This document shows positions 1 to 64,000 of a DNA stretch of 64,000 nt, in pieces. The notes beneath the pieces are model-generated. The model was not told the origin of the DNA. It ran no database searches and saw only the letters and a program-made list of their open reading frames with translations. Each line of letters starts with the position of its first letter. The stretch's first letter is position 1. The position numbers and the translations under genes are program-made. The stretch is from Panicum virgatum (lineage: Eukaryota; Streptophyta; Magnoliopsida; Poales; Poaceae). The stretch lies in the NCBI RefSeq assembly GCF_016808335.1, contig NC_053147.1, positions 21,438,913-21,502,912 on the forward strand, written 5' to 3'.

Positions 1-124
1 AATAATAAATATCATCTACTCCCTTTTGTGTACCCCAAATAATTGTGTAAGTTTATTCACCCTATCTTTGTTTTCAGATGGCTGAGGAAGGATGGACCCA
101 GGGCAATTGCCAAGCTGCACCTGG
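1..124. other. Unassigned flank of the Tat element
   Basis: AT-rich sequence that turns GC-richer after a pyrimidine tract ending in TTTTCAG at about 71-77, directly followed by ATGGCTGAGG. This looks like an intron-exon junction of some older gene or transposon, but only about 45 bases follow before the likely LTR boundary. No function can be assigned. Confidence 0.3.
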
Positions 125-1587
125 TGTCAGTGTCCCGACCCGAGGGCCTGGATCCCAACTAGTAAATGCTGCGTGTTTCCTCGTCCTAGATGATGATGCA
201 AGAGGCAACACAATAACGCATGGGATTATCCTGGTTCCGACCGCGGGGCCGTACGTCCAGTAAAGGGGGTGTGCGAGGGCACTGTATTATCTTGCACCCG
301 ATGTGCTTGTAGTAGGGGATACAAGCGAGGCGAGAGAGGGAGGGAAGCTCCCAAGTCTCTGCTAGAAGTGGAGACGGGTATAGCGATGGTTGTGAACGTA
401 GGTGATAGCGGTAGCTGAGGCCCAGAAGCGTCTGAGTGTGCTCTGAGAGAGAGAGCCAGAGTCCACCTAAAGGTAGCCTGCCTCCTCCTTTTATAGTCAC
501 AAGGAGGGGTGGCGCACATGAGTGGGGGCGTGGAAGTCGTCGTTTTCCCCCAAATCGAGGGGTACAGTGGTCGGATACTGTAGAAAGTACACTGTAGGGC
601 ATGGCGTCTGGCGTGGCAGGTGTCCTGGGTATTGTCCTTGGTCCTGCGAAGATTGCGCCGGTAGTCCTGCCAGCCCCTGCAGGCGACGTGGTCGTCGCTG
701 GTGTATGGTCTTCTATATACGGCGCGGTGGTGTTCAGTGGGCCCTGTGGACTAGAGTCCTGCATGCACCAGCAGTAGCGGTAGCGGGGTGCGCGGCAGTC
801 CCGGACCCCCTGGTCGGAGCGCGGTCGTGCGCACTAGAAGGTCCGGGGGACACGTGGAGGTCCCGGACCCCTTGAGGGGGGAGGTCCGGGACTCCGTCCG
901 TGCGCGCTGGGCGCCCCTCTCTGGGGAAACACATGACGTTGCCGGACCCCTTCCCCTGTGGGAGGCGGGTCCGGTTGGTCGGTGTAGGCAGAATAGTAAC
1001 GGGAGCAGTGCAGAGCCTGTCTTGTCTCGCGTCGCAGGTCCAACAGTGCTGCTACAGCATCCGGGATGGCGGAGCGGTGACCGGAGTCAGCGGATGGGCT
1101 CCCTGTCACATCCACTATGGGAATGGCGGCCCGACGCCGCCTGTCCTGGGTGCCGTGGTGGAGTGGCTGGCCTTCAATGCCTTCGTACGGCGAGTGGTTG
1201 AGCGGCGGGGCCGTTTGTCCCTTATGCCGAGGGGTGGCCACGAGCGAGGCAGAGATGAAGTGCCTGCTCGAGGGTAGGTTCGCTACCCTCGAGCGAGGTG
1301 GAGGTGGTTTGCCCGCTCGAGGGTAAGTGACCTACCCTCGAGCGAAACGGAGATGCGGGGCGCAGTCGAGGGGTCTCGACGGGGACCCTCGAGCGAGGCG
1401 GAGATCGTCCCGCGGGTTCGAGAGGGGTGCGAATGGGCCGCACGCTGGGCTTCTTTGAGTCCTTTCCTTTCTTTCAAATTGGATGGAGGCCGTGGGCCTT
1501 CGTGGGCCCAGTTGCTTTAACATGTGTTTGCGTTTTAAGGCGATCTTAGTACCCCGATTAGGGTGTCCCTAATCGTGGTACCCGACA
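125..1587 (-). repeat. 3' LTR of the Tat-lineage element
   Basis: The right end is firm. On the minus strand TGTCGGGTACCACG begins at 1587, immediately after a purine-rich tract. The interior holds repeated CCTCGAGCG blocks around 1260-1400 and a TATA box at 489-495. The left end at 125 (minus strand ending CACTGACA) is my best guess and lacks a partner LTR for confirmation. Confidence 0.6.
489..495 (-). promoter_or_regulatory. TATA box in the Tat LTR
   Basis: TATAAAA on the minus strand within GACTATAAAAGGAGGAGG, about 1.1 kb into the LTR. This is a plausible U3 promoter that would start transcription near 460. Confidence 0.5.
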
Positions 1588-1601
1588 GTAGCCCCCGAGG
1601 C
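1588..1601 (-). other. Polypurine tract of the Tat element
   Basis: Minus-strand CCTCGGGGGCTAC abuts the LTR start TGTCGGG, the expected place for plus-strand DNA priming. Close copies of this motif recur at about 2897, 3190 and 19993. Confidence 0.6.
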
Positions 1602-3445
1602 TTTGGTCGAGTCAAAGGATTCGGCCAAAGGGTGATTCGGCGATTTCCCCCTTGACGTGATCAGTCAATGCCGCGCACCCACCAGACGCGCCTGAGCGCC
1701 AGCCCAGCGGATGTGACAATATGCCAGTCGGGGTAGTGCACCCGCGGGGGGAGCACTTCGAGGCGCGCGCCTCTTTGTTTGTTTGTTTCAAGGACAAGAC
1801 GTGTCCGCGTGCTGAGGGGGGCCAGGGTGACGACGGCGTTCGCTGCTCGACAGCTGGCGCTTTCGTCGCGCTGTCCCGCACTCAGGGCCTTGGCCACGCC
1901 TTCCCTGGTTGCCTTGCGGCGCGCCGTTCGAGGGCGGTCGGCCTGAGCCAATGCTGTGCCGCCTAGCGTCTAGGGGCTCAGCACGCTTTATTTTGTTCAG
2001 TTGCGTCTCGGCACGATGACCGAGGGCATCTTTTTTCTTCGTGGAAGGTCACGTTGTCACGGGCAGTCCAAGCCCTTGCCCTTTGACAAGCCTGAAGCTT
2101 GGAGCCCGACGCAGCTATAAATAGGGGTCGTGGGACTCCCTTTCCTCTCCAACCTCCCAGCTCTGTCTTCTAGCATTACCCAAGTCTTAATGTTTTCCTT
2201 TGTCATTCGTGGCTGGCCCCCAGATGGGGTGGCCTGGCTTTTTTAGGCCTTGGCGCCAGAAGAATGCTTGCGAGCGGTGGGGGAAGACCGGAGTGGACGT
2301 GCACACCATCCCTCAGCTTAAGTGGGATCCGCAGAAGAGCATTGGGCCCGTGGGGTCCTGCTCCTGCGATGTCCCCTAGCCTGAAGGGGGATGGAGACGC
2401 CTAACCTTGGTGTTAGTGCCAGGTTGGGTGGCTGTTCTTTGCCTCGTCCCCCCCGGCAACAAGGTTGCTCTCGGAGAGACGGTGCGGAGGGTGCTATCCG
2501 CCAGGTCGACCCCCCGCGTAGTGTTCGGTGGAGGAGACGCTAGAAGAAGGCTTGCGAGGAGAGCATTCTCCTGGACCCGTGCGGCCTGGGGGCCGCTCCT
2601 CGCATCCCTAGCAGCCTGGCCGTTGCGTCAGCCGGGGGCTCGGTGCCTTTCTTCGTCACTCGTTCCTCCCCAAGACAGGGAAAATTGCCACGTAGGTGGC
2701 AATGTGTTTGTATCTTTCGATGGCTTCGTGCCGGCAACCCTTTGTAATATTTATTTGCATTTGAGCAATAAAGTCCCGTTTCTCCTCTACGGGGGGGGGG
2801 GGGGGGATGACCGAGGGTATAGGGGTGTACAGAGAGTTGCGACCCTCGAATATGCGTGAAGTCTCCTTCATGGGGGCGCGTCAGCGCACCCGCGGGTGTA
2901 GCCCCCGAGGCCTTGGAGGAGAGTTTGTGCTCGTCCAAGGGCTATAAACGTTGTCCCACTGGGTTGCCTCACCGGGGTGGCCGTCCAGCGTCTTTTTCAG
3001 CCGACAACGGCACTCTTTCAGCCGCCCTCGGCATTCTCCGTGCTGGTACAGCGACCCGGCGTTCAGCTTAATCATCAGGGGAGCGTACGTTAATAGCGGG
3101 GGGGGGGGGGGGGGGTTTGGTTATACACGTGGAGCTTCATAATTGACGGTCGTCAACTTATTCGAGGGTGCGGTTTGAACCGTGGTGTGCGAGGAGCCCC
3201 CGAGCCTAGGCCCGTGTGAATGCATTCAGGGGAACCCTCGACTTTGATTATGACCCTCGTCGCCCTTCCGCAGGGAGGAGGGGTGAAGCGCACCATGCTA
3301 CCCATGCCCGGGCCACGAGCAATGGCTGCTTCGATGAGCTATTAGCGGGTAGTTCAAGCGGACGTCCGTGCCCTGTTCAATAAGGGTCGGCTCGTGGTCC
3401 ATAGACACGTCACATAAAAGCGCTTGCGAAGGTTCGCTAGGCGGG
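1602..3445 (+). other. Tat internal non-coding region with a plus-strand TATA box and poly(A) signal
   Basis: No convincing protein is encoded here. A good plus-strand TATA box (TATAAATA, 2116-2123) is followed by a C/T-rich leader, and an AATAAA hexamer sits at 2767-2772. Together they could define a short transcript, or the promoter of the antisense ORF that now starts at 16042 beyond the Tekay insertion. Runs of about 16 G near 2792 and about 19 G near 3099 are present. The ORF at 2407-2859 has no recognisable domain. Confidence 0.4.
2116..2123 (+). promoter_or_regulatory. Plus-strand TATA box opposite to the Tat sense direction
   Basis: TATAAATA in the context GCAGCTATAAATAGGGG. It lies on the same strand as the antisense accessory ORF. 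Removing the nested Tekay element places it roughly 2.1 kb upstream of that ORF. The role is inferred. Confidence 0.4.
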
Positions 3446-6400
3446 TGTAACACCCGGTTTATAAAAGAACATAAACCGAGCCATCATATACGTGCCAGGA
3501 TCAAGTCACACGTATATACAACAGAATGAACAGTATATCATAGCACATATCACGTAAAAAGATATAATAAAGCGAATACGAATGTTATTTATTACAATAA
3601 TGGCAAAAATGTCTGATACAGCGGAAGCGAAGTACAAAATACGATAAAGCTCTCCGAAGCTGAAGCAGGGCGCCACAGGGACGTCGACTGGGGAACGAAC
3701 ACCTAGAAGTCCTCGTAGTCCTGGTAGCGCTGGACGAACTCCCTCGTGTCGGCAGGAACTGAGCAGCAGTAGCGTAGCCAAGAGGAAAAAGTAGAGAAGA
3801 GGCAAGAGTGAGTACACAACTTGTACTCAACAAGTATAACACAAACTATGAGTCTCTAAGGTTGGCTGACTCAACTGCATTAGATTTTAAGTGTTGGCAA
3901 AATTTTATTAAAGCTATTTACTACGAGTTGATGAATTACCATTAACCCAATTGCATAGTAATTAATCAGAATTAATTATGTAACTACTGAGAACCAAACC
4001 AAAACCAAGCCACCAAGGTAACCCCGAGAGGCACCTCCCTCGTCGGAAGGAGACAACCCCACTAATCAAAAGGAGGATCTGGGCCGCTCATAACCGTGAG
4101 CACGGCTAGTATACCAGTTTTACACTCTGCAGAGGTTGCACATCTTTACCCACAAGTCGTGAGCTACGCTAGAGGTTCATCACACTTCCTTAGGTGAGAT
4201 GACTAGCGACTCACTACGAGGCCGTTACAAAGAATCTCGTTGGTAAGGCGTAACCGCGAGAGATAGGTCAGCGACGATGGGGCCCACCTCACGGGGGTAC
4301 AAGCACAGGAGCGCAATCCAAGCACAGACCAGCCGGAGGAGCAGGGACCATTGAAGCTTACTACTCTTGCCCCGCAGGTAAGTTACTCCAAACCAAAAAG
4401 ACCTAATTAGTAAGCCAAGTCTATCCCATTCTAGCCTTGTGGTAGCGCTGTTGTCCCAGGTTGTCGCCCTATGAACCGGTCCTTATGGAGAGTGGCCAAC
4501 CAAGCACTAAGCACCGTGCTGGCCCCCTAAACCATGTTTCTACAAAAACCAAATTTTAACGAGACGTGAGCCACTCATCCACACAGAGGGCCACTCTCAG
4601 AATTATGTTCAAGTAAACCATTAATCAATTTAATTAAAAAGGACCAGAATGTGTTATAGCGCAGCAACCTAGCACAACTAACCAAAATGCAACCCAAAGG
4701 TATATATAAACGATATAAAGTGGCTAGGGAAGTCCTTATAGGCATACAGTATTAAAATGCAGTATGAAATTGTAATTAAAGTGATAGGTTGTTCATGTTA
4801 CACTTGCCTTCCTCGTACTTCTCTGGCTGCTGCTCAAACTGCTCCGAAGACGGCTGCTCCGGGTACTGGTACTGGGGCTCCTCAGATGGATCAACGTCTA
4901 CTCACGAACACATGGCCAAAACATTGCACGAAATAAGCATACAAGCAAACACTAACAAAAAGCTAAGAAACAGTACATCAATACATAAAAACAGCGCACT
5001 AAACTACTCTAATACTGTTCTACGCGTTACAACGATCGCGTGGACATAAAGAACGCTAAAAACGGAGCTAAAACGCATAATCTAGGCTAAAAACAAGTTC
5101 TAGGGGCTTATCTGCGAGAAAAACTAAGTTCCAGGGGGTTTTCTGCAAAAACCGAGGGCTAAAACATAATTAAACTAAGGATCTAGGGTCCAACGTGCAA
5201 AAACTACAACTCTGGACCGCGGGTTCGATTTCTAAGAAGGCCAGGGGCTTAAGCGTTAAAAACAGGACCTATTTGGAAATACTTTTGAATGGCACAGGAC
5301 TGCAGGTTGATTTGGCTAAAACCCGAGGGCTCTTTAACAAAAGTACCGGCCGAACCAGTATGCACGATTTCTGGCCACTGGATCTAGATCTGAGGGTTAG
5401 CAATAGATCGTCGCGGGATCTAATCGTGGCCGTCCATCCGATATCGGGCGGCCAGGGCGGTTCGGGCGCGTGGGGGCGGCGGCGCTCAACGCCGGCGGCT
5501 CTATTTTGCGGTGGCGCGGGCTGAGCTCGCCGGAGTTCGCCGTATACGGCGTTCCGGGGGTTAATCCGGCCGGGGTTTGGCTCTGGGGCGGTCAGTGTGA
5601 TACGCGTAAACCACCTGAGGCTAAAGCACGGTGGATTAGGACTCGGGGCGGGGCGCTCGACGGCGACGGCGGGTCTGGGCGGCGCACCTCGTCGGCGCTG
5701 GCGTGTTCCGGCTCCTACGGTGCACCTTGGCTACAGGAACTAGCGCAGAAGCAAGAGGGGGTCGGGGCATAGCTCACCGGGGCTTGAAATCAAGCAAGGA
5801 GGACGCGGAGGGGTGTTGTCGACGCTGACCGGCGGCGAGTCGTGGCGGAGCTCGCGTCCGGGGTCGAGAGAGGGGTTTGCCGGGCTCCTGGGCGCCTCAG
5901 ATCGACGCGGGGTGCTCCTGCGGATCTAGCGCGCGGCTCCGGTGGCGCTGGAACGTGGTGGAGCGCCGTAGCCGCGGCGGCGCAGAGCGGATGCGCGGCG
6001 GAGCAACTCGGAGGCGGCGCGCTAGGGTTAGAGGGCTCTGGTGGCGGCGGTGGAGAGGTGGGGTGCAGGGGGGTCGCGGTGGGTTTAAAAGGGGGCGCCC
6101 GGGATCTCGGGTGGGCGCGCTCAAGAAGGAAACCGGCGAGGTCTCGGGCGGGGATCGTGGCTTCTGTTGCGTGCGCGCGGCGCGGGGAAGACGATGCTGG
6201 CAGGCGGGGCCCACGGGTCCGCGGCGGGGCGCGCTGCGAGCGGCTGAGCGGGCGATGCGGGTGAAGCGCGGGCTGAGCGCTGGCTGACGTGCGGGTCCGG
6301 TGGTCAGCGGGGTGAGGCGGGGGCGCAGGCTGACTGGGGAGCGGGTTGGACCGGTGGCGCGCGCGCGGGGGGGAGGAGCGGGCCTTGCTGGCTGCGGTGT

Positions 6401-6772
6401 TGGGCCGGGGGAGCTGCTGGGCCCGCGCAGAAGGTTGGGCCGCGGGGAGGGAGGTGGGTTTGGGCTGGGAAGTTGGGTTTGGGTTTGCTTTGGTTTTTTT
6501 TTCCTTTTCTATTTCTATTTCTATTCTATTTCTCACTCAAGCTCAACTATTTGAATTCAAAAGAAATTTTGAATTCAAACCCCTATGAAATCAAACAATT
6601 AAAACAATGCATCAGCATGAATGCATCAACAAAGTTAAACCTAAGAAAATTTTTAATTACTTGTGAAACAAAAGCTAGATTAAATGCAAGACTAACACAA
6701 TAAACCTTAGAAAATTAAATAAAGCCAATTAAATTTATTGATAAATGCTGAAATTTAAATTAGGGTGTTACA
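3446..6772 (-). repeat. 3' LTR of the Tekay-type element
   Basis: 3327 bp with TG...CA ends. It matches 11952-15260 almost base for base. It is GC-rich from about 5450 to 6480, then AT-rich to the end. The long ORFs seen in this GC-rich part (for example 5790-6536) are low-complexity Pro/Ala/Arg translations and are not regarded as genes. Confidence 0.95.
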
Positions 6773-6787
6773 GACCCTACCCCCTTA
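6773..6787 (-). other. Polypurine tract of the Tekay-type element
   Basis: On the minus strand AAGGGGGTAGGGTC lies directly before the 3' LTR start TGTAACACCC, the standard plus-strand primer position. Confidence 0.85.
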
Positions 6788-6808
6788 AAGAAATCTTGTC
6801 CCCGAGAT

Positions 6809-8356
6809 TTAGCTGGGCTGGCTAGGAAAGAGATCTGGATATGTCTTCTTTAGCTCATCTTCTCGCTCCCATGTAGCCTCAGCTTCACTATGGTGACTCC
6901 ACTGAACTCTGCACATCTTGATGCGCTTGTTCCGAGTAACCCTCTCTGATGTCTCCAAAATCTTCACCGGATGCTCAGTATAAGTCAGATCTTCCTGCAC
7001 ATCCACTCCATCCAGTGGTGCCTGCTCCTCGGGTACTCGCAGACATCTCTTCAGCTGAGATATATGGAAGACATCATGAACTCCTGAGAGGCTGAGAGGT
7101 AACTCCAGGCGATAAGCAACTTCGCCTTTCCGCTCTAGCACCTTGAATGGCCCCACATAACGAGGTGCTAACTTCCCTTTGACATTAAATCTGCGGATTC
7201 CTCTCATCGGAGACACCTTCAGATACACATAATCACCGACACTGAAAGTCAGGTCCCTCCGTTTGCCATCTGCGTAGCTCTTCTGTCTGCTCTGTGCAAT
7301 CCTCAGATTTTCTCGCACAGCCTGAACCATCTGCTCTGCATCATCTATGATCTCAGGGCCAAAGAGCTGCTTCTCACCAATCTGATCCCAATAGAGAGGA
7401 GTTCTACACTTTCTGCCATACAATGCCTCAAAGGGGGACTTCTTCAGACTGGCCTGGTAGCTGTTGTTATATGAGAACTCAGCATATGACAGGCACTTAT
7501 CCCAACTAGTACCGTACTGAATGGCACAAGCTCTCAGCATATCCTCCAACACTTGGTTGGTTCTCTCTGTCTGCCCATCTGTCTGAGGGTGATAAGCCGT
7601 ACTGAAGCGCAGCTTCGTATCCAGCAAATCATGGAGCTGCTCCCAGAACCGAGAAGTGAACTGAGACCCTCTGTCAGATATGATCTTCTTGGGCACACCA
7701 TGCAAGCAGACAATCCGAGAGATGTACAACTCTGCAAGTCTAGCACCGGAGTAAGTAGTGTTCACTGGAATGAAGTGAGCAACCTTCGTCAGACGATCCA
7801 CTACTACCCATATGGAGTTGTACCCTTTCTGAGTACGAGGCAATCCAACTATGAAATCCATCGTGATCTCCTCCCATTTCCACTCTGGAATCTTCAAAGG
7901 CTGTAACAGACCTGCTGGCCTCTGGTGCTCAGCCTTGACACGCTGACAGGTGTCACAAATAGCCACGTACTCTGCGACTGAACGCTTCATCCCATACCAC
8001 CAGAAACGTTCTTTCAGATCATAATACATCTTCGTGCTGCCCGGATGAATGGAGTAAGTTGTATCATGGGCCTCACTCAGAATCAACTTCCGGAGATCTT
8101 GCACATCAGGCACGCAGATCCGGTTCTTGTACCACAAAGTACCCTGATCATCCTCTCTGAAATGAGGAGCCTTGCCCTTCTTGAGCAACTCACGAATCTC
8201 CTGCAGCTTCTCATCATCTTTCTGATGCTGCCGGATCTCTGACTCTAGAGTCGGTACTGCCTCAAACGCTGCACTGGGAGTATGATGCAAGAAGCCCAGA
8301 CTCAACTGCTCGAACTCCTCGCATAACTCTGGAGGCATCTGGAAAGCCACGGCCAT
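6809..8356 (-). CDS. Tekay pol, downstream part: integrase with chromodomain-like tail
   Basis: Integrates the element cDNA into host chromatin. The open stretch of about 515 codons starts after a frameshift, so its first Met is not a real start. It holds the H2C2 zinc-binding region (IHPGSTKMYYDLKERFWWYG, then CDTCQRVK). The D,D-35-E core follows (MDFIVGLP, ISDRGSQFTSRFW, QTERTNQVLEDML). The C-terminus has the GPF-like stretch YVGPFKVL and ends in a chromodomain-like segment (WSHHSEAEATWEREDELKK), which places the element among the chromoviruses. The stop is at 6809, about 36 bp from the LTR. In an intact element it would be fused to the preceding protease-RT-RNase H segment. Confidence 0.9.
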   Translation of the reverse strand: MAVAFQMPPELCEEFEQLSLGFLHHTPSAAFEAVPTLESEIRQHQKDDEKLQEIRELLKKGKAPHFREDDQGTLWYKNRICVPDVQDLRKLILSEAHDTTYSIHPGSTKMYYDLKERFWWYGMKRSVAEYVAICDTCQRVKAEHQRPAGLLQPLKIPEWKWEEITMDFIVGLPRTQKGYNSIWVVVDRLTKVAHFIPVNTTYSGARLAELYISRIVCLHGVPKKIISDRGSQFTSRFWEQLHDLLDTKLRFSTAYHPQTDGQTERTNQVLEDMLRACAIQYGTSWDKCLSYAEFSYNNSYQASLKKSPFEALYGRKCRTPLYWDQIGEKQLFGPEIIDDAEQMVQAVRENLRIAQSRQKSYADGKRRDLTFSVGDYVYLKVSPMRGIRRFNVKGKLAPRYVGPFKVLERKGEVAYRLELPLSLSGVHDVFHISQLKRCLRVPEEQAPLDGVDVQEDLTYTEHPVKILETSERVTRNKRIKMCRVQWSHHSEAEATWEREDELKKTYPDLFPSQPS

Positions 8357-8388
8357 GTTGACATAACTTCTTCTGCTCAGAGCATCTG

Positions 8389-10749
8389 CTACAACATTGG
8401 CCTTCCCGGATGATAGTGAATCTCCAGGTCATAATCCTTGACTAACTCTAGCCATCTTCTCTGCCGCATGTTCAGCTCGTTCTGCGTGAAAATGTACTTG
8501 AGGCTCTTGTGATCAGTGTAGATATCACACCGCTGTCCATACAAGTAATGCCTCCAAATCTTCAGAGCATGTACAACTGTGGCTAACTCAAGATCATGAG
8601 TGGGATAATTCAGCTCATGCCGACGTAACTGCCGTGAAGCATAAGCAATAACTCTGCCCTCCTGCATCAGAACACACCCAAGACCATCCTTCGAAGCATC
8701 ACAATACACCGTGAATTTCTTCGTCTGGTCTGGCAGAGTCAGGACTGGCGCCGTAGTCAACCTTTTCTTCAGCTCATCAAAGGCCATCTGGCGCTCATCA
8801 GTCCATACAAAAGCCACATTCTTCTCCAGCAAAGAAGTCAAAGGCTTCGCGATCTTGGAGAAATTCTCAATGAACCTCCGATAATATCCTGCTAAGCCCA
8901 AGAAAGACCTGACTTCCTTTACTGTCTGCGGTGTCTCCCACTCTAGCACATCCTTCACCTTGCACGGATCAACAGCAATGCCTCCCTGAGAGATAACATG
9001 ACCGAGGAATGGAACCTCATCAATCCAGAACTCGCACTTGCTGAACTTGGCATACAGCTGATGCTCTCTCAATCTCTGCAATACGAGTCTCAGATGCTCC
9101 TCATGCTCTTCTTCTGTCTTGGAAAAGATCAGAATATCATCAATGAAAATCACCACAAAGACATCCAGATAATCCATGAAGACCATGTTCATCAGATGCA
9201 TGAAGAAAGCCGGGGCATTAGTCAAGCCGAAGGACATGACCGTATACTCATATAGCCCGTACTTGCAGGTGAATGCCGTTTTCGGAATATCCCCAGGACG
9301 GATCCTCAGCTGAAAATAACCCGAGCGAAGATCAATCTTCGAGAATATACGAGCACCTCGATGCAGATCGAAGAGATCCTCAATACGGGGCAGTGGATGC
9401 TTGTTCTTGATAGTAACTGCATTCAGCTCCCGATAATCGACACACATCCTCTTCGAGCCATCCTTCTTATCTACCAGCAATAATGGAAAAGCCCAAGGAG
9501 AGAAGCTGCGACGGATATAGCCCTTGACTAGCAACTCATCAATTGTCTTCTTGACTTCCTCATGCTCTATAGGTGCCATACGGTAGGGCCGCTTTGCAAT
9601 AGGAGCTGTGCCAGGCAAGATATCAATACAAAACTCAATGGCGCGTTTAGGCGGCATACCTGGCAGATCATCTGGAAAGACATCCGGGAATTCAGACACC
9701 ACGCGAATACCGTCCATGGGTCTAGCCTCCATCTGATGAAGAAATCCAGAAGGCTCTACTGCACTGATAACAACCTCTTGGCCACTGGAAGCTGATAGCA
9801 AGACTGTCCTCTGAGCACAATCTATCCGAACTCCCCACTTGGCCAGAGTCTCCATTCCCAGAATGACATCAATGCCCTTGGTGTCTAGCACCATCAGATC
9901 AGTACAGAACTCTACTCCCCTCAAAGAAACACTGACTCTCGGGCAGTAAGTGTGAGACCTCAACTGTCCTCCCGGTGAAGATACTAACAGGCACCTCTTT
10001 AATGTGCTAGTATGAATACCATGATGCTCGACAAAAGACTGAGTAATGAAGGAATGCGTAGCACCAGTATCGAAAAGCACTGTAGCTGGATATGAATTAA
10101 CCATGAATGTACCAATAACCACGTTGGGAGCCTCGGCCGCTGACTCGGCCGTCACATGGTTCACTCTGCCCTGATGTGGCGCCCTGGGCTGAGCTGGGCG
10201 CCCCTGCTGTCCCGCCTGCGCCTTCCGGGGGCAAGCGTTGGCGTAGTGCCCCGGCTGGCCGCAGTGAAAGCAGGTGCGAGGAGGTCCCTGAGCCTGCTGT
10301 CCGGTAGGAGCTGCCGGACGTGGAGCCTGCGGTGCCGGTGGAGCACGAGCCGGAGATGCCGGTAACCTCTGGCCCTGCCCTGCCTGCTGCTGCTGTCGAG
10401 GCGGGTACTGCTGCGGTGGCCTCTGCTGGTACTGCTGAGGAGGCCGGTACTGAGGCTGCTGGTACTGTTGGGGCGGCTGGAGTCGAGGACGAGTGTTGCT
10501 GCCGGAAGCAACGGGGACAATCTTCCTCTTCTTGTCCTCCATCTCCAGGTGCTTGCGCTCAGTGTTGAGCGCGCTGTCAACCAGATGGTTGAAGTCGTCG
10601 AAGCGGAGGTTGAGCAGCGCGTACTGGAGGTAGTCCTCAAGGCCCTCCATGAAGTGCTCCTGCTTCTTGCGGTCATCCGCAACATCGGCAGGGGCGTAGC
10701 GAGCCAGCTGAAGAAAGCGATCACGATACTCCGTGACCGACATAGTCCC
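8389..10749 (-). pseudogene. Tekay gag C-terminus, protease, reverse transcriptase and RNase H, ended by a frameshift
   Basis: Second exon-like segment of the polyprotein. In order it carries the gag C-terminal part, a Gln/Pro-rich linker, a CCHC zinc knuckle ([14 protein letters not shown], near 10235-10277) and the aspartic protease active site ([11 protein letters not shown], near 10067). These are followed by reverse transcriptase with the catalytic FIDD box (near 9135-9149) and RNase H ([11 protein letters not shown]). The frame closes at 8389 in a region that should read straight into the integrase. One A appears to be missing in the GGGAAGG run near 8404. The rest of the frame is free of stops, which fits a young copy. 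A sequencing error is the main alternative. Confidence 0.88.
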
Positions 10750-10860
10750 CTGAACTGACAAAGACAGATAGATATCGAAAGATTAACTCAAGATTTCATA
10801 AGGATAGAACAAGGGGCATTATCTCGAAAGAAACCGCTGAATGATTATATCTAAGATTAC
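10750..10860 (-). other. Candidate 111-bp intron inside the Tekay gag
   Basis: On the minus strand the upstream gag frame reads to ...CTGAAGCAG, then GTAATC begins a segment that ends TTTGTCAGTTCAG just before GGGACTATG. Removing GT...AG (10860 down to 10750) joins the two gag halves in frame at the conserved gag core. The unspliced frame stops shortly after the donor. The splice is inferred, not observed. A simple insertion that disrupts gag is the alternative. Confidence 0.6.
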
Positions 10861-11376
10861 CTGCTTCAGTGCAAGGAACTCCTTCTGTTTTGTCTTCATA
10901 ACGCCCGCGGGGACGTTGTGGCTGCGGAAACGCTCCCTGAACTGGAGCCAAGTGAGAGCCTCGCGGTCATGAACTGGGTGGGACTCCCACCAGTCCATAG
11001 CTGCCCCTCGCAGCTGTCCTGCTGCGTACAAAACTCGCTCACGATCATCGCACTGGGCGATGTCCAGCTGACGCTCCACTGCACGGAGCCAGTCGTCAGC
11101 CTGAAGGGGGTCGGACGAGTGAGAGAACGTCGGCGGGTGACCCCTCAGGAACTCAGCACGCCTGTCGCGAGGCTGCGGCGGTGGAGGAGGCGGAGGCTGA
11201 GTGTGAGCCTGCTGAAGAGCCTGAACAGTGTTGTTCAGGGTAGCCATCATCTGCATCTGGAGCTGGAAGTACTGCTCTGGAGTCAAAGGCGGAGGCATCG
11301 GGATCCCGGTCCCCTGGGTGTTCTGACCCTGGTTGTTCTGCCCCTGCTGGTCAGAACCACGCCTGGTGTTCACCAT
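10861..11376 (-). CDS. Tekay gag, N-terminal part
   Basis: Capsid precursor that packages the element RNA. The start is taken at the ATG at 11376-11374 (MVNTRRGSDQQG), the usual start for this lineage. An in-frame extension to 11469 looks like leader. The N-terminus is Gln/Asn/Pro-rich, followed by the retrotransposon gag core (FLRGHPPTFSHSSDPLQADD, then WLQFRERFRSHNVP). It ends at the GT of the candidate intron and continues at 10749. Confidence 0.85.
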
Positions 11377-11935
11377 CTGATTTTGGACAAAAGATTTCAC
11401 GAGTAAGGATATAGCAGGAATAAATTCAGATGGATATGATAACTCTTTGCGGAAAAAAAACTCAGGCATGATAAAGTAGACAGGATAGAGTGGACTGTTT
11501 TACCCCCCAACGATCTAACTCATTTTATTAATTAGTTAACTTTAACATAAGAGTGATTTTCTTTAAACAAATTTAAACTACTAAGCTATGCAATCAGTCA
11601 AAAATCCAAATCAAACATGTAGCATAATAACAAGCAGACAATTTTCACAACTTAGCCGAGTTTAGCATCCGACTCGACTAACACAACGCGTCGCAAAACG
11701 TGCTATCATATTATTATAAAAAAGGTCACCTAGCTATACTCATGGTGGTCAGATGACTGATTCAGGCCAAAATCTACGAAAACTATTCTTCAGAGAGAGA
11801 AATCAAGGCAAGACGGATAAAAAGTCGAAGAAGTCAAGGGGTATAATAGTAAAATAGTTTCAGCAGGCAAGGATTGGAGAGAAAAAGTCCTACAACTCGA
11901 CCAGTTCTGTCTAGGCTTCGTCCTACAGTCGATAC
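11377..11935 (-). other. Tekay 5' leader between primer-binding site and gag
   Basis: About 560 bp of AT-rich untranslated leader. CCAAAATCAG directly before the gag ATG resembles a splice acceptor. No other feature was seen. Confidence 0.5.
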
Positions 11936-11948
11936 GGCTTTGATACCA
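11936..11948 (-). other. Primer-binding site, initiator tRNA-Met type
   Basis: On the minus strand TGGTATCAAAGCC follows the 5' LTR after a short GAG spacer. It is complementary to the 3' end of plant initiator tRNA-Met with one mismatch (A for G). Confidence 0.85.
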
Positions 11949-11951
11949 CTC

Positions 11952-14900
11952 TGTAACACCCGGTTTATAAAAGAACATAAACCGAGCCATCATATACGTG
12001 CCAGGATCAAGTCACACGTATATACAACAGAATGAACAGTATATCATAGCACATATCACGTAAAAAGATATAATAAAGCGAATACAAATGTTATTTATTA
12101 CAATAATGACAAAAATGTCTGATACAGCGGAAGCGAAGTACAAAATACGATAAAGCTCTCCGAAGCTGAAGCAGGGCGCCACAGGGACGTCGACTGGGGA
12201 ACGAACACCTAGAAGTCCTCGTAGCCCTGGTAGCGCTGGACGAACTCACTCGTGTCGGCAGGAACTGAGCAGCAGTAGCGTAGCCAAGAGGAAAAAGTAG
12301 AGAAGAGGCAAGAGTGAGTACACAACTTGTACTCAACAAGTATAACACAAACTATGAGGCTCTAAGGTTGGCTGACTCAACTGCATTAGCTTTTAAGTGT
12401 TGGCAAAATTTTATTAAAGCTATTTACTACGAGTTGATGAATTACCATTAACCCAATTGCATAGTAATTAATCAGAATTAATTATGTAACTACTGAGAAC
12501 CAAACCAAAACCAAGCCACCAAGGTAACCCCGAGAGGCACCTCCCTCGTCGGAAGGAGACAACCCCACTAATCAAAAGGAGGATCTGGGCCGCTCATAAC
12601 CGTGAGCACGGCTAGTATACCAGTTTTACACTCTGCAGAGGTTGCACATCTTTACCCACAAGTCGTGAGCTACGCTAGAGGTTCATCACACTTCCTTAGG
12701 TGAGATGACTAGCGACTCACTACGAGGCCGTTACAAAGAATCTCGTTGGTAAGGCGTAACCGCGAGAGATAGGTCAGCGACGATGGGGCCCACCTCACGG
12801 GGGTACAAGCACAGGAGCGCAATCCAAGCACAGACCAGCCGGAGGAGCAGGGACCATTGAAGCTTACTACTCTTGCCCCGCAGGTAAGTTACTCCAAACC
12901 AAAAAGACCTAATTAGTAAGCCAAGTCTATCCCATTCTAGCCTTGTGGTAGCGCTGTTGTCCCAGGTTGTCGCCCTATGAACCGGTCCTTATGGAGAGTG
13001 GCCAACCAAGCACTAAGCACCGTGCTGGCCCCCTAAACCATGTTTCTACAAAAACCAAATTTTAACGAGACGTGAGCCACTCATCCACACAAAGGGCCAC
13101 TCTCAGAATTATGTTCAAGTAAACCATTAATCAATTTAATTAAAAAGGACCAGAATGTGTTATAGCGCAGCAACCTAGCACAACTAACCAAAATGCAACC
13201 CAAAGGTATATATAAACGATATAAAGTGGCTAGGGAAGTCCTTATAGGCATACAGTATTAAAATGCAGTATGAAATTGTAATTAAAGTGATAGGTTGTTC
13301 ATGTTACACTTGCCTTCCTCGTACTTCTCTGGCTGCTGCTCAAACTGCTCCGAAGACGGCTGCTCCGGGTACTGGTACTGGGGCTCCTCAGATGGATCAA
13401 CGTCTACTCACGAACACATGGCCAAAACATTGCATGAAATAAGCATACAAGCAAACACTAACAAAAAGCTAAGAAACAGTACATCAATACATAAAAACAG
13501 CGCACTAAACTACTCTAATACTGTTCTACGCGTTACAACGATCGCGTGGACATAAAGAACGCTAAAAACGGAGCTAAAACGCATAATCTAGGCTAAAAAC
13601 AAGTTCTAGGGGCTTATCTGCGAGAAAAACTAAGTTCCAGGGGGTTTTCTGCAAAAACCGAGGGCTAAAACATAATTAAACTAAAGATCTAGGGTCCAAC
13701 GTGCAAAAACTACAACTCTGGACCGCGGGTTCGATTTCTAAGAAGGCCAGGGGCTTAAGCGTTAAAAACAGGACCTATTTGGAAATACTTTTGAATGGCA
13801 CAGGACTGCGGGTTGATTTGGCTAAAACCCGAGGGCTCTTTAACAAAAGTACCGGCCGAACCGGTATGCACGATTTCTGGCCGCTGGATCTAGATCTGAG
13901 GGTTAGCAATAGATCGTCGCGGGATCTAATCGTGGCCGTCCATCCGATATCGGGCGGCCAGGGCGGTTCGGGCGCGTGGGGGCGGCGGCGCTCAATGCCG
14001 GCGGCTCTGTTTTGCGGTGGCGCGGGCTGAGCTCGCTGGAGTTCACCGTATACGGCGTTCCGGGGGTTAATCCGGCCAGGGTTTGGCTCTGGGGTGGTCA
14101 GTGTGATACGCGTAAACCACCTGAGGCTAAAGCACGGTGGATTAGGACTCGGGGCGGGGCGCTCGACGGCGACGGCGGGTCTGGGCAGCGCACCTCGTCG
14201 GCGCTGGCGTGTTCCGGCTCCTACGGTGCACCTTGGCTACAGGAACTAGCGCAGAAGCAAGAGGGGGTCGGGGCGCAGCTCACCGGGGCTTGAAATCAAG
14301 CAAGGAGGACGCGGAGGGGTGTTGTCGACGCTGACCGGCGGCGAGTCGTGGCGGAGCTCGCGTCTGGGGTCGAGGGAGGGGTGCGCCGGGCTCCTGGGCG
14401 CCTCAGATCGACGCGGGGTGCTCCTGCGGATCTAGCGCGCGGCTCCGGTGGCGCTAGAACGTGGTGGAGCGCCGTAGCCGCGGCGGCGCAGAGCGGATGC
14501 GCGGCGGAGCAACTCGGAGGCGGCGCGCTAGGGTTAGAGGGCTCTGGTGGCGGCGGTGGAGAGGTGGGGTGCAGGGGGGTCGCGGTGGGTTTAAAAGGGG
14601 GCGCCCGGGATCTCGGGCGGGCGCGCTCAAGAAGGAAACCGGCGAGGTCTCGGGGGGGGGATCGTGGCTTCTGTTGCGTGCGCGCGGCGCGGGGAAGACG
14701 ATGCTGGCAGGCAGGGCCCACGGGTCAGCGGCGGGGCGCGCTGCGAGCGGCTGAGCGGGCGACGCGGGTGAAGCGCGGGCTGAGCGCTGGCTGACGTGCG
14801 GGTCCGGTGGTCAGTGGGGTGAGGCGGGGGCGCAGGCTGACTGGGGAGCGGGCTGGACCGGTGGCGCGCGCGCGGGGGGGAGGGGCGGGCCTTGCTGGCT

Positions 14901-15260
14901 GCGGTGTTGGGCCGGGGGAGCTGCTGGGCCCGCGCAGAAGGTTGGGCCGCGGGGAGGGAGGTGGGTTTGGGTTTGCTTTGGTTTTTTTTTCCTTTTCTAT
15001 TTCTATTTCTATTCTATTTCTCACTCAAGCTCAACTATTTGAATTCAAAAGAAATTTTGAATTCAAACCCCTATGAAATCAAACAATTAAAACAATGCAT
15101 CAGCATGAATGTATCAACAAAGTTAAACCTAAGAAAATTTTTAATTACTTGTGAAACAAAAGCTAGATTAAATGCAAGACTAACACAATAAACCTTAGAA
15201 AATTAAATAAAGCCAATTAAATTTATTGATAAATGCTGAAATTTAAATTAGGGTGTTACA
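11952..15260 (-). repeat. 5' LTR of the Tekay-type element
   Basis: 3309 bp with TGTAACACCC/GGGTGTTACA ends, almost identical to 3446-6772. It lacks an 18-bp GGGTTTGG-type stretch present in the other copy near 6462-6480. Most other differences noticed are single-base transitions. Confidence 0.95.
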
Positions 15261-15265
15261 GCGGG

Positions 15266-16041
15266 GCTCGGACCCATTCGATAGGGTCCGAGGGCTCAAT
15301 GCTCTCCTTCGATGGGATCCCCCTTCTAGGCACCCTCGACTGGCCTTGAACACTGCGTAGGATGTCTTGAACTCCGCGTTCGAGGGTAGCTTGTACGGCA
15401 CATCCCTGCAGTCCCTGACTCTGGTGATCTGAGGCGCCTGTCGAACCCCCGGAGGGCCAGGCTTCGAACCCCTGATCAGTAAGGCCTCGAAAATCGATTC
15501 CTTCGAGGGTTAAGGGACACCCGAAGGAATATTCCGTCTTGATTCGAAAACGGCGTAGAGTCGCGAGTCACGCGCGCGGGTCTTCCGCTGGTGGCGGGCG
15601 ACGTGGCCCAATTCATGTGGTGCGGTGCGGGCGCGCCTTTTCAGGCAGCAGCCTCGGGCAGACGAAGCGGCGTGGGCGGCGGCTGACGGATGGGATAGTG
15701 CAACAGTCGCGCCGCGCCCGCCGGTTATCGTGCCGTGCGCGCGTGGGAGACTCCACGGTGGTGGGGCCCAGCCGTGAGCGACAGCGAAAACTACCGCATT
15801 CAATGCAGTAGATTCGGGCTGTGGCTGTGGCTGCGCCTGTCACGATGATTAAAAACAAAGAGAAAAGGGGGTGTTTGGGCTCACCTGGCTATTTGCCTTC
15901 GTCTCCCTTTGCCTCCTCTGCCTCCCCTGCATCCTGAGCCCGCAGCCAAGAGCGAAAGGACGAAGAGGATGGAGAGAGAGAGAGAGCACACCTTAGCCAT
16001 CCCGAAACCTTCACTCCCGCCCCTCCCCTCGATTCGAAGAG
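15266..16041 (+). other. Tat internal sequence between the Tekay insertion and the antisense ORF
   Basis: GC-rich, with CGAGGG repeats like those left of the insertion, confirming that the two sides were once continuous. GGACCC/GGGTCC at 15270-15289 forms a small hairpin. It is probably 5' flank or leader of the antisense ORF. No protein recognised. Confidence 0.5.
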
Positions 16042-19000
16042 ATGTCTGACATCCAGGAGCCTTTGCCGTGGGGCAAGTCCTCCGCCACCGTGGCAATTCT
16101 GGAGCAGCTGGTCGCCGACCGGCTGCTGCCGCGGAACTCCGACTCGGGGGCGCCGGCGTGGATTTCCCCGCATCCGGACGAGACCGAGCCAAAGCCCCCG
16201 CAAGGCTACGTTGTGAGCTTCGTGCGCCTCCACGAGCGAGGCTTCGGCGTCCCCGTCAGCAAGTTTATGCGGGCGTTGTGCAACTACTACGGAGTGGAGC
16301 AGCACAACTTCAGCCATAACTCCATCTCGCAGGCGGCGGTCTTCGTCGCCGTCTGCGAGGGGTACCTCGGCATCGAAGCCCACTGGGACCTCTGGATCCA
16401 TCTGTTCGGAGGCGAACTCTTCGTCGAGAACGCACGGGGCCAACCGAGGCGGTTCACGCGCGCCGGTGGCCTGACGCTCCACGTCCGCCCGACCCAGAGC
16501 ATTTTTTACATCTCGAGCAAGATGACGACGAACAACGCCGGGTGGAGTCGAGGGTGGTTCTACCTTTGGAACTACAGGGGCGCGCTCCCGGCGTTCACTA
16601 ACAGAGTTCTCCGGGAGCGACTGCCGAAGTGGGACTGGAGGGTGTCGCCCCCAGCGCAACAAGCCAAGCTCGAGGGTCTCACGGACGCGCTGGCGCGTCT
16701 GGCGAAGAAGGGGTTGACGGCGGCGGCCGTCATCGCGAACTTCCATCGGCAGAGGGTGATTCCCCTCATGGAAAGGGCCCTGCCGATCTTCCAGCTCACC
16801 CCCGGGAGCCAGGTTGAAGGCTCGAGGACGTCGAAAAAGCTGCTTTCCCACTCCACCGCCGCCCGGAGGGCGAAGTACGCGGTGGCGGAGTTCCCCCAAA
16901 ATCCCGAGGATCTCTGGAGGATCAAGATGCGGCCGAGCCGGGGTACATTTCTCTGGTAAGTATTGATTTCGAATCTGCTGTGTGTTGTGTAGCCCCCTTT
17001 TCCTGACTCCATCTCGGAACAACGCCAGATCAATCGCCTCCACGCGGAGAAGATGAAAAGGCGGAAGGACACGGCGGAGGCAAAGGTCGAGAGGAAGAGG
17101 AAGAGGAAGGCAAAGCATGACAAGGCGTGCAAGCTTGCTCGTGCGGAGGGGAAGTCACGGCCCGCCATGCCCGAGTCCTTGGAGGAGGACAAGGAGGAGG
17201 CCTCGGATGCCGAGGACCGTGCTCTGGGGAGCGACGGGGCTGCTGCGGGTGCGAGCCCCCCACCGTTCTACCTGTGGGACGATGACGAGGGGGCACCCGT
17301 AGCACCAGAAGAGACGACGGCCGTGGCGGAGTCATCGGCGAATCCCTCCCTCGAGGGTGCGGAGCGGGAGTCGTCCCCGCCGGCAGCCAGTGAGGAGACG
17401 CCCGTGCCCCAGGTGCTGATCCGTGGCGACGAGGCTTCGGCGGGCGAGGAGTCGTCCATGCTGGCACCCTCAAGTCACCAAGCCGAGACGAGGGGGGTGC
17501 CCTCGGGGCAGTCTTCGAGGGGCGGCACGGTGACTCGGACCCGAAGAAGCGCCACGAGGAAGCGGAGCATGAGTGCTCGATCCGGGTAAGTAAGCTTGTG
17601 TTCCGTTTTTGTTGCGTGTTTGGTCGATTTCTCGATCTTGTTGTCCTCAACATGTGTTCCTCGATTTCTAGCCCCGGGGCCGTCGCCAAGGATGCGGTGC
17701 AGCTTGCCCCGGCTAAGGCCCTCAAGACCGGGGCACGCAGCACGCCACACACGGCGCCGCAGCCCCTGCCTGCTGTGGACCTCGAGGTGGCGGCCGCGAA
17801 GCTACGGGAGGCCATGGCTCGAGGGGCCCAGGCGGCGTAGCAAGCTCGGGCACAGGAGGAGAAGGGCCCAAGCAGCCGCTAAGGTGCCGACGCCGAGGAG
17901 ACCAGCCGGGGCGGCGTGGACGGCACAGCCCTGGCAGTTACTGAAGTCAAGGCCGGTCGGGGCAATGCGGCTAGCGCCGCCCGACCGGACACAGGAGGAG
18001 AGACCGGCGGGGGGGGGCGCAGGAGCGCCCTGCCGACCAATCAGAGGAGACCCTCGTCCTCGAGCCCCCGAGGCCCGGGATGAGGTCACCGTCGCGGTGG
18101 TGCCCGCGCCAACGGCGCAAGGGAGCGCGGCGGCGGTGGTGGATCTGCCGGACAGCAGCGAGGAGTACGGGGACTCGATTGACATCGACACCACTGCTGC
18201 GGCAAGCGCCGCCGCGCACATTGCCGAGTTCGCATCGGCCAGCGTGGGTGTGCTCGAGGCGGGGACGTCCGAGGGGCCCCATCACGGGGCGATCATCCTG
18301 TCTGGGCCCCCCTCGGAGTTTCTCCGCAAGGAGCAAGAGGAGGAGAAGGCCTGGAACACGCAGATGAGCGTTGGTCACGAGATCTTGCAAGCCCTCGACC
18401 GCGCCTTCCAGCTCCATCAGAATGCCGATTACCAGGTCAGCCAGGTAAATATTCCCTCGAAAATTGCTCGAATTCGGTTTAACTCTAACATGTCTTCACC
18501 CACGCCCTTCCTCTTGCAGCGGCTGAGGGACATCTCACGCGAGAAGAGCGCCGAGATGACCCGGATGTACTCCCAGATGAGCCAGCTCGGCCAGCACAAC
18601 GCCGAGCTGGTGCTCAAGAACATCGAGGCCAACACGAGAATGGCGGATCTGGGAGCGCGTCAGCATGTGCTGGAGGAGGAACTGGCGCAGGTTGCCGGTG
18701 AGTGGGACGTCCAGAGGGCGGCAGCGGAGCAGAAGGCCCGGGAGGCCGAGGCGCAAGCTGCCGAGCTGCAACGCCTCCGGACGGTGCTCGAGGAGAAGAC
18801 TCGGGAAGCCGAGGCGCAGAGCGCCGAGCTACAGCGCCTCAGGGCATCGCTCGAGCAGCAAAAGACCGAGCTTCTCCACAAGGAGGTGGCCGTAGCTGCG
18901 CTCACCAAGACCCTCCAGGAAATGGACGAGGCCCTCGAGGGGAAGGAGGTGGCCCTCCAGAACGTGGGGGCCACGCTTAGGGAGAAGGAAGCCTCCTTGT

Positions 19001-19584
19001 CCTCGCTCGAAGAGGCCGCCCGGACCCAGAAGGAGGGGGCACAGAGGAACATCACGGGTGAGTACCTTCGAGTTTTCGTCGATTTGTTTCTTTTCGTAGC
19101 TTACATTGATTTCCTTTGTCCAGAGCTGAGGCAGAAAGTGGCGAACGAGTCCGCGGCAAAGGAAGCGGTCCACACTGCGCTCACGGCGGCACAGATGGAG
19201 TTTGCTGAGCTGGAGCAAACCGCCGTGAGCGTATGTCAAGAGCTCGAGGGGGAGGGTGCCGTCTCGGGCAGTTCGGTGATCAGCCGCCTGCGCGCGCTAG
19301 GCGGCCGGATTGCCGAACACGCCAAGAGCACCTTCCGTCTCGGTGTCCTGCGGGCCCTCGCTGTGGCCTCGACACACTACCTCATGGATCTCCCGAGGGT
19401 GTCGTCGGGGTATGTCGTTCCCGATGATGCTGATGCGGACGCCGCGTCGGCCATCATGGACGAAGCCGACGCAGCCGCGGAGGAGTTTGCCACCGTCCTC
19501 GCCGAGAAGCTCGAGGCAGACATCCCTCCCATCGCCGAATTCGACGCCACTGAAGACCCGCAAGGGGGGGATGGTAGCCTGTAG
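16042..19584 (+). pseudogene. Antisense accessory ORF of the Tat element (putative gypsy-type transposon domain, coiled coil), intron-containing
   Basis: Runs opposite to gag-pol. Exon 1 (16042-16955) encodes an N-terminal domain resembling the Pfam family called putative gypsy type transposon (conserved stretch FVRLHERGFGVPVSKFMRAL). Later exons give a basic Lys/Arg region (near 17053-17120), an acidic Ser/Glu/Ala-rich linker and a long heptad-rich coiled coil (18520-19250). Good GT-AG introns are visible at 17586-17671, 18445-18519 (75 bp) and 19058-19123 (66 bp). The first intron (from 16956 to about 16992) has a clean donor but the phases do not match. An in-frame stop at 17838 and a frame change before about 18050 indicate decay. 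The function of this family is unknown. Confidence 0.65.
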
Positions 19585-20406
19585 GAAAACTGGGCCTCGA
19601 AGCCCGTGTAATGGATTAGTGATTATTGTAGTCACACTTTGTAATCGTACCTTATGAATATAAGAGATTTTCGTTGAATCGACTGTGTGGCCCATCGAGG
19701 CCTTTGTGCATTCGAGCCTATGTTTTTTTTACTTTATTTCCGTGTTCTCGTATGCGACTTAGATAAACGTCTGCGAGGAATTTCGCGTTCATAAGCAACG
19801 TAGGCGTAGGGTGGTGAGGGGGGTGCCGTATCCCAGAGGCGTAGGCGGCCCCACGACTCGGCCGGCCCCGTACCATAGTTGCTTACGCCTCGCGTCCATT
19901 TTTTCCAAGGATACGAGAAGCTTAGGGGCGAGACGGAAATATTTCGAAAAAACATTGGTGATTTTTGGGGACGTTCGGGGGTTCCCCCCGTAGTAGCCCC
20001 CGAGGGAGGCTTGGCTTTGCCGAGGGTAAAGCCAAGCGTACCTCAGTGTTCGTGCGCATCCGAGCCCTCGAGGGTCCGGAAGGTTCCCAAAAATAAACAA
20101 GCAAAGTGTACTTCTTTATTATTTCGGGAAATTGAAAATGCGGACACAAACAATGTACGAAAAGTTCGAAATTCTAAGGATAGAAGCGGCGTAGCTGTTG
20201 TATGTTCCAAGCGTTGGTGAGGACTTCGCCTTTGTCGTTTGCTAGCTTGTACGTGCCGGGTTTGAGCACCTCGGCGATTATGTACGGTCCTTCCCATGGA
20301 GGTTAGAGCTTGTGGCGGCCCCTGTTGTCCTGTCGAAGCCTCAGCACCAAGTCCCCTTCGTTGAGGTCTCGGCGCCGACCCTCTGCGCTTGATATCTTCG
20401 TAAGGA
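19585..20406. other. Non-coding spacer between antisense ORF and integrase
   Basis: Contains a GTAGCCCCCGAGG motif copy near 19993 and a 22-bp exact copy (20033-20054) of sequence from the RNase H region. Possible poly(A) context for the antisense ORF lies near 19655-19680. No gene seen. Confidence 0.4.
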
Positions 20407-21177
20407 TTACTGGTAGCGCGCAGAGTGGAGGAGCGCCACGTCTCGAGCCTTGTCCACTTGGTCCAGCGAGTCTTCGCGAGCTCGCAGGTTTTGTTGCTCT
20501 TGGTATGCCTTGAGCCTTGGCGATACGTACTCCAAGTCAGTGGGGAGTATGGCCTCGGCGCCGTAGACGAGGAAGAACGGGGAAAAGCCTGTGGCTCTGC
20601 TTGGGGTCGTCCTCAGGCTCCAGATGACCGAGGGTAGCTCCGTGAGCCACCTCCGGCCAAATTTGTTCAGCTTGTTGAAGATCCTTAGCTTCAGTCCTTG
20701 GAGGATCATGCCATTGGCACGCTCCACTTGCCCGTTCGTATGTGGGTGTGCCACAGCCGACCAGTCCACGCGTATGTGGAAATTGTCGCAGAACGCCAAG
20801 AACTTCTTGCCTATGAACTGGGTGCTGTTGTCGGTGATGATCGAGTTCGGGACCCCGAACCTGAAGACGATATCGTTGAAGAATAGAACTGCTTGCTCGG
20901 ATTTGATCTTGCCGATGGGTCCAGTCTCGATCCACTTGGAGAATTTGTCAACCGCCACCAGCAAGTGTGTGAAGCCCCCGGGCATTTTCTGCAGCGGACC
21001 GATGAGGTCCAGTCCCCACACAGCGAAAGGCCATGTGATGGGGATTGTCTGCAGAGCATGGGCCGGGAGGTGTGTTTTTCGAGCATAGAACTGGCAACCC
21101 TCGCAGGTCCGCACGACGTCGGTGGCGTCGGTGACCGCGGTGGGCCAATAGAAACCCTGCCGAAATGCGTTACCCAC
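20407..21177 (-). pseudogene. Tat integrase remnant
   Basis: Conceptual translation shows the second half of the zinc-binding region (CEGCQFYARKTHLP) and the D,D-35-E core (WGLDLIGPLQK, ITDNSTQFIGKKF, NGQVERANGMIL). A C-terminal part follows (YGAEAILPTDLEY). The frame runs 256 codons, but upstream and downstream polyprotein is broken, so no functional product is expected. Confidence 0.85.
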
Positions 21178-21261
21178 GAGGGTGCGCGGCGCGGCGTGGT
21201 GGCCACAGATGCCAGCGTGGATGTCGCGGATCAGCTCTTTACCCTCGGGGATGAGGATGCA

Positions 21262-23432
21262 TCATTGCAGGACACCCGAGGGACTGCGCTTGTATAGCAC
21301 GTTCTCGATTAGGATGAAGGACTTGGCCCGCCTGGCGAGGCGCCGTGCCTGGACACGGTTCGAGGGTAAGACCCCTCGAATCATCCAGTCAAGGTACTGG
21401 ACGCGCCAATCTTGTGAAGTGGGGGCCTCGTCAACTTCCATTGCCTCGGCCTCGTCCGCGGAGGTAGTCCCGAAGTCAATGTCCATGGGCTCGACCTCGT
21501 CCGCCGGGGGGTTCCCGCCGGAGGGCCCATCGGACGAGGGGCCTGGCTCCATCGGATCCTTGAACTCGACGGAGGGCTCGGTGATGTCGCGAGCGAAGAT
21601 GTTCGGGGGGACAGTGGTTCGCCCCGACGCGATCTTGGCTAATTCGTCGGCGTCCTCGTTGTACTTGCGCGGGACATGATTAAACTCTAGGCCGTCGAAC
21701 TTGTCTTCGAGGCGGTCCACTGCATTTCAGTATGCCTCCATCTTTGTTTCGTGGCAGCTAGATTCCTTCATCACTTGGTCGACGACGAGTTGAGAGTCGC
21801 CGCGCACGTCGAGGCATTTGACGCCGAGCTTGATGGCGATGCGGAGGCCACTGAGGAGGGCCTCGTACTCCGTCATGTTGTTCGAAGCAGGGAAATGCAA
21901 GCGTACCTCAGTGTTCGTGTGTGTTCTTCGAGGGGTGAGATGAAGAGGAGGCCGGCACCGGCGCCGGTTTTCATCACCGACCCGTCGAAGTACATAGTCC
22001 AGCATTCGCCCTGGATTTGTGGTGGGGGTAGCTGAATGTCCGTCCATTCAGCCACGAAGTCGGCCAAAATTTGGGACTTGATCGCTTTACGGGGAGCGTA
22101 GGTAAGAGTTTCTCCCATCAGCTCCACGGACCAATTGGCAATCCTACCCTCAGCTTCCCGGTTGCGGACTATCTCTCCCAAAGGGAAAGACGAGACCACG
22201 GTGATGGGATGGGCCTCGAAGTAGTGGCGTAACTTGCGCCGAGCCAAAACCACTGCGTCGAGCAGCTTCTGAATCTGCGGATAGCGTGTCTTAGTTTCAG
22301 ACAACACCTCGCTGATGTAGTACACCGGCCGTTGGACGGGCAGAGCATGGCCCTCCTCTTGTCTTTCGACCACGATCACCGCGCTGACCACTTGGGTCGT
22401 CGCAGCTACGTAAAGGTAGAGGGGCTCGTCGTCCGTGGGGGGTGTGAGAATGGGGGCGCGAGTGAGCGACGCCTTCAGCCTTTCGAGGGCTTCTTGGGCT
22501 TCGGGGGTCCACGTGAAGCGTTCGGTTTTCCTCAAGAGTCGATACAGGGGTAAGCCTTTCTCGCCGAGACGCGAGATGAACCGGCTAAGGGACGCTAGAC
22601 ATCCCATGACCCTCTGTATCCCCTTTAGGTCTCGGATCAGTCCCATCCGAGTGATGGCCGACACTTTCTCAGGGTTGGGCTCGATGCCCCACTGAGAGAC
22701 AATGAAACCCAAAAGGATACCTCGAGGCACCCCGAACACGCACTTCTCGGGGTTGAGTGTTACCCCCTTGGCCCGTAGGCAATCGAATGCGACCCTGAGA
22801 TCGGCAACCAGGTCGTCCGTCTTCCTAGTTTTTACAACAATATCGTCGACATATGCTTCTACGCTGCGCCCGAGATGGTCTCCGAAAACGTGGAGCATAC
22901 ACCGCTGGTATGTGGCTCCGGCGTTTCTGAGGCCAAAGGGCATCGTCACGTAGCAGTACATGCCGAAAGGTGTGATGAAAGAAGTCGCGAGGTGGTCGGA
23001 CTCTTTCATCTTGATTTGGTGGTAACCGGAGTAAGCATCAAGAAAGGATAGAAGTTCGCATCCTGCAGTAGAATCTACAATCTGATCAATTCGTGGCAAA
23101 GGAAAGGGAACCTTCGGACATGTCGTATTTAAACTAGTGTAATCTACACACATCCTCCAGTTTCCACACTTTTTCTTCACTAATACTGGATTAGCTAGCC
23201 ACTCGGGATGGAATACCTCCTTGATGAATCCGGCCGCCAGAAGTTTCTGCAACTCCTCGCCGATCGCCCGGCGCTTGAGCTCGTCAAAGCATCGCAGGCG
23301 CTGCTTCACCGGCTTGGAATTGGGTCGGACATCAAGGGAGTGCTCGGTGACCTCCCTCGGTATGCCAGGCATATCCGAGGGGCTCCACGCGAAGATATCA
23401 GCATTGGCGCGAAGAAAATCGACGAGCACCAC
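21262..23432 (-). pseudogene. Tat reverse transcriptase and RNase H remnant
   Basis: The RT domain (23432 to about 22400) has LPRIDQIVDSTAGCELLSFL and the catalytic box EAYVDDIVVKT. RNase H follows (YFDGSVMKTGAGAGL). The frame breaks near 21873-21920 and resumes in another phase with NMTEYEALLSGLRIAIKLG. A short stretch appears duplicated at the break (see 21898-21919). Another stop lies near 21727. The polyprotein is therefore split into at least three pieces. Confidence 0.85.
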
Positions 23433-23458
23433 TTCCTATTTGCCGTCGAGGGTGGTGC

Positions 23459-26285
23459 TTATCTGCAACGCCTTGTCGTTGGGGTGGCTCGGGTCAAGGG
23501 GCACCTTCTTGATACCCTCGGCGGGTTCGAAGCTCCCGGTGTGTCAGTGCGTGGAGTCCAAGGCCTCGCTTGCCATTTTGTCGAGGGTGGCTGCGAGGGC
23601 CTCGTCCTCTGCTTGAGCCTCCGCGTGCTCAACGCACTCGACGTCGCACTCGTAGGCGTGCTTGAACGAAGAGCCGATGGTGATGATGCCCTTTGGACCC
23701 GGCATTTTGAGCTTGAGGTAGGTGTAGTTGGGGACGGCCATGAACTTGGCGTAGCAAGGACGACCAAGGATGGCATGATAGGATCCTCGAAACCCCACCA
23801 CCTCAAAAGTGAGTACCTAATTGCGGAAGTTAGCTGTCGTACCGAAGCAGACAGGTAGATCGATCTGGCCGAGGGGTTGGACGCGCTTCCCCGGCGTAAC
23901 GCCATGGAATGGCGACTTGCTGGGGCGAAGCTTGTGCAGTCCGATCCCCATGAGCTCCAAGGTGTGGGCGTACATGCTGTTGAGGCTGCTGCCTCTGTCC
24001 ATGAGCACCTTGGAGAAGCGGGTGTTGCCGATGATGGGATCGACAACGAGCGGATACCGTCCCAGATGCGGGACGTAGTCGGGGTGGTCCTCGCGGCCAA
24101 AGGAAATGGTGTCCTTCGACCAGTCGAGGTAGGATGGCGTGGCCTTGGTGATGGAGAAAACTTCTCGGCGCTCACGCTTGCGTTGCCGATATGTCATGTT
24201 TGTCGTTGCTCCTCCAAAGATGAAGAAGGCATTCTCCACTGGGGGAAACTCGTCATCTCCACCTTTGTCGCCCGCATCCTTCTTCTTATCTTCGTCGCGA
24301 TACGCGACGCAGTTGTAGTATTTCTTGAGCATCTCGCACTGCTCAAGAGTGTGGTTGACCGGGCCTTTGTGGTAAGGGCACGGCTTCTTAAGCATGTCGT
24401 CGAACTGGCGACCACCGCCTCGGGGGGGGGGGCCTCGAGGTCCTTTGCGGTCCGGGGCGGCAGCGAGGGCCTCCTTGGAGTCCTCTGCCTGCCCCGAGCC
24501 GCGCTGGTTTGGTGGGACCGGCTTCTTTCCCTTCCTTCCCCGCTTCTGTTTCTTGGCGGGGGCGCTGGGTTTGACGTTGCCGCCCTCCGCGGGCGCATCG
24601 TCCTTGCGCTTGCTCGACTTGTCGTCGAAGATGGCACCAACAGCCTCCTCGCCGGCGCGCGTAGTTGGTGGTAGCGTCGAACAGCTCGTTGGTGTTGGTC
24701 GGACGGCTTCTCGCGAGCTCATGCACCAGGTTCCTGCACGTCGTACCCTCGAGGAAGGCGTTGATGACCTCGACGTGGGTGACGCTGGGGAGCTCAGTGC
24801 ATCGCTTGGAGAAGCGCCGCACATAGTTGCGCAGGGACTCGTTGGGCTTTTGGCGACAACCTTTGAGGTCCCAGGAGTTCCCAGGGCGCACGTATGTGCC
24901 CTGAAAATTGCCCACGAAGATCTGGACCAAGTCGGCCCAGTTGTGGATTTGATCCGCAGGCAGATGCTCGAGCCACGTTCGTGTGGCGTCAGCAAGGTGA
25001 AGAGGAAGGTTGCGGATGATGACCGCATCCTCTGTCGCGCTGCCTAGCTGGCATGCTAGGCGGTAGTCATTGAGCCAGACTGCAGGGACAGTCTCGCCCG
25101 AGAACTTGACGAGGGTGTTGGGTTGTCGAAAACGCGGGGGAAAAGATGCTGTTCGGATTTCCCGTCTGAACACTCGGGTGCCCGGAGGCTCCGATGACTC
25201 ACCCATGTCGTGTTCTGGGTCGAAGCGTCCACCCCGTCGAGGGGTGTACCTCCTGCCGTCGATGATGTTGCGGGCGTCGTCGTCACCGACATGCCCACGC
25301 GTGTCACGGATTCGCTCCCTTAAGGGAACTCTGCCGACGCGCTCGTGCACCGAGGGTGCCATCGCACCGGGCGCTACGGCTGCCTTGCCCTTCCCTGCTA
25401 GTGGTGTCTGCACAGAAACCTCGCGGTCTTGGTGCGCAGTCCCACCAGGCTGCTCCGGGGCTTTCGAGCGCATACGAGACGCAGAACTCTCGGCCTGCTG
25501 CACGGTAGCTTGCTCGATGAGCTCCTTTGCCTCGCGGCGCAGGTTGCGGCCCGAAGGCGTCGATGGCTCAGGCATAGCTTGGAGTAGATAGGCCGCAGCG
25601 ACGAGTTTTTCGCCGGCCGTCTTCAGTTCCGGGGGTTTATCGACGTTGTTGTCGGCCAGGATGCGCTCCCGGGCAACACGTCCCGCCGCCTGGACATGTG
25701 CGCCACGCGCGGTACGCTGCTGCTTGAGTGCGGTGCACAGCTCCTAAGTTTGCTGACGCTGCTCGTTAAGCTTGGCCTGAAGCTCCTTGAGCTGTGCCAG
25801 CTGTGCTTGCCGCGCCGCCGAGCTTGACGAAGAAGAAGGGGCTGCAGGTGGCACCGCCGATGGGTTCGCCTGCGCGTCCGCCCCGCCATTCCCGTCGTCA
25901 CCCGGGGCGATGTCATCTTGCTCGTCCGCGAGTTAGACCATGAAGCACTCCCGGGAAGGATCGAAATCCCCCTCGCTGGAGTCTTCGGAGCAGGTGAGAC
26001 AGTAAGCCGTCGCCAGTTGGACCGAGCGGAGAGCGTCGGGGTCGCAGACCCCGGAGTAGTCCTCGGCCTCCTCGGCCGTGAAGTTGTTCATGAAGAAGTT
26101 GATGTTGTCGGCGATTGAGCTCGCCGTCTCGGGGTAGGATTCGTCAGGAGACGACGCGATGAGGCTGCGGATCGACAGAAGGTGATGACCCGGCAGATCC
26201 TCGTGCTTGATGAAGATAGTGCTGATCGAAGAGGCGTAGGTGCGAGCGGCGGCGGCGGCCGGTAAACGAGCTGAAGCCGGTTTGT
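23459..26285 (-). pseudogene. Tat gag-protease remnant
   Basis: From right to left: an N-terminal gag region (26285 to about 25580), the retrotransposon gag core (near 25100-24800), a basic linker (KKQKRGRKGKKPVPPNQRG), a Cys/His region (CPYHKGPVNHTLEQCEM) and the protease region. The protease box reads LMDRGSSLNSMY, with Arg where this family usually has Gly. In-frame stops occur at about 25930, 25743 and 23817, and the gag frame shifts near 24650-25000. It is not translatable as one protein. Confidence 0.8.
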
Positions 26286-26289
26286 TTTG

Positions 26290-27680
26290 CCCCCGTTCTC
26301 CCTTCCTCCCTTACTTTTCCTCCTGACCTCGCAAGCTTCTACGCTTCTTGCACCGCCGGCGGCCGTCGAGGGCCGGATCCGGCATCCCCTTCGCCGAATC
26401 TGGGCTTCTTTGACGGGGTTGGCCGGGGGCCGGCCCTCCGCTCGCGAGCTCCTCTGTGGCCGGCGCACCCTTGTTCTTCAGTGTTCGCGCCCGCCGGCCC
26501 TTCCTCCTCGGGGCTCGCGGCTTCCGACGACTAGGGCTCCCTCACTGAGCGCGGATGCGTGCGGCCGGCGTCCCATCCCGGGTGCGGCGCTGGCAGCTGT
26601 CGCTCCCTCGCCGAGCACGGCCGCGCGCTGTTGGTTGGCGCTCCTTCGCCGGCTGTTGGGCGATGGCTGCTCCGTGGTGTCCCTGTCGGGGATCCGGTCT
26701 GCACTTTGGCGGTCGTCGACTCTGGGTTGGAAAAGGGTGGTGGCGAAAGTCTTGGCTCCATTTGCGGACTGATGATGACGACGTCTTTGGGCGCCGTTTA
26801 CCTTGTTGAAGGCGTCATCTTTCCACCTTTTTCTTCCCTCTCCAGCTTGCCTTCCGGGTGAAAACCTAGATCATTGGTCGGACGACGATGGCACCTGTGG
26901 GTGTCGTTTCCTTCCTAAAGGCGTTGTCTTGAAAGTTTTGCTGACGGCGGCCATCTGCTCTCCTTGGAGAGTTTCTACTTTTGCACCTGGCTTCGCTTCA
27001 TTACATCTGCATCGTCCGGGTCGCGCTTGGTCGTCGGATTCTCTTCGCTGGCGGATGCTTTGCCGCCGTCGTCGTGTTGGTTCAAGTTTGCTTCGGGCGG
27101 ATGCTTTGCCGCCATGATTGGTTGATAAGGTGGATGCTTTGCCACCTTTGTTAGGTCGTAGACCTTTGCGCCCTGGATGTTGCTGTTTCTGCTTGCAGAT
27201 TCTGTTGTAGGGTTTTGATTGGTGGTGTGGGTGTGCCCTCTGTCATCTCCGTGTTGCTTTGTTGTTGTTCGTGTTGTCGTTGTGTTTTCTCGTTTATGTG
27301 TGTGTTTTTTCGGTGTTTCTCTTTTTTTAGTTCTTTGTGCTCTTGTATTGGTCAAGTTTTACTTGTCCGCTTCAGGAAAAACATGCTCAGGGCACGGTCG
27401 CGAAAAAAGGGTCTTGCGCGTGAGTGCGATAGATTCTATCGCATAATCATCTTCACGCGAGCCTGCTTGTTTCTTTTATCTTAGTTGGTGGTCCAAAGTT
27501 TCGGCCCAGATGCGTGGAAGGCTTCGCAAGCGCAAAAAGGTGTTTTGCGGCCCATGTACCCGCGTGCGCGCCTGACGAAGTGCCGCTGCAGCACATGCTT
27601 CTTGGTATGTTCCCGATTTTCTTTTCTCTTTTCTATTTTTTCTCTTCTTTCTTTTGTTTCTATTTCCTATCTCTCAGATT
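26290..27680. repeat. Unclassified GC-rich repeat-like region beyond the truncated Tat element
   Basis: GC-rich to about 27150, then T-rich. Phrases such as AGGCGTCATC and AGGCGTTGTC recur, and three near-identical hairpins lie at 27050-27146. The composition resembles the 5' untranslated part of grass LINEs, but no RT or endonuclease coding sequence is present, so the class is uncertain. Confidence 0.3.
27050..27146 (+). repeat. Three-copy hairpin repeat with compensatory change
   Basis: GGCGGATGCTTTGCCGCC occurs at 27050-27067 and 27096-27113. GGTGGATGCTTTGCCACC occurs at 27129-27146. The 5-bp stem is preserved in the third copy through paired C-to-T and G-to-A changes. Confidence 0.6.
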
Positions 27681-27719
27681 AAAATAAATCATCATGTGAT
27701 GGCTTCATGTGTTTCAGAT

Positions 27720-27990
27720 CTAGCAGAAATATTTTTGTTACAGTGGAACAATTTTTCTCCAATGGTAAGATTGGATCCAATCGAGCAAATGCTAATATTT
27801 GTTCTGATGGAACAATTTGTTTCTTTTGTTCCAATGTTATCATTGAATCCAATTGAACAAATTTTAATATTTGTTCCAATGAATCAATTTGTACTGATGG
27901 AAAAATTGGTCCAGTTGGATGCAACAAACTCTAAAGTTTGTTCCATTGTAACAATTTTTATATTGTTCCAATGGAAAACTTTTGTTCTCA
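27720..27990. repeat. Diverged AT-rich tandem repeat, unit about 75 bp
   Basis: The phrases ATCCAAT(C/T)GA(G/A)CAAAT, AATATTTGTTC and ATGGAACAATTTG recur in the same order about three times. The open frame through it (27654-28112) follows from the repeat and has no recognisable domain. Confidence 0.6.
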
Positions 27991-29808
27991 TCTATGATTC
28001 AACAAAAAGTTTCAGTTTCAATTACATTTTTTTCAAAATAATAATATTTGTTTACCCTGTTCTCTCTAATGATTCCTTGATGTTTCCCCACGATCCTATA
28101 TATTCTATATAGCCCAACTTGACTTTGATATTTCCCCACGGTCCTATATATTCAGCCCAACTTGACTTTCCAGAATTCACCCCAATTAACATGGATTCGC
28201 TAGTCCTAGATGGCTTCTACGATAACTTCTACTGCAGTAACGCTCGCGGCTCCTAGTCGGACCCGAAAAAAAGGTGTGTACAGGAGTAGACCTCTTTTGC
28301 AATTGATTGTAAAGTACCAATAGGTATTTTTACCTTCAATTTTTTTAACCGTTGATCTATGGAAAATATTATAAAAATTAAATTAAATTAGTATTCGGTC
28401 CCAATTTTTGGTACTTAGTCTCGCATTTTAAAAATATCAGGTACTTTATCATAGATACTTCTAGGTGCTTCCTACCTTCACCACGTAGAATTTTATCAGA
28501 TAAATTTCTCATACAAGTATTTCGAGCTTTCTCAGCTGGCATTAGCTACTCACTAAACAAGCCGCACGCGCGTAAGCCACATGCCACCAAAACAAATAAC
28601 CGGATGAGCCGGCAGAGAGAGGTGCATCCAGCTCATAAGGAGTGTGTCACCAATAACACTCAAGTTATGCTCTTAATTAAGCTCCTTCGTCGTACCCAAA
28701 GGCCACAGCCCACTGCTCGTCATTTGTCGCAAAATAATGACTGGTTGATGATACAATGATTTACTAGTGGAGCTGTGTTGAAGAGCGACCTGTTCGGACC
28801 AGCATATATATACTTATATGTACACTGCGGCGTCACTGCATCAATGATAATCGAAATCAGTATTCCGTTCAGAGAAGATAATCAAATCAAGCCAAACTAG
28901 AATAATTATGCAAGGTGGACTATAAGCATTCGTTCCGGAACACCCACCGAACATCTCCCTTTGTACATGTGGCGATGGTAGAACGATGTAGAAAGGGACT
29001 GTGAAATACAAATTTGTTCATAGTATATTAGAAATTTGTAAGAAAACAAAACTTTGAAGACCAATTACTACGTGCTCAAAAGGATCATGTGAACACAAAA
29101 TGTGCGCCTTCGCAGGATTCAGAACAGAGATCTTTGGTTGGACAAGTGACTTTTGGCAATTGGGATGCCCATTTCAATAAAAAAAACACGGGAAATCTCC
29201 ATGTGTATCATAGGCGAAAATGTTATAATGCTGAAAAGGGTTTAAATGGGGGAAACTCTACACATATGTATAGCCAGGGGCATGCTCTACACGCAAGAAA
29301 CTTTTGAAATGCAAATTCGGTCAAATTTAAAAGTTGTGAAAATGATGAATTCAGGGGCATATAATTATTGCACATTGAGAAAAAAAAACTGCCATTGTGT
29401 TTACCCCCCCCCCCACCCCACCCCATTTTTTTCTTCTTTTATATCTTTGAAATTTATATGAATGGAGAACATAACCTGATTTAGTCCTGTAAAATGTTTA
29501 GTCATTTTTCCGATGAACCTTTCGTTTCTAACATTTCCGCTTCCTCCCTGGTTTCCAGCTTCCGGGGGTGCTATGCATGCCGGCCACTTCCTAGCTAGCT
29601 AGCTAGACGACAATGGAGGATACTATAATCCATTCAGGTGCTGGATATTTTACCTAAAAAAGGCAACACACGGTCACACGAAGAAGAGCTCCGCTGCTCT
29701 CGTAAAATTAGAGAGGAAAAACATCTAATTCTCTCCATATAAGACTCGCCAAGCTTGTGAGAACAACCCTTCGTGTTCCTTTGGTTACTCCCACCGTGTG
29801 CAGCACCA
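27991..29808. other. AT-rich intergenic region
   Basis: No supported gene. A TATA-like ATATATATACTTATATG lies near 28803, a C-rich run at 29403-29425 and a (CTAG)n stretch near 29590. Decayed transposon sequence is likely, but none was classified. Confidence 0.4.
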
Positions 29809-30456
29809 ATGGCCTCTGCCAAAGACAATGTTCCACTAGCGCCCCAGTCACTGCCTCGGCAAACCAGCAACGCGCGCCCCCCACCGCCGCAGCGGCCTAA
29901 GGTGGCGAACGGCGCCACCGAGCCGGCGGGCGGCGGCGTCGTCCTCAAGTGCACGTGCTTCCGCCTGCCCAGCCGCTCCAATTCCAAGAAGAAGACGCTG
30001 CCGCCGCCGCCGCCTGCCCTGAAGATCAGCAGCGCCAGCCGCAGGAGCGCGGTGGTGCCCGATGACGTGCCTCGGGCCTCGGCGTCCCATTCCCGGCGCG
30101 TCACCTTCCGGGCCTCGGCGTCCCATTCCCGGTGCGTCACTTTCCTGGCCTCGGCGTCCCTCGCCACGTGGTGGCCGGCGTCCCCGTCCGCCGCGGCCTC
30201 TGCCGGCGCCGCTGGCGGGAGCGCCGCGCCGCCGAGGAGGGCATCGGCGTCGTCGGCACCTCCGCGGAACGCCGGCGCCGCCGGGGACCCGAGGGCGTCG
30301 TCCTCGTCCTTCTCGCACTGGCGCCGGTCGCTGTCGCCCCGGGTGATGCCGCACGGCGGGCGCGCGTCCTTCTCCTTCCCGGCGTCGCCGGCGTCCGCGT
30401 CGTCCAGCTGCATGAGCACGCCCAAGATACCGCAGGGCTGCCAGCAGCAGGGGTAG
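29809..30456 (+). CDS. Hypothetical small basic Ser/Ala/Pro-rich protein, 215 aa
   Basis: Not recognised. A single-exon frame starts MASAKDNVPLAPQ. It has a Pro-rich segment (RPPPPQRPK), a Cys-containing basic patch (CTCFRLPSRSNSKKK), and a tandem repeat in which RASASHSRRVTF recurs as RASASHSRCVTF. This is followed by Ala/Ser-rich low-complexity sequence and the C-terminal stretch HWRRSLSPRVMPHGG. No signal peptide or membrane segment is apparent. High GC and GC-rich third positions resemble real grass genes. An upstream in-frame ATG at 29773 would add 12 residues. A long frame also exists on the opposite strand (29634-30425), so GC bias could create either one. No neighbouring gene helps assign a role. 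Confidence 0.4.
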   Translation: MASAKDNVPLAPQSLPRQTSNARPPPPQRPKVANGATEPAGGGVVLKCTCFRLPSRSNSKKKTLPPPPPALKISSASRRSAVVPDDVPRASASHSRRVTFRASASHSRCVTFLASASLATWWPASPSAAASAGAAGGSAAPPRRASASSAPPRNAGAAGDPRASSSSFSHWRRSLSPRVMPHGGRASFSFPASPASASSSCMSTPKIPQGCQQQG

Positions 30457-30685
30457 GGTGGCTGGTGGCGCTCGCTCGGCCGATCTGCGCGTGCGCGGCG
30501 GGCGCCCCGTGATTCGCCTTGTGTCCGGCCGTGTGTAACCTTGTCTTTGGTTTGATGGTTAGATTCAAATGTGGATGTGCATCGTGCGTGACAGAATCTG
30601 ATGATGAGTTAATTTTTCTTCATAGATATCGTTATCAGGAACTTACCATATCTACCTACAGGAAAAAACTTATCATCTATTCATC

Positions 30686-30795
30686 TTTAAAATCGGATAG
30701 GATTTCCTCGCAAAAAAAAATCGGATAGGATTTCCTCGCAAAAAAAATCGGATAGGATTTGTCTTTTTCGCGAACGTCGGATAGGATTTGTCTTG
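30686..30795. repeat. Short tandem repeat, unit about 29 bp
   Basis: ATCGGATAGGATTTCCTCGC plus an A run occurs twice (near 30690 and 30720). TCGGATAGGATTTGTCTT variants follow at about 30748 and 30777. Confidence 0.7.
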
Positions 30796-31398
30796 CCATC
30801 TTTCAATTAACAGTGTATGAAACGAACAGGAATTTGCTGTCTTAGTTGGTGTCAGGAACTCAGGATCGATCGTGAGTTTACTTTCTCTTCTTTTTATATG
30901 AAACTCGACCAGTCATCGTGAGTTCGTGAGTTTTTTTTTAAAAAAAGATATCATCATGGGTATTACCTTATTTCCACATTTTTGTTGTTTGACCCAGATC
31001 CAGTAGATGTGCACACGTAGAATGGCCCAAATGCCCAATCTATCGACGTGATCTAACATGGCCGCCTGCTCTTCCGTTCCAGTAATCTACGAAGATGAGC
31101 TGGGTATAATAATCTCAGTCAAGTCGCGGTGCGCCCGCGCACGAACTGCTGTGCCGCCCGCCCGCCCGCCCACATTGTTCAAGGGCGTTTTGAACATTGT
31201 GGAACCGAAAGTATCCGTCTTATCAAATTATCATGTTTGATCACGAGTCTAGTAGTTACACTAGCCAAGAAGTTATCATATTTGGTCTATCTAAGCGGGC
31301 CGGCCGTGTATTCGTGTGTCGCCCGGCGGCGGCGCTTTGCTCTGCTGGGCTCTGTCCAAACCGGTGGACAGGTGCGAGTGGCTGGGATGGCCACCAAG
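30796..31398. other. Intergenic region left of a hAT element
   Basis: No gene seen. A 24-bp segment near 31370-31394 (AGGTGCGAGTGGCT...) recurs on the far side of the hAT element near 32264-32288, showing that the target already held, or later gained, a local duplication. Confidence 0.4.
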
Positions 31399-32235
31399 TA
31401 TAGATGGCCAACGGGCCAGCCCGGCTCGGCACGATATCGGGCCGGCACGGCCCGTTAGTGCTCGGGCCATCACGGGCCATCGTGCCTCATGTGCCGAGCC
31501 GCTGCGTGCTTTGTGTCTGGCCTTCGGTCTAGGCACGGCACTATGGGCCATTTTTTTGGCCCGTGCAGACCCGTGAAGCACGCCCAAAGGAATGGGTCGT
31601 GGCAGCCCACAGTCCGATTTGCAACTCGTCTGCGTGGAGTCCGTGCCTTGGAGCCTTGGAGGATATTTTCATCCGCCCCGCCATGGCGACCCCGAGGCCC
31701 GAGCTCGGACGAGCCCTCACACCCAGCACGGTTCCAGGAGAGGAGGGATAGAGGAGACGAGGTTAGTGAACTCAAGGCGAGGTGGAGGAGCCGCGGCGCG
31801 GTCACCGGAGCTGGGGGGCGGTCGGAGGCGAGCGGCGAATCCAGAGACGAGAGGTCGAGAGCCAGCCTACAGCAGAGAGCGAGAGGGAGTGAGCGGCGGC
31901 GGCGACAGAGAGCGAGTGAGCGGCGGCGACTACAGAGATCAAGTGAGCGGCGGGCGGCGAGCAGCTGATTAGGGTTTGGGGGGAGGCGGGGCGGGGGAAG
32001 GGGTTTATATGGGCACCACTCAAGGGCTGGGCCGGCAGGGTGGAGGGGAACGGGCCGCCACCGGGCCGGCTGTTGGAATCGGGCCGTGCCCGTGCTGGCC
32101 CATGTGCCTGGCGTGTGGCCCAGGCACGGCCTGCACCCCCGGGCCGTGACAATCCGGGCCTGTTGGTCACCAGGGCGGGCCAAAAAAACGAGCCTTGTGC
32201 CGGGCTAACGGGCTTGGGCTGCATGGCCATATATA
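31399..32235. mobile_element. Non-autonomous hAT-type element, 837 bp
   Basis: Termini are TATAGATGGCCAACGGG on the left and ...ATGGCCATATATA on the right. They are flanked by near-perfect 8-bp target duplications, CCACCAAG (31391-31398) and CCACCAAA (32236-32243). Subterminal regions are packed with GGGCC/GGCACG motifs typical of hAT relatives. The interior (about 31680-31960) is GC/GA-rich without transposase. It shares terminus type with the element at 48308-49103. Confidence 0.8.
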
Positions 32236-32451
32236 CCACCAAAGCAATGCGATCTAGCTGGGCAGGTGCGAGTGGCTCGGATGGCCACTGAGGCATGCGA
32301 TCCAGCCCACTAGGGCAGCGATGATGATTTCAACAGAAGCCCAGACCAAAAAAGGCCTAATACTATCAATTTTTCTGTATCAAATGAGCGAAATTCTCGA
32401 ATTCGTGGAGAAACCCGTTAGCCCAGGCTTAATTTTCATGGTAGAATGACT

Positions 32452-32756
32452 CCGTTTGGTTTTCATTCTAGGAGTCTAGAATGAAGTTTGACCGGCTATT
32501 AAAGGTGTCAAACAAAGATAGTTTATAAAATCAACTCCAAAATCACTGCGATAGAAACCCTGATAAATCTAATAAAACCTTTGATCGAGTGATTAGAAGA
32601 TTATTAATATAGCATCACTGTAGCAATTATGGATTAATTACTGTTATTAGTTTCGTCGCAAAAAATTACATCCATCGTAAAAATATTTTACAAATAAACT
32701 TTATTTAGTAAATTATGTAGAATTTAGAAGATGTATTCTAGGCTCCAAACGGGGCC
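32452..32756. mobile_element. MITE with CCGTTTGG ends
   Basis: Left end CCGTTTGGTTTTCATTCTAG is mirrored by the right end CTAGGCTCCAAACGGGG. The core is AT-rich with no coding capacity. It lies about 240 bp upstream of the first metacaspase. Superfamily and target duplication are unresolved. Confidence 0.6.
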
Positions 32757-32994
32757 CATCTCCACCAACCCAGAACGACCTGCCAGGCTGCCAGATTGAA
32801 ACGCCAATAGACAGACAGCAACAACTCGGCGCCCCACCCAAAAGTCCAAAGCACCACCAGCCACGCAGTCACCTCCATCTTCCTCGAACGCGCCGGCGCC
32901 TCGTCTCACCGCGCCGCCTGGCCTCGCCCAGTCGCCGTCGCCGGCGGCCGATCGACACGTCGCGCCTTCGGATCCGGTCATCCTGAAGGGAGCG

Positions 32995-34879
32995 ATGGGG
33001 GAGAAGCGCGCGGTGCTGGTGGGGATCAACTACCCGGGCACCAAGGCGGAGCTCAAAGGCTGCCACAACGACGTCGCGCGCATGCGCCGCTGCCTCGTCG
33101 AGCGCTTCGGCTTCGACGAGTCCGGCATCCGCGTCCTCGTCGACGACGGCTCCGGGCCGCAGCCCACGGGGGCCAACATCCGGCGGGAGCTCCAGCGCCT
33201 CGTCGGGGACGCGGCGCCCGGGGACCTGCTCTTCTTCCACTACAGCGGGCACGGCGCGCGGCTGCCCGCCGAGACCGGCCAGGACGACGACACCGGGTAC
33301 GACGAGTGCATCGTGCCCTGCGACATGAACCTTATCACAGGTCAACTTTCTTTACTTGTGTGTCTTGTGCCTTCTGCTGCCATTAATTATAGGTAGGAAC
33401 AATCGAGAAATGGGGATCGAATGGTAGGTGGGATCGAGAAATGTCAGTGCATGGTTGGATTGGTTCCGCGTGACTAACGAATTCATATTGCATCAAACAT
33501 TTCTGTCGTCAGAAATGGATACTCCCTCTGGTCCTATTTATATGACGGTTCAGACATCAAGTTTAGCTTGCATTGCATTTAGCTTGAATTTGTTGTCTGA
33601 AAATTAGTGGAGGTAGTACAGTACTACTCCTACTATAGTATACAGGTAGCAGTAGCACAAAACATTTCAGATGTCTACTCATATTCCCGTACTCAGGATT
33701 TGGATGTTTGGAACACGAGTTTCTAGGATTCTGTGGTCAACCCATGTGGTTACGGTTAATTTATCAGAGCAATCTTGCATTGTAAATTACCCGACCAATA
33801 ATGACCATTCGACCATGGTGAGAAGGACGAGGTCAAACTAATATTTTTGCTAGTGACCATTTGATGACTGTGGAATATTGAAGGGTAGAACAAAAATCTT
33901 GTTAAATACCTGTCAGAAACACTGTGCCTGATTATAATGTTCTGGATGCCCATTCATGGAGGTAGAGTAGTAACTAGCTAATGTTTGTTTATGCACTGCA
34001 GACCAAGATTTCACGGAGCTTGTGCGAAAAGTCCCCGAGGGATGTCTGTTCACCATAGTATCTGATTCGTGCCACAGTGGTGGACTACTTGACAAGACCA
34101 AGGAGCAGATTGGGCACAGCACCAAGCAGAACCAGGCCGAGCGGTCTGATTCCGGCAGCAGCGGCGGCTTCCGTTCATTCCTCAAAGGGGCTGTCCGGGA
34201 CGTGTTCGAGTCCCAGGGAATCCACTTGCCCCACCGTAGCCACCGGCAGAGCGATGACGGGGAAGATGGTGACGAGGAGCCCCGCTACATCGACACAGCA
34301 GACGCCCATGTCAAGAACCGGTCGCTACCTCTCTCGACACTGATCGAGATGCTCAAGGAGAAGACCGGGAAGGACGACATCGATGTGGGCTCGCTCCGGC
34401 TGACGCTCTTTGACCTCTTCGGAGACGACGCTAGCCCCAAGATCAAGAAGTTCATGAAGGTCATGCTGAACAAGCTCCAGCAGGGCCAGCACGGCGGTGT
34501 CGTGGGCTTCGTGGGCGCCCTGGCGCAGGAACTCCTGAAAGCGAAGCTGGACGGGAAGCAGGAGCAGCTCGAGGCGGCCATGGAACAGGAGGTGCACAGC
34601 GAGCAGGAGGTGTACGCGGGGACGACGGCCAGGGTGCCGAGCAACGGCGTCCTGATCAGCGGGTGCCAGACCGACCAGACCTCCGCCGACGCGACCACGC
34701 CCAAGGGCTCCTACGGCGCGCTCAGCAACGCCATCCAGGCCATCCTCGCGGAGCACGGGACGGTGACGAACACGGAGCTCGTGATGAAAGCTCGCAAGAT
34801 GCTGTCGAGGCAGGGGTACACCCAGCAGCCTGGACTTTACTGCAGCGATGAGCACGCCAGTGTGGCTTTCATATGCTGA
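32995..34879 (+). CDS. Type II metacaspase A, 407 aa, two exons
   Basis: Ca2+-dependent cysteine protease cutting after Lys/Arg. In plants these enzymes act in the cytosol in cell death and in release of wound peptides. Exons are 32995-33340 and 34002-34879, with a GT-AG intron splitting the codon for Asp116. The p20 domain carries the catalytic His in HYSGHG (His86) and the catalytic Cys in DSCHSGG (Cys139). A long charged linker precedes the p10 domain ([20 protein letters not shown], then [11 protein letters not shown]), and the protein ends AFIC. Length matches the family and no prodomain is present, as expected for type II. The start is the first ATG in the GC-rich exon ([15 protein letters not shown]). 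It is the first of three same-strand paralogs. Sequence indicates an intact gene. Confidence 0.95.
33522..33616. mobile_element. Degenerate Stowaway-like MITE in the intron of metacaspase A
   Basis: Begins CTCCCTCTGGTCC after TA and ends GTGGAGGTAG before TA. The ends are only partly complementary, so this is a tentative call. Confidence 0.4.
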
Positions 34880-35757
34880 AGCATCGATTTATGTCGTGTC
34901 GACTTCAATCTTTGTACGCTGTTACTGTCTGTGGACTATGGAGTGTTGTGGGTTGGTGGTTACGCTATTGAGATCTGGGAATTAAAGTGTCTCTGCAGGT
35001 TATATTGAAGCACATTATCGGCACATTTCGTTTAAGTTTTGCTCTGCTCTCCTTTCACAGACTATAAGGGTCTGTTTGTTTAAACTGCAGGTTTTGAAGC
35101 TTTTCTTCTCGAGGAGAGAGTACTTTATCATGCTTGTGATGAGTGAATTGTCAACCGTGCGGTGTGATCGTGCGCTTGGTCTTTGGATTGCAGGTACACG
35201 GGCGTCGAGTGTCGACGGGGAGCTGCCGTGGAGGTGCTGTGGCCGATGGACCGGGCGGTGGACGGCGGTGAAGGGCAGCCGGGACTGGAGCTTGGACCGG
35301 GCGGCAGCTGTGACGTCCACTCCTGGATCGAGGGCGCAAGCGGCGACGGAAGGCAGGTTTCTTGGTTTGCGCCACAAAACCAAGGAGACGGACGGCGGTT
35401 GAAGACACCGAGTCGTGGAGGCACGGGCGTCGGTCTCGGGACTGACGGAGGCGACGGGCGTCGATGGCGTCTAGGGCCTCGCTGCGAGCGAGGAGGTGAC
35501 GGGCGTCGGGCGGCGTCTAGGGCTGTCAGAAGGCCGAGGCGGGAACGGCGTCTAGGGCCACGGCGCGGAGGCGGGAATCTTCCCGCGCGTGAGGTTTTGG
35601 CGGTTTTCTCAAAACCGGCCATCTACCCGGGTTTCGCGGACCCTCCAAAACTGCGGACTGGATCTTCATCAAGACGGCGGCATCGTGGAGAAGACTTCGT
35701 TTCGAAGAAAGAACCTCGGCCGTCGGATGAGATCGTTGTACAGGGGGTGCTGCATGC

Positions 35758-35856
35758 CAACCGGTCTGACCGGTCCCTGGCACCGGTCTGACCGGTCTAA
35801 CCAACCGGTCTGACCGGTCCAGCGTACCGGTCTGACCGGTCCCGCGGGTATAAATA
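35758..35856 (+). promoter_or_regulatory. ACCGGTCTGACCGGT repeat cluster and TATA box in the LTR
   Basis: Four copies of ACCGGTCTGACCGGT, two of them run together, lie between 35758 and 35840. TATAAATA follows at 35849-35856 (GGGTATAAATACCCC). The same arrangement recurs in the 3' LTR near 46410-46510. The close spacing to the TATA box suggests binding sites in U3. Confidence 0.65.
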
Positions 35857-36410
35857 CCCCTTCACTTGTGTTAGGTTAATTGCGGCTTTTGTAATCTGTT
35901 CGTGGACTCTCTGTTTCTCCAGGCCGCCGCCCCTGTGTTCTCCTCCCCTGTTTCTCTCTTTTGAGTTGATTTTGTCCATGGATTGTTGAAACCTTGTAAG
36001 GGATTTGATTGGGAAAGGAGGCCCTATCCTCCTCGTGCCCTCTGGGCTTTTGATTCGATTCAATCCCCTGGTTTTGTGCCTTGTGCAATGGATTTTTGAT
36101 TTCGTTCTTGGCACACTTGATTGAGAGGAGGCTACGAGTTCTTAGCTGTGATTCCCGTGCATCTAGCCCTGTCCTACTCCCTCTGCAATCACGAGCTCTT
36201 TCGAATTCGAGTTCTTGAGTTTTAGAGAAAACCCCAACCCTTTTGATCTCCTCTTGAATTCTCAAGAATCGTTGATCTTTAGGACGAGATCTTTTGGGGA
36301 TATGTTCACGGGGTAGGGGCGAACCAATCCCCCAAGTTTCACCGATTTTCGTGGTCGTTTGCTCGAGATTCAACGTTTGAATCCAATTTCTCGAGGGTTT
36401 TCTGGGTGCT

Positions 36411-36484
36411 ACCGGTAGCCACGACCGGTTAGACCGGTCCAGCGCACCGGTCAGACCGGTCGAGCGCACCGGTCAGACCGGTCC
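36411..36484 (+). repeat. Reverse-complement ACCGGTCAGACCGGT cluster near the LTR end
   Basis: ACCGGTTAGACCGGT and two copies of ACCGGTCAGACCGGT. This motif is the reverse complement of the upstream repeats, so the transcript could pair between the two clusters. It is partly changed in the 3' LTR near 47061-47120. Confidence 0.6.
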
Positions 36485-36719
36485 AGGCAGATCAGTTCTG
36501 CAATTTTCCCAATTCGCTTCCGATTTGCTTTGTGGTTTCGCTCGCTCGTTCGAGGTCTTTTGTGTTGGTTTAGCTTTTCCATAGCTATTCCAAACTTTGG
36601 ACAGAACGCTTGAGGGTTCGGGTGATTTTCGGGATATAGGCCGACGGTTTGAATTTCGAAAGAAATTTTGATCGGCTCCCATTCACCCCCCTTCTGGTCG
36701 CCGGCTTCGGTCCCACAAT

Positions 36720-36731
36720 TGGTATCAGAGC
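36720..36731 (+). other. Primer-binding site, initiator tRNA-Met
   Basis: TGGTATCAGAGC two bases after the 5' LTR end, a perfect match to the common plant primer site. Confidence 0.9.
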
Positions 36732-36781
36732 TCGGTTGAGGTTTTCAATACCTTAACCGGTTCGAAAACCACTCGGCGACC

Positions 36782-39568
36782 ATGGCGAGTCTTGGTAAGA
36801 TCCCAGTGTTTTCCGGCGAGGACTATGCCTACTGGAAGGTTCGCATGAGAGCCTTCCTGCAGAGCATGGGAGCCGAGGTCTGGGAGATTACCAAGAACCA
36901 GCTTTACGAGGTGCTAGCTGTTCGGACCACGCCTCTTCAGGTGACCCAGCACGAGACTAACGCCAAGGCCGTCAATGCCTTGTTCGCTGGCGTTTCTCGT
37001 GCGGAGTTCTCACGCGTCCAGGGTTTTCAGGAAGCCCACAAGATTTGGACGTGCCTTGAGAACTACCACGAGGGTACACCTCAGGTGAAGGCCAGACTGT
37101 TCGAGACTCACCGGCGTGAGTACGAGAACTTCACACAGGAGCCGGGTGAGAGCATTGACCTGATGTTCAGTCGTTTTCAGTCGATTGTGAACAAGGTCAA
37201 TGCGAACAGATCTGCTGGTGCCCTTGAGTACACAGAGCACGAGAAGGCCCTCAAGTTGCTTTACGCACTTGATCGCTCTGTGTGGGATCTCAAGGTGAAC
37301 ACCATCATTGAGTCTGCTGGCTATGAGACTCTGACGGTGAACGAGCTTTTTAGCAAGCTCAAGGCCACGGAGGTGGATAACCAGACACGAGCCAAGCTCA
37401 ATGGTGCCCCTCCTGCCAAGAGCGTTGCTCTTGTGACTGGCCCGGGTGGATCGAGCTCTAACGCTAACTCTGCTCTTGGCTTTTCTCTTGCCTCTTTGCC
37501 TTCTGTTTCAGATGAGCAGCTGGAGACGCTGGGCGACGACGACTTGTGCCTCCTCATCAGCAAGTTCCAGCGCGTCTACCACAACAGGCAGAGGAAGAAG
37601 AACCCCGGGTGCTACCACTGCGGCGATCTGAACCACTTCATCGCCGATTGCCCCAAGAAGTCCGGCGGTGGCCAGAACAACTCCTTCGACTACTACCGCC
37701 ACCGCGACCGCGACGAGGGAGGCTCCAACAAGGAGCGTTGGCGCCACAAGCACCGCAGTCGTGACCGGGGAGGACGCTTCGACAAGGAGTCACTCAAGAA
37801 GCGCTTCCAGTACAAGGCCAAGAAGCGGGAGAAGGCCTTCCTGGCGCAGCTCAGCGACCTCGACAAGAGCTCCGACACTGACCGCTCTTCTTCACCGACC
37901 TCCGACGATGATGACAAGAAGAAGAAGCGGGACAAGAAAGCCACCGGCTTCATCAGCCTTTGCTTGGCGGCCGGTCGGCGCAAGAGCTTCTGCACCATGG
38001 CGGGCGAAGCCAATGGTGCTCGTGCGTCTTCGGGTGGACACGCTACACCGACGCACTCCGGCTCTTCTCCTGGATCCGAGAGCGATTCAGAGGTAAACTC
38101 CACGATCGACCTGCTTGATACAGAGGTTAGGGAGTTGTACGCCGCTCTCGACAACCAGAAGAGGCTGCTTAAGGAAGCAGCTAGAGAGCGTAGAAAGCTT
38201 AGGGCTGAGCTGGCTTGTGCTAGAGAGAAGTCTAGTGAGGATGAGTGCGCTGGCTGCATATCTCACATGAACGATCTTGTTGCTCTCCGTGTCAAGCATG
38301 ATGAGAACGTCGCGGACTTAGATGTTGCTAAGATTTCGCTTGCTGACGTTTCTCATGAGCTCGCTAAGGCCAAGCATGAACTAGAACTGGTTAAGGATGC
38401 TCCTATTGTTAGCGATGTGCTTGAATGCGAGGAGTGTCCTATCTTTAAGTCCGATCTAGCTTCGTTGCAGTCCAAGTTTGCTACTGTTGTGTGCGAGCTA
38501 GAGGAGATGAAGTCTAGGCCAGTTTTGCTTGGTGCTTGTAAGCTTTGTCCCACGCTTAGGTCGGAGCTAGAGGAGAAGAACGCTTTGATCAAGTCTTTTG
38601 GAAAGACTAAGGTCATAGAGTCTAGCCCACCTATTGACTGCTCTGTTTGCCCTGATTTGATCTCTGATTTGAATAATCTTGCGGTTGAGAAAGCCAACCT
38701 GGAGAATGAGAATACCTATCTTAGGGCGATTCTTAGTTGGGTTTCTGCTAGTGAGCCGCAGTTGGGCATGATGATCAAGCAGTTCAAGCGTGGTGATGGG
38801 TTTGGGGTCGGTTACACATACACGAAGTCAGACTTTGACAGGTTGTATGGTAAGATTGACAAGGCTGCTGGAAACACTGCTAGCACGAGCACGCAGCCTT
38901 CGCTTGTTGACCCCGCGGATGGTGTGCTTAAAGAACCACCGAAAGCACCTCCGCAGAAGCAGGTTTGGGTTCCAAAGCCCAATGAGCTGAGGAACTCCCT
39001 CGACACGCTCCCTGCTGCCATAGCCCAGGTTGCCCAGAAGAAGAGGGCTGCTCCTCCCCGTCCGCAGGCTAGGCCTCCTCCTCCCAAGCGTGAGGTGAGG
39101 TACCACTGCGAGTTCTGTGACAGGGAAGGTCACCTGGAGGAGTTTTGCTTCAGGAGGAAGCGGCCTGTGAGGAGAGAGCAGGAGAGACGGAACGCGGACA
39201 TGTACTCTGCTCGGGTGCATGGTCCTTCTCGGCGTGGTGATAGGCGAGATGCTAGGGCGCGCCGTGTAGGTGGAGGTCAGGGAGACGGTGGTGGTTACCG
39301 TGCTCCAGCGGGTGGTCGCTTTGCCGGCCGTGCTCCTGGTCATTTTCAGTACGGCTATGGACCACGGGACCGAGGCTTTGGAGGAGGTTTTGAGACTCCA
39401 CGCTTTCCTCGCGGTGGTGATCGTCAGCCTCGCAGTAGACGGGACAGGGGATACGCTTTGCCTGACTTTGGTTACCCTTCTGTAGAGCAAATGGCTCGTC
39501 ACTGGTTTGCTTCTCACTTTGCTAACCCCAGTGTCGAGACGTTTGCTCCCTCTATGTCTCATTGGTGA
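36782..39568 (+). CDS. Copia gag polyprotein, 928 aa, the only ORF of the element
   Basis: Forms virus-like particles and packages RNA. The start MASLGKIPVFSGEDYAYWKV lies 65 bp after the LTR. The N-terminal third is the copia gag core (residues about 1-240: YWKVRMRAFLQ, YEALTVNELF-type helices). A CCHC knuckle (CYHCGDLNHFIADC) sits near residues 277-290, followed by an Arg/Lys/Asp-rich stretch. A heptad-rich coiled-coil region spans about 440-690, with paired Cys motifs (CEECPIF, CPTLRSELEE). A second CCHC-like motif (CEFCDREGHLEEFC) lies near 776-789, before an Arg/Gly-rich tail. At over 900 aa it is longer than ordinary copia gags. The frame is uninterrupted and ends SMSHW, just where protease would begin in a full element. 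Confidence 0.9.
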   Translation: MASLGKIPVFSGEDYAYWKVRMRAFLQSMGAEVWEITKNQLYEVLAVRTTPLQVTQHETNAKAVNALFAGVSRAEFSRVQGFQEAHKIWTCLENYHEGTPQVKARLFETHRREYENFTQEPGESIDLMFSRFQSIVNKVNANRSAGALEYTEHEKALKLLYALDRSVWDLKVNTIIESAGYETLTVNELFSKLKATEVDNQTRAKLNGAPPAKSVALVTGPGGSSSNANSALGFSLASLPSVSDEQLETLGDDDLCLLISKFQRVYHNRQRKKNPGCYHCGDLNHFIADCPKKSGGGQNNSFDYYRHRDRDEGGSNKERWRHKHRSRDRGGRFDKESLKKRFQYKAKKREKAFLAQLSDLDKSSDTDRSSSPTSDDDDKKKKRDKKATGFISLCLAAGRRKSFCTMAGEANGARASSGGHATPTHSGSSPGSESDSEVNSTIDLLDTEVRELYAALDNQKRLLKEAARERRKLRAELACAREKSSEDECAGCISHMNDLVALRVKHDENVADLDVAKISLADVSHELAKAKHELELVKDAPIVSDVLECEECPIFKSDLASLQSKFATVVCELEEMKSRPVLLGACKLCPTLRSELEEKNALIKSFGKTKVIESSPPIDCSVCPDLISDLNNLAVEKANLENENTYLRAILSWVSASEPQLGMMIKQFKRGDGFGVGYTYTKSDFDRLYGKIDKAAGNTASTSTQPSLVDPADGVLKEPPKAPPQKQVWVPKPNELRNSLDTLPAAIAQVAQKKRAAPPRPQARPPPPKREVRYHCEFCDREGHLEEFCFRRKRPVRREQERRNADMYSARVHGPSRRGDRRDARARRVGGGQGDGGGYRAPAGGRFAGRAPGHFQYGYGPRDRGFGGGFETPRFPRGGDRQPRSRRDRGYALPDFGYPSVEQMARHWFASHFANPSVETFAPSMSHW

Positions 39569-41898
39569 TGCAGGTTCGTGGCCTGGAGAACAAGTGCTCC
39601 ATGGATCTTGGTCTTATGCAGGTTTGATCAAGACTTGATGGTTCTCCAAGGCTGATGGATAGCCCGTGGTGGTTTGTGTATCATTTGTACATTTGAGTTT
39701 GTCTTTTGAGTTCTTTGTACATTTTCTGCGTGTGACATATTGTAGATTCTACTTCTCTACTTGCTCTGCTTGCTAGGTCTGTACTTGTGCTTTGGTGGAC
39801 TAGCCACTCTGTACGCTAGCTTTTGTGGTTTCCATATTGTCATGACTTTTGCTAGCTCAGGGTATGTGCTTTGTACAGTCCCCTCATGCTTGTGTAGCTT
39901 TTGCTCCTTAGTTCTGGCTGCTAGCTCAAGTATCTTCTTCATATAGTCTTGCTGCATTGGTTCATGTTGTTGAGTGCCTTTAGATTATTCTAGGAATATC
40001 TTTTGTCTTGATATGTTCTAGAGTGTTTTTTGGTATACTTTTGCATGTAGCTTGACTAACACCTAACCGTTTGCTTGAGTCTTGCTCTGGATCTTTGGTG
40101 TTTGCTATTTCCTTGTGTCCTAGCTTCTTTTGTGCTAGGTATCACTTGTTGAGGGGGAGCTCTACCTCAGGTGACGATGATGATCCGGAGTTACTGCGCC
40201 GGCTGCAGGCTCCGGCCCCTTCTGTTTCGACTACCTCAGCTCAGGAGGACGATCCAGTACCACTACTTCCACTTCGATCGTTCACCTCTACAAGAACTTG
40301 TTCGAGCAGAAGGTGGACCCGCAGAGGACGCAGGGGAGGTGACCTCGAGCTTGCTATGCTCTAGGTCCAGCGGGATCTTCATCGAGGTATGTGAGCGTTC
40401 GGCTTGTTCGTTTTCCTCTCAGGATGGACTTGTGGTTTTCTGATTGTTGCCTTTTCCATGGTACTCAGTTGGATCCATTTAGTCTAGTCCTGTGTGTCTT
40501 TGAGCCGTTGTATTTGCTGACTTTTCTTTGGTTAGATTTGTAGATTTTATTTGCTTCTCTTGGTTTTCTAGGTTTGGTAGTTGCATTGTGCATATGCATT
40601 GTACATGTTTGTATTTTGCATTGTCTCACTTGCACTAGCATTCTTGTATACTTTGCTATGATCTTCTAGTGCCTGCTAGTGTGAGTTGATAAACTTGATC
40701 ATGTATAGCTTGCTCCACTGTGTATATGCCATCATCTGAGTTAAGCTATTTTGATTTGAAAATCTGAAAACATGATCACCCTGTCTTGGCTACTAGCATG
40801 TTAGGGCGTGTTGATGTGCTTTGCTATCTTATTCATGCTAGTGTGGCTTTTCATTCAGCAATTCATACTTGAAATGATCTAAATCTGATAAAATTGCTTG
40901 AACTATTCTTGAAATGGATTGAAAAGATCCAGGTGGGATTGCTTGTCGCACTGATCGAGCTTTCGGGACGGCTCACTTTGCACTTGTGAGAACCCGGGCA
41001 AGGCTGTGCATGACTGAAACAAGTGCTTTAAGCTTCTGATTGTCTTTTGACATAGACTTGGTCTCGTTGCTAAGTAAAGCATAACAAGCTTTCAACCCCT
41101 GGCATTAAGAATTGATTGCTACAAATTGATTGAAAAATGAATGTTGGCAACTTGTTTTGGCTGTTTTGGCTCACCTGTATGAGTTTGAGTAGCACTGCTT
41201 TCCATTTCCTACTTGTTGGTGCTAGATCATGGGTGATGCTTTTATTTCTCCTAAACTGAACTTGCCTAGCTTTAGACTGATTTGATATACCCTGTTGAGC
41301 TAGATGCAGGTCCGGTTTATGGATGCACACGCTTGAGACTAGATGTTGCTCATATCTTTGTATCCCTGAATGCTTTCACTTACACCTCCAACATTGCATT
41401 CATTGCATAGCATCTATTCAGGGGGAGTCTCAGCTTCAGGGGGAGCTTTAGGTCTTTTTAGCCTTGATGTGTGCATGTGCCAACAAGGGGGAGAATTTTG
41501 AGAGAAGTGATCGAACAAGGGGGAGACTTGTTTGTTTGATTTTTGAAAAACTTGTTGTGCACAGGGCTTTGAGAGTGCATCATTTTGGGAGAGTTGCACT
41601 TGTGAGAGGGAAAAATTTTGCTTGGGGAGTTTCTGCTTTGGTTTTGGCTCCTGGTTTTCTCGTTTTCCCTCTGCTGCTTGCATGACTGCGTCGAGCGTTA
41701 CCTCTGTCTTTGAGGAGTCATGTTTTGGCTTTTGATCGATTGCGTCGAGCCGTTGCCCTTGTCTTAGGGGATCGATCTTTGCTTGAGTATGTCACTGTTC
41801 TTGCCTTTCTGAGCCTTTTGTCACTTGCTTGTGCTTCTTTGTTCTTTTCTTGTTTCACTTCTCTTGGTTCGTTTGTGGTGTGTTGACAATGCACTCAT
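39569..41898 (+). other. Non-coding internal region replacing pol
   Basis: T-rich sequence with no pol domains in any frame. The first 50 bases (CGTGGCCTGGAGAACAAGTG) look like the remnant of the gag-protease junction. Short runs of AGGGGGAG occur at about 40152, 41420, 41438, 41485 and 41517. A GC-richer block at 40150-40390 could derive from another gene, but it is not recognised. Confidence 0.6.
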
Positions 41899-41910
41899 CA
41901 AGGGGGAGAT
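41899..41910 (+). other. Polypurine tract of the copia element
   Basis: AAGGGGGAGAT immediately before the 3' LTR start TGAGGAACGAG. Confidence 0.85.
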
Positions 41911-44900
41911 TGAGGAACGAGAGTACTCTATCCTGCTTGTGATGAGTGAATTGTCAACCGTGCGGTGTGATCGTGCGCTTGGTCTTTGGATTGCAGGTAC
42001 ACGGGCGTCGAGTGTCGACGGGGAGCTGCCGTGGAGGTGTTGTGGCCGATGGACTGTGCGGTGGACGGCGGTGAAGGGCAGCCGGGACCGGAGCTTGGAC
42101 CGGGCGGCAGTTGTGGCGTCCACTCCTGGATCGAGGGCGCAAGCGGCGACGGAAGACGGGTTTCTTGGTTTGCGCCACAAAACCAAGGAGGCGGACGGCG
42201 GTTGAAGACGCCGAGTCGTGGAGGCACGGGCGTCGGTCTCGGGACTGACGGAGGCGACGGGCGTCGACGGCGTCTAGGGCCTCGCTGCGGGCGAGGAGGT
42301 GACGGGCGTCGGTGTAACACCCCAGGTGTTAATCACCTGTAGTTATGGTTAATCGTGTATTTGATATCGTTGTTAGCACTAACCTTGCATGCAGCAAAAT
42401 CTTTTAATTATATTTTTTGCTAGCTTGTTAACACATGAAATGATGACTAATTTTCAAATCCAATGAAACATGCTTTAAAAATAATTTTTAAATTCTTGCT
42501 CAAATAAACTTTTGCCTAAAAACAAAGTTGTAGAGTTTGGAATGGCGAAAAACTTTCGTGTTTATGGTTTTTCAAGTTTCAGTACAAAAATTTGATGAAA
42601 ACTTTTAATTCTGCTTTGTATAGGACATTAATGCTTTGGTTTTAACATTTCAAATTTTGAACCATGATTTGATCTTCAAATAAAGTTTTGCCTAAAACAA
42701 AAGTTGGAGGAAATCAAATTTTGAACAACTTTCATTCTTGGAATTTTTCGAGTTTCTATATGAAGTTTTGAGTTTTGGACGGTCAAAATCGAGCTAAGTT
42801 TCGTTGAACCATTTTCTCCCGGTGTTTATCTGCTCCCTTCCGCCACCCATGGCCACGTGACGCGCGGCGAGCACCTGCTCGCCGACGTGCTGTGCGCGCC
42901 ACGCGCCGGCACCCGTGGCAGCCTGGGCACGAGCCTTCGCGACCTCCCCGGCCTTATCCTCTCTCGGCATCTCTATCCACTCCCTCTCCCCCTTCCAGTT
43001 CCTCCCTCCTCTAGCTTGGTCGAGCCGAGCAGAGCCGCTATCGCCGCCGCTCCGGCCATCCTGGGCCACCGCGCCTCAATTCACTCCGCGAGGAGCCGCA
43101 CCACATCCACCCGCACCTCCTCCCGCAACCTCAGCTCCCGGACAAGCTCTCCCCAGTTGGAATCGACACCCCCGCCCACCGGTCTCCATTAAAGTTTCGT
43201 CGAAACTCAGGCCGTCGCCGAACTCCATCTCTCGGCCACAGTTTCCACCAACCAACGGCTAGAATCGACTCCTCTCGACTCGCTGAAGCTCGTGCTCTCC
43301 ACGTTCCATCGCGTTCCACAAGTTTCCATGCTCGTTCATGGCGCCGCCACCACTGTCGCTCACTGCTCCCGCCGCCGGCGCCTCTCCGGTCGCCCCCAAC
43401 CCTCAACGAGACCACCCAGAGGTAGCTATCGTGTCCCTCATGCTCCCCACCCCTCCCCGGCCGCCGGGATGGCCTCCTCTTGCTGGTACAAAGCTCCCCG
43501 CGCCTCTCTGTTCCAAAAATCGCGACCAGGGGCTCCACACAAGAATTGGAACAAGTCCAGGGGGTTTTCTGCGAAGTCTATGACTCATATGAATAGTGCT
43601 GCGAAGGGTTCCTTTGTAATACATTGGCTGAAAATTTGAAAAATCGTAGTAAATCATAGAAAAATCAGAAAATTACAAACTAAAATTTGTTGGATTCCTT
43701 GTTCTAAGATCTACAACTTTCCTTGCAGGTTGATCTTAAGTTTCTAAATAGTTTTTGCTCTAGTTTAAATGTTAGTTTAAGTGGTTGCAAGCTTTGAAAA
43801 TGCATAGTAAATAGTAGAAAAATGGTAAAAAGGTAAAACCAGTTGGGATAGCTTTGTTTTGACATGTATAACTTAGGAAAAATATTTAAGCTGCTGGTTG
43901 TTTAATGTTTCTGTGATATTTTGATTTAATCATGAATAATGCTTGTTTTAGCTTGTTTATTTAATATCTGCAGTTTTGGAAGTTGAAAAATTATGAAATT
44001 TATGCAATAGCTTACTCTTTGCATGTTTAGTTCACTGTAAAAATTTCATGTCCAAAACCTATGCACATGTGTGTAAATCTATTTTTGTTCAGCTTGTCTT
44101 GTTTAGGCTAAAATAAATGCTTTATGTTAGAAATAAATGTTGGTAATTTGTTTTTACACTCTTTATCAGTATCTTGTCATGCTAATTAAGTTGTGCTATC
44201 AGGTTCTTGCTGCATGACAAGTTTTTACATTTATATGGTTCCTAGATATAGTTTTTCTTTTGTTATTGCTAAGAAATGTCTTCCTGCATAGATAATTGCG
44301 GCAACTTGTTTTGTTCATGTGCTAACCTTGTGAAATCATTTAGAACTAGTATGTTGGTGGTTTTTATAAAACTTGCTTATGTTGGCTTGTTAGCTAAATA
44401 AAGTCTTTAGTTGCTCTCTCGTGCTTTGCTTACCATACTTAATGTTCCTTGCTATCTTTCTATGGAAGATTTGAGTAGTATCTAATTAAACACCTTTTGG
44501 TGCTTAAATCGGTGTGGTGTGACTCGGTTTATCTTGTATGCCTTTTAAATGCCTCGTGTGTTGTTTTCTTTACGTTCATGCATTTGCATCGTTGCATATC
44601 ATATAGGTACGCTAGATGTACGACGCGTGGAGCTAAAGGATAAAGTCGGAGCCGGACCCGAAGATGATGTTTGGTTGACATATCCAGAAGATGGATGGAT
44701 GGATCCCGATGTGCACGACCGAAGGCAGGTGCTCGTCAAGCGAGTGTCATCTAACCAACACTAACTAATTCAGTGTTAATCCCAGGCAAGCCCCGGAGCA
44801 TAACCCTTAACTTCAGTATTCAATGTTTATTTATATAATTATTGTGCATTTACGTTCTAGGAGTTGATGGGAACCGTAGATGCATGATCCCTAGGTTTCC

Positions 44901-47353
44901 TCAGTTACTCCACTAGTGTGCAGGTCGTTAGTATTGCAATGCTTAATTAGGGCTCGGTAGAAGTCGAGTGATTCCTGTCACTCGCGAGCTATAGGTCCTG
45001 GTTACTTATGGAAAAGTGGTTTGAGAATGAATCTGTGAGGAAAGAAAAATGGAGACCGGGCGGAGAGGAATTGGATTATGGATATGGAATGTTTGGAAAG
45101 TGGACCTCCGCCTGTGTCGATTGAGGACCGTTCCGTTGTTGGCAGTGCTGATCGAGGATTGAACAGTACTAACCACATACCGGAGGTAGGAGGTAGTCGA
45201 AACCGGTAAGCTGTGTACCACCTTACAGCGGTGATTTGAATTCCGCCATGCTACGCTGGGCGTGGGAGTTGGCGGGTGTTGGATAGGATGCCGCCTCCGG
45301 GTTCTCCGGGAGTTCACTGCGAGGGGCCCATCACCTGGGTTTTAGCAGGCGTAGTTCAGATGCGTGGTAATGTGGAAACAGTTGACGCGCGTGGCCCGAC
45401 AGGGCTTGCATGTGTCGTGTGAGTTAGGTCCACCTTGCAAGGTTAAATCGGATCGATTCGCCGTGACTCGCGGTTATGAGAGCCTTGATCTCTTTGTCAC
45501 ATCGTAGTAAGAAAGTGGAATGAAAGAGGAATGGAAAAGATTGGTTTGTGAGTTACTGAAGAATAATCTGCTCCACCATGTGTGCTCTAGATGTTTAGGC
45601 GAATTTAGATAATACTCGCTGTACTAAATGGAGCTAAAATATTGAAAGTAAGGATTCACTCCTAGCAGCATTTTAGCAAAAGAACTCCAGAGCCAAAAAG
45701 CTTGGCATGTCTAGATAATGGGCTAAGTATACCCAAAGTCGGGTAAGTCTTGCTGAGTATTAGTATACTCAGGGTTTGTTATCACCCTGTTTTCATGTAA
45801 CTGCTGCTGGCTGGAGCTAACCAGGATTCACATCGGTGGGCTCGATGTGACGTCCTCACGTCATCGTAGTAATCATTGTTTTTCTGAACTCAACTTCTAA
45901 TTAGTTTCCGCTGCATTTTGAACTCTGATATTTTACGTAAACTTGTGTGTAAAACTCCACTTTGTAAATTAACTTTGAGAAATTTTGTCTGCTTGTAATC
46001 ATCTGTGCTCGTCTTCGTGCGAGACTTCCAGTGTTTTTCGATCCTTAAACCGACAGACGTCCGGATTACACCGTTTTAAGTGCACAGTAACTTGATTAAA
46101 CATTAAGATGATAGTTAGCGCACTTAAGCCGGTTTAATTTGGGCGGTCCTGTTACAGTCGGGCGGCGTCTAGGGCTGTCAGAAGGCCGAGGCGGGAACGG
46201 CGTCTAGGGCCACGGCGCGGAGGCGGGAATCTTCCCGCGCGTGAGGTTTTGGCGGTTTTCTCAAAACCGGCCATCTACCCGGGTTTCGCGGACCCTCCAA
46301 AACCGAGGACTGGATCTTCATCAAGACGGCGGCATCGTGGAGAAGACTTCGTTTCGAAGAAAGAACCTCGGCCGTCGGATGAGATCGTTGTACAGGGGGT
46401 GCTGCAGGCCAACCGGTCTGACCGGTCCCTGGCACCGGTCTGACCGGTCTAACCAACCGGTCTGACCGGTCCAGCGTACCGGTCTGACCGGTCCCGCGGG
46501 TATAAATACCCCTTCACTTGTGTTAGGTTAATTGCGGCTTTTGTAATCTGTTCGTGGACTCTCTGTTTCTCCAGGCCGCCGCCCCTGTGTTCTCCCCCCT
46601 GTTTCTCTCTTTTGAGTTGATTTTGTCCATGGATTGTTGAAACCTTGTAAGGGATTTGATTGGGAAAGGAGGCCCTATCCTCCTCGTGCCCTCTGGGCTT
46701 TTGATTCGATTCAATCCCCTGGTTTTGTGCCTTGTGCAATGGATTTTTGATTTCGTTCTTGGCACACTTGATTGAGAGGAGGCTACGAGTTCTTAGCTGT
46801 GATTCCCGTGCATCTAGCCCTGTCCTACTCCCTCTGGAATCACGAGCTCTTTCGAATTCGAGTTCTTGAGTTTTAGAGAAAACCCCAACCCTTTTGATCT
46901 CCTCTCGAATTCTCAAAAACGTTGATCTTTAGGACGAGATCTTTTGGGGATATGTTCACGGGGTAGGGGCGAACCAATCCCCCAAGTTTCACCGATTTTC
47001 GTGGTCGTTTGCTCGAGATTCAACGTTTGAATCCAATTTCTCGGGGGTTTTCTGGGTGCTACCGGTCAGACTGGTAGCCACGACCGGTTAGACCGGTCCA
47101 GCGCACCGGTCAGACCGGTCCAGGCAGATCAGTTCTGCAGTTTTCCCAATTCGCTTCCGATTTGCTTTGTGGTTTCACTCGCTCGTTCGAGGTCTTTTGT
47201 GTTGGTTTGGCTTTTCCATAGCTATTCCAAACTTTGGCCAGAACGCTTGAGGGTTCGGGTGATTTTCGGGATATAGGCCGACGGTTTGAATTTCGGAAGA
47301 AATTTTGATCGGCTCCCATTCACCCCCCTCTGGTCGCCGGCTTCGGTCCCACA
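41911..47353 (+). repeat. 3' LTR of the copia element, split by a solo LTR
   Basis: Parts are 41911-42312 and 46162-47353, about 1594 bp in total, closely matching 35110-36717. It ends GGTCCCACA before the target duplication CTTCT. Its own TATA box is in GGGTATAAATACCCC near 46498-46512. Confidence 0.9.
42313..46156 (+). mobile_element. Solo LTR of a gypsy (Tekay-like) element, 3844 bp
   Basis: Starts TGTAACACCCCAGG and ends GGTCCTGTTACA. It is flanked by a perfect 5-bp duplication GTCGG (42308-42312 and 46157-46161). There is no internal coding region. Termini resemble the Tekay LTR at 3446, but the body differs. It is most simply a product of recombination between two LTRs. The AT-rich interior has no gene. 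The exon-like GC stretch at 42850-43260 is an artefact of composition or captured sequence. Confidence 0.85.
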
Positions 47354-48307
47354 CTTCTGGACTCCAAAAGTTTTTTAAATAAAACTGAGCTTTTTAGCTT
47401 TACATATAAACTCGGATTTTCTTAACTTTTGGCTTTCCAGAAGCTACGCTAGAAGTTCGTTGTTTATTCATGCTAAAAGCTGCCCAGAAGCTCAAACAAA
47501 CCGAACCTTTTTTCTCGAATACGTAGGAGAATTTTATATTAAGAGGAAAAATAGTTTCAGTTTACATCAACAGGAAAAATAGTTTCAGTTTACATCAACG
47601 GACAGCGGCATGTGAAGACATGTCGTCCCCAACTACCGGATGCTAGTTTACAGAAAAAAAAACGATCGGGGACTATGCTAGGGCCAAAAGGCTACTCATC
47701 GCAAAAGAGACAATCTAAATTTTTAGTGCTCGCCACAATCTAGTTGTCTCCCTCGAGCTTGATCGTGTGACAAACCATGAGAAGTAGCAATATCATTGCA
47801 GAAGGTGTGAGCATTATGCTCCTTCCACACCTGCCAGGAGACCAAAGCGAACAAGCAGTCGAACCCCTTCCACTTTGGCATCGTGAGTTGCCTGCGGAGA
47901 TACGCTCACCACTCGGCGATGGACATGACAGCTTGTGGAGCGACATTCTGCAAGCCAAGTCTACGCAGAAAATAGAAATTCCCATCAAATCTGACTGGAG
48001 AAGGAGCAGCGGAACAAAAGGTGGTCGCTCGTTTTCTCATCTTGGTCGCACAGCCTGCAGGTGGCATCCGCTTGAGGGCCATGACGGAAACGGCGTTCAG
48101 CCGTCTGCAATCTGTCCAAGAAGGCCAACCAAAGGAACAACTTTACTTAAGGAGGGTCAAGCTTTACAAATGAGTTTGTAGCCAGGGAGCGAGGAGGAAC
48201 CGAACTGAAGGGTCTTGTATGCCAAGCGCGCGGAGTATGTCCCGAAGGCAGTCCACCTCCATACAAAAGTGTCCAAGACATCCGGCCGCAAGGTGATGCG
48301 TTCCAGG

Positions 48308-49103
48308 TATAGATGACCAAATGGGTTGGGTCAAATGGGCCGCACTAGGCACGACATGAAAAAAAATCCTACCTTAACCTAGCCCAGCCCACGATCTATA
48401 GGGCAGGGTCGACCCGACACGATGCATAGGGTAGTGTTTGGGCCTGGATTCCGACCCATAGTGCTGACCCGGACACGACACAACTAACGGCCTAACCCGA
48501 TCAGGCACAACTAATTTTGTGTCTGGAACAATTTGGCCCATTAATAGCATATACTTCCCCACTCAACCCTAAATCCCTAATCCCTAATCCCTAACTCTCC
48601 TTCATTCTCCATCCACTCAGCCGCTACACTCTCAACTCTCTCTCTCGTGCACACGAGGGCAAGGAAGCGGCGGCGGTTGGCGCAGGGGAGGGCCGGCGAG
48701 CGGAGGCTGTCGGCGGGCGCGCGGCTGCGGGCTGCGGACGGCCGGCGAGCGGCACCCAACTTGTGCGCGGCTGCGGGTTGCGGACGGCCGGTGAGCGGCG
48801 TGCGGACATGGGCTGGGGACGGCCGGCGAGACGTGCCCGGCATGCGCAGGGTCCGCCAGCGGATGCGAGGGCGACCGGCAGCGGCGACGCGCGGACGACG
48901 ACTAGCAAGACGACGCGCGGCGGTGGGCGACGTGTATGGGGCGGCACGAGAGAGGCAGCGCCCGTCGTGTCGTGCCTGGGCTGCGGCGGCGGCACGGCAT
49001 GGCACGATTCGCCGACCGTGCCAAATCGTGCCGTGCCCAAATCATGCCGTACCGAATCGGGTTATGGTCGTGTTGGGCTGGGCCGCCCATTTGGCCATCT
49101 ATA
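48308..49103. mobile_element. Non-autonomous hAT-type element, 796 bp
   Basis: Left end TATAGATGACCAAATGGG and right end CCCATTTGGCCATCTATA are inverted repeats. The 8-bp target duplication GTTCCAGG is perfect (48300-48307 and 49104-49111). The interior is GC-rich Arg/Ala low complexity without transposase. It sits in the LINE remnant. Confidence 0.9.
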
Positions 49104-49147
49104 GTTCCAGGAGATCCCAAAGGCTTTGGGCCAAAGCAAATTGTACT

Positions 49148-50162
49148 TAGGGGTGGGCAGAATAGCCGAAATCCAAAATCCGTACCCGAAAAACCCGAGC
49201 CCGAACCCGAAAAACCCGAGGCCGAAAAACCCGAAGTCTAATTCAAGTTTTAACCAACGGTACCCGAAATTATTACAGTTAATTCGGGTATCTGACCACG
49301 GTACCCGAAATTATTATGGATAATTCGGGTATCTGATCACGATACCCGAACTATCCGAAAAATCCGAACACCCAAAAATATCATTCATTCCAGCCCACTC
49401 AGGGGGTGTTTAGTTCCCAAAAAAGTTTGTGCAGTACCCGTCACATCGAATTTTCGGACACATGCATGGAGCATTAAATGCAGTTGAAAAAATAACTAAT
49501 TACATAGTCTAACGGATTCATACGAGATGAATCTAATGACGCTAATTAATTCATGATTGGACATTAATTTTCAAATAACAACGAAATGTGCTACAGTATC
49601 CAAACTCAAACTTTTTCACCAACTAAACACTCCCTCATATTTCTAGCCCAGCCCACCAAACCCCTTCCTAACCCTAACCTTGCCATGGCCAGCTCCCATA
49701 GCCCCCACCCCAGCCCCCCACGCCACCCTCCTCGTCCTCTGTCCTTGCCGGCTCACCCCTTGACGGCCCGACTGCACCCACCCCGGCCGGCGGCCGCCAC
49801 CCGACGCCCTCCTCATCCTCTGTCCTCGCCCCTCGACGGCCCGACGCGGCGACGCCTCCGCCCCGCCCCCGCAGGTGGTGTAGTCGGCGCCGCCGCGCCG
49901 CCGACGCACCCGCCGGTCTTTGGGTCGGTCGAGCCGCCACCGCGGGGCACCCTAGCCGAGTCGCCGCCGCCACTCAGGCTGCAGCGCTGCAGTTTCGGAT
50001 ACTTCGGGGTTACCCGAATCCGAACACGAATTTTCGGGTACCCGAAGTGTCGGGTTTTTATTTTTTTTGGCAAATTTCGGGTGTCAAATCTCAAAACCCG
50101 AAATTTCAAAAACTCGAAAAACCTGACCCAAAATTTTCGGGCTACCTGAATGCCCACCCCTG
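49148..50162. mobile_element. Non-autonomous hAT-type element, 1015 bp
   Basis: Ends TAGGGGTGGGCA and TGCCCACCCCTG match the hAT end pattern. Target duplication is ATTGTACT/TTTGTACT (49140-49147 and 50163-50170, 7 of 8). Subterminal regions repeat (A)CCCGAA many times. It contains the MITE at 49402-49634 and a GC-rich core with no transposase. Confidence 0.85.
49402..49634. mobile_element. Tourist-like MITE nested in a hAT element, 233 bp
   Basis: Ends GGGGGTGTTTAGTTCC and AACTAAACACTCCC, with a 3-bp duplication TCA on both sides (49399-49401 and 49635-49637). A 3-bp target site points to the PIF/Harbinger group. Confidence 0.75.
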
Positions 50163-50451
50163 TTTGTACTCATAGCTGACTCGGCCGACTCGGTCATGGT
50201 TCCGGTGATGTCCTGAATCCAGCGACGGTTGACGACGGCCTGGGTGCCATGTCAAACAGGGCCTAAAGCTGCATTTGTCATTCACCTTCTAACTCTATCA
50301 AATTCAGAGGAGGATCCAGGTGATAAGAAGATTATCGCAATATCCAATCGATGACACGTTTAGCTCGTTGAATCGTAGGAGTATAATTTTGTCCTTCCGC
50401 TAGACCAACTACTCCCCTTCTTTTACTCCTACTCGCGTTCTGCATGCAACA

Positions 50452-50999
50452 AAGATGCCAACGAGTAAAATCTGCACGGATATCAATTTCATAAACCCGT
50501 ATCCGCATGCTAAAATCCACGCCCGCGCCCGCGCCCGCAACCCGCAACGGGTAGGAAACGAAACCCATACCCGCTATCCGCGGATACCCGCATACCCGCG
50601 GGCACGCCCGTATACCCGCAAATTTTAGAAAATCAAGCACACAAGCACATTTTAATAGTATGCAAATATTAATATATCAACGAATGCACCTCTATATCTA
50701 AACACTAATAAATTATACCCTAATAAGCAACACGTCAACACCATTTATTTGATGAAACAAATAAATCTTAGCAAATAAATGAACTAGTCTCATACATAAT
50801 ACATCACAAGAGTCATTGTTTGCGGATTTGCGGGTTTACGGATTCGGGTATCAATTTTTCAAACCCGTTTGAAGATATTCGTTGGGTTTAGAGTTGTACC
50901 CGCGCCCGTGCCCGCGGACACAAACTCAAATCCGTATCCGCGCCCGTCGGGTTTGGTATCCGCGGATACGCGGATATTTCGTAGCCGTTGCCATCCCTA
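50452..50999. mobile_element. hAT-like element with GATGGCAACG ends, 548 bp
   Basis: Right end CGTTGCCATCCCTA is mirrored by the decayed left end AAGATGCCAACGAG. The duplication is ATGCAACA/ATGCAACC (50444-50451 and 51000-51007). Both flanks are full of (T)ACCCGCG and GCGGATA motifs. Confidence 0.7.
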
Positions 51000-51268
51000 A
51001 TGCAACCTTGCTAGCGCACCAAACCGCGTCATCAGCGAATTAAAAAATGCCGGGGGAATGCAACGCGCGCCTCGCACTCGGAGCTCCACCAACCCCTGCA
51101 CGAGCTGCCAGATCGGCGCCGAGGAAACGGCAATGGACAAGACAACTCGTCGCGCGCGCCACCGACCCGATCGAGTCCCATTCCGGCTGCCACCAGCCCA
51201 TCAGACCAGGCCCAGGCCACCACCATAACAGCCAGCGCCGCCTGCGGGCAAGCAGCGCGGACGAGGCG

Positions 51269-52631
51269 ATGGGGCAGGCGGCCATGGGGCGGAAGCGCGC
51301 CGTGCTGGTGGGCATCAACTACGTCGGCAGGGGCGACGACGAGCTCAAGGGCTGCCTCAACGACGTGGCCCGCATGCGCCGCTGCCTCGTCGACCGCTTC
51401 GGCTTCGACGGCGCGGACATCCGCGTGCTCGCCGACGCCGACCCGTCCACGCCGCCGCCCACGGGGGCCAACATCCGGCGGGAGCTCGAGCGCCTCGTCG
51501 GGGACGCCCGCCCCGGGGACACGCTCTTCTTCCACTACAGCGGCCACGGCCTGCAGCTGCCCGCCGAGACCGGCGAGGACGACGACACCGGGTACGACGA
51601 GTGCATCGTGCCCTGCGACGGCAACCTCATCAAAGGTACTCAGGGTCTCCCTTTGCTGCCGTGCCGTTCGATTCGTTGTTTTGAGTCGACATTTTTCAAG
51701 ATGACATTAATTTTCTCGTATGCGCTCCAATGCAGATCATGATTTCAAGGAACTCGTGGCAAAGGTCCCTGATGGCTGCCTCCTCACCATAGTCTCCGAC
51801 TCATGCCACAGTGGAGGCCTGATCGACAAGGCCAAGGAGCAGATTGGGAACAGCACCAAGCAGAACAGATCCCAGCAGACGGCGGATCAGCAAGAAACGC
51901 GGCCGCCTTCCGGCACTTCCCTCCTAGGCACCATCCACGACGTGTTCGAGTCGCTGAGCAACCACCTCCTTCGCTTCGGCTCCCAGCAGAGCGGCCACGG
52001 CCAGAGCAACGGATCAACCGAGCTGGACATGAAGGCAGAGCTCACCACCGTCACCGCACACGCCAGCGTAAAAAGCCGGTCGCTGCCTCTCTCGGCGTTC
52101 ATCGAGATGCTCCGGGAGAACACCGGGGAGGACGACGTCGGCGTGGGCACGATCCGGGCGACGCTGTTCCGCCACTTCGGCGACGACGCGAGCCCCAAGG
52201 TGAAGAAGTTCGTGCAGGCCATGGCGGCAGGCAAGCTCCGGCGGCGCGACGGCAAGCTGCCGGAGGGAGGCGACGGGGGCCAGGTGGAAACTCTCAGCCG
52301 GGCCGCCTTGGCCTCGGGACAGGAGGCGCGCGGCGTCAAGGAGGTCTACGCCGGCACGGCGGCGAGCGTGCCCCTGCCTCGCAACGGCGTCCTGATCAGC
52401 GGCTGCCAGACGGACCAGACCTCGGGGGACGCGACCACGGCGGAGGGCGTGTCCTACGGCTTGCTCAGCAACGCCATCCGGACCATCCTCGCCAGGAACA
52501 AGCACGGGGCGGTGACGAACAGGGAGCTGGTGCTCAAGGCGCGGGAGCTGCTGTCCAAGCAGGGGGCCACTGCTCAGCAGCCGGGGCTTTACTGCAGTGA
52601 TGAGCATGCCAGTGCGCCTTTCATATGCTGA
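51269..52631 (+). CDS. Type II metacaspase B, 420 aa (or 415 aa), two exons
   Basis: Same enzyme family as gene A. Exons are 51269-51635 and 51736-52631, and the short 100-bp GT-AG intron is at the position conserved in A and C. Two in-frame starts exist (51269 and 51284). The second gives [13 protein letters not shown], matching the paralogs, and may be the true start. Counting from it, catalytic His88 lies in HYSGHG and Cys141 in DSCHSGG. The p10 part has [20 protein letters not shown] and [18 protein letters not shown]. The linker is longer and diverged from A. No stops or frameshifts. Upstream lie only transposon remnants, so the promoter probably sits within 51008-51268. Confidence 0.95.
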
Positions 52632-53663
52632 AGGCTGAAGCATTGGTTGCCTCCTCCTGTAGACTGCAACCTCTGTACAATGTGGCGACTACTCTTGTTG
52701 AACTTGAGAATGGTACTCTCTATGCAAAAATTTCATTCTTTGATGATCTATTTAATCATGTAATTGATACGTTTGTTTTCAAGCTTTCTAATACAGTAAA
52801 GAAAAATGGCAAAAGTTGTTTCCCCTTTAGATAACTTACAAAACTTCATTTTCATTGCAAGTGCGCACTATGACATATCCTAAGAATATCACTACGGGAC
52901 TGTCATATCAAGACGTCATCAAGTAGATGGCTACCGCCATGATTATGATTGATCAGCAGCCAAGAGTATTGTCTGTGTCAATGCTAATCTAATTGATGAT
53001 GGCCATTCCACTCAAATGGTGATTCAATTCAAATTCAATCGCAAATTATTTTATAAACACACTCCAATTTTAGAAGAAAAAAGAACAAGTAATGGGTTTT
53101 CGATCGGCCTAACCGGATCCAACAATTGCTTCCACGGTGCACGGCCACTTTACCCGACGTTGACCCGTGTCACCAGCCAATACAAAAAATGGCGGGCGGT
53201 GGTGGAGGCAATGAGCACCTCGCGCGACAGCACTCAGGAGCTCCACCAGCCCAGCTTGACTGAGGTGCCAGGCAAGAACGCCAATCGGGCAGGTCGTCGC
53301 CACCGTACCAACCAAGCGCGTGGCCGAACGCCGACGCCGCCGCCGCCGCCCCCGTCGAACGTGCCGACGGAAGCGCGTGGCCGGCGGCGACGATGGGGCA
53401 GAAGCGCGCGGTGCTGGTGGGCATCAACTACCCGGGCACGGACGGGGAGCTCAAGGGCTGCCTCAACGACGTGGCCCGCATGCGCCGCTGCCTGGTGGAC
53501 CGCTTCGGCTTCGACGAGGGCGGCATCCGCGTGCTCGCCGACGCCGACCCGTCCACGCCGCCGCCCACGGGGGCCAACATCCGGCGGGAGCTCGAGCGCC
53601 TCGTGGCGGGGCCGCGCGCCGGCGACACGCTCTTCTTCCACTACAGCGGCCACGGCCTGCAGC

Positions 53664-53985
53664 CAGGGGCGGATGCACACCCCGGGCCATGGCCCGGGGT
53701 TCGGCCCAAATTTTGCATGTTTTAGATATTTAATATATCTTTTTCTACATTATCATTGCTACATGTTTTAGATATTTAATATATCTTTTTCATTTTGCAG
53801 TAGTTTCTACCTCTGGACTTGGATCAATTGCTGAAGAAGAATAAATATATTACTTTCAGATGGCGTTTTTTGTATGTTATTTATCTTTCCGTTTATATTT
53901 TCATGTATCTTTTGAACTGTGAGTTTGTGAACGTCTATACTTAAAACTCAGCCCGGGGTTCGACTCAATCCTTGTTCCGCCACTG
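53664..53985. mobile_element. hAT-like MITE inserted in metacaspase C exon 1, 322 bp
   Basis: Ends CAGGGGCGGA and TTCCGCCACTG are near-perfect inverted repeats. The 8-bp target duplication CCTGCAGC is perfect (53656-53663 and 53986-53993). AT-rich core, no coding capacity. Confidence 0.92.
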
Positions 53986-54432
53986 CCTGCAGCTGCCCGC
54001 CGAGACCGGGGACGACGACGACACCGGGTACGACGAGTGCATCGTGCCCTGCGACCTCAACCTCATCAAAGGTGCGCACCCCCTTCCCTTCTTGGCACCG
54101 AGTGTATTTTGTTGCTCGTCTCTGCTTCAAATGGACGACAGTAGCTGTCGTTCAGACTTTCAGAGGCACGCTGCTTGTATCTGATTGAGTGATTGTTACG
54201 TTTTTGAGGTATGGATATGGAATTTCGGTTGGGTGTATGAAAAGAATATGATTTGACTGTTCAAATTTGAACGTGTGGGAGATGCGTTCGGCAAATCGAA
54301 CAATATGGACTTGAAAATTCTTGAAATGGAGAGGCTGAACTTTTGACCGAAGCCGGATTTCAGAAATGAGCTTAGTATTATTCTTACCAGTGTTTCCGTA
54401 TTTAATTACCGAGAGGAGTGCGATGTTAATTA

Positions 54433-54622
54433 CTCCCTCCAGCCACAATTGGTACCTAAAAGGATAGTAGTTTCATGATAGTATAACACAATTGGTACCT
54501 GAAAGGAAAGTAGTTTTCATGATAGTATAACTTTGCTACGCGAGACTAGTACCCGTTAAAGTCGTGTTTTAGATACTGTGCTAATGCCTAAACCATCACT
54601 TATGCGTGGCTGGAGGAAGGAG
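54433..54622. mobile_element. Stowaway-like MITE in the intron of metacaspase C
   Basis: Left end CTCCCTCCAGCCACAA after TA and right end GTGGCTGGAGGAAGGAG are inverted repeats. ACAATTGGTACCT(A/G)AAAGG is duplicated inside (about 54444 and 54488). The right TA has decayed. Confidence 0.7.
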
Positions 54623-56289
54623 TGACCAAGCACATCTATATCTATGCACAATACTATATAAAAGGTGAAACAATTGAAATTCGTTCTCACCAAGATTAGA
54701 TCTACCGTACCCCTCACGAAGATCCCATTTGTTAGGCTAAAAAGTTTGACAAAATGGGTGGAGACCTATTTTTTAATATAAAAAAAATATTTCTACCAAA
54801 AGCCAATACTTTTTACACCAGCAATTTCTTATACCCACCTCTTGTACCCGCGTATTATTTTCATTTGGTACACACTTTACTTTGAGATGATAATAATTGA
54901 TATTATTATTTTATGGAATGAAAAAAAAGACGTGTATTACTTTATAAATAACATTGTTGTTTGTTGTAAGAAATATTAATACTGTGATACGCACATCTCC
55001 ACTAGTAGTTAAAAAAAACAACAACAACAATGGCCACTTAGATCAAGCTGGGGGCATAAAATGTAACTTTTGAGCCAAAAGTCTCTTTGTTCCAACTATT
55101 CAGCCTCTGATTCGAACAAAAAGTCGAGCAAAGGGCGGCGTCGCGTCGAACAACATGGCCACGTTAGAATCTGCCAAATTCACGACCTTCCTGATTCATG
55201 ATTTTTTTTTGAAAAATTCATGATTTTTGCTCCCTTGCAATAATCTGCTGCTGCCTGATTGAGCTCGCCCGTCATGATCTTTCTAATGTCCGTGCACCCG
55301 CGCTGCAGATCAAGACTTCACGGAACTCGTGGCGAAGGTCCCCGACGGCTGCCTCTTCACCATGGTCTCGGACTCGTGCCACAGCGGCGGCCTGATCGAC
55401 AAGACCAAGGAGCAGATCGGGAACAGCACCAAGCAGAACAAGAAGAACCAGCAGCACCGGGCCGGAGACACGAAGCCTCCATCCGCTTCCGGAACCTGCA
55501 CCTGCTCCTGCTCCTCCCTCCTGCGGATCATCCGTGGCGCGGTCGAGTCCCTGGGCGTCCACCTCCCCTGCCATGGCCGCCGCCATGGCCACAAGCAGAG
55601 CACCCAAACCGGCGGCAAGGAGACGGACGCGAAGACGGAGGCCGAGCCGTCCACGATCGCCAGCGCCACCACCACCAGCAGCCGGTCGCTGCCGCTGCCG
55701 ACGTTCATCGAGATGCTCCGGGACAAGACCGGGAGGCACGACGTCGGCGTGGGGTCGATCCGCACGACGCTGTTCCACCACTTCGGCCACGACGCCAGCC
55801 CCAAGGTCAAGAGGTTCGTGAAGGTCATGGTGGGCAGGCTCCGGCACGACGGCAAGCTGGACGGCGAGGAAGCGGAGCAGTCGCACGCCCTCAGGGCGGC
55901 CCTGGATCAGGACGTGCAGAGCGTCGAGGAGGTGTACGCCGGGGCGGCGGCGGCGGCCAGGGCCGGGCTGCCCCGGAACGGCGTCCTGATCAGCGGGTGC
56001 CAGACGGACGAGACCTCGGCGGACGCGACCACGCCCGACGGCGTGTCCTACGGCGCGCTGAGCAACGCGATCCAGACCGTCCTCGCCGGGAGCAAGCGCG
56101 GGGCGGCGGCGGCGACGAACCGGGAGCTGGTGGTCAGGGCGCGGGAGCTGCTGGCCAAGCAGGGGTACACGCAGCAGCCCGGGCTCTACTGCAGCGACGA
56201 GCACGACAAGCTGCCCTTCATCTGTTGAACTGTGTGCGAGTGATTGCTCACGTGGAATTCTCAAGCCAATCTATCGTTGTGTTACAGAA

Positions 56290-59200
56290 GAACTAGTAAG
56301 ATGGCCCGCACTAGTATTTTATTTATTTTTTAGATCCTTTTAACTTAATAGAATAGATGTATTTGGTAATTTATTTACCGTACCTCTCGTTCGCTCTCGT
56401 TGAATACTATCTGCAGCTTTTTATATATAGAATATTCAGTTGAGAATTCAACCCCATAAACTTATGACAACGTGATGATGATGGACGCTTTTCTGATATC
56501 TGCTCCGTAAATTCTCTGTAAAGTTTTGGATTCACAAAGCTAGCGGACATCATGGTGGGTGGTGTGATGGCCGATCACATATTCCTGCAAGAGCTCGCCA
56601 TCATGCTCTTACGCAGATTCAGCCTGACTGACTATAGTTTGGCGTCTTAGCTTGGCTTAATGCACTGGAGAGGTTCAAAATAGAAATCATTTGAGACATT
56701 GAGCTAATATAATTGCTGTTGATTGGCCCTGTGAGTGTTTTATTGTAAGTGATATGTATTGTTATCCGATGTAGCTTTTTTTCCAACTCAATTTCCACTG
56801 CTGATATGATCCCGTGTGGTTGTCAGTCGTCAGACGCGAGTTACACTCCACTTCATGTATCATTATCATCACCGACATCATTGATGAGAATTCTTGAAAC
56901 CAATGTCCATAGAATCTGCTCTTAGCGTTTTTTTATTTGTGGCAGTACATATGTTTACAATTTTGATTAATTATTATTTTTCTCCTTTAAATGATATTTA
57001 GATTAGATGGACACGTTTTTCCTTATCATATGGGTACGAACCAATTTTTCCTTACAATATTTGATATGTACAAAATGTTTAGCTATTTATTAACCATATT
57101 TAATATACTATTTGAATTATTTTTACGACCTAATCATTAATAGCTTCTGCGCCATTCAATTTTGTATCTAGGAGCAAAATAACACGCACCAGCACTCTCC
57201 CTGACCATATGTAGTCTTTTCTGAAACTGAGTTTCTAGACCTTGGATGTAAGTACCATCCCTTGAAAAAAATGCTCTTACACAGATTCATCCTGCTGACT
57301 ATAGTTTGCCCTCTTAGCTTGGCTTAATGCACAGGAGAGGTTCAAAATAGAAATCATCTGAGACATTGAGCTAATATAATTGTTGTTGGTAGGCCCTGTG
57401 AGTGTTTTATTATAAGTGACATGTATTGTTATCCGACGTAGTTTTTTTCCTACTACATTTTCACTGCTGATCTGCCGTGTGGCTGTCAGTAGTCGTCAGA
57501 CGTGAGTTGCACTCTACTTCATGTATTAGTATCATCACCGACATCATCATTGAGAATTCTTGAAATCAATGTCCGTAAAATCTGCTCTTAGCGTTTTGTT
57601 TGTTTGTTTGTGGCAGTACATATGTTTACAATCTTGATCAATTATGATTTGTCTCCTTTAATTGATATTTAGATTAGATTGACACTTTTTTTCTTGTCAT
57701 ATTGGATACAAACCTATTTTTTCATACAAGTACAAAATGTTTAGCTATTTATTAACCATATTTAATATACTATTTGAATTGTTTTTATCGATCTAAGCAT
57801 TAATAGCTTCTACGTCATTCAGTTTTGTATCTAGGAGCAAAATAACACGCACCAGCACTCTCCCTAACCATGCGTAGTCTTTTTTGAAACTGAGTTTCTA
57901 GACTTTGGATGTAAGTACTGTCCATTGAAAAAAAATGCTCTTACAAAAAAATACTCTTACGCAGAATCAGCCTGACTGACTATGGTTTGGCCTCTTAATT
58001 TGGCTTAATGCACCAGAGAGGTTCAAAATATAAATCATCCAAGACATTGAGCTAATATAATTGTTGTTGATAGGCCCTGTGAGTGTTTTATTGTAAGTGA
58101 GATGTATAGTTATCCGATGTAGATTTTTTCCTACTCAATTTCCACTGCCGATCTGATCCTGTGCGGCTTTTAGTTGCCAGACGCGAGTTACACTCTACTT
58201 CATGTATAAGTATCATCACCGACATCATCGATGAGAATTCTTGAAACCAATATCGGTAGAATCCGCTCTTAGCATTTTTTTTGTTTGTGGCAGTACATAT
58301 GTTTACAATCTTGATGAATTATTATTTGTCTTCTTCAATTGATATTTTAGATTAGATTGACACTTTTTTGCCTTACCATATTGGATACGAACCAATTTTT
58401 TCTTACAATATTTGATATGTACAAAATGTTTATTGCCTTAAAACCGAGGACTGCATTTTTTATAAAAGAAATCTATTTTCTCTACATATTTCTTTTGTCC
58501 ATCGATACAATTTAAATCCATAGATATCGATAGTGTACAATTTTTCTCTTTCTTCTCCGATTGTTGTTAGTGATTTTGGTCAGTTATTTGCTATGGACTC
58601 TCTATTATTTAACTATTTGCTTTCCCACGTAGAAATCAGCTATCAATTTCCTTATTTTTAATTTTTAATTTACATATATAGAAGTAGTAGTTAGTATGGA
58701 CTGACTCTTGATGTTATTCTAGACTGTTATTTGCTTTGGGTTCTCTATTATTTAACTATTCGCTTTCCCACGTAGAAACCAGCTATCAATTTTTTTATTT
58801 TTTATTTTTAATTTATATATATAGTAGTAGTTGGTATGGACTCTTGGTGTTATTCTAGACCGTTAGATCTTCATAAAATCCGACAGTGCAATTTTTTTCT
58901 CTTTTTTAGATTAATGTGAGAATTTGTAGACTCTCTCGGCGAACGTGGCAGTACATATGTTTACAATCTTGATGAATTATTATTTGTCTTCTTCAATTGA
59001 TATTTTAGATTAGATTGACACTTTTTTTGCCTTATCATGTTGGATACGAATCAATTTTTTCTTACAATATTTGATATGTACAAAATGTTTATTGCCTTAA
59101 AACCGAGGACTGCATTTTTTATAAAAGAAATCTATTTCCTCTGCATATTTCTTTTGTCCATCGATACAATTTAAATCCATAGATATCGATAGTGTACAAT

Positions 59201-59330
59201 TTTTCTCTTTCTTCTCCGGTTGTTGTTAGTGATTTAGGTCAGTTATTTGCTACGTGGAAATCTGTAGACCCTCTCGGTGAATGTGGTGATTTTTTTAATT
59301 TTTTAACACTCTCTTATTAATATAATAGAT
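56290..59330. repeat. Tandemly duplicated AT-rich non-coding array
   Basis: Three head-to-tail copies of a unit of about 670 bp start at 56602, 57271 and 57951. Each begins ATGCTCTTACGCAGATTCAG or a close variant, and the third is cut near 58430. A second block with GTGGCAGTACATATG at 58287 recurs at 58945, with a downstream copy to about 59250. A 145-bp unit (TATTTAACTATTTGCTTTCC) occurs near 58608 and 58750. No coding sequence. Sequence divergence among copies suggests moderate age. It separates the metacaspase cluster from PGK. Confidence 0.8.
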
Positions 59331-59899
59331 TGACAGTCTAATTGCATCGTGGTGTGATGTTGTGATGTTACCGGAAGACGTTGACGTCAGCAGCGCAGTT
59401 TTACTTCCTACCACTACAACAAGCCCGGACAAAATTACGATGAACATCCAGCAGTTCTTTGGCAGAATATGCTTGCTGCTTGGGATAAATCCAGCGAGTG
59501 GTCGCCTCTGCCATCGCCCATTGGAGGGACCTGCGTTTTGCCCCAGCTCACGGGCACCACTAGTGATCTGGACTTTCCAAAGCCTGGGGGCTGGGAGGGG
59601 ACGGCGATCCCAGATCACACAAGAGCACAGGGGAAATCGAAGCCACCGAGCCCCCCACACGTCGCCATCGCCGTGATCGATCACCGCCGTCTCGGCGTCT
59701 CCTCCCCACATACCCACCGGAACCGCCGTCCCGACCTCTCGCCAGCGATAAGCAAATCCCCTCCCCGTCCTCTCGTCCACAAAGCCCTCTTTCTTTACGA
59801 CCCCCAGGCCCCAGCACCCCTGCCCCTGCCCCCCCTCCTCTCGCCCATTCCCTCTCCGCCCCGTTCCACCTGCCGCCGCCGCCGCCTTCGGGAATCCAG
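59331..59899 (+). promoter_or_regulatory. Upstream region and 5' UTR of PGK
   Basis: The sequence shifts from AT-rich to C-rich, with CCCC/CCTCTC blocks at 59800-59880 typical of grass photosynthetic-gene leaders. No convincing TATA box is seen. ORFs here (for example 59469-60329) are shadows. Confidence 0.5.
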
Positions 59900-62527
59900 A
59901 TGGCGTCCGCGGCCGCGCACCCGACCTCGCTCTCCATCGCGGCCCGCGCGGCCACCAGGGCCGCCGCCGCCGCCGCCGCCGCCGCCACCCCGCTGCGCAG
60001 GGGGGGCCTCGCGGCGGCGTGCCAGCCGGCGCGGTCGCTGGCGTTCACGGCGGCCGACGCGCGGCTCGCGGTCCACGTCGCGTCGCGGTGCCGCCAGGCG
60101 TCGTCCGCGCGCGGGACCCGCGCCGTGGCCACCATGGCCAAGAAGAGCGTCGGGGACCTCACGGAGGCCGACCTCGAGGGGAAGCGCGTCTTCGTGCGCG
60201 CCGACCTCAACGTGCCGCTCGACGAGAACCAGAACATCACCGACGACACCCGCATCCGCGCCGCCGTCCCGACCATCCAGTACCTCATCGGCAAGGGCGC
60301 CAAGGTCATCCTCTCCAGCCACTTGGTGAGTCTCCGGCCCCTCCGGCCGCCCCGTCTCACATCTGACTGAAGCAATGCTCTTGGCACGCGCAGACAATGT
60401 AGGAACTCAGGTCCCGAGGGATCCGGGGGTTTGTGATCATCTGATTTGCTTTGGTCAAGTAATATATGGACACAGGCTCTTAGTTGTGATTTTGCTTCCT
60501 GTGTTATACCGTTCCTGGACACAAATTGGGCAGTGCTGCGAAGGTGAAAGAGATGTTTTCTTTTTTGAAAAAAAAGTTAGTTACAGCAGGAAAAAGTCTG
60601 ATATTCTAATTCAGCACCTGTTTGTAACTTTTATTTATTCCAGAAATTTGGTATCTGACGTTTGCACTTCGGGTACACACACAATGTAGCAGCCCAGGAC
60701 GTGTAGAATGATACTCCTTCCATCCCAAATTACAATTCGTTTTGGTTTTTCTAGACACATATATTTTGCTATGCACTAGATGTACACTATGTCTAGATAC
60801 ATAGCAAAATATATGTATCTAGAAAAATCAAAATGAATTGTAATTTGGGACGGAGGGATAGTTTTCAATTATATTATGCGAGTTGTTTATGCACATTGGC
60901 TATTAGTAGCAAATTTGCCTTCTGTGTTGACTGAATTTACATGAAAGATTGCTAGACTAAGATATTAGTTCAGAGACAGCTTCTATTTCATCCAATTGAT
61001 TATATCCGCTTTTCCTCTGGACATGCAGGGTCGCCCTAAGGGTGTTACTCCCAAGTTTAGCTTAGCTCCCATTGTACCACGGCTGTCTGAGCTTCTTGGA
61101 ATTCAGGTATTCATATATTCTACATCATTGGTACTTCAAACTGGATCAGATATGGTATGTGCCATTGATCGTACTGATTAAACCATGTCTGTATCCACAA
61201 ATAGGTGCAAAAAGCTGACGATTGTATTGGCCCTGAAGTTGAGAAATTGGTGTCTGCCTTGCCCAATGGTGGTGTTTGTCTCCTCGAGAACGTAAGATTT
61301 TACAAGGAAGAGGAGAAGAATGACCCAGAGTTTGCGCAGAAGCTTGCCTCCCTTGCAGATCTTTATGTTAATGATGCATTTGGAACAGCCCACAGGGCAC
61401 ACGCATCAACTGAGGGAGTTACCAAGTTCTTGAAGCCTTCTGCTGCAGGGTTCCTTTTGCAGAAGGTTATCTTTCTTTTTTATGATTATATTCCATTCTT
61501 GAACTTAAGGCACTACAAAAAGTGGTATCAAAATGAAATGCTATCTAAAGTATAAAATTTATATTCTCTTTTCTCCTCCTCCTCCTCAACCTCAATCTGA
61601 ACCTTGTATTATTCTACAAAATTAATTCGCAGGAGCTTGACTACCTTGTTGGAGCTGTTTCAAGCCCTAAACGTCCATTTGCTGCCATCGTGGGTGGCTC
61701 AAAGGTGTCATCCAAGATTGGGGTTATTGAATCCCTGTTGGAAAAGTGTGATATCCTTCTTTTGGGTGGTGGTATGATCTTCACATTTTACAAGGCACAA
61801 GGACTTTCTGTTGGTTCTTCGTTGGTCGAGGAAGACAAACTTGAGCTTGCAACATCTCTGCTTGCAAAGGCAAAGGAAAAGGGTGTCTCCCTTATGTTGC
61901 CAACTGATGTTGTCATTGCTGATAAGTTTGCCCCTGATGCTAACAGCCAGGTTTGTTGAACCTTGTTCTTCCCTTATCAGCAGAGCTTTTGTAGTGAAGT
62001 GGAAGCATCTCTCAATCCTGCATAGGGAGAAACTTGACCATATAATTTTTCTACAGATTGTTCCAGCATCTTCAATTCCTGATGGTTGGATGGGGCTGGA
62101 CATTGGCCCAGATTCTATTGCTTCATTCAATGCAGCCCTGGACACAACCCAGACAATCATCTGGAATGGGCCCATGGGTGTTTTTGAATTCGACAAGTTC
62201 GCTGTAGGAACTGAGGTAAAGCCCAGCTCAAATATGCTGATGCAACTTCACTATGTAACATTGTAACTGAGGAAAGTTTGCAAGAAAAGAAATTTAAACC
62301 TGATATCACTTTTGTAGGCTGTTGCGAAGAAGTTGGCAGAGCTTAGCGGCAAGGGTGTCACAACCATCATTGGAGGTGGAGACTCTGTTGCAGCTGTTGA
62401 GAAGGTGGGAGTTGCTGATGTTATGAGCCACATTTCAACGGGAGGTGGTGCCAGCTTGGAATTGTTGGAAGGAAAGGAGCTTCCTGGAGTTGTTGCGTTG
62501 GATGAAGCCGTCCCTGTGACTGTATGA
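59900..62527 (+). CDS. PGK: Chloroplast phosphoglycerate kinase, 483 aa, six exons
   Basis: Phosphorylates 3-phosphoglycerate to 1,3-bisphosphoglycerate in the Calvin cycle (stroma). Exons are 59900-60325, 61029-61106, 61205-61465, 61633-61950, 62057-62215 and 62318-62527. All five introns are GT-AG and phase 0. Residues 1 to about 75 form an Ala/Arg/Ser-rich transit peptide with a poly-Ala run (21-29). The mature part begins near MAKKSVGDL (Met79). Substrate-binding [19 protein letters not shown] lies at 100-118. [15 protein letters not shown] and GGSKVSSK follow. The nucleotide-site [11 protein letters not shown] lies near 433-443, close to the hinge and C-terminal lobe. Full length, no breaks. 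The transit peptide separates it from cytosolic PGK. Confidence 0.97.
60714..60858. mobile_element. Stowaway MITE in PGK intron 1, 145 bp
   Basis: Starts CTCCTTCCATCCCAAATTAC, ends AATTTGGGACGGAGGGA, and is flanked by TA on both sides (60712-60713 and 60859-60860). The whole element is nearly palindromic, so it can fold into one long hairpin. Confidence 0.9.
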
Positions 62528-63402
62528 GTTTTCAATTTGTTTCTCCTTCATCTTCGTGTACCATGTAAACTTGCTACACTCTTGCTCGCTCCTTGTCAGC
62601 CGCTCGAAATGCAAGATCAATGCTTTATAGAGCTACTGGAAATTGTTTGAATAACTACACAAATAATATGTGTTTACCTGAGTCATAACTCATAAAAACC
62701 CATAAAGGGCACTGTAGCCTATTTGGCTATAGATTACTTGCGAGCTTCCTGTACCATGACTTGCTTTGCTGAGCAAAGGTGTGAATTTTTTGTTTCTCTC
62801 TTTGCCAGAGAAGCAAACTTTAGGATGTTGGCCGTTGGAAGGTAGATGTGCGTTGTGGAGGTCTGCTACTCAAAATTTCCTGGATCTTGGCGTCGTATAA
62901 TTTCAGTCTGTAATCAGGACACTTATCCAATCTCTAGAAATATTTTATTTTTAATATCTCTATTGAGCAATATCAATGAGTTTTTCCGTCACAAATGTCT
63001 TTGCAGGACGGAAAAAAAAACAGAAGGAATTCAACAAAAAACCTAAAGGCCGCAGACTGATCGTACCGATCACTGAAAACAAACTTAGCCGCACAACCGT
63101 CGCCCAGCCGATTTGCTGGGGCAGTCAACATATCTCTAACCTCAGAAATGCCAGATTAATAAGATCAAATGAATGTCGCTTCTCACAATCTCACTGACAA
63201 CAGAAAACATATTGTCTGTGGCAAAGCAGTGCCAAGTAAATAGAATTAACAGAATGATAGCAGTAAAAATGGTGTTGGTCCGCTAGCTAGTGATCGCTAG
63301 TGATGATCCTATCTGAAACTAGCATCTTGAAGTTGCAGCAGCTGACAAGAAAGCAGGCACCAACAGATGGGGCTTATTCCCAATCTATATACTTGCTGAA
63401 GC
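62528..63402. other. PGK 3' UTR and spacer to a convergent gene
   Basis: PGK 3' UTR followed by AT-rich sequence. The minus-strand 3' UTR of the next gene probably enters from the right. No gene seen. Confidence 0.6.
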
Positions 63403-64000
63403 CTAAGGCTTGAACAGATCCAGCAGTGGCTTGGTACGTTGCTCCCCTTGATTGCTGCCACCCTGCAATTCCTGTGCCTGTTCAGTTTTCAGCAAATGCA
63501 AGAATGCAGTTAGCATAGCATATTTGGAGTGCAATTTTTGCAAATCATTATCAGGATAAATGGAAAAGACTCGGTCAGAATAGAAAGCTAAGTTCATCGG
63601 ATCAAAGCCCATCCATGAACGTCGACCAACAATGCAGTTTCTAAAACAAACCTGTCTCGAGGAGCTTGACGGGCCGTCGTCCGGCTTGAAACCACGAGGA
63701 CACCACGGGTCGAATTCAGATGCTCTGCCGCCGTCTCTGGTGTCCATCGCGACCGGCGCCGGAACAGAAGAAGTAGCTGCAGCGCCTGCGGCGGTGGCCG
63801 GAACGCCAAGAGCTAGAGTAGTAGCAGTGTCATGATAAGCCCCAGCAAACTCCATCCTGATTGGCAGACCACGGTGAGCAACCATAGCACCGGCTGGGAC
63901 TGAATATGAGGGTGCCAAGCCACCAATGGTGTTCGCCACAGCGGCCTGCGTTGCAGGGAGAGGCAGAGCAGTGCCGGTCACTGAGCTTGCCGGTGTCGAC
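63403..64000 (-). CDS. 3' end of an unrecognised gene (partial)
   Basis: Runs off the right edge of the window. The minus-strand frame reads TGTALPLPATQAAVANTIGG, then an Ala/Thr/Ser-rich stretch, FDPWCPRGFKPDD and a Ser run. A GT-AG intron fits 63651 to 63478 (174 bp), after which the last exon (63477-63403) encodes QGEQRTKPLLDLFKP and the stop. The intron is a multiple of three and has no stop, so a retained form would also be translatable. No known domain recognised. The gene converges on PGK. Confidence 0.6.
   Translation of the reverse strand, partial: STPASSVTGTALPLPATQAAVANTIGGLAPSYSVPAGAMVAHRGLPIRMEFAGAYHDTATTLALGVPATAAGAAATSSVPAPVAMDTRDGGRASEFDPWCPRGFKPDDGPSSSSRQVCFRNCIVGRRSWMGFDPMNLAFYSDRVFSIYPDNDLQKLHSKYAMLTAFLHLLKTEQAQELQGGSNQGEQRTKPLLDLFKP

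Follow-up and report, generated by a model that had tools for sequence, protein, structure and literature searches.

A probably recent hAT-type, MITE-like insertion as a probable null or near-null allele of a third tandem metacaspase gene in Panicum virgatum

A 322-bp insert lies in exon 1 of the third of three tandem metacaspase genes of Panicum virgatum, which raises the question of whether this gene (metacaspase C) can still give rise to a protease and whether the interrupted form is one allele among others. The window, i.e., the whole 64-kb stretch of DNA that was analyzed, also holds metacaspases A and B; both are found upstream of C and in the same orientation, both have the His and Cys motifs, and neither carries an insert at the matching site (0/2). 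The trio is most likely located on chromosome 3 of subgenome N. The reading that we favor, with a probability of about 0.78, is that a recent and segregating insertion of a hAT-MITE-like element has created a null or near-null allele of metacaspase C, the loss of which is cushioned by the paralogs. The positions of all features are collected in Table 1.

The host gene has the layout of a type II metacaspase, i.e., a p20 region with the His/Cys dyad, a long linker (assigned from the full-length match to relatives) and a p10 region. The acceptor AG of exon 2 is at 55308, and the frame is open from there up to the stop codon at 56226-56228. The solved structures closest to the N-terminal part of the protein are those of Arabidopsis AtMC4 (PDB 6w8s and 6w8r), which is likewise a type II metacaspase with a p20 dyad, a linker and p10, and in which His86 and Cys139 form the catalytic dyad (excerpts of PMC7206013). 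These residues correspond to His87 and Cys140 in the 422-aa frame of metacaspase C; unlike AtMC4, the switchgrass allele is interrupted between these two residues. The region downstream of the gene contains a 681-bp unit repeated in tandem about 2.7 times with 85% matches (56606-58409); this array begins about 380 bp past the metacaspase C stop codon and has related pieces up to about 59252.

Table 1. Features of the metacaspase locus and of the insert (positions are those of the window).
Feature	Position	Strand	Basis
Metacaspase A, two exons, open, 407 aa with intron 33341-34001 (one pick among several open options)	32995-34879	+	sequence comparison
Metacaspase B, two exons, open, 420 aa with intron 51636-51735	51269-52631	+	Pfam and sequence comparison
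Metacaspase C exon 1 before the insert: codons 1-90 and first base of codon 91, catalytic His87	53393-53663	+	Pfam Peptidase_C14, E 9.3e-17
Left target site duplication copy CCTGCAGC, 8 bp	53656-53663	.	read and computed
hAT-type non-autonomous element, MITE-like, 322 bp	53664-53985	.	computed
Terminal inverted repeat CAGGGGCGGA	53664-53673	+	pattern search and end comparison
Perfect 22-bp palindrome ACCCCGGGCCATGGCCCGGGGT in the element	53679-53700	.	repeat analysis
18-nt direct repeat, 89%, common to both element ends	53692-53709 and 53951-53968		repeat analysis
Potential GT-AG intron, 294 nt, whose removal would eliminate the four stops and add 12 residues PGADAHPGPWPG	53699-53992	+	intron enumeration, predicted
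Two identical 30-nt direct repeats inside the element, 46 nt start to start	53716-53791	+	repeat analysis
First in-frame stop, TAG, codon 111	53723-53725	+	frame translation
Terminal inverted repeat CAGTGGCGGA (other end, reading inwards)	53976-53985	-	end comparison
Right target site duplication copy CCTGCAGC, 8 bp, perfect	53986-53993	.	read and computed
Expected read-through at an insert-free site CCTGCAGCTGCCC			
Metacaspase C exon 1 remainder, donor GT at 54072	53994-54071	+	translation
Metacaspase C exon 2: catalytic Cys140 and p10	55309-56228	+	Pfam Peptidase_C14, E 8.7e-11 on 55287-56228
Start of phosphoglycerate kinase gene, downstream of metacaspase C			Pfam PGK, E 1.1e-20

The insert was confirmed both by direct reading of the letters and by computation. 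Terminal inverted repeats of hAT elements start with CAG, and the two features by which this superfamily was tested, an 8-bp target site duplication and short CAG-initial terminal inverted repeats, are both found here: the duplication is perfect on either side, and the two termini match at 9/10 bases with one mismatch. The terminal motif alone is a weak indicator, with two matches in the window and at least two also in 17 of 100 shuffles. The combination with the duplication is far more specific, as a perfect 8-bp duplication borders a single one of the 12,036 CAG...CTG pairs in the window (separated by 100-799 bp, with the first CAG not within the final 850 bases), and that pair delimits the insert. 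The GC content is 37% for the element and 26% for its stretch 53710-53950, vs. 66-74% for the surrounding exon, and when folded as single-stranded DNA only one of 100 shuffles of the element folds equally well or better (z -2.47). At 322 bp there is no room for transposase coding, and the element is short, AT-rich and non-autonomous, as is typical of MITEs. It is likely that a transposase acting in trans inserted it into metacaspase C by a cut-and-paste reaction, which would have duplicated the 8 bp of target now seen at both junctions.

Exonic insertions of hAT MITEs are a known kind of event. The insertion in metacaspase C is a new instance of this well-known mechanism, i.e., the disruption of an exon by a hAT MITE, and the general surprise is therefore low. 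Plant hAT-superfamily MITEs such as BniHAT-1 and BniHAT-2 of Brassica nigra are likewise short, AT-rich and non-autonomous, with terminal inverted repeats of at least 10 bp (12 and 25 bp in these two) and an 8-bp duplication, although at 666-673 bp the Brassica families are longer than the switchgrass element (passages of PMC7385995). Maize Ds1 and Ds-like elements, which have a similar size (about 400 bp) and an 11-bp terminal repeat in the Ac/Ds group, share with the present element the 8-bp duplication, the ability to sit in exons and splice sites near a terminus, which are only potential ones here (parts of PMC3260210 and PMC5432752). MITE families are further marked by many copies of uniform size; no second copy was found within the window, where only pieces of 16-22 nt and the element's own internal repeats were recovered. 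Searches of plasmid records, a collection unsuited to plant repeats, did not find the element, a 24-nt exact pattern had no matches in viral contigs (uninformative for a plant), and a search of the window against Rfam gave no matches at gathering score. No published report of the insertion allele was found among the papers listed for metacaspase with Panicum virgatum; in passages of PMC10572835 the word metacaspase occurs in the reference list only.

The element sits after codon 90 (Gln), three codons past His87 of the YSGHG motif and before Cys140. Insert and duplication together add 330 bp, which is divisible by three, so that the reading frame further downstream is retained. Four in-frame stops are introduced, at 53723, 53777, 53801, and 53942 (codons 111, 129, 137, and 184), the first of which begins 60 bp into the insert. 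The precise hAT-like insertion with a perfect duplication, its place three codons after the catalytic His motif and the stop within about 60 bp, as described in an earlier note on this DNA, were thus all borne out. Translation of the unspliced allele would end after 110 residues with PGADAHPGPWPGVRPKFCMF, 20 residues past Gln90, giving a product without Cys140, linker and p10. A stop codon far upstream of an exon junction predicts nonsense-mediated decay, and with 346 nt between the premature stop and the end of exon 1 the mRNA is a predicted target and would be degraded. With a protein that ends before the catalytic Cys and an mRNA that is predicted to decay, the allele is probably null or nearly null. 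The earlier note went further and called the gene knocked out; the disruption after the catalytic His and the four stops agree with this, but as one GT-AG choice (53699-53992) could remove all four stops, a knock-out is what we infer rather than observe.

When the exon-2 frame of metacaspase C was used as query, two Panicum virgatum proteins were recovered. P0001 (PVAP13_3NG079558, 422 aa) is the intact form, and P0002 (420 aa) is 89% identical to P0001 and, judging from this divergence, would be the subgenome-K copy. When the flanks are joined without the insert and the intron between 54072 and 55308 is removed, a 422-aa protein results to which P0001 is identical over all residues, including 90/90 of those that precede the insertion, P0001 itself being uninterrupted. 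On this evidence the window very probably represents 3N of Panicum virgatum or a closely related haplotype. The identity agrees with the claim that all other exons, frames and splice sites of the gene are open. None of 1,406 single introns within exon 1 (GT-AG, GC-AG, or AT-AC ends; at least 61 nt) yields P0001 from the window DNA, and when exact excision is slid over the duplication, none of the nine offsets has GT-AG, GC-AG, or AT-AC ends. Precise splicing of the insert, tried as a candidate, was rejected on these two counts. Given the exact match of the flank-joined frame, and with no intron tried that yields the protein, it is probable that an allele free of the insert exists. P0001 would most simply derive from DNA that lacks the insert; on the strength of this identical public protein the insertion would be recent and would segregate against intact alleles. 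The young age proposed before is thereby supported, and the allele is probably polymorphic.

It is on the second of these points, the polymorphism, that the proposal is only partly sustained, as P0001 may stem from a forced gene model that bridges the insert. According to this alternative P0001 was modeled on the same DNA, the annotation jumping the insert by a non-canonical gap, and the AP13 reference haplotype would carry the insertion, which might even be fixed; polymorphism would then not be shown. The exact equality of P0001 with the flank-joined frame is expected from such a model, the AP13 annotation used EXONERATE to align proteins and transcripts, and the outbred AP13 was pruned to a single haplotype (sections of PMC7886653). 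The same work includes a set of switchgrass structural variants, with insertions and deletions of 100-1,500 bp at a minor allele frequency of at least 0.1. On the other hand non-standard intron ends are needed, as none of the nine offsets offers a usable dinucleotide pair, and a model built on transcripts from another allele would itself imply that an intact allele exists. We consider a forced model unlikely; it concerns the polymorphism only and is compatible with a null allele. In favor of a misassembly, an independent copy of the junction was not seen. However, transposition, unlike misassembly, leaves an exact 8-bp duplication and hAT-type ends within a coding frame that is perfect elsewhere, and an artefact or chimera is very improbable.

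Splicing of part of the insert is the main alternative to a null allele. Exact removal of the insert via canonical sites is impossible, but with one GT-AG pair the insert could be removed inexactly while the frame stays open and no residue of the gene is lost: with the donor at 53699, which follows 35 nt of the element, and the CAG acceptor at 53992, which lies in the right target duplication, a 434-aa metacaspase would be made. In this form the insert would in part be a new intron, in the manner of exonic maize Ds1, and the 12 extra residues would be placed just after the catalytic His loop, so that activity is perhaps altered or lost. The enumeration concerned introns within exon 1. A total of 125 of the 1,406 single introns give an open frame, 26 of the 125 retain HYSGHG, and three of the 26 are GT-AG, all with donor 53699; acceptors 54004 and 54037 keep the frame at the cost of gene residues, which leaves 53699-53992 as the sole GT-AG intron that keeps the His motif, an open frame and all downstream residues. 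Combinations of two GT-AG introns were open in 70 of 509 cases, and the first 20 of these 70 all use donor 53699 and insert these 12 foreign residues or more. The GC-poor interior (26%) within a GC-rich exon (66-74%) is also consistent with an intron. Exonic maize Ds1 is reportedly the subject of Wessler (1991), to go by the title. For Ds1 in exons, splice donors at a distance of 12, 22, or 33 bp from the element's end are described, as are acceptors (parts of PMC5432752), and some Introners elsewhere add residues upon splicing (excerpts of PMC9860276). Against these points the donor GGG/GTTCGG matches the consensus at 4/9 positions, where those of the three metacaspase genes reach 6-7, none of the 174 relatives listed contains the strings of the 12 residues that were looked for, an addition of this size so close to the catalytic His is likely to be detrimental to activity, and the survey of Introners reports none in land plants (passage of PMC9860276). 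Partial splicing as a new intron is rather improbable. It is tempting to speculate that the insert is a nascent intron and that the allele yields a full-length metacaspase with a 12-residue loop by the catalytic His, i.e., a segregating protease variant from one transposition; this is more doubtful still.

The truncated product has also been proposed to act as a p20 decoy, and would then have to be stable and to hold back or inhibit the paralogs. The 110-codon open frame is present and its first 90 residues are those of the metacaspase N-terminus, but the product lacks Cys140, linker and p10, the early stop, with 346 nt of exon 1 still to follow, predicts decay of the mRNA, and strings of the tail were looked for in the 48 short relatives matched by the 110-aa query and found in none. 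Such a decoy is very improbable, and this part of the earlier proposal found little support.

The favored reading also fits the relatives, which were compiled as 174 distinct proteins from three overlapping sets of matches (the best 120 of 993, 48 of 48, and the best 120 of 995). The motif H(Y/F)SGHG is present in 121 of the 174 relatives listed, and none of these 121 has an insertion after it; the residues that follow are the standard xx(L/V/I/T)P in 117, and the other four differ by substitutions only. Element-derived strings were looked for and found in none of the 174. The 53 relatives listed without the motif are mostly partial proteins, at least one (P0125) having lost it by substitution, and they are therefore uninformative on the insertion site.

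It is likely that the open paralogs A and B together with P0002 cushion the loss of metacaspase C. The simple picture is complicated by paralog B, which looks intact although no Panicum virgatum protein among the best 120 of 995 matches is more than 61% identical to it (P0001 61%, P0002 57%); the closest of these 120 are proteins of 304 and 175 aa with 94-96% identity. Metacaspase B may be absent from the annotated reference or from its haplotype, or be hidden in a cluster, as the list is made up of cluster representatives and is of limited length, so that a record of B could be concealed. Three further proteins of 157 aa each (P0121-P0123) combine an exon 1 that is 93-98% identical to metacaspase C (53393-53662) with a B-like GNLIKG end, which hints that there is a fourth copy or that the paralogs have undergone gene conversion.

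Should an intact allele segregate beside it, the insertion would amount to a natural knock-out of a single metacaspase gene in a grass that is polyploid and outcrossing, and could help to reveal redundancy between tandem copies and between subgenome copies. It is in addition a small natural test of the splicing of exonic hAT elements. With two intact-looking paralogs and a further Panicum virgatum copy its importance is modest.

The surroundings of the trio are rich in other elements. Metacaspases A and B are separated by a Copia-type element (35111-47353), which looks nested and contains gag at 36740-39565, direct repeats of 1.2 kb that are 97.4% identical (35505-36717 and 46157-47353) and a further pair of 400-bp repeats (35111-35509 and 41912-42312). 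A full-length LTR retrotransposon is found on the minus strand at 3441-15265; it is of the Ty3 type by domain order (Pfam reverse transcriptase, RNase H, integrase), and has LTRs of about 3.3 kb that are 98.3% identical, ends TGTAACAC...GTTACA and a GCGGG duplication.
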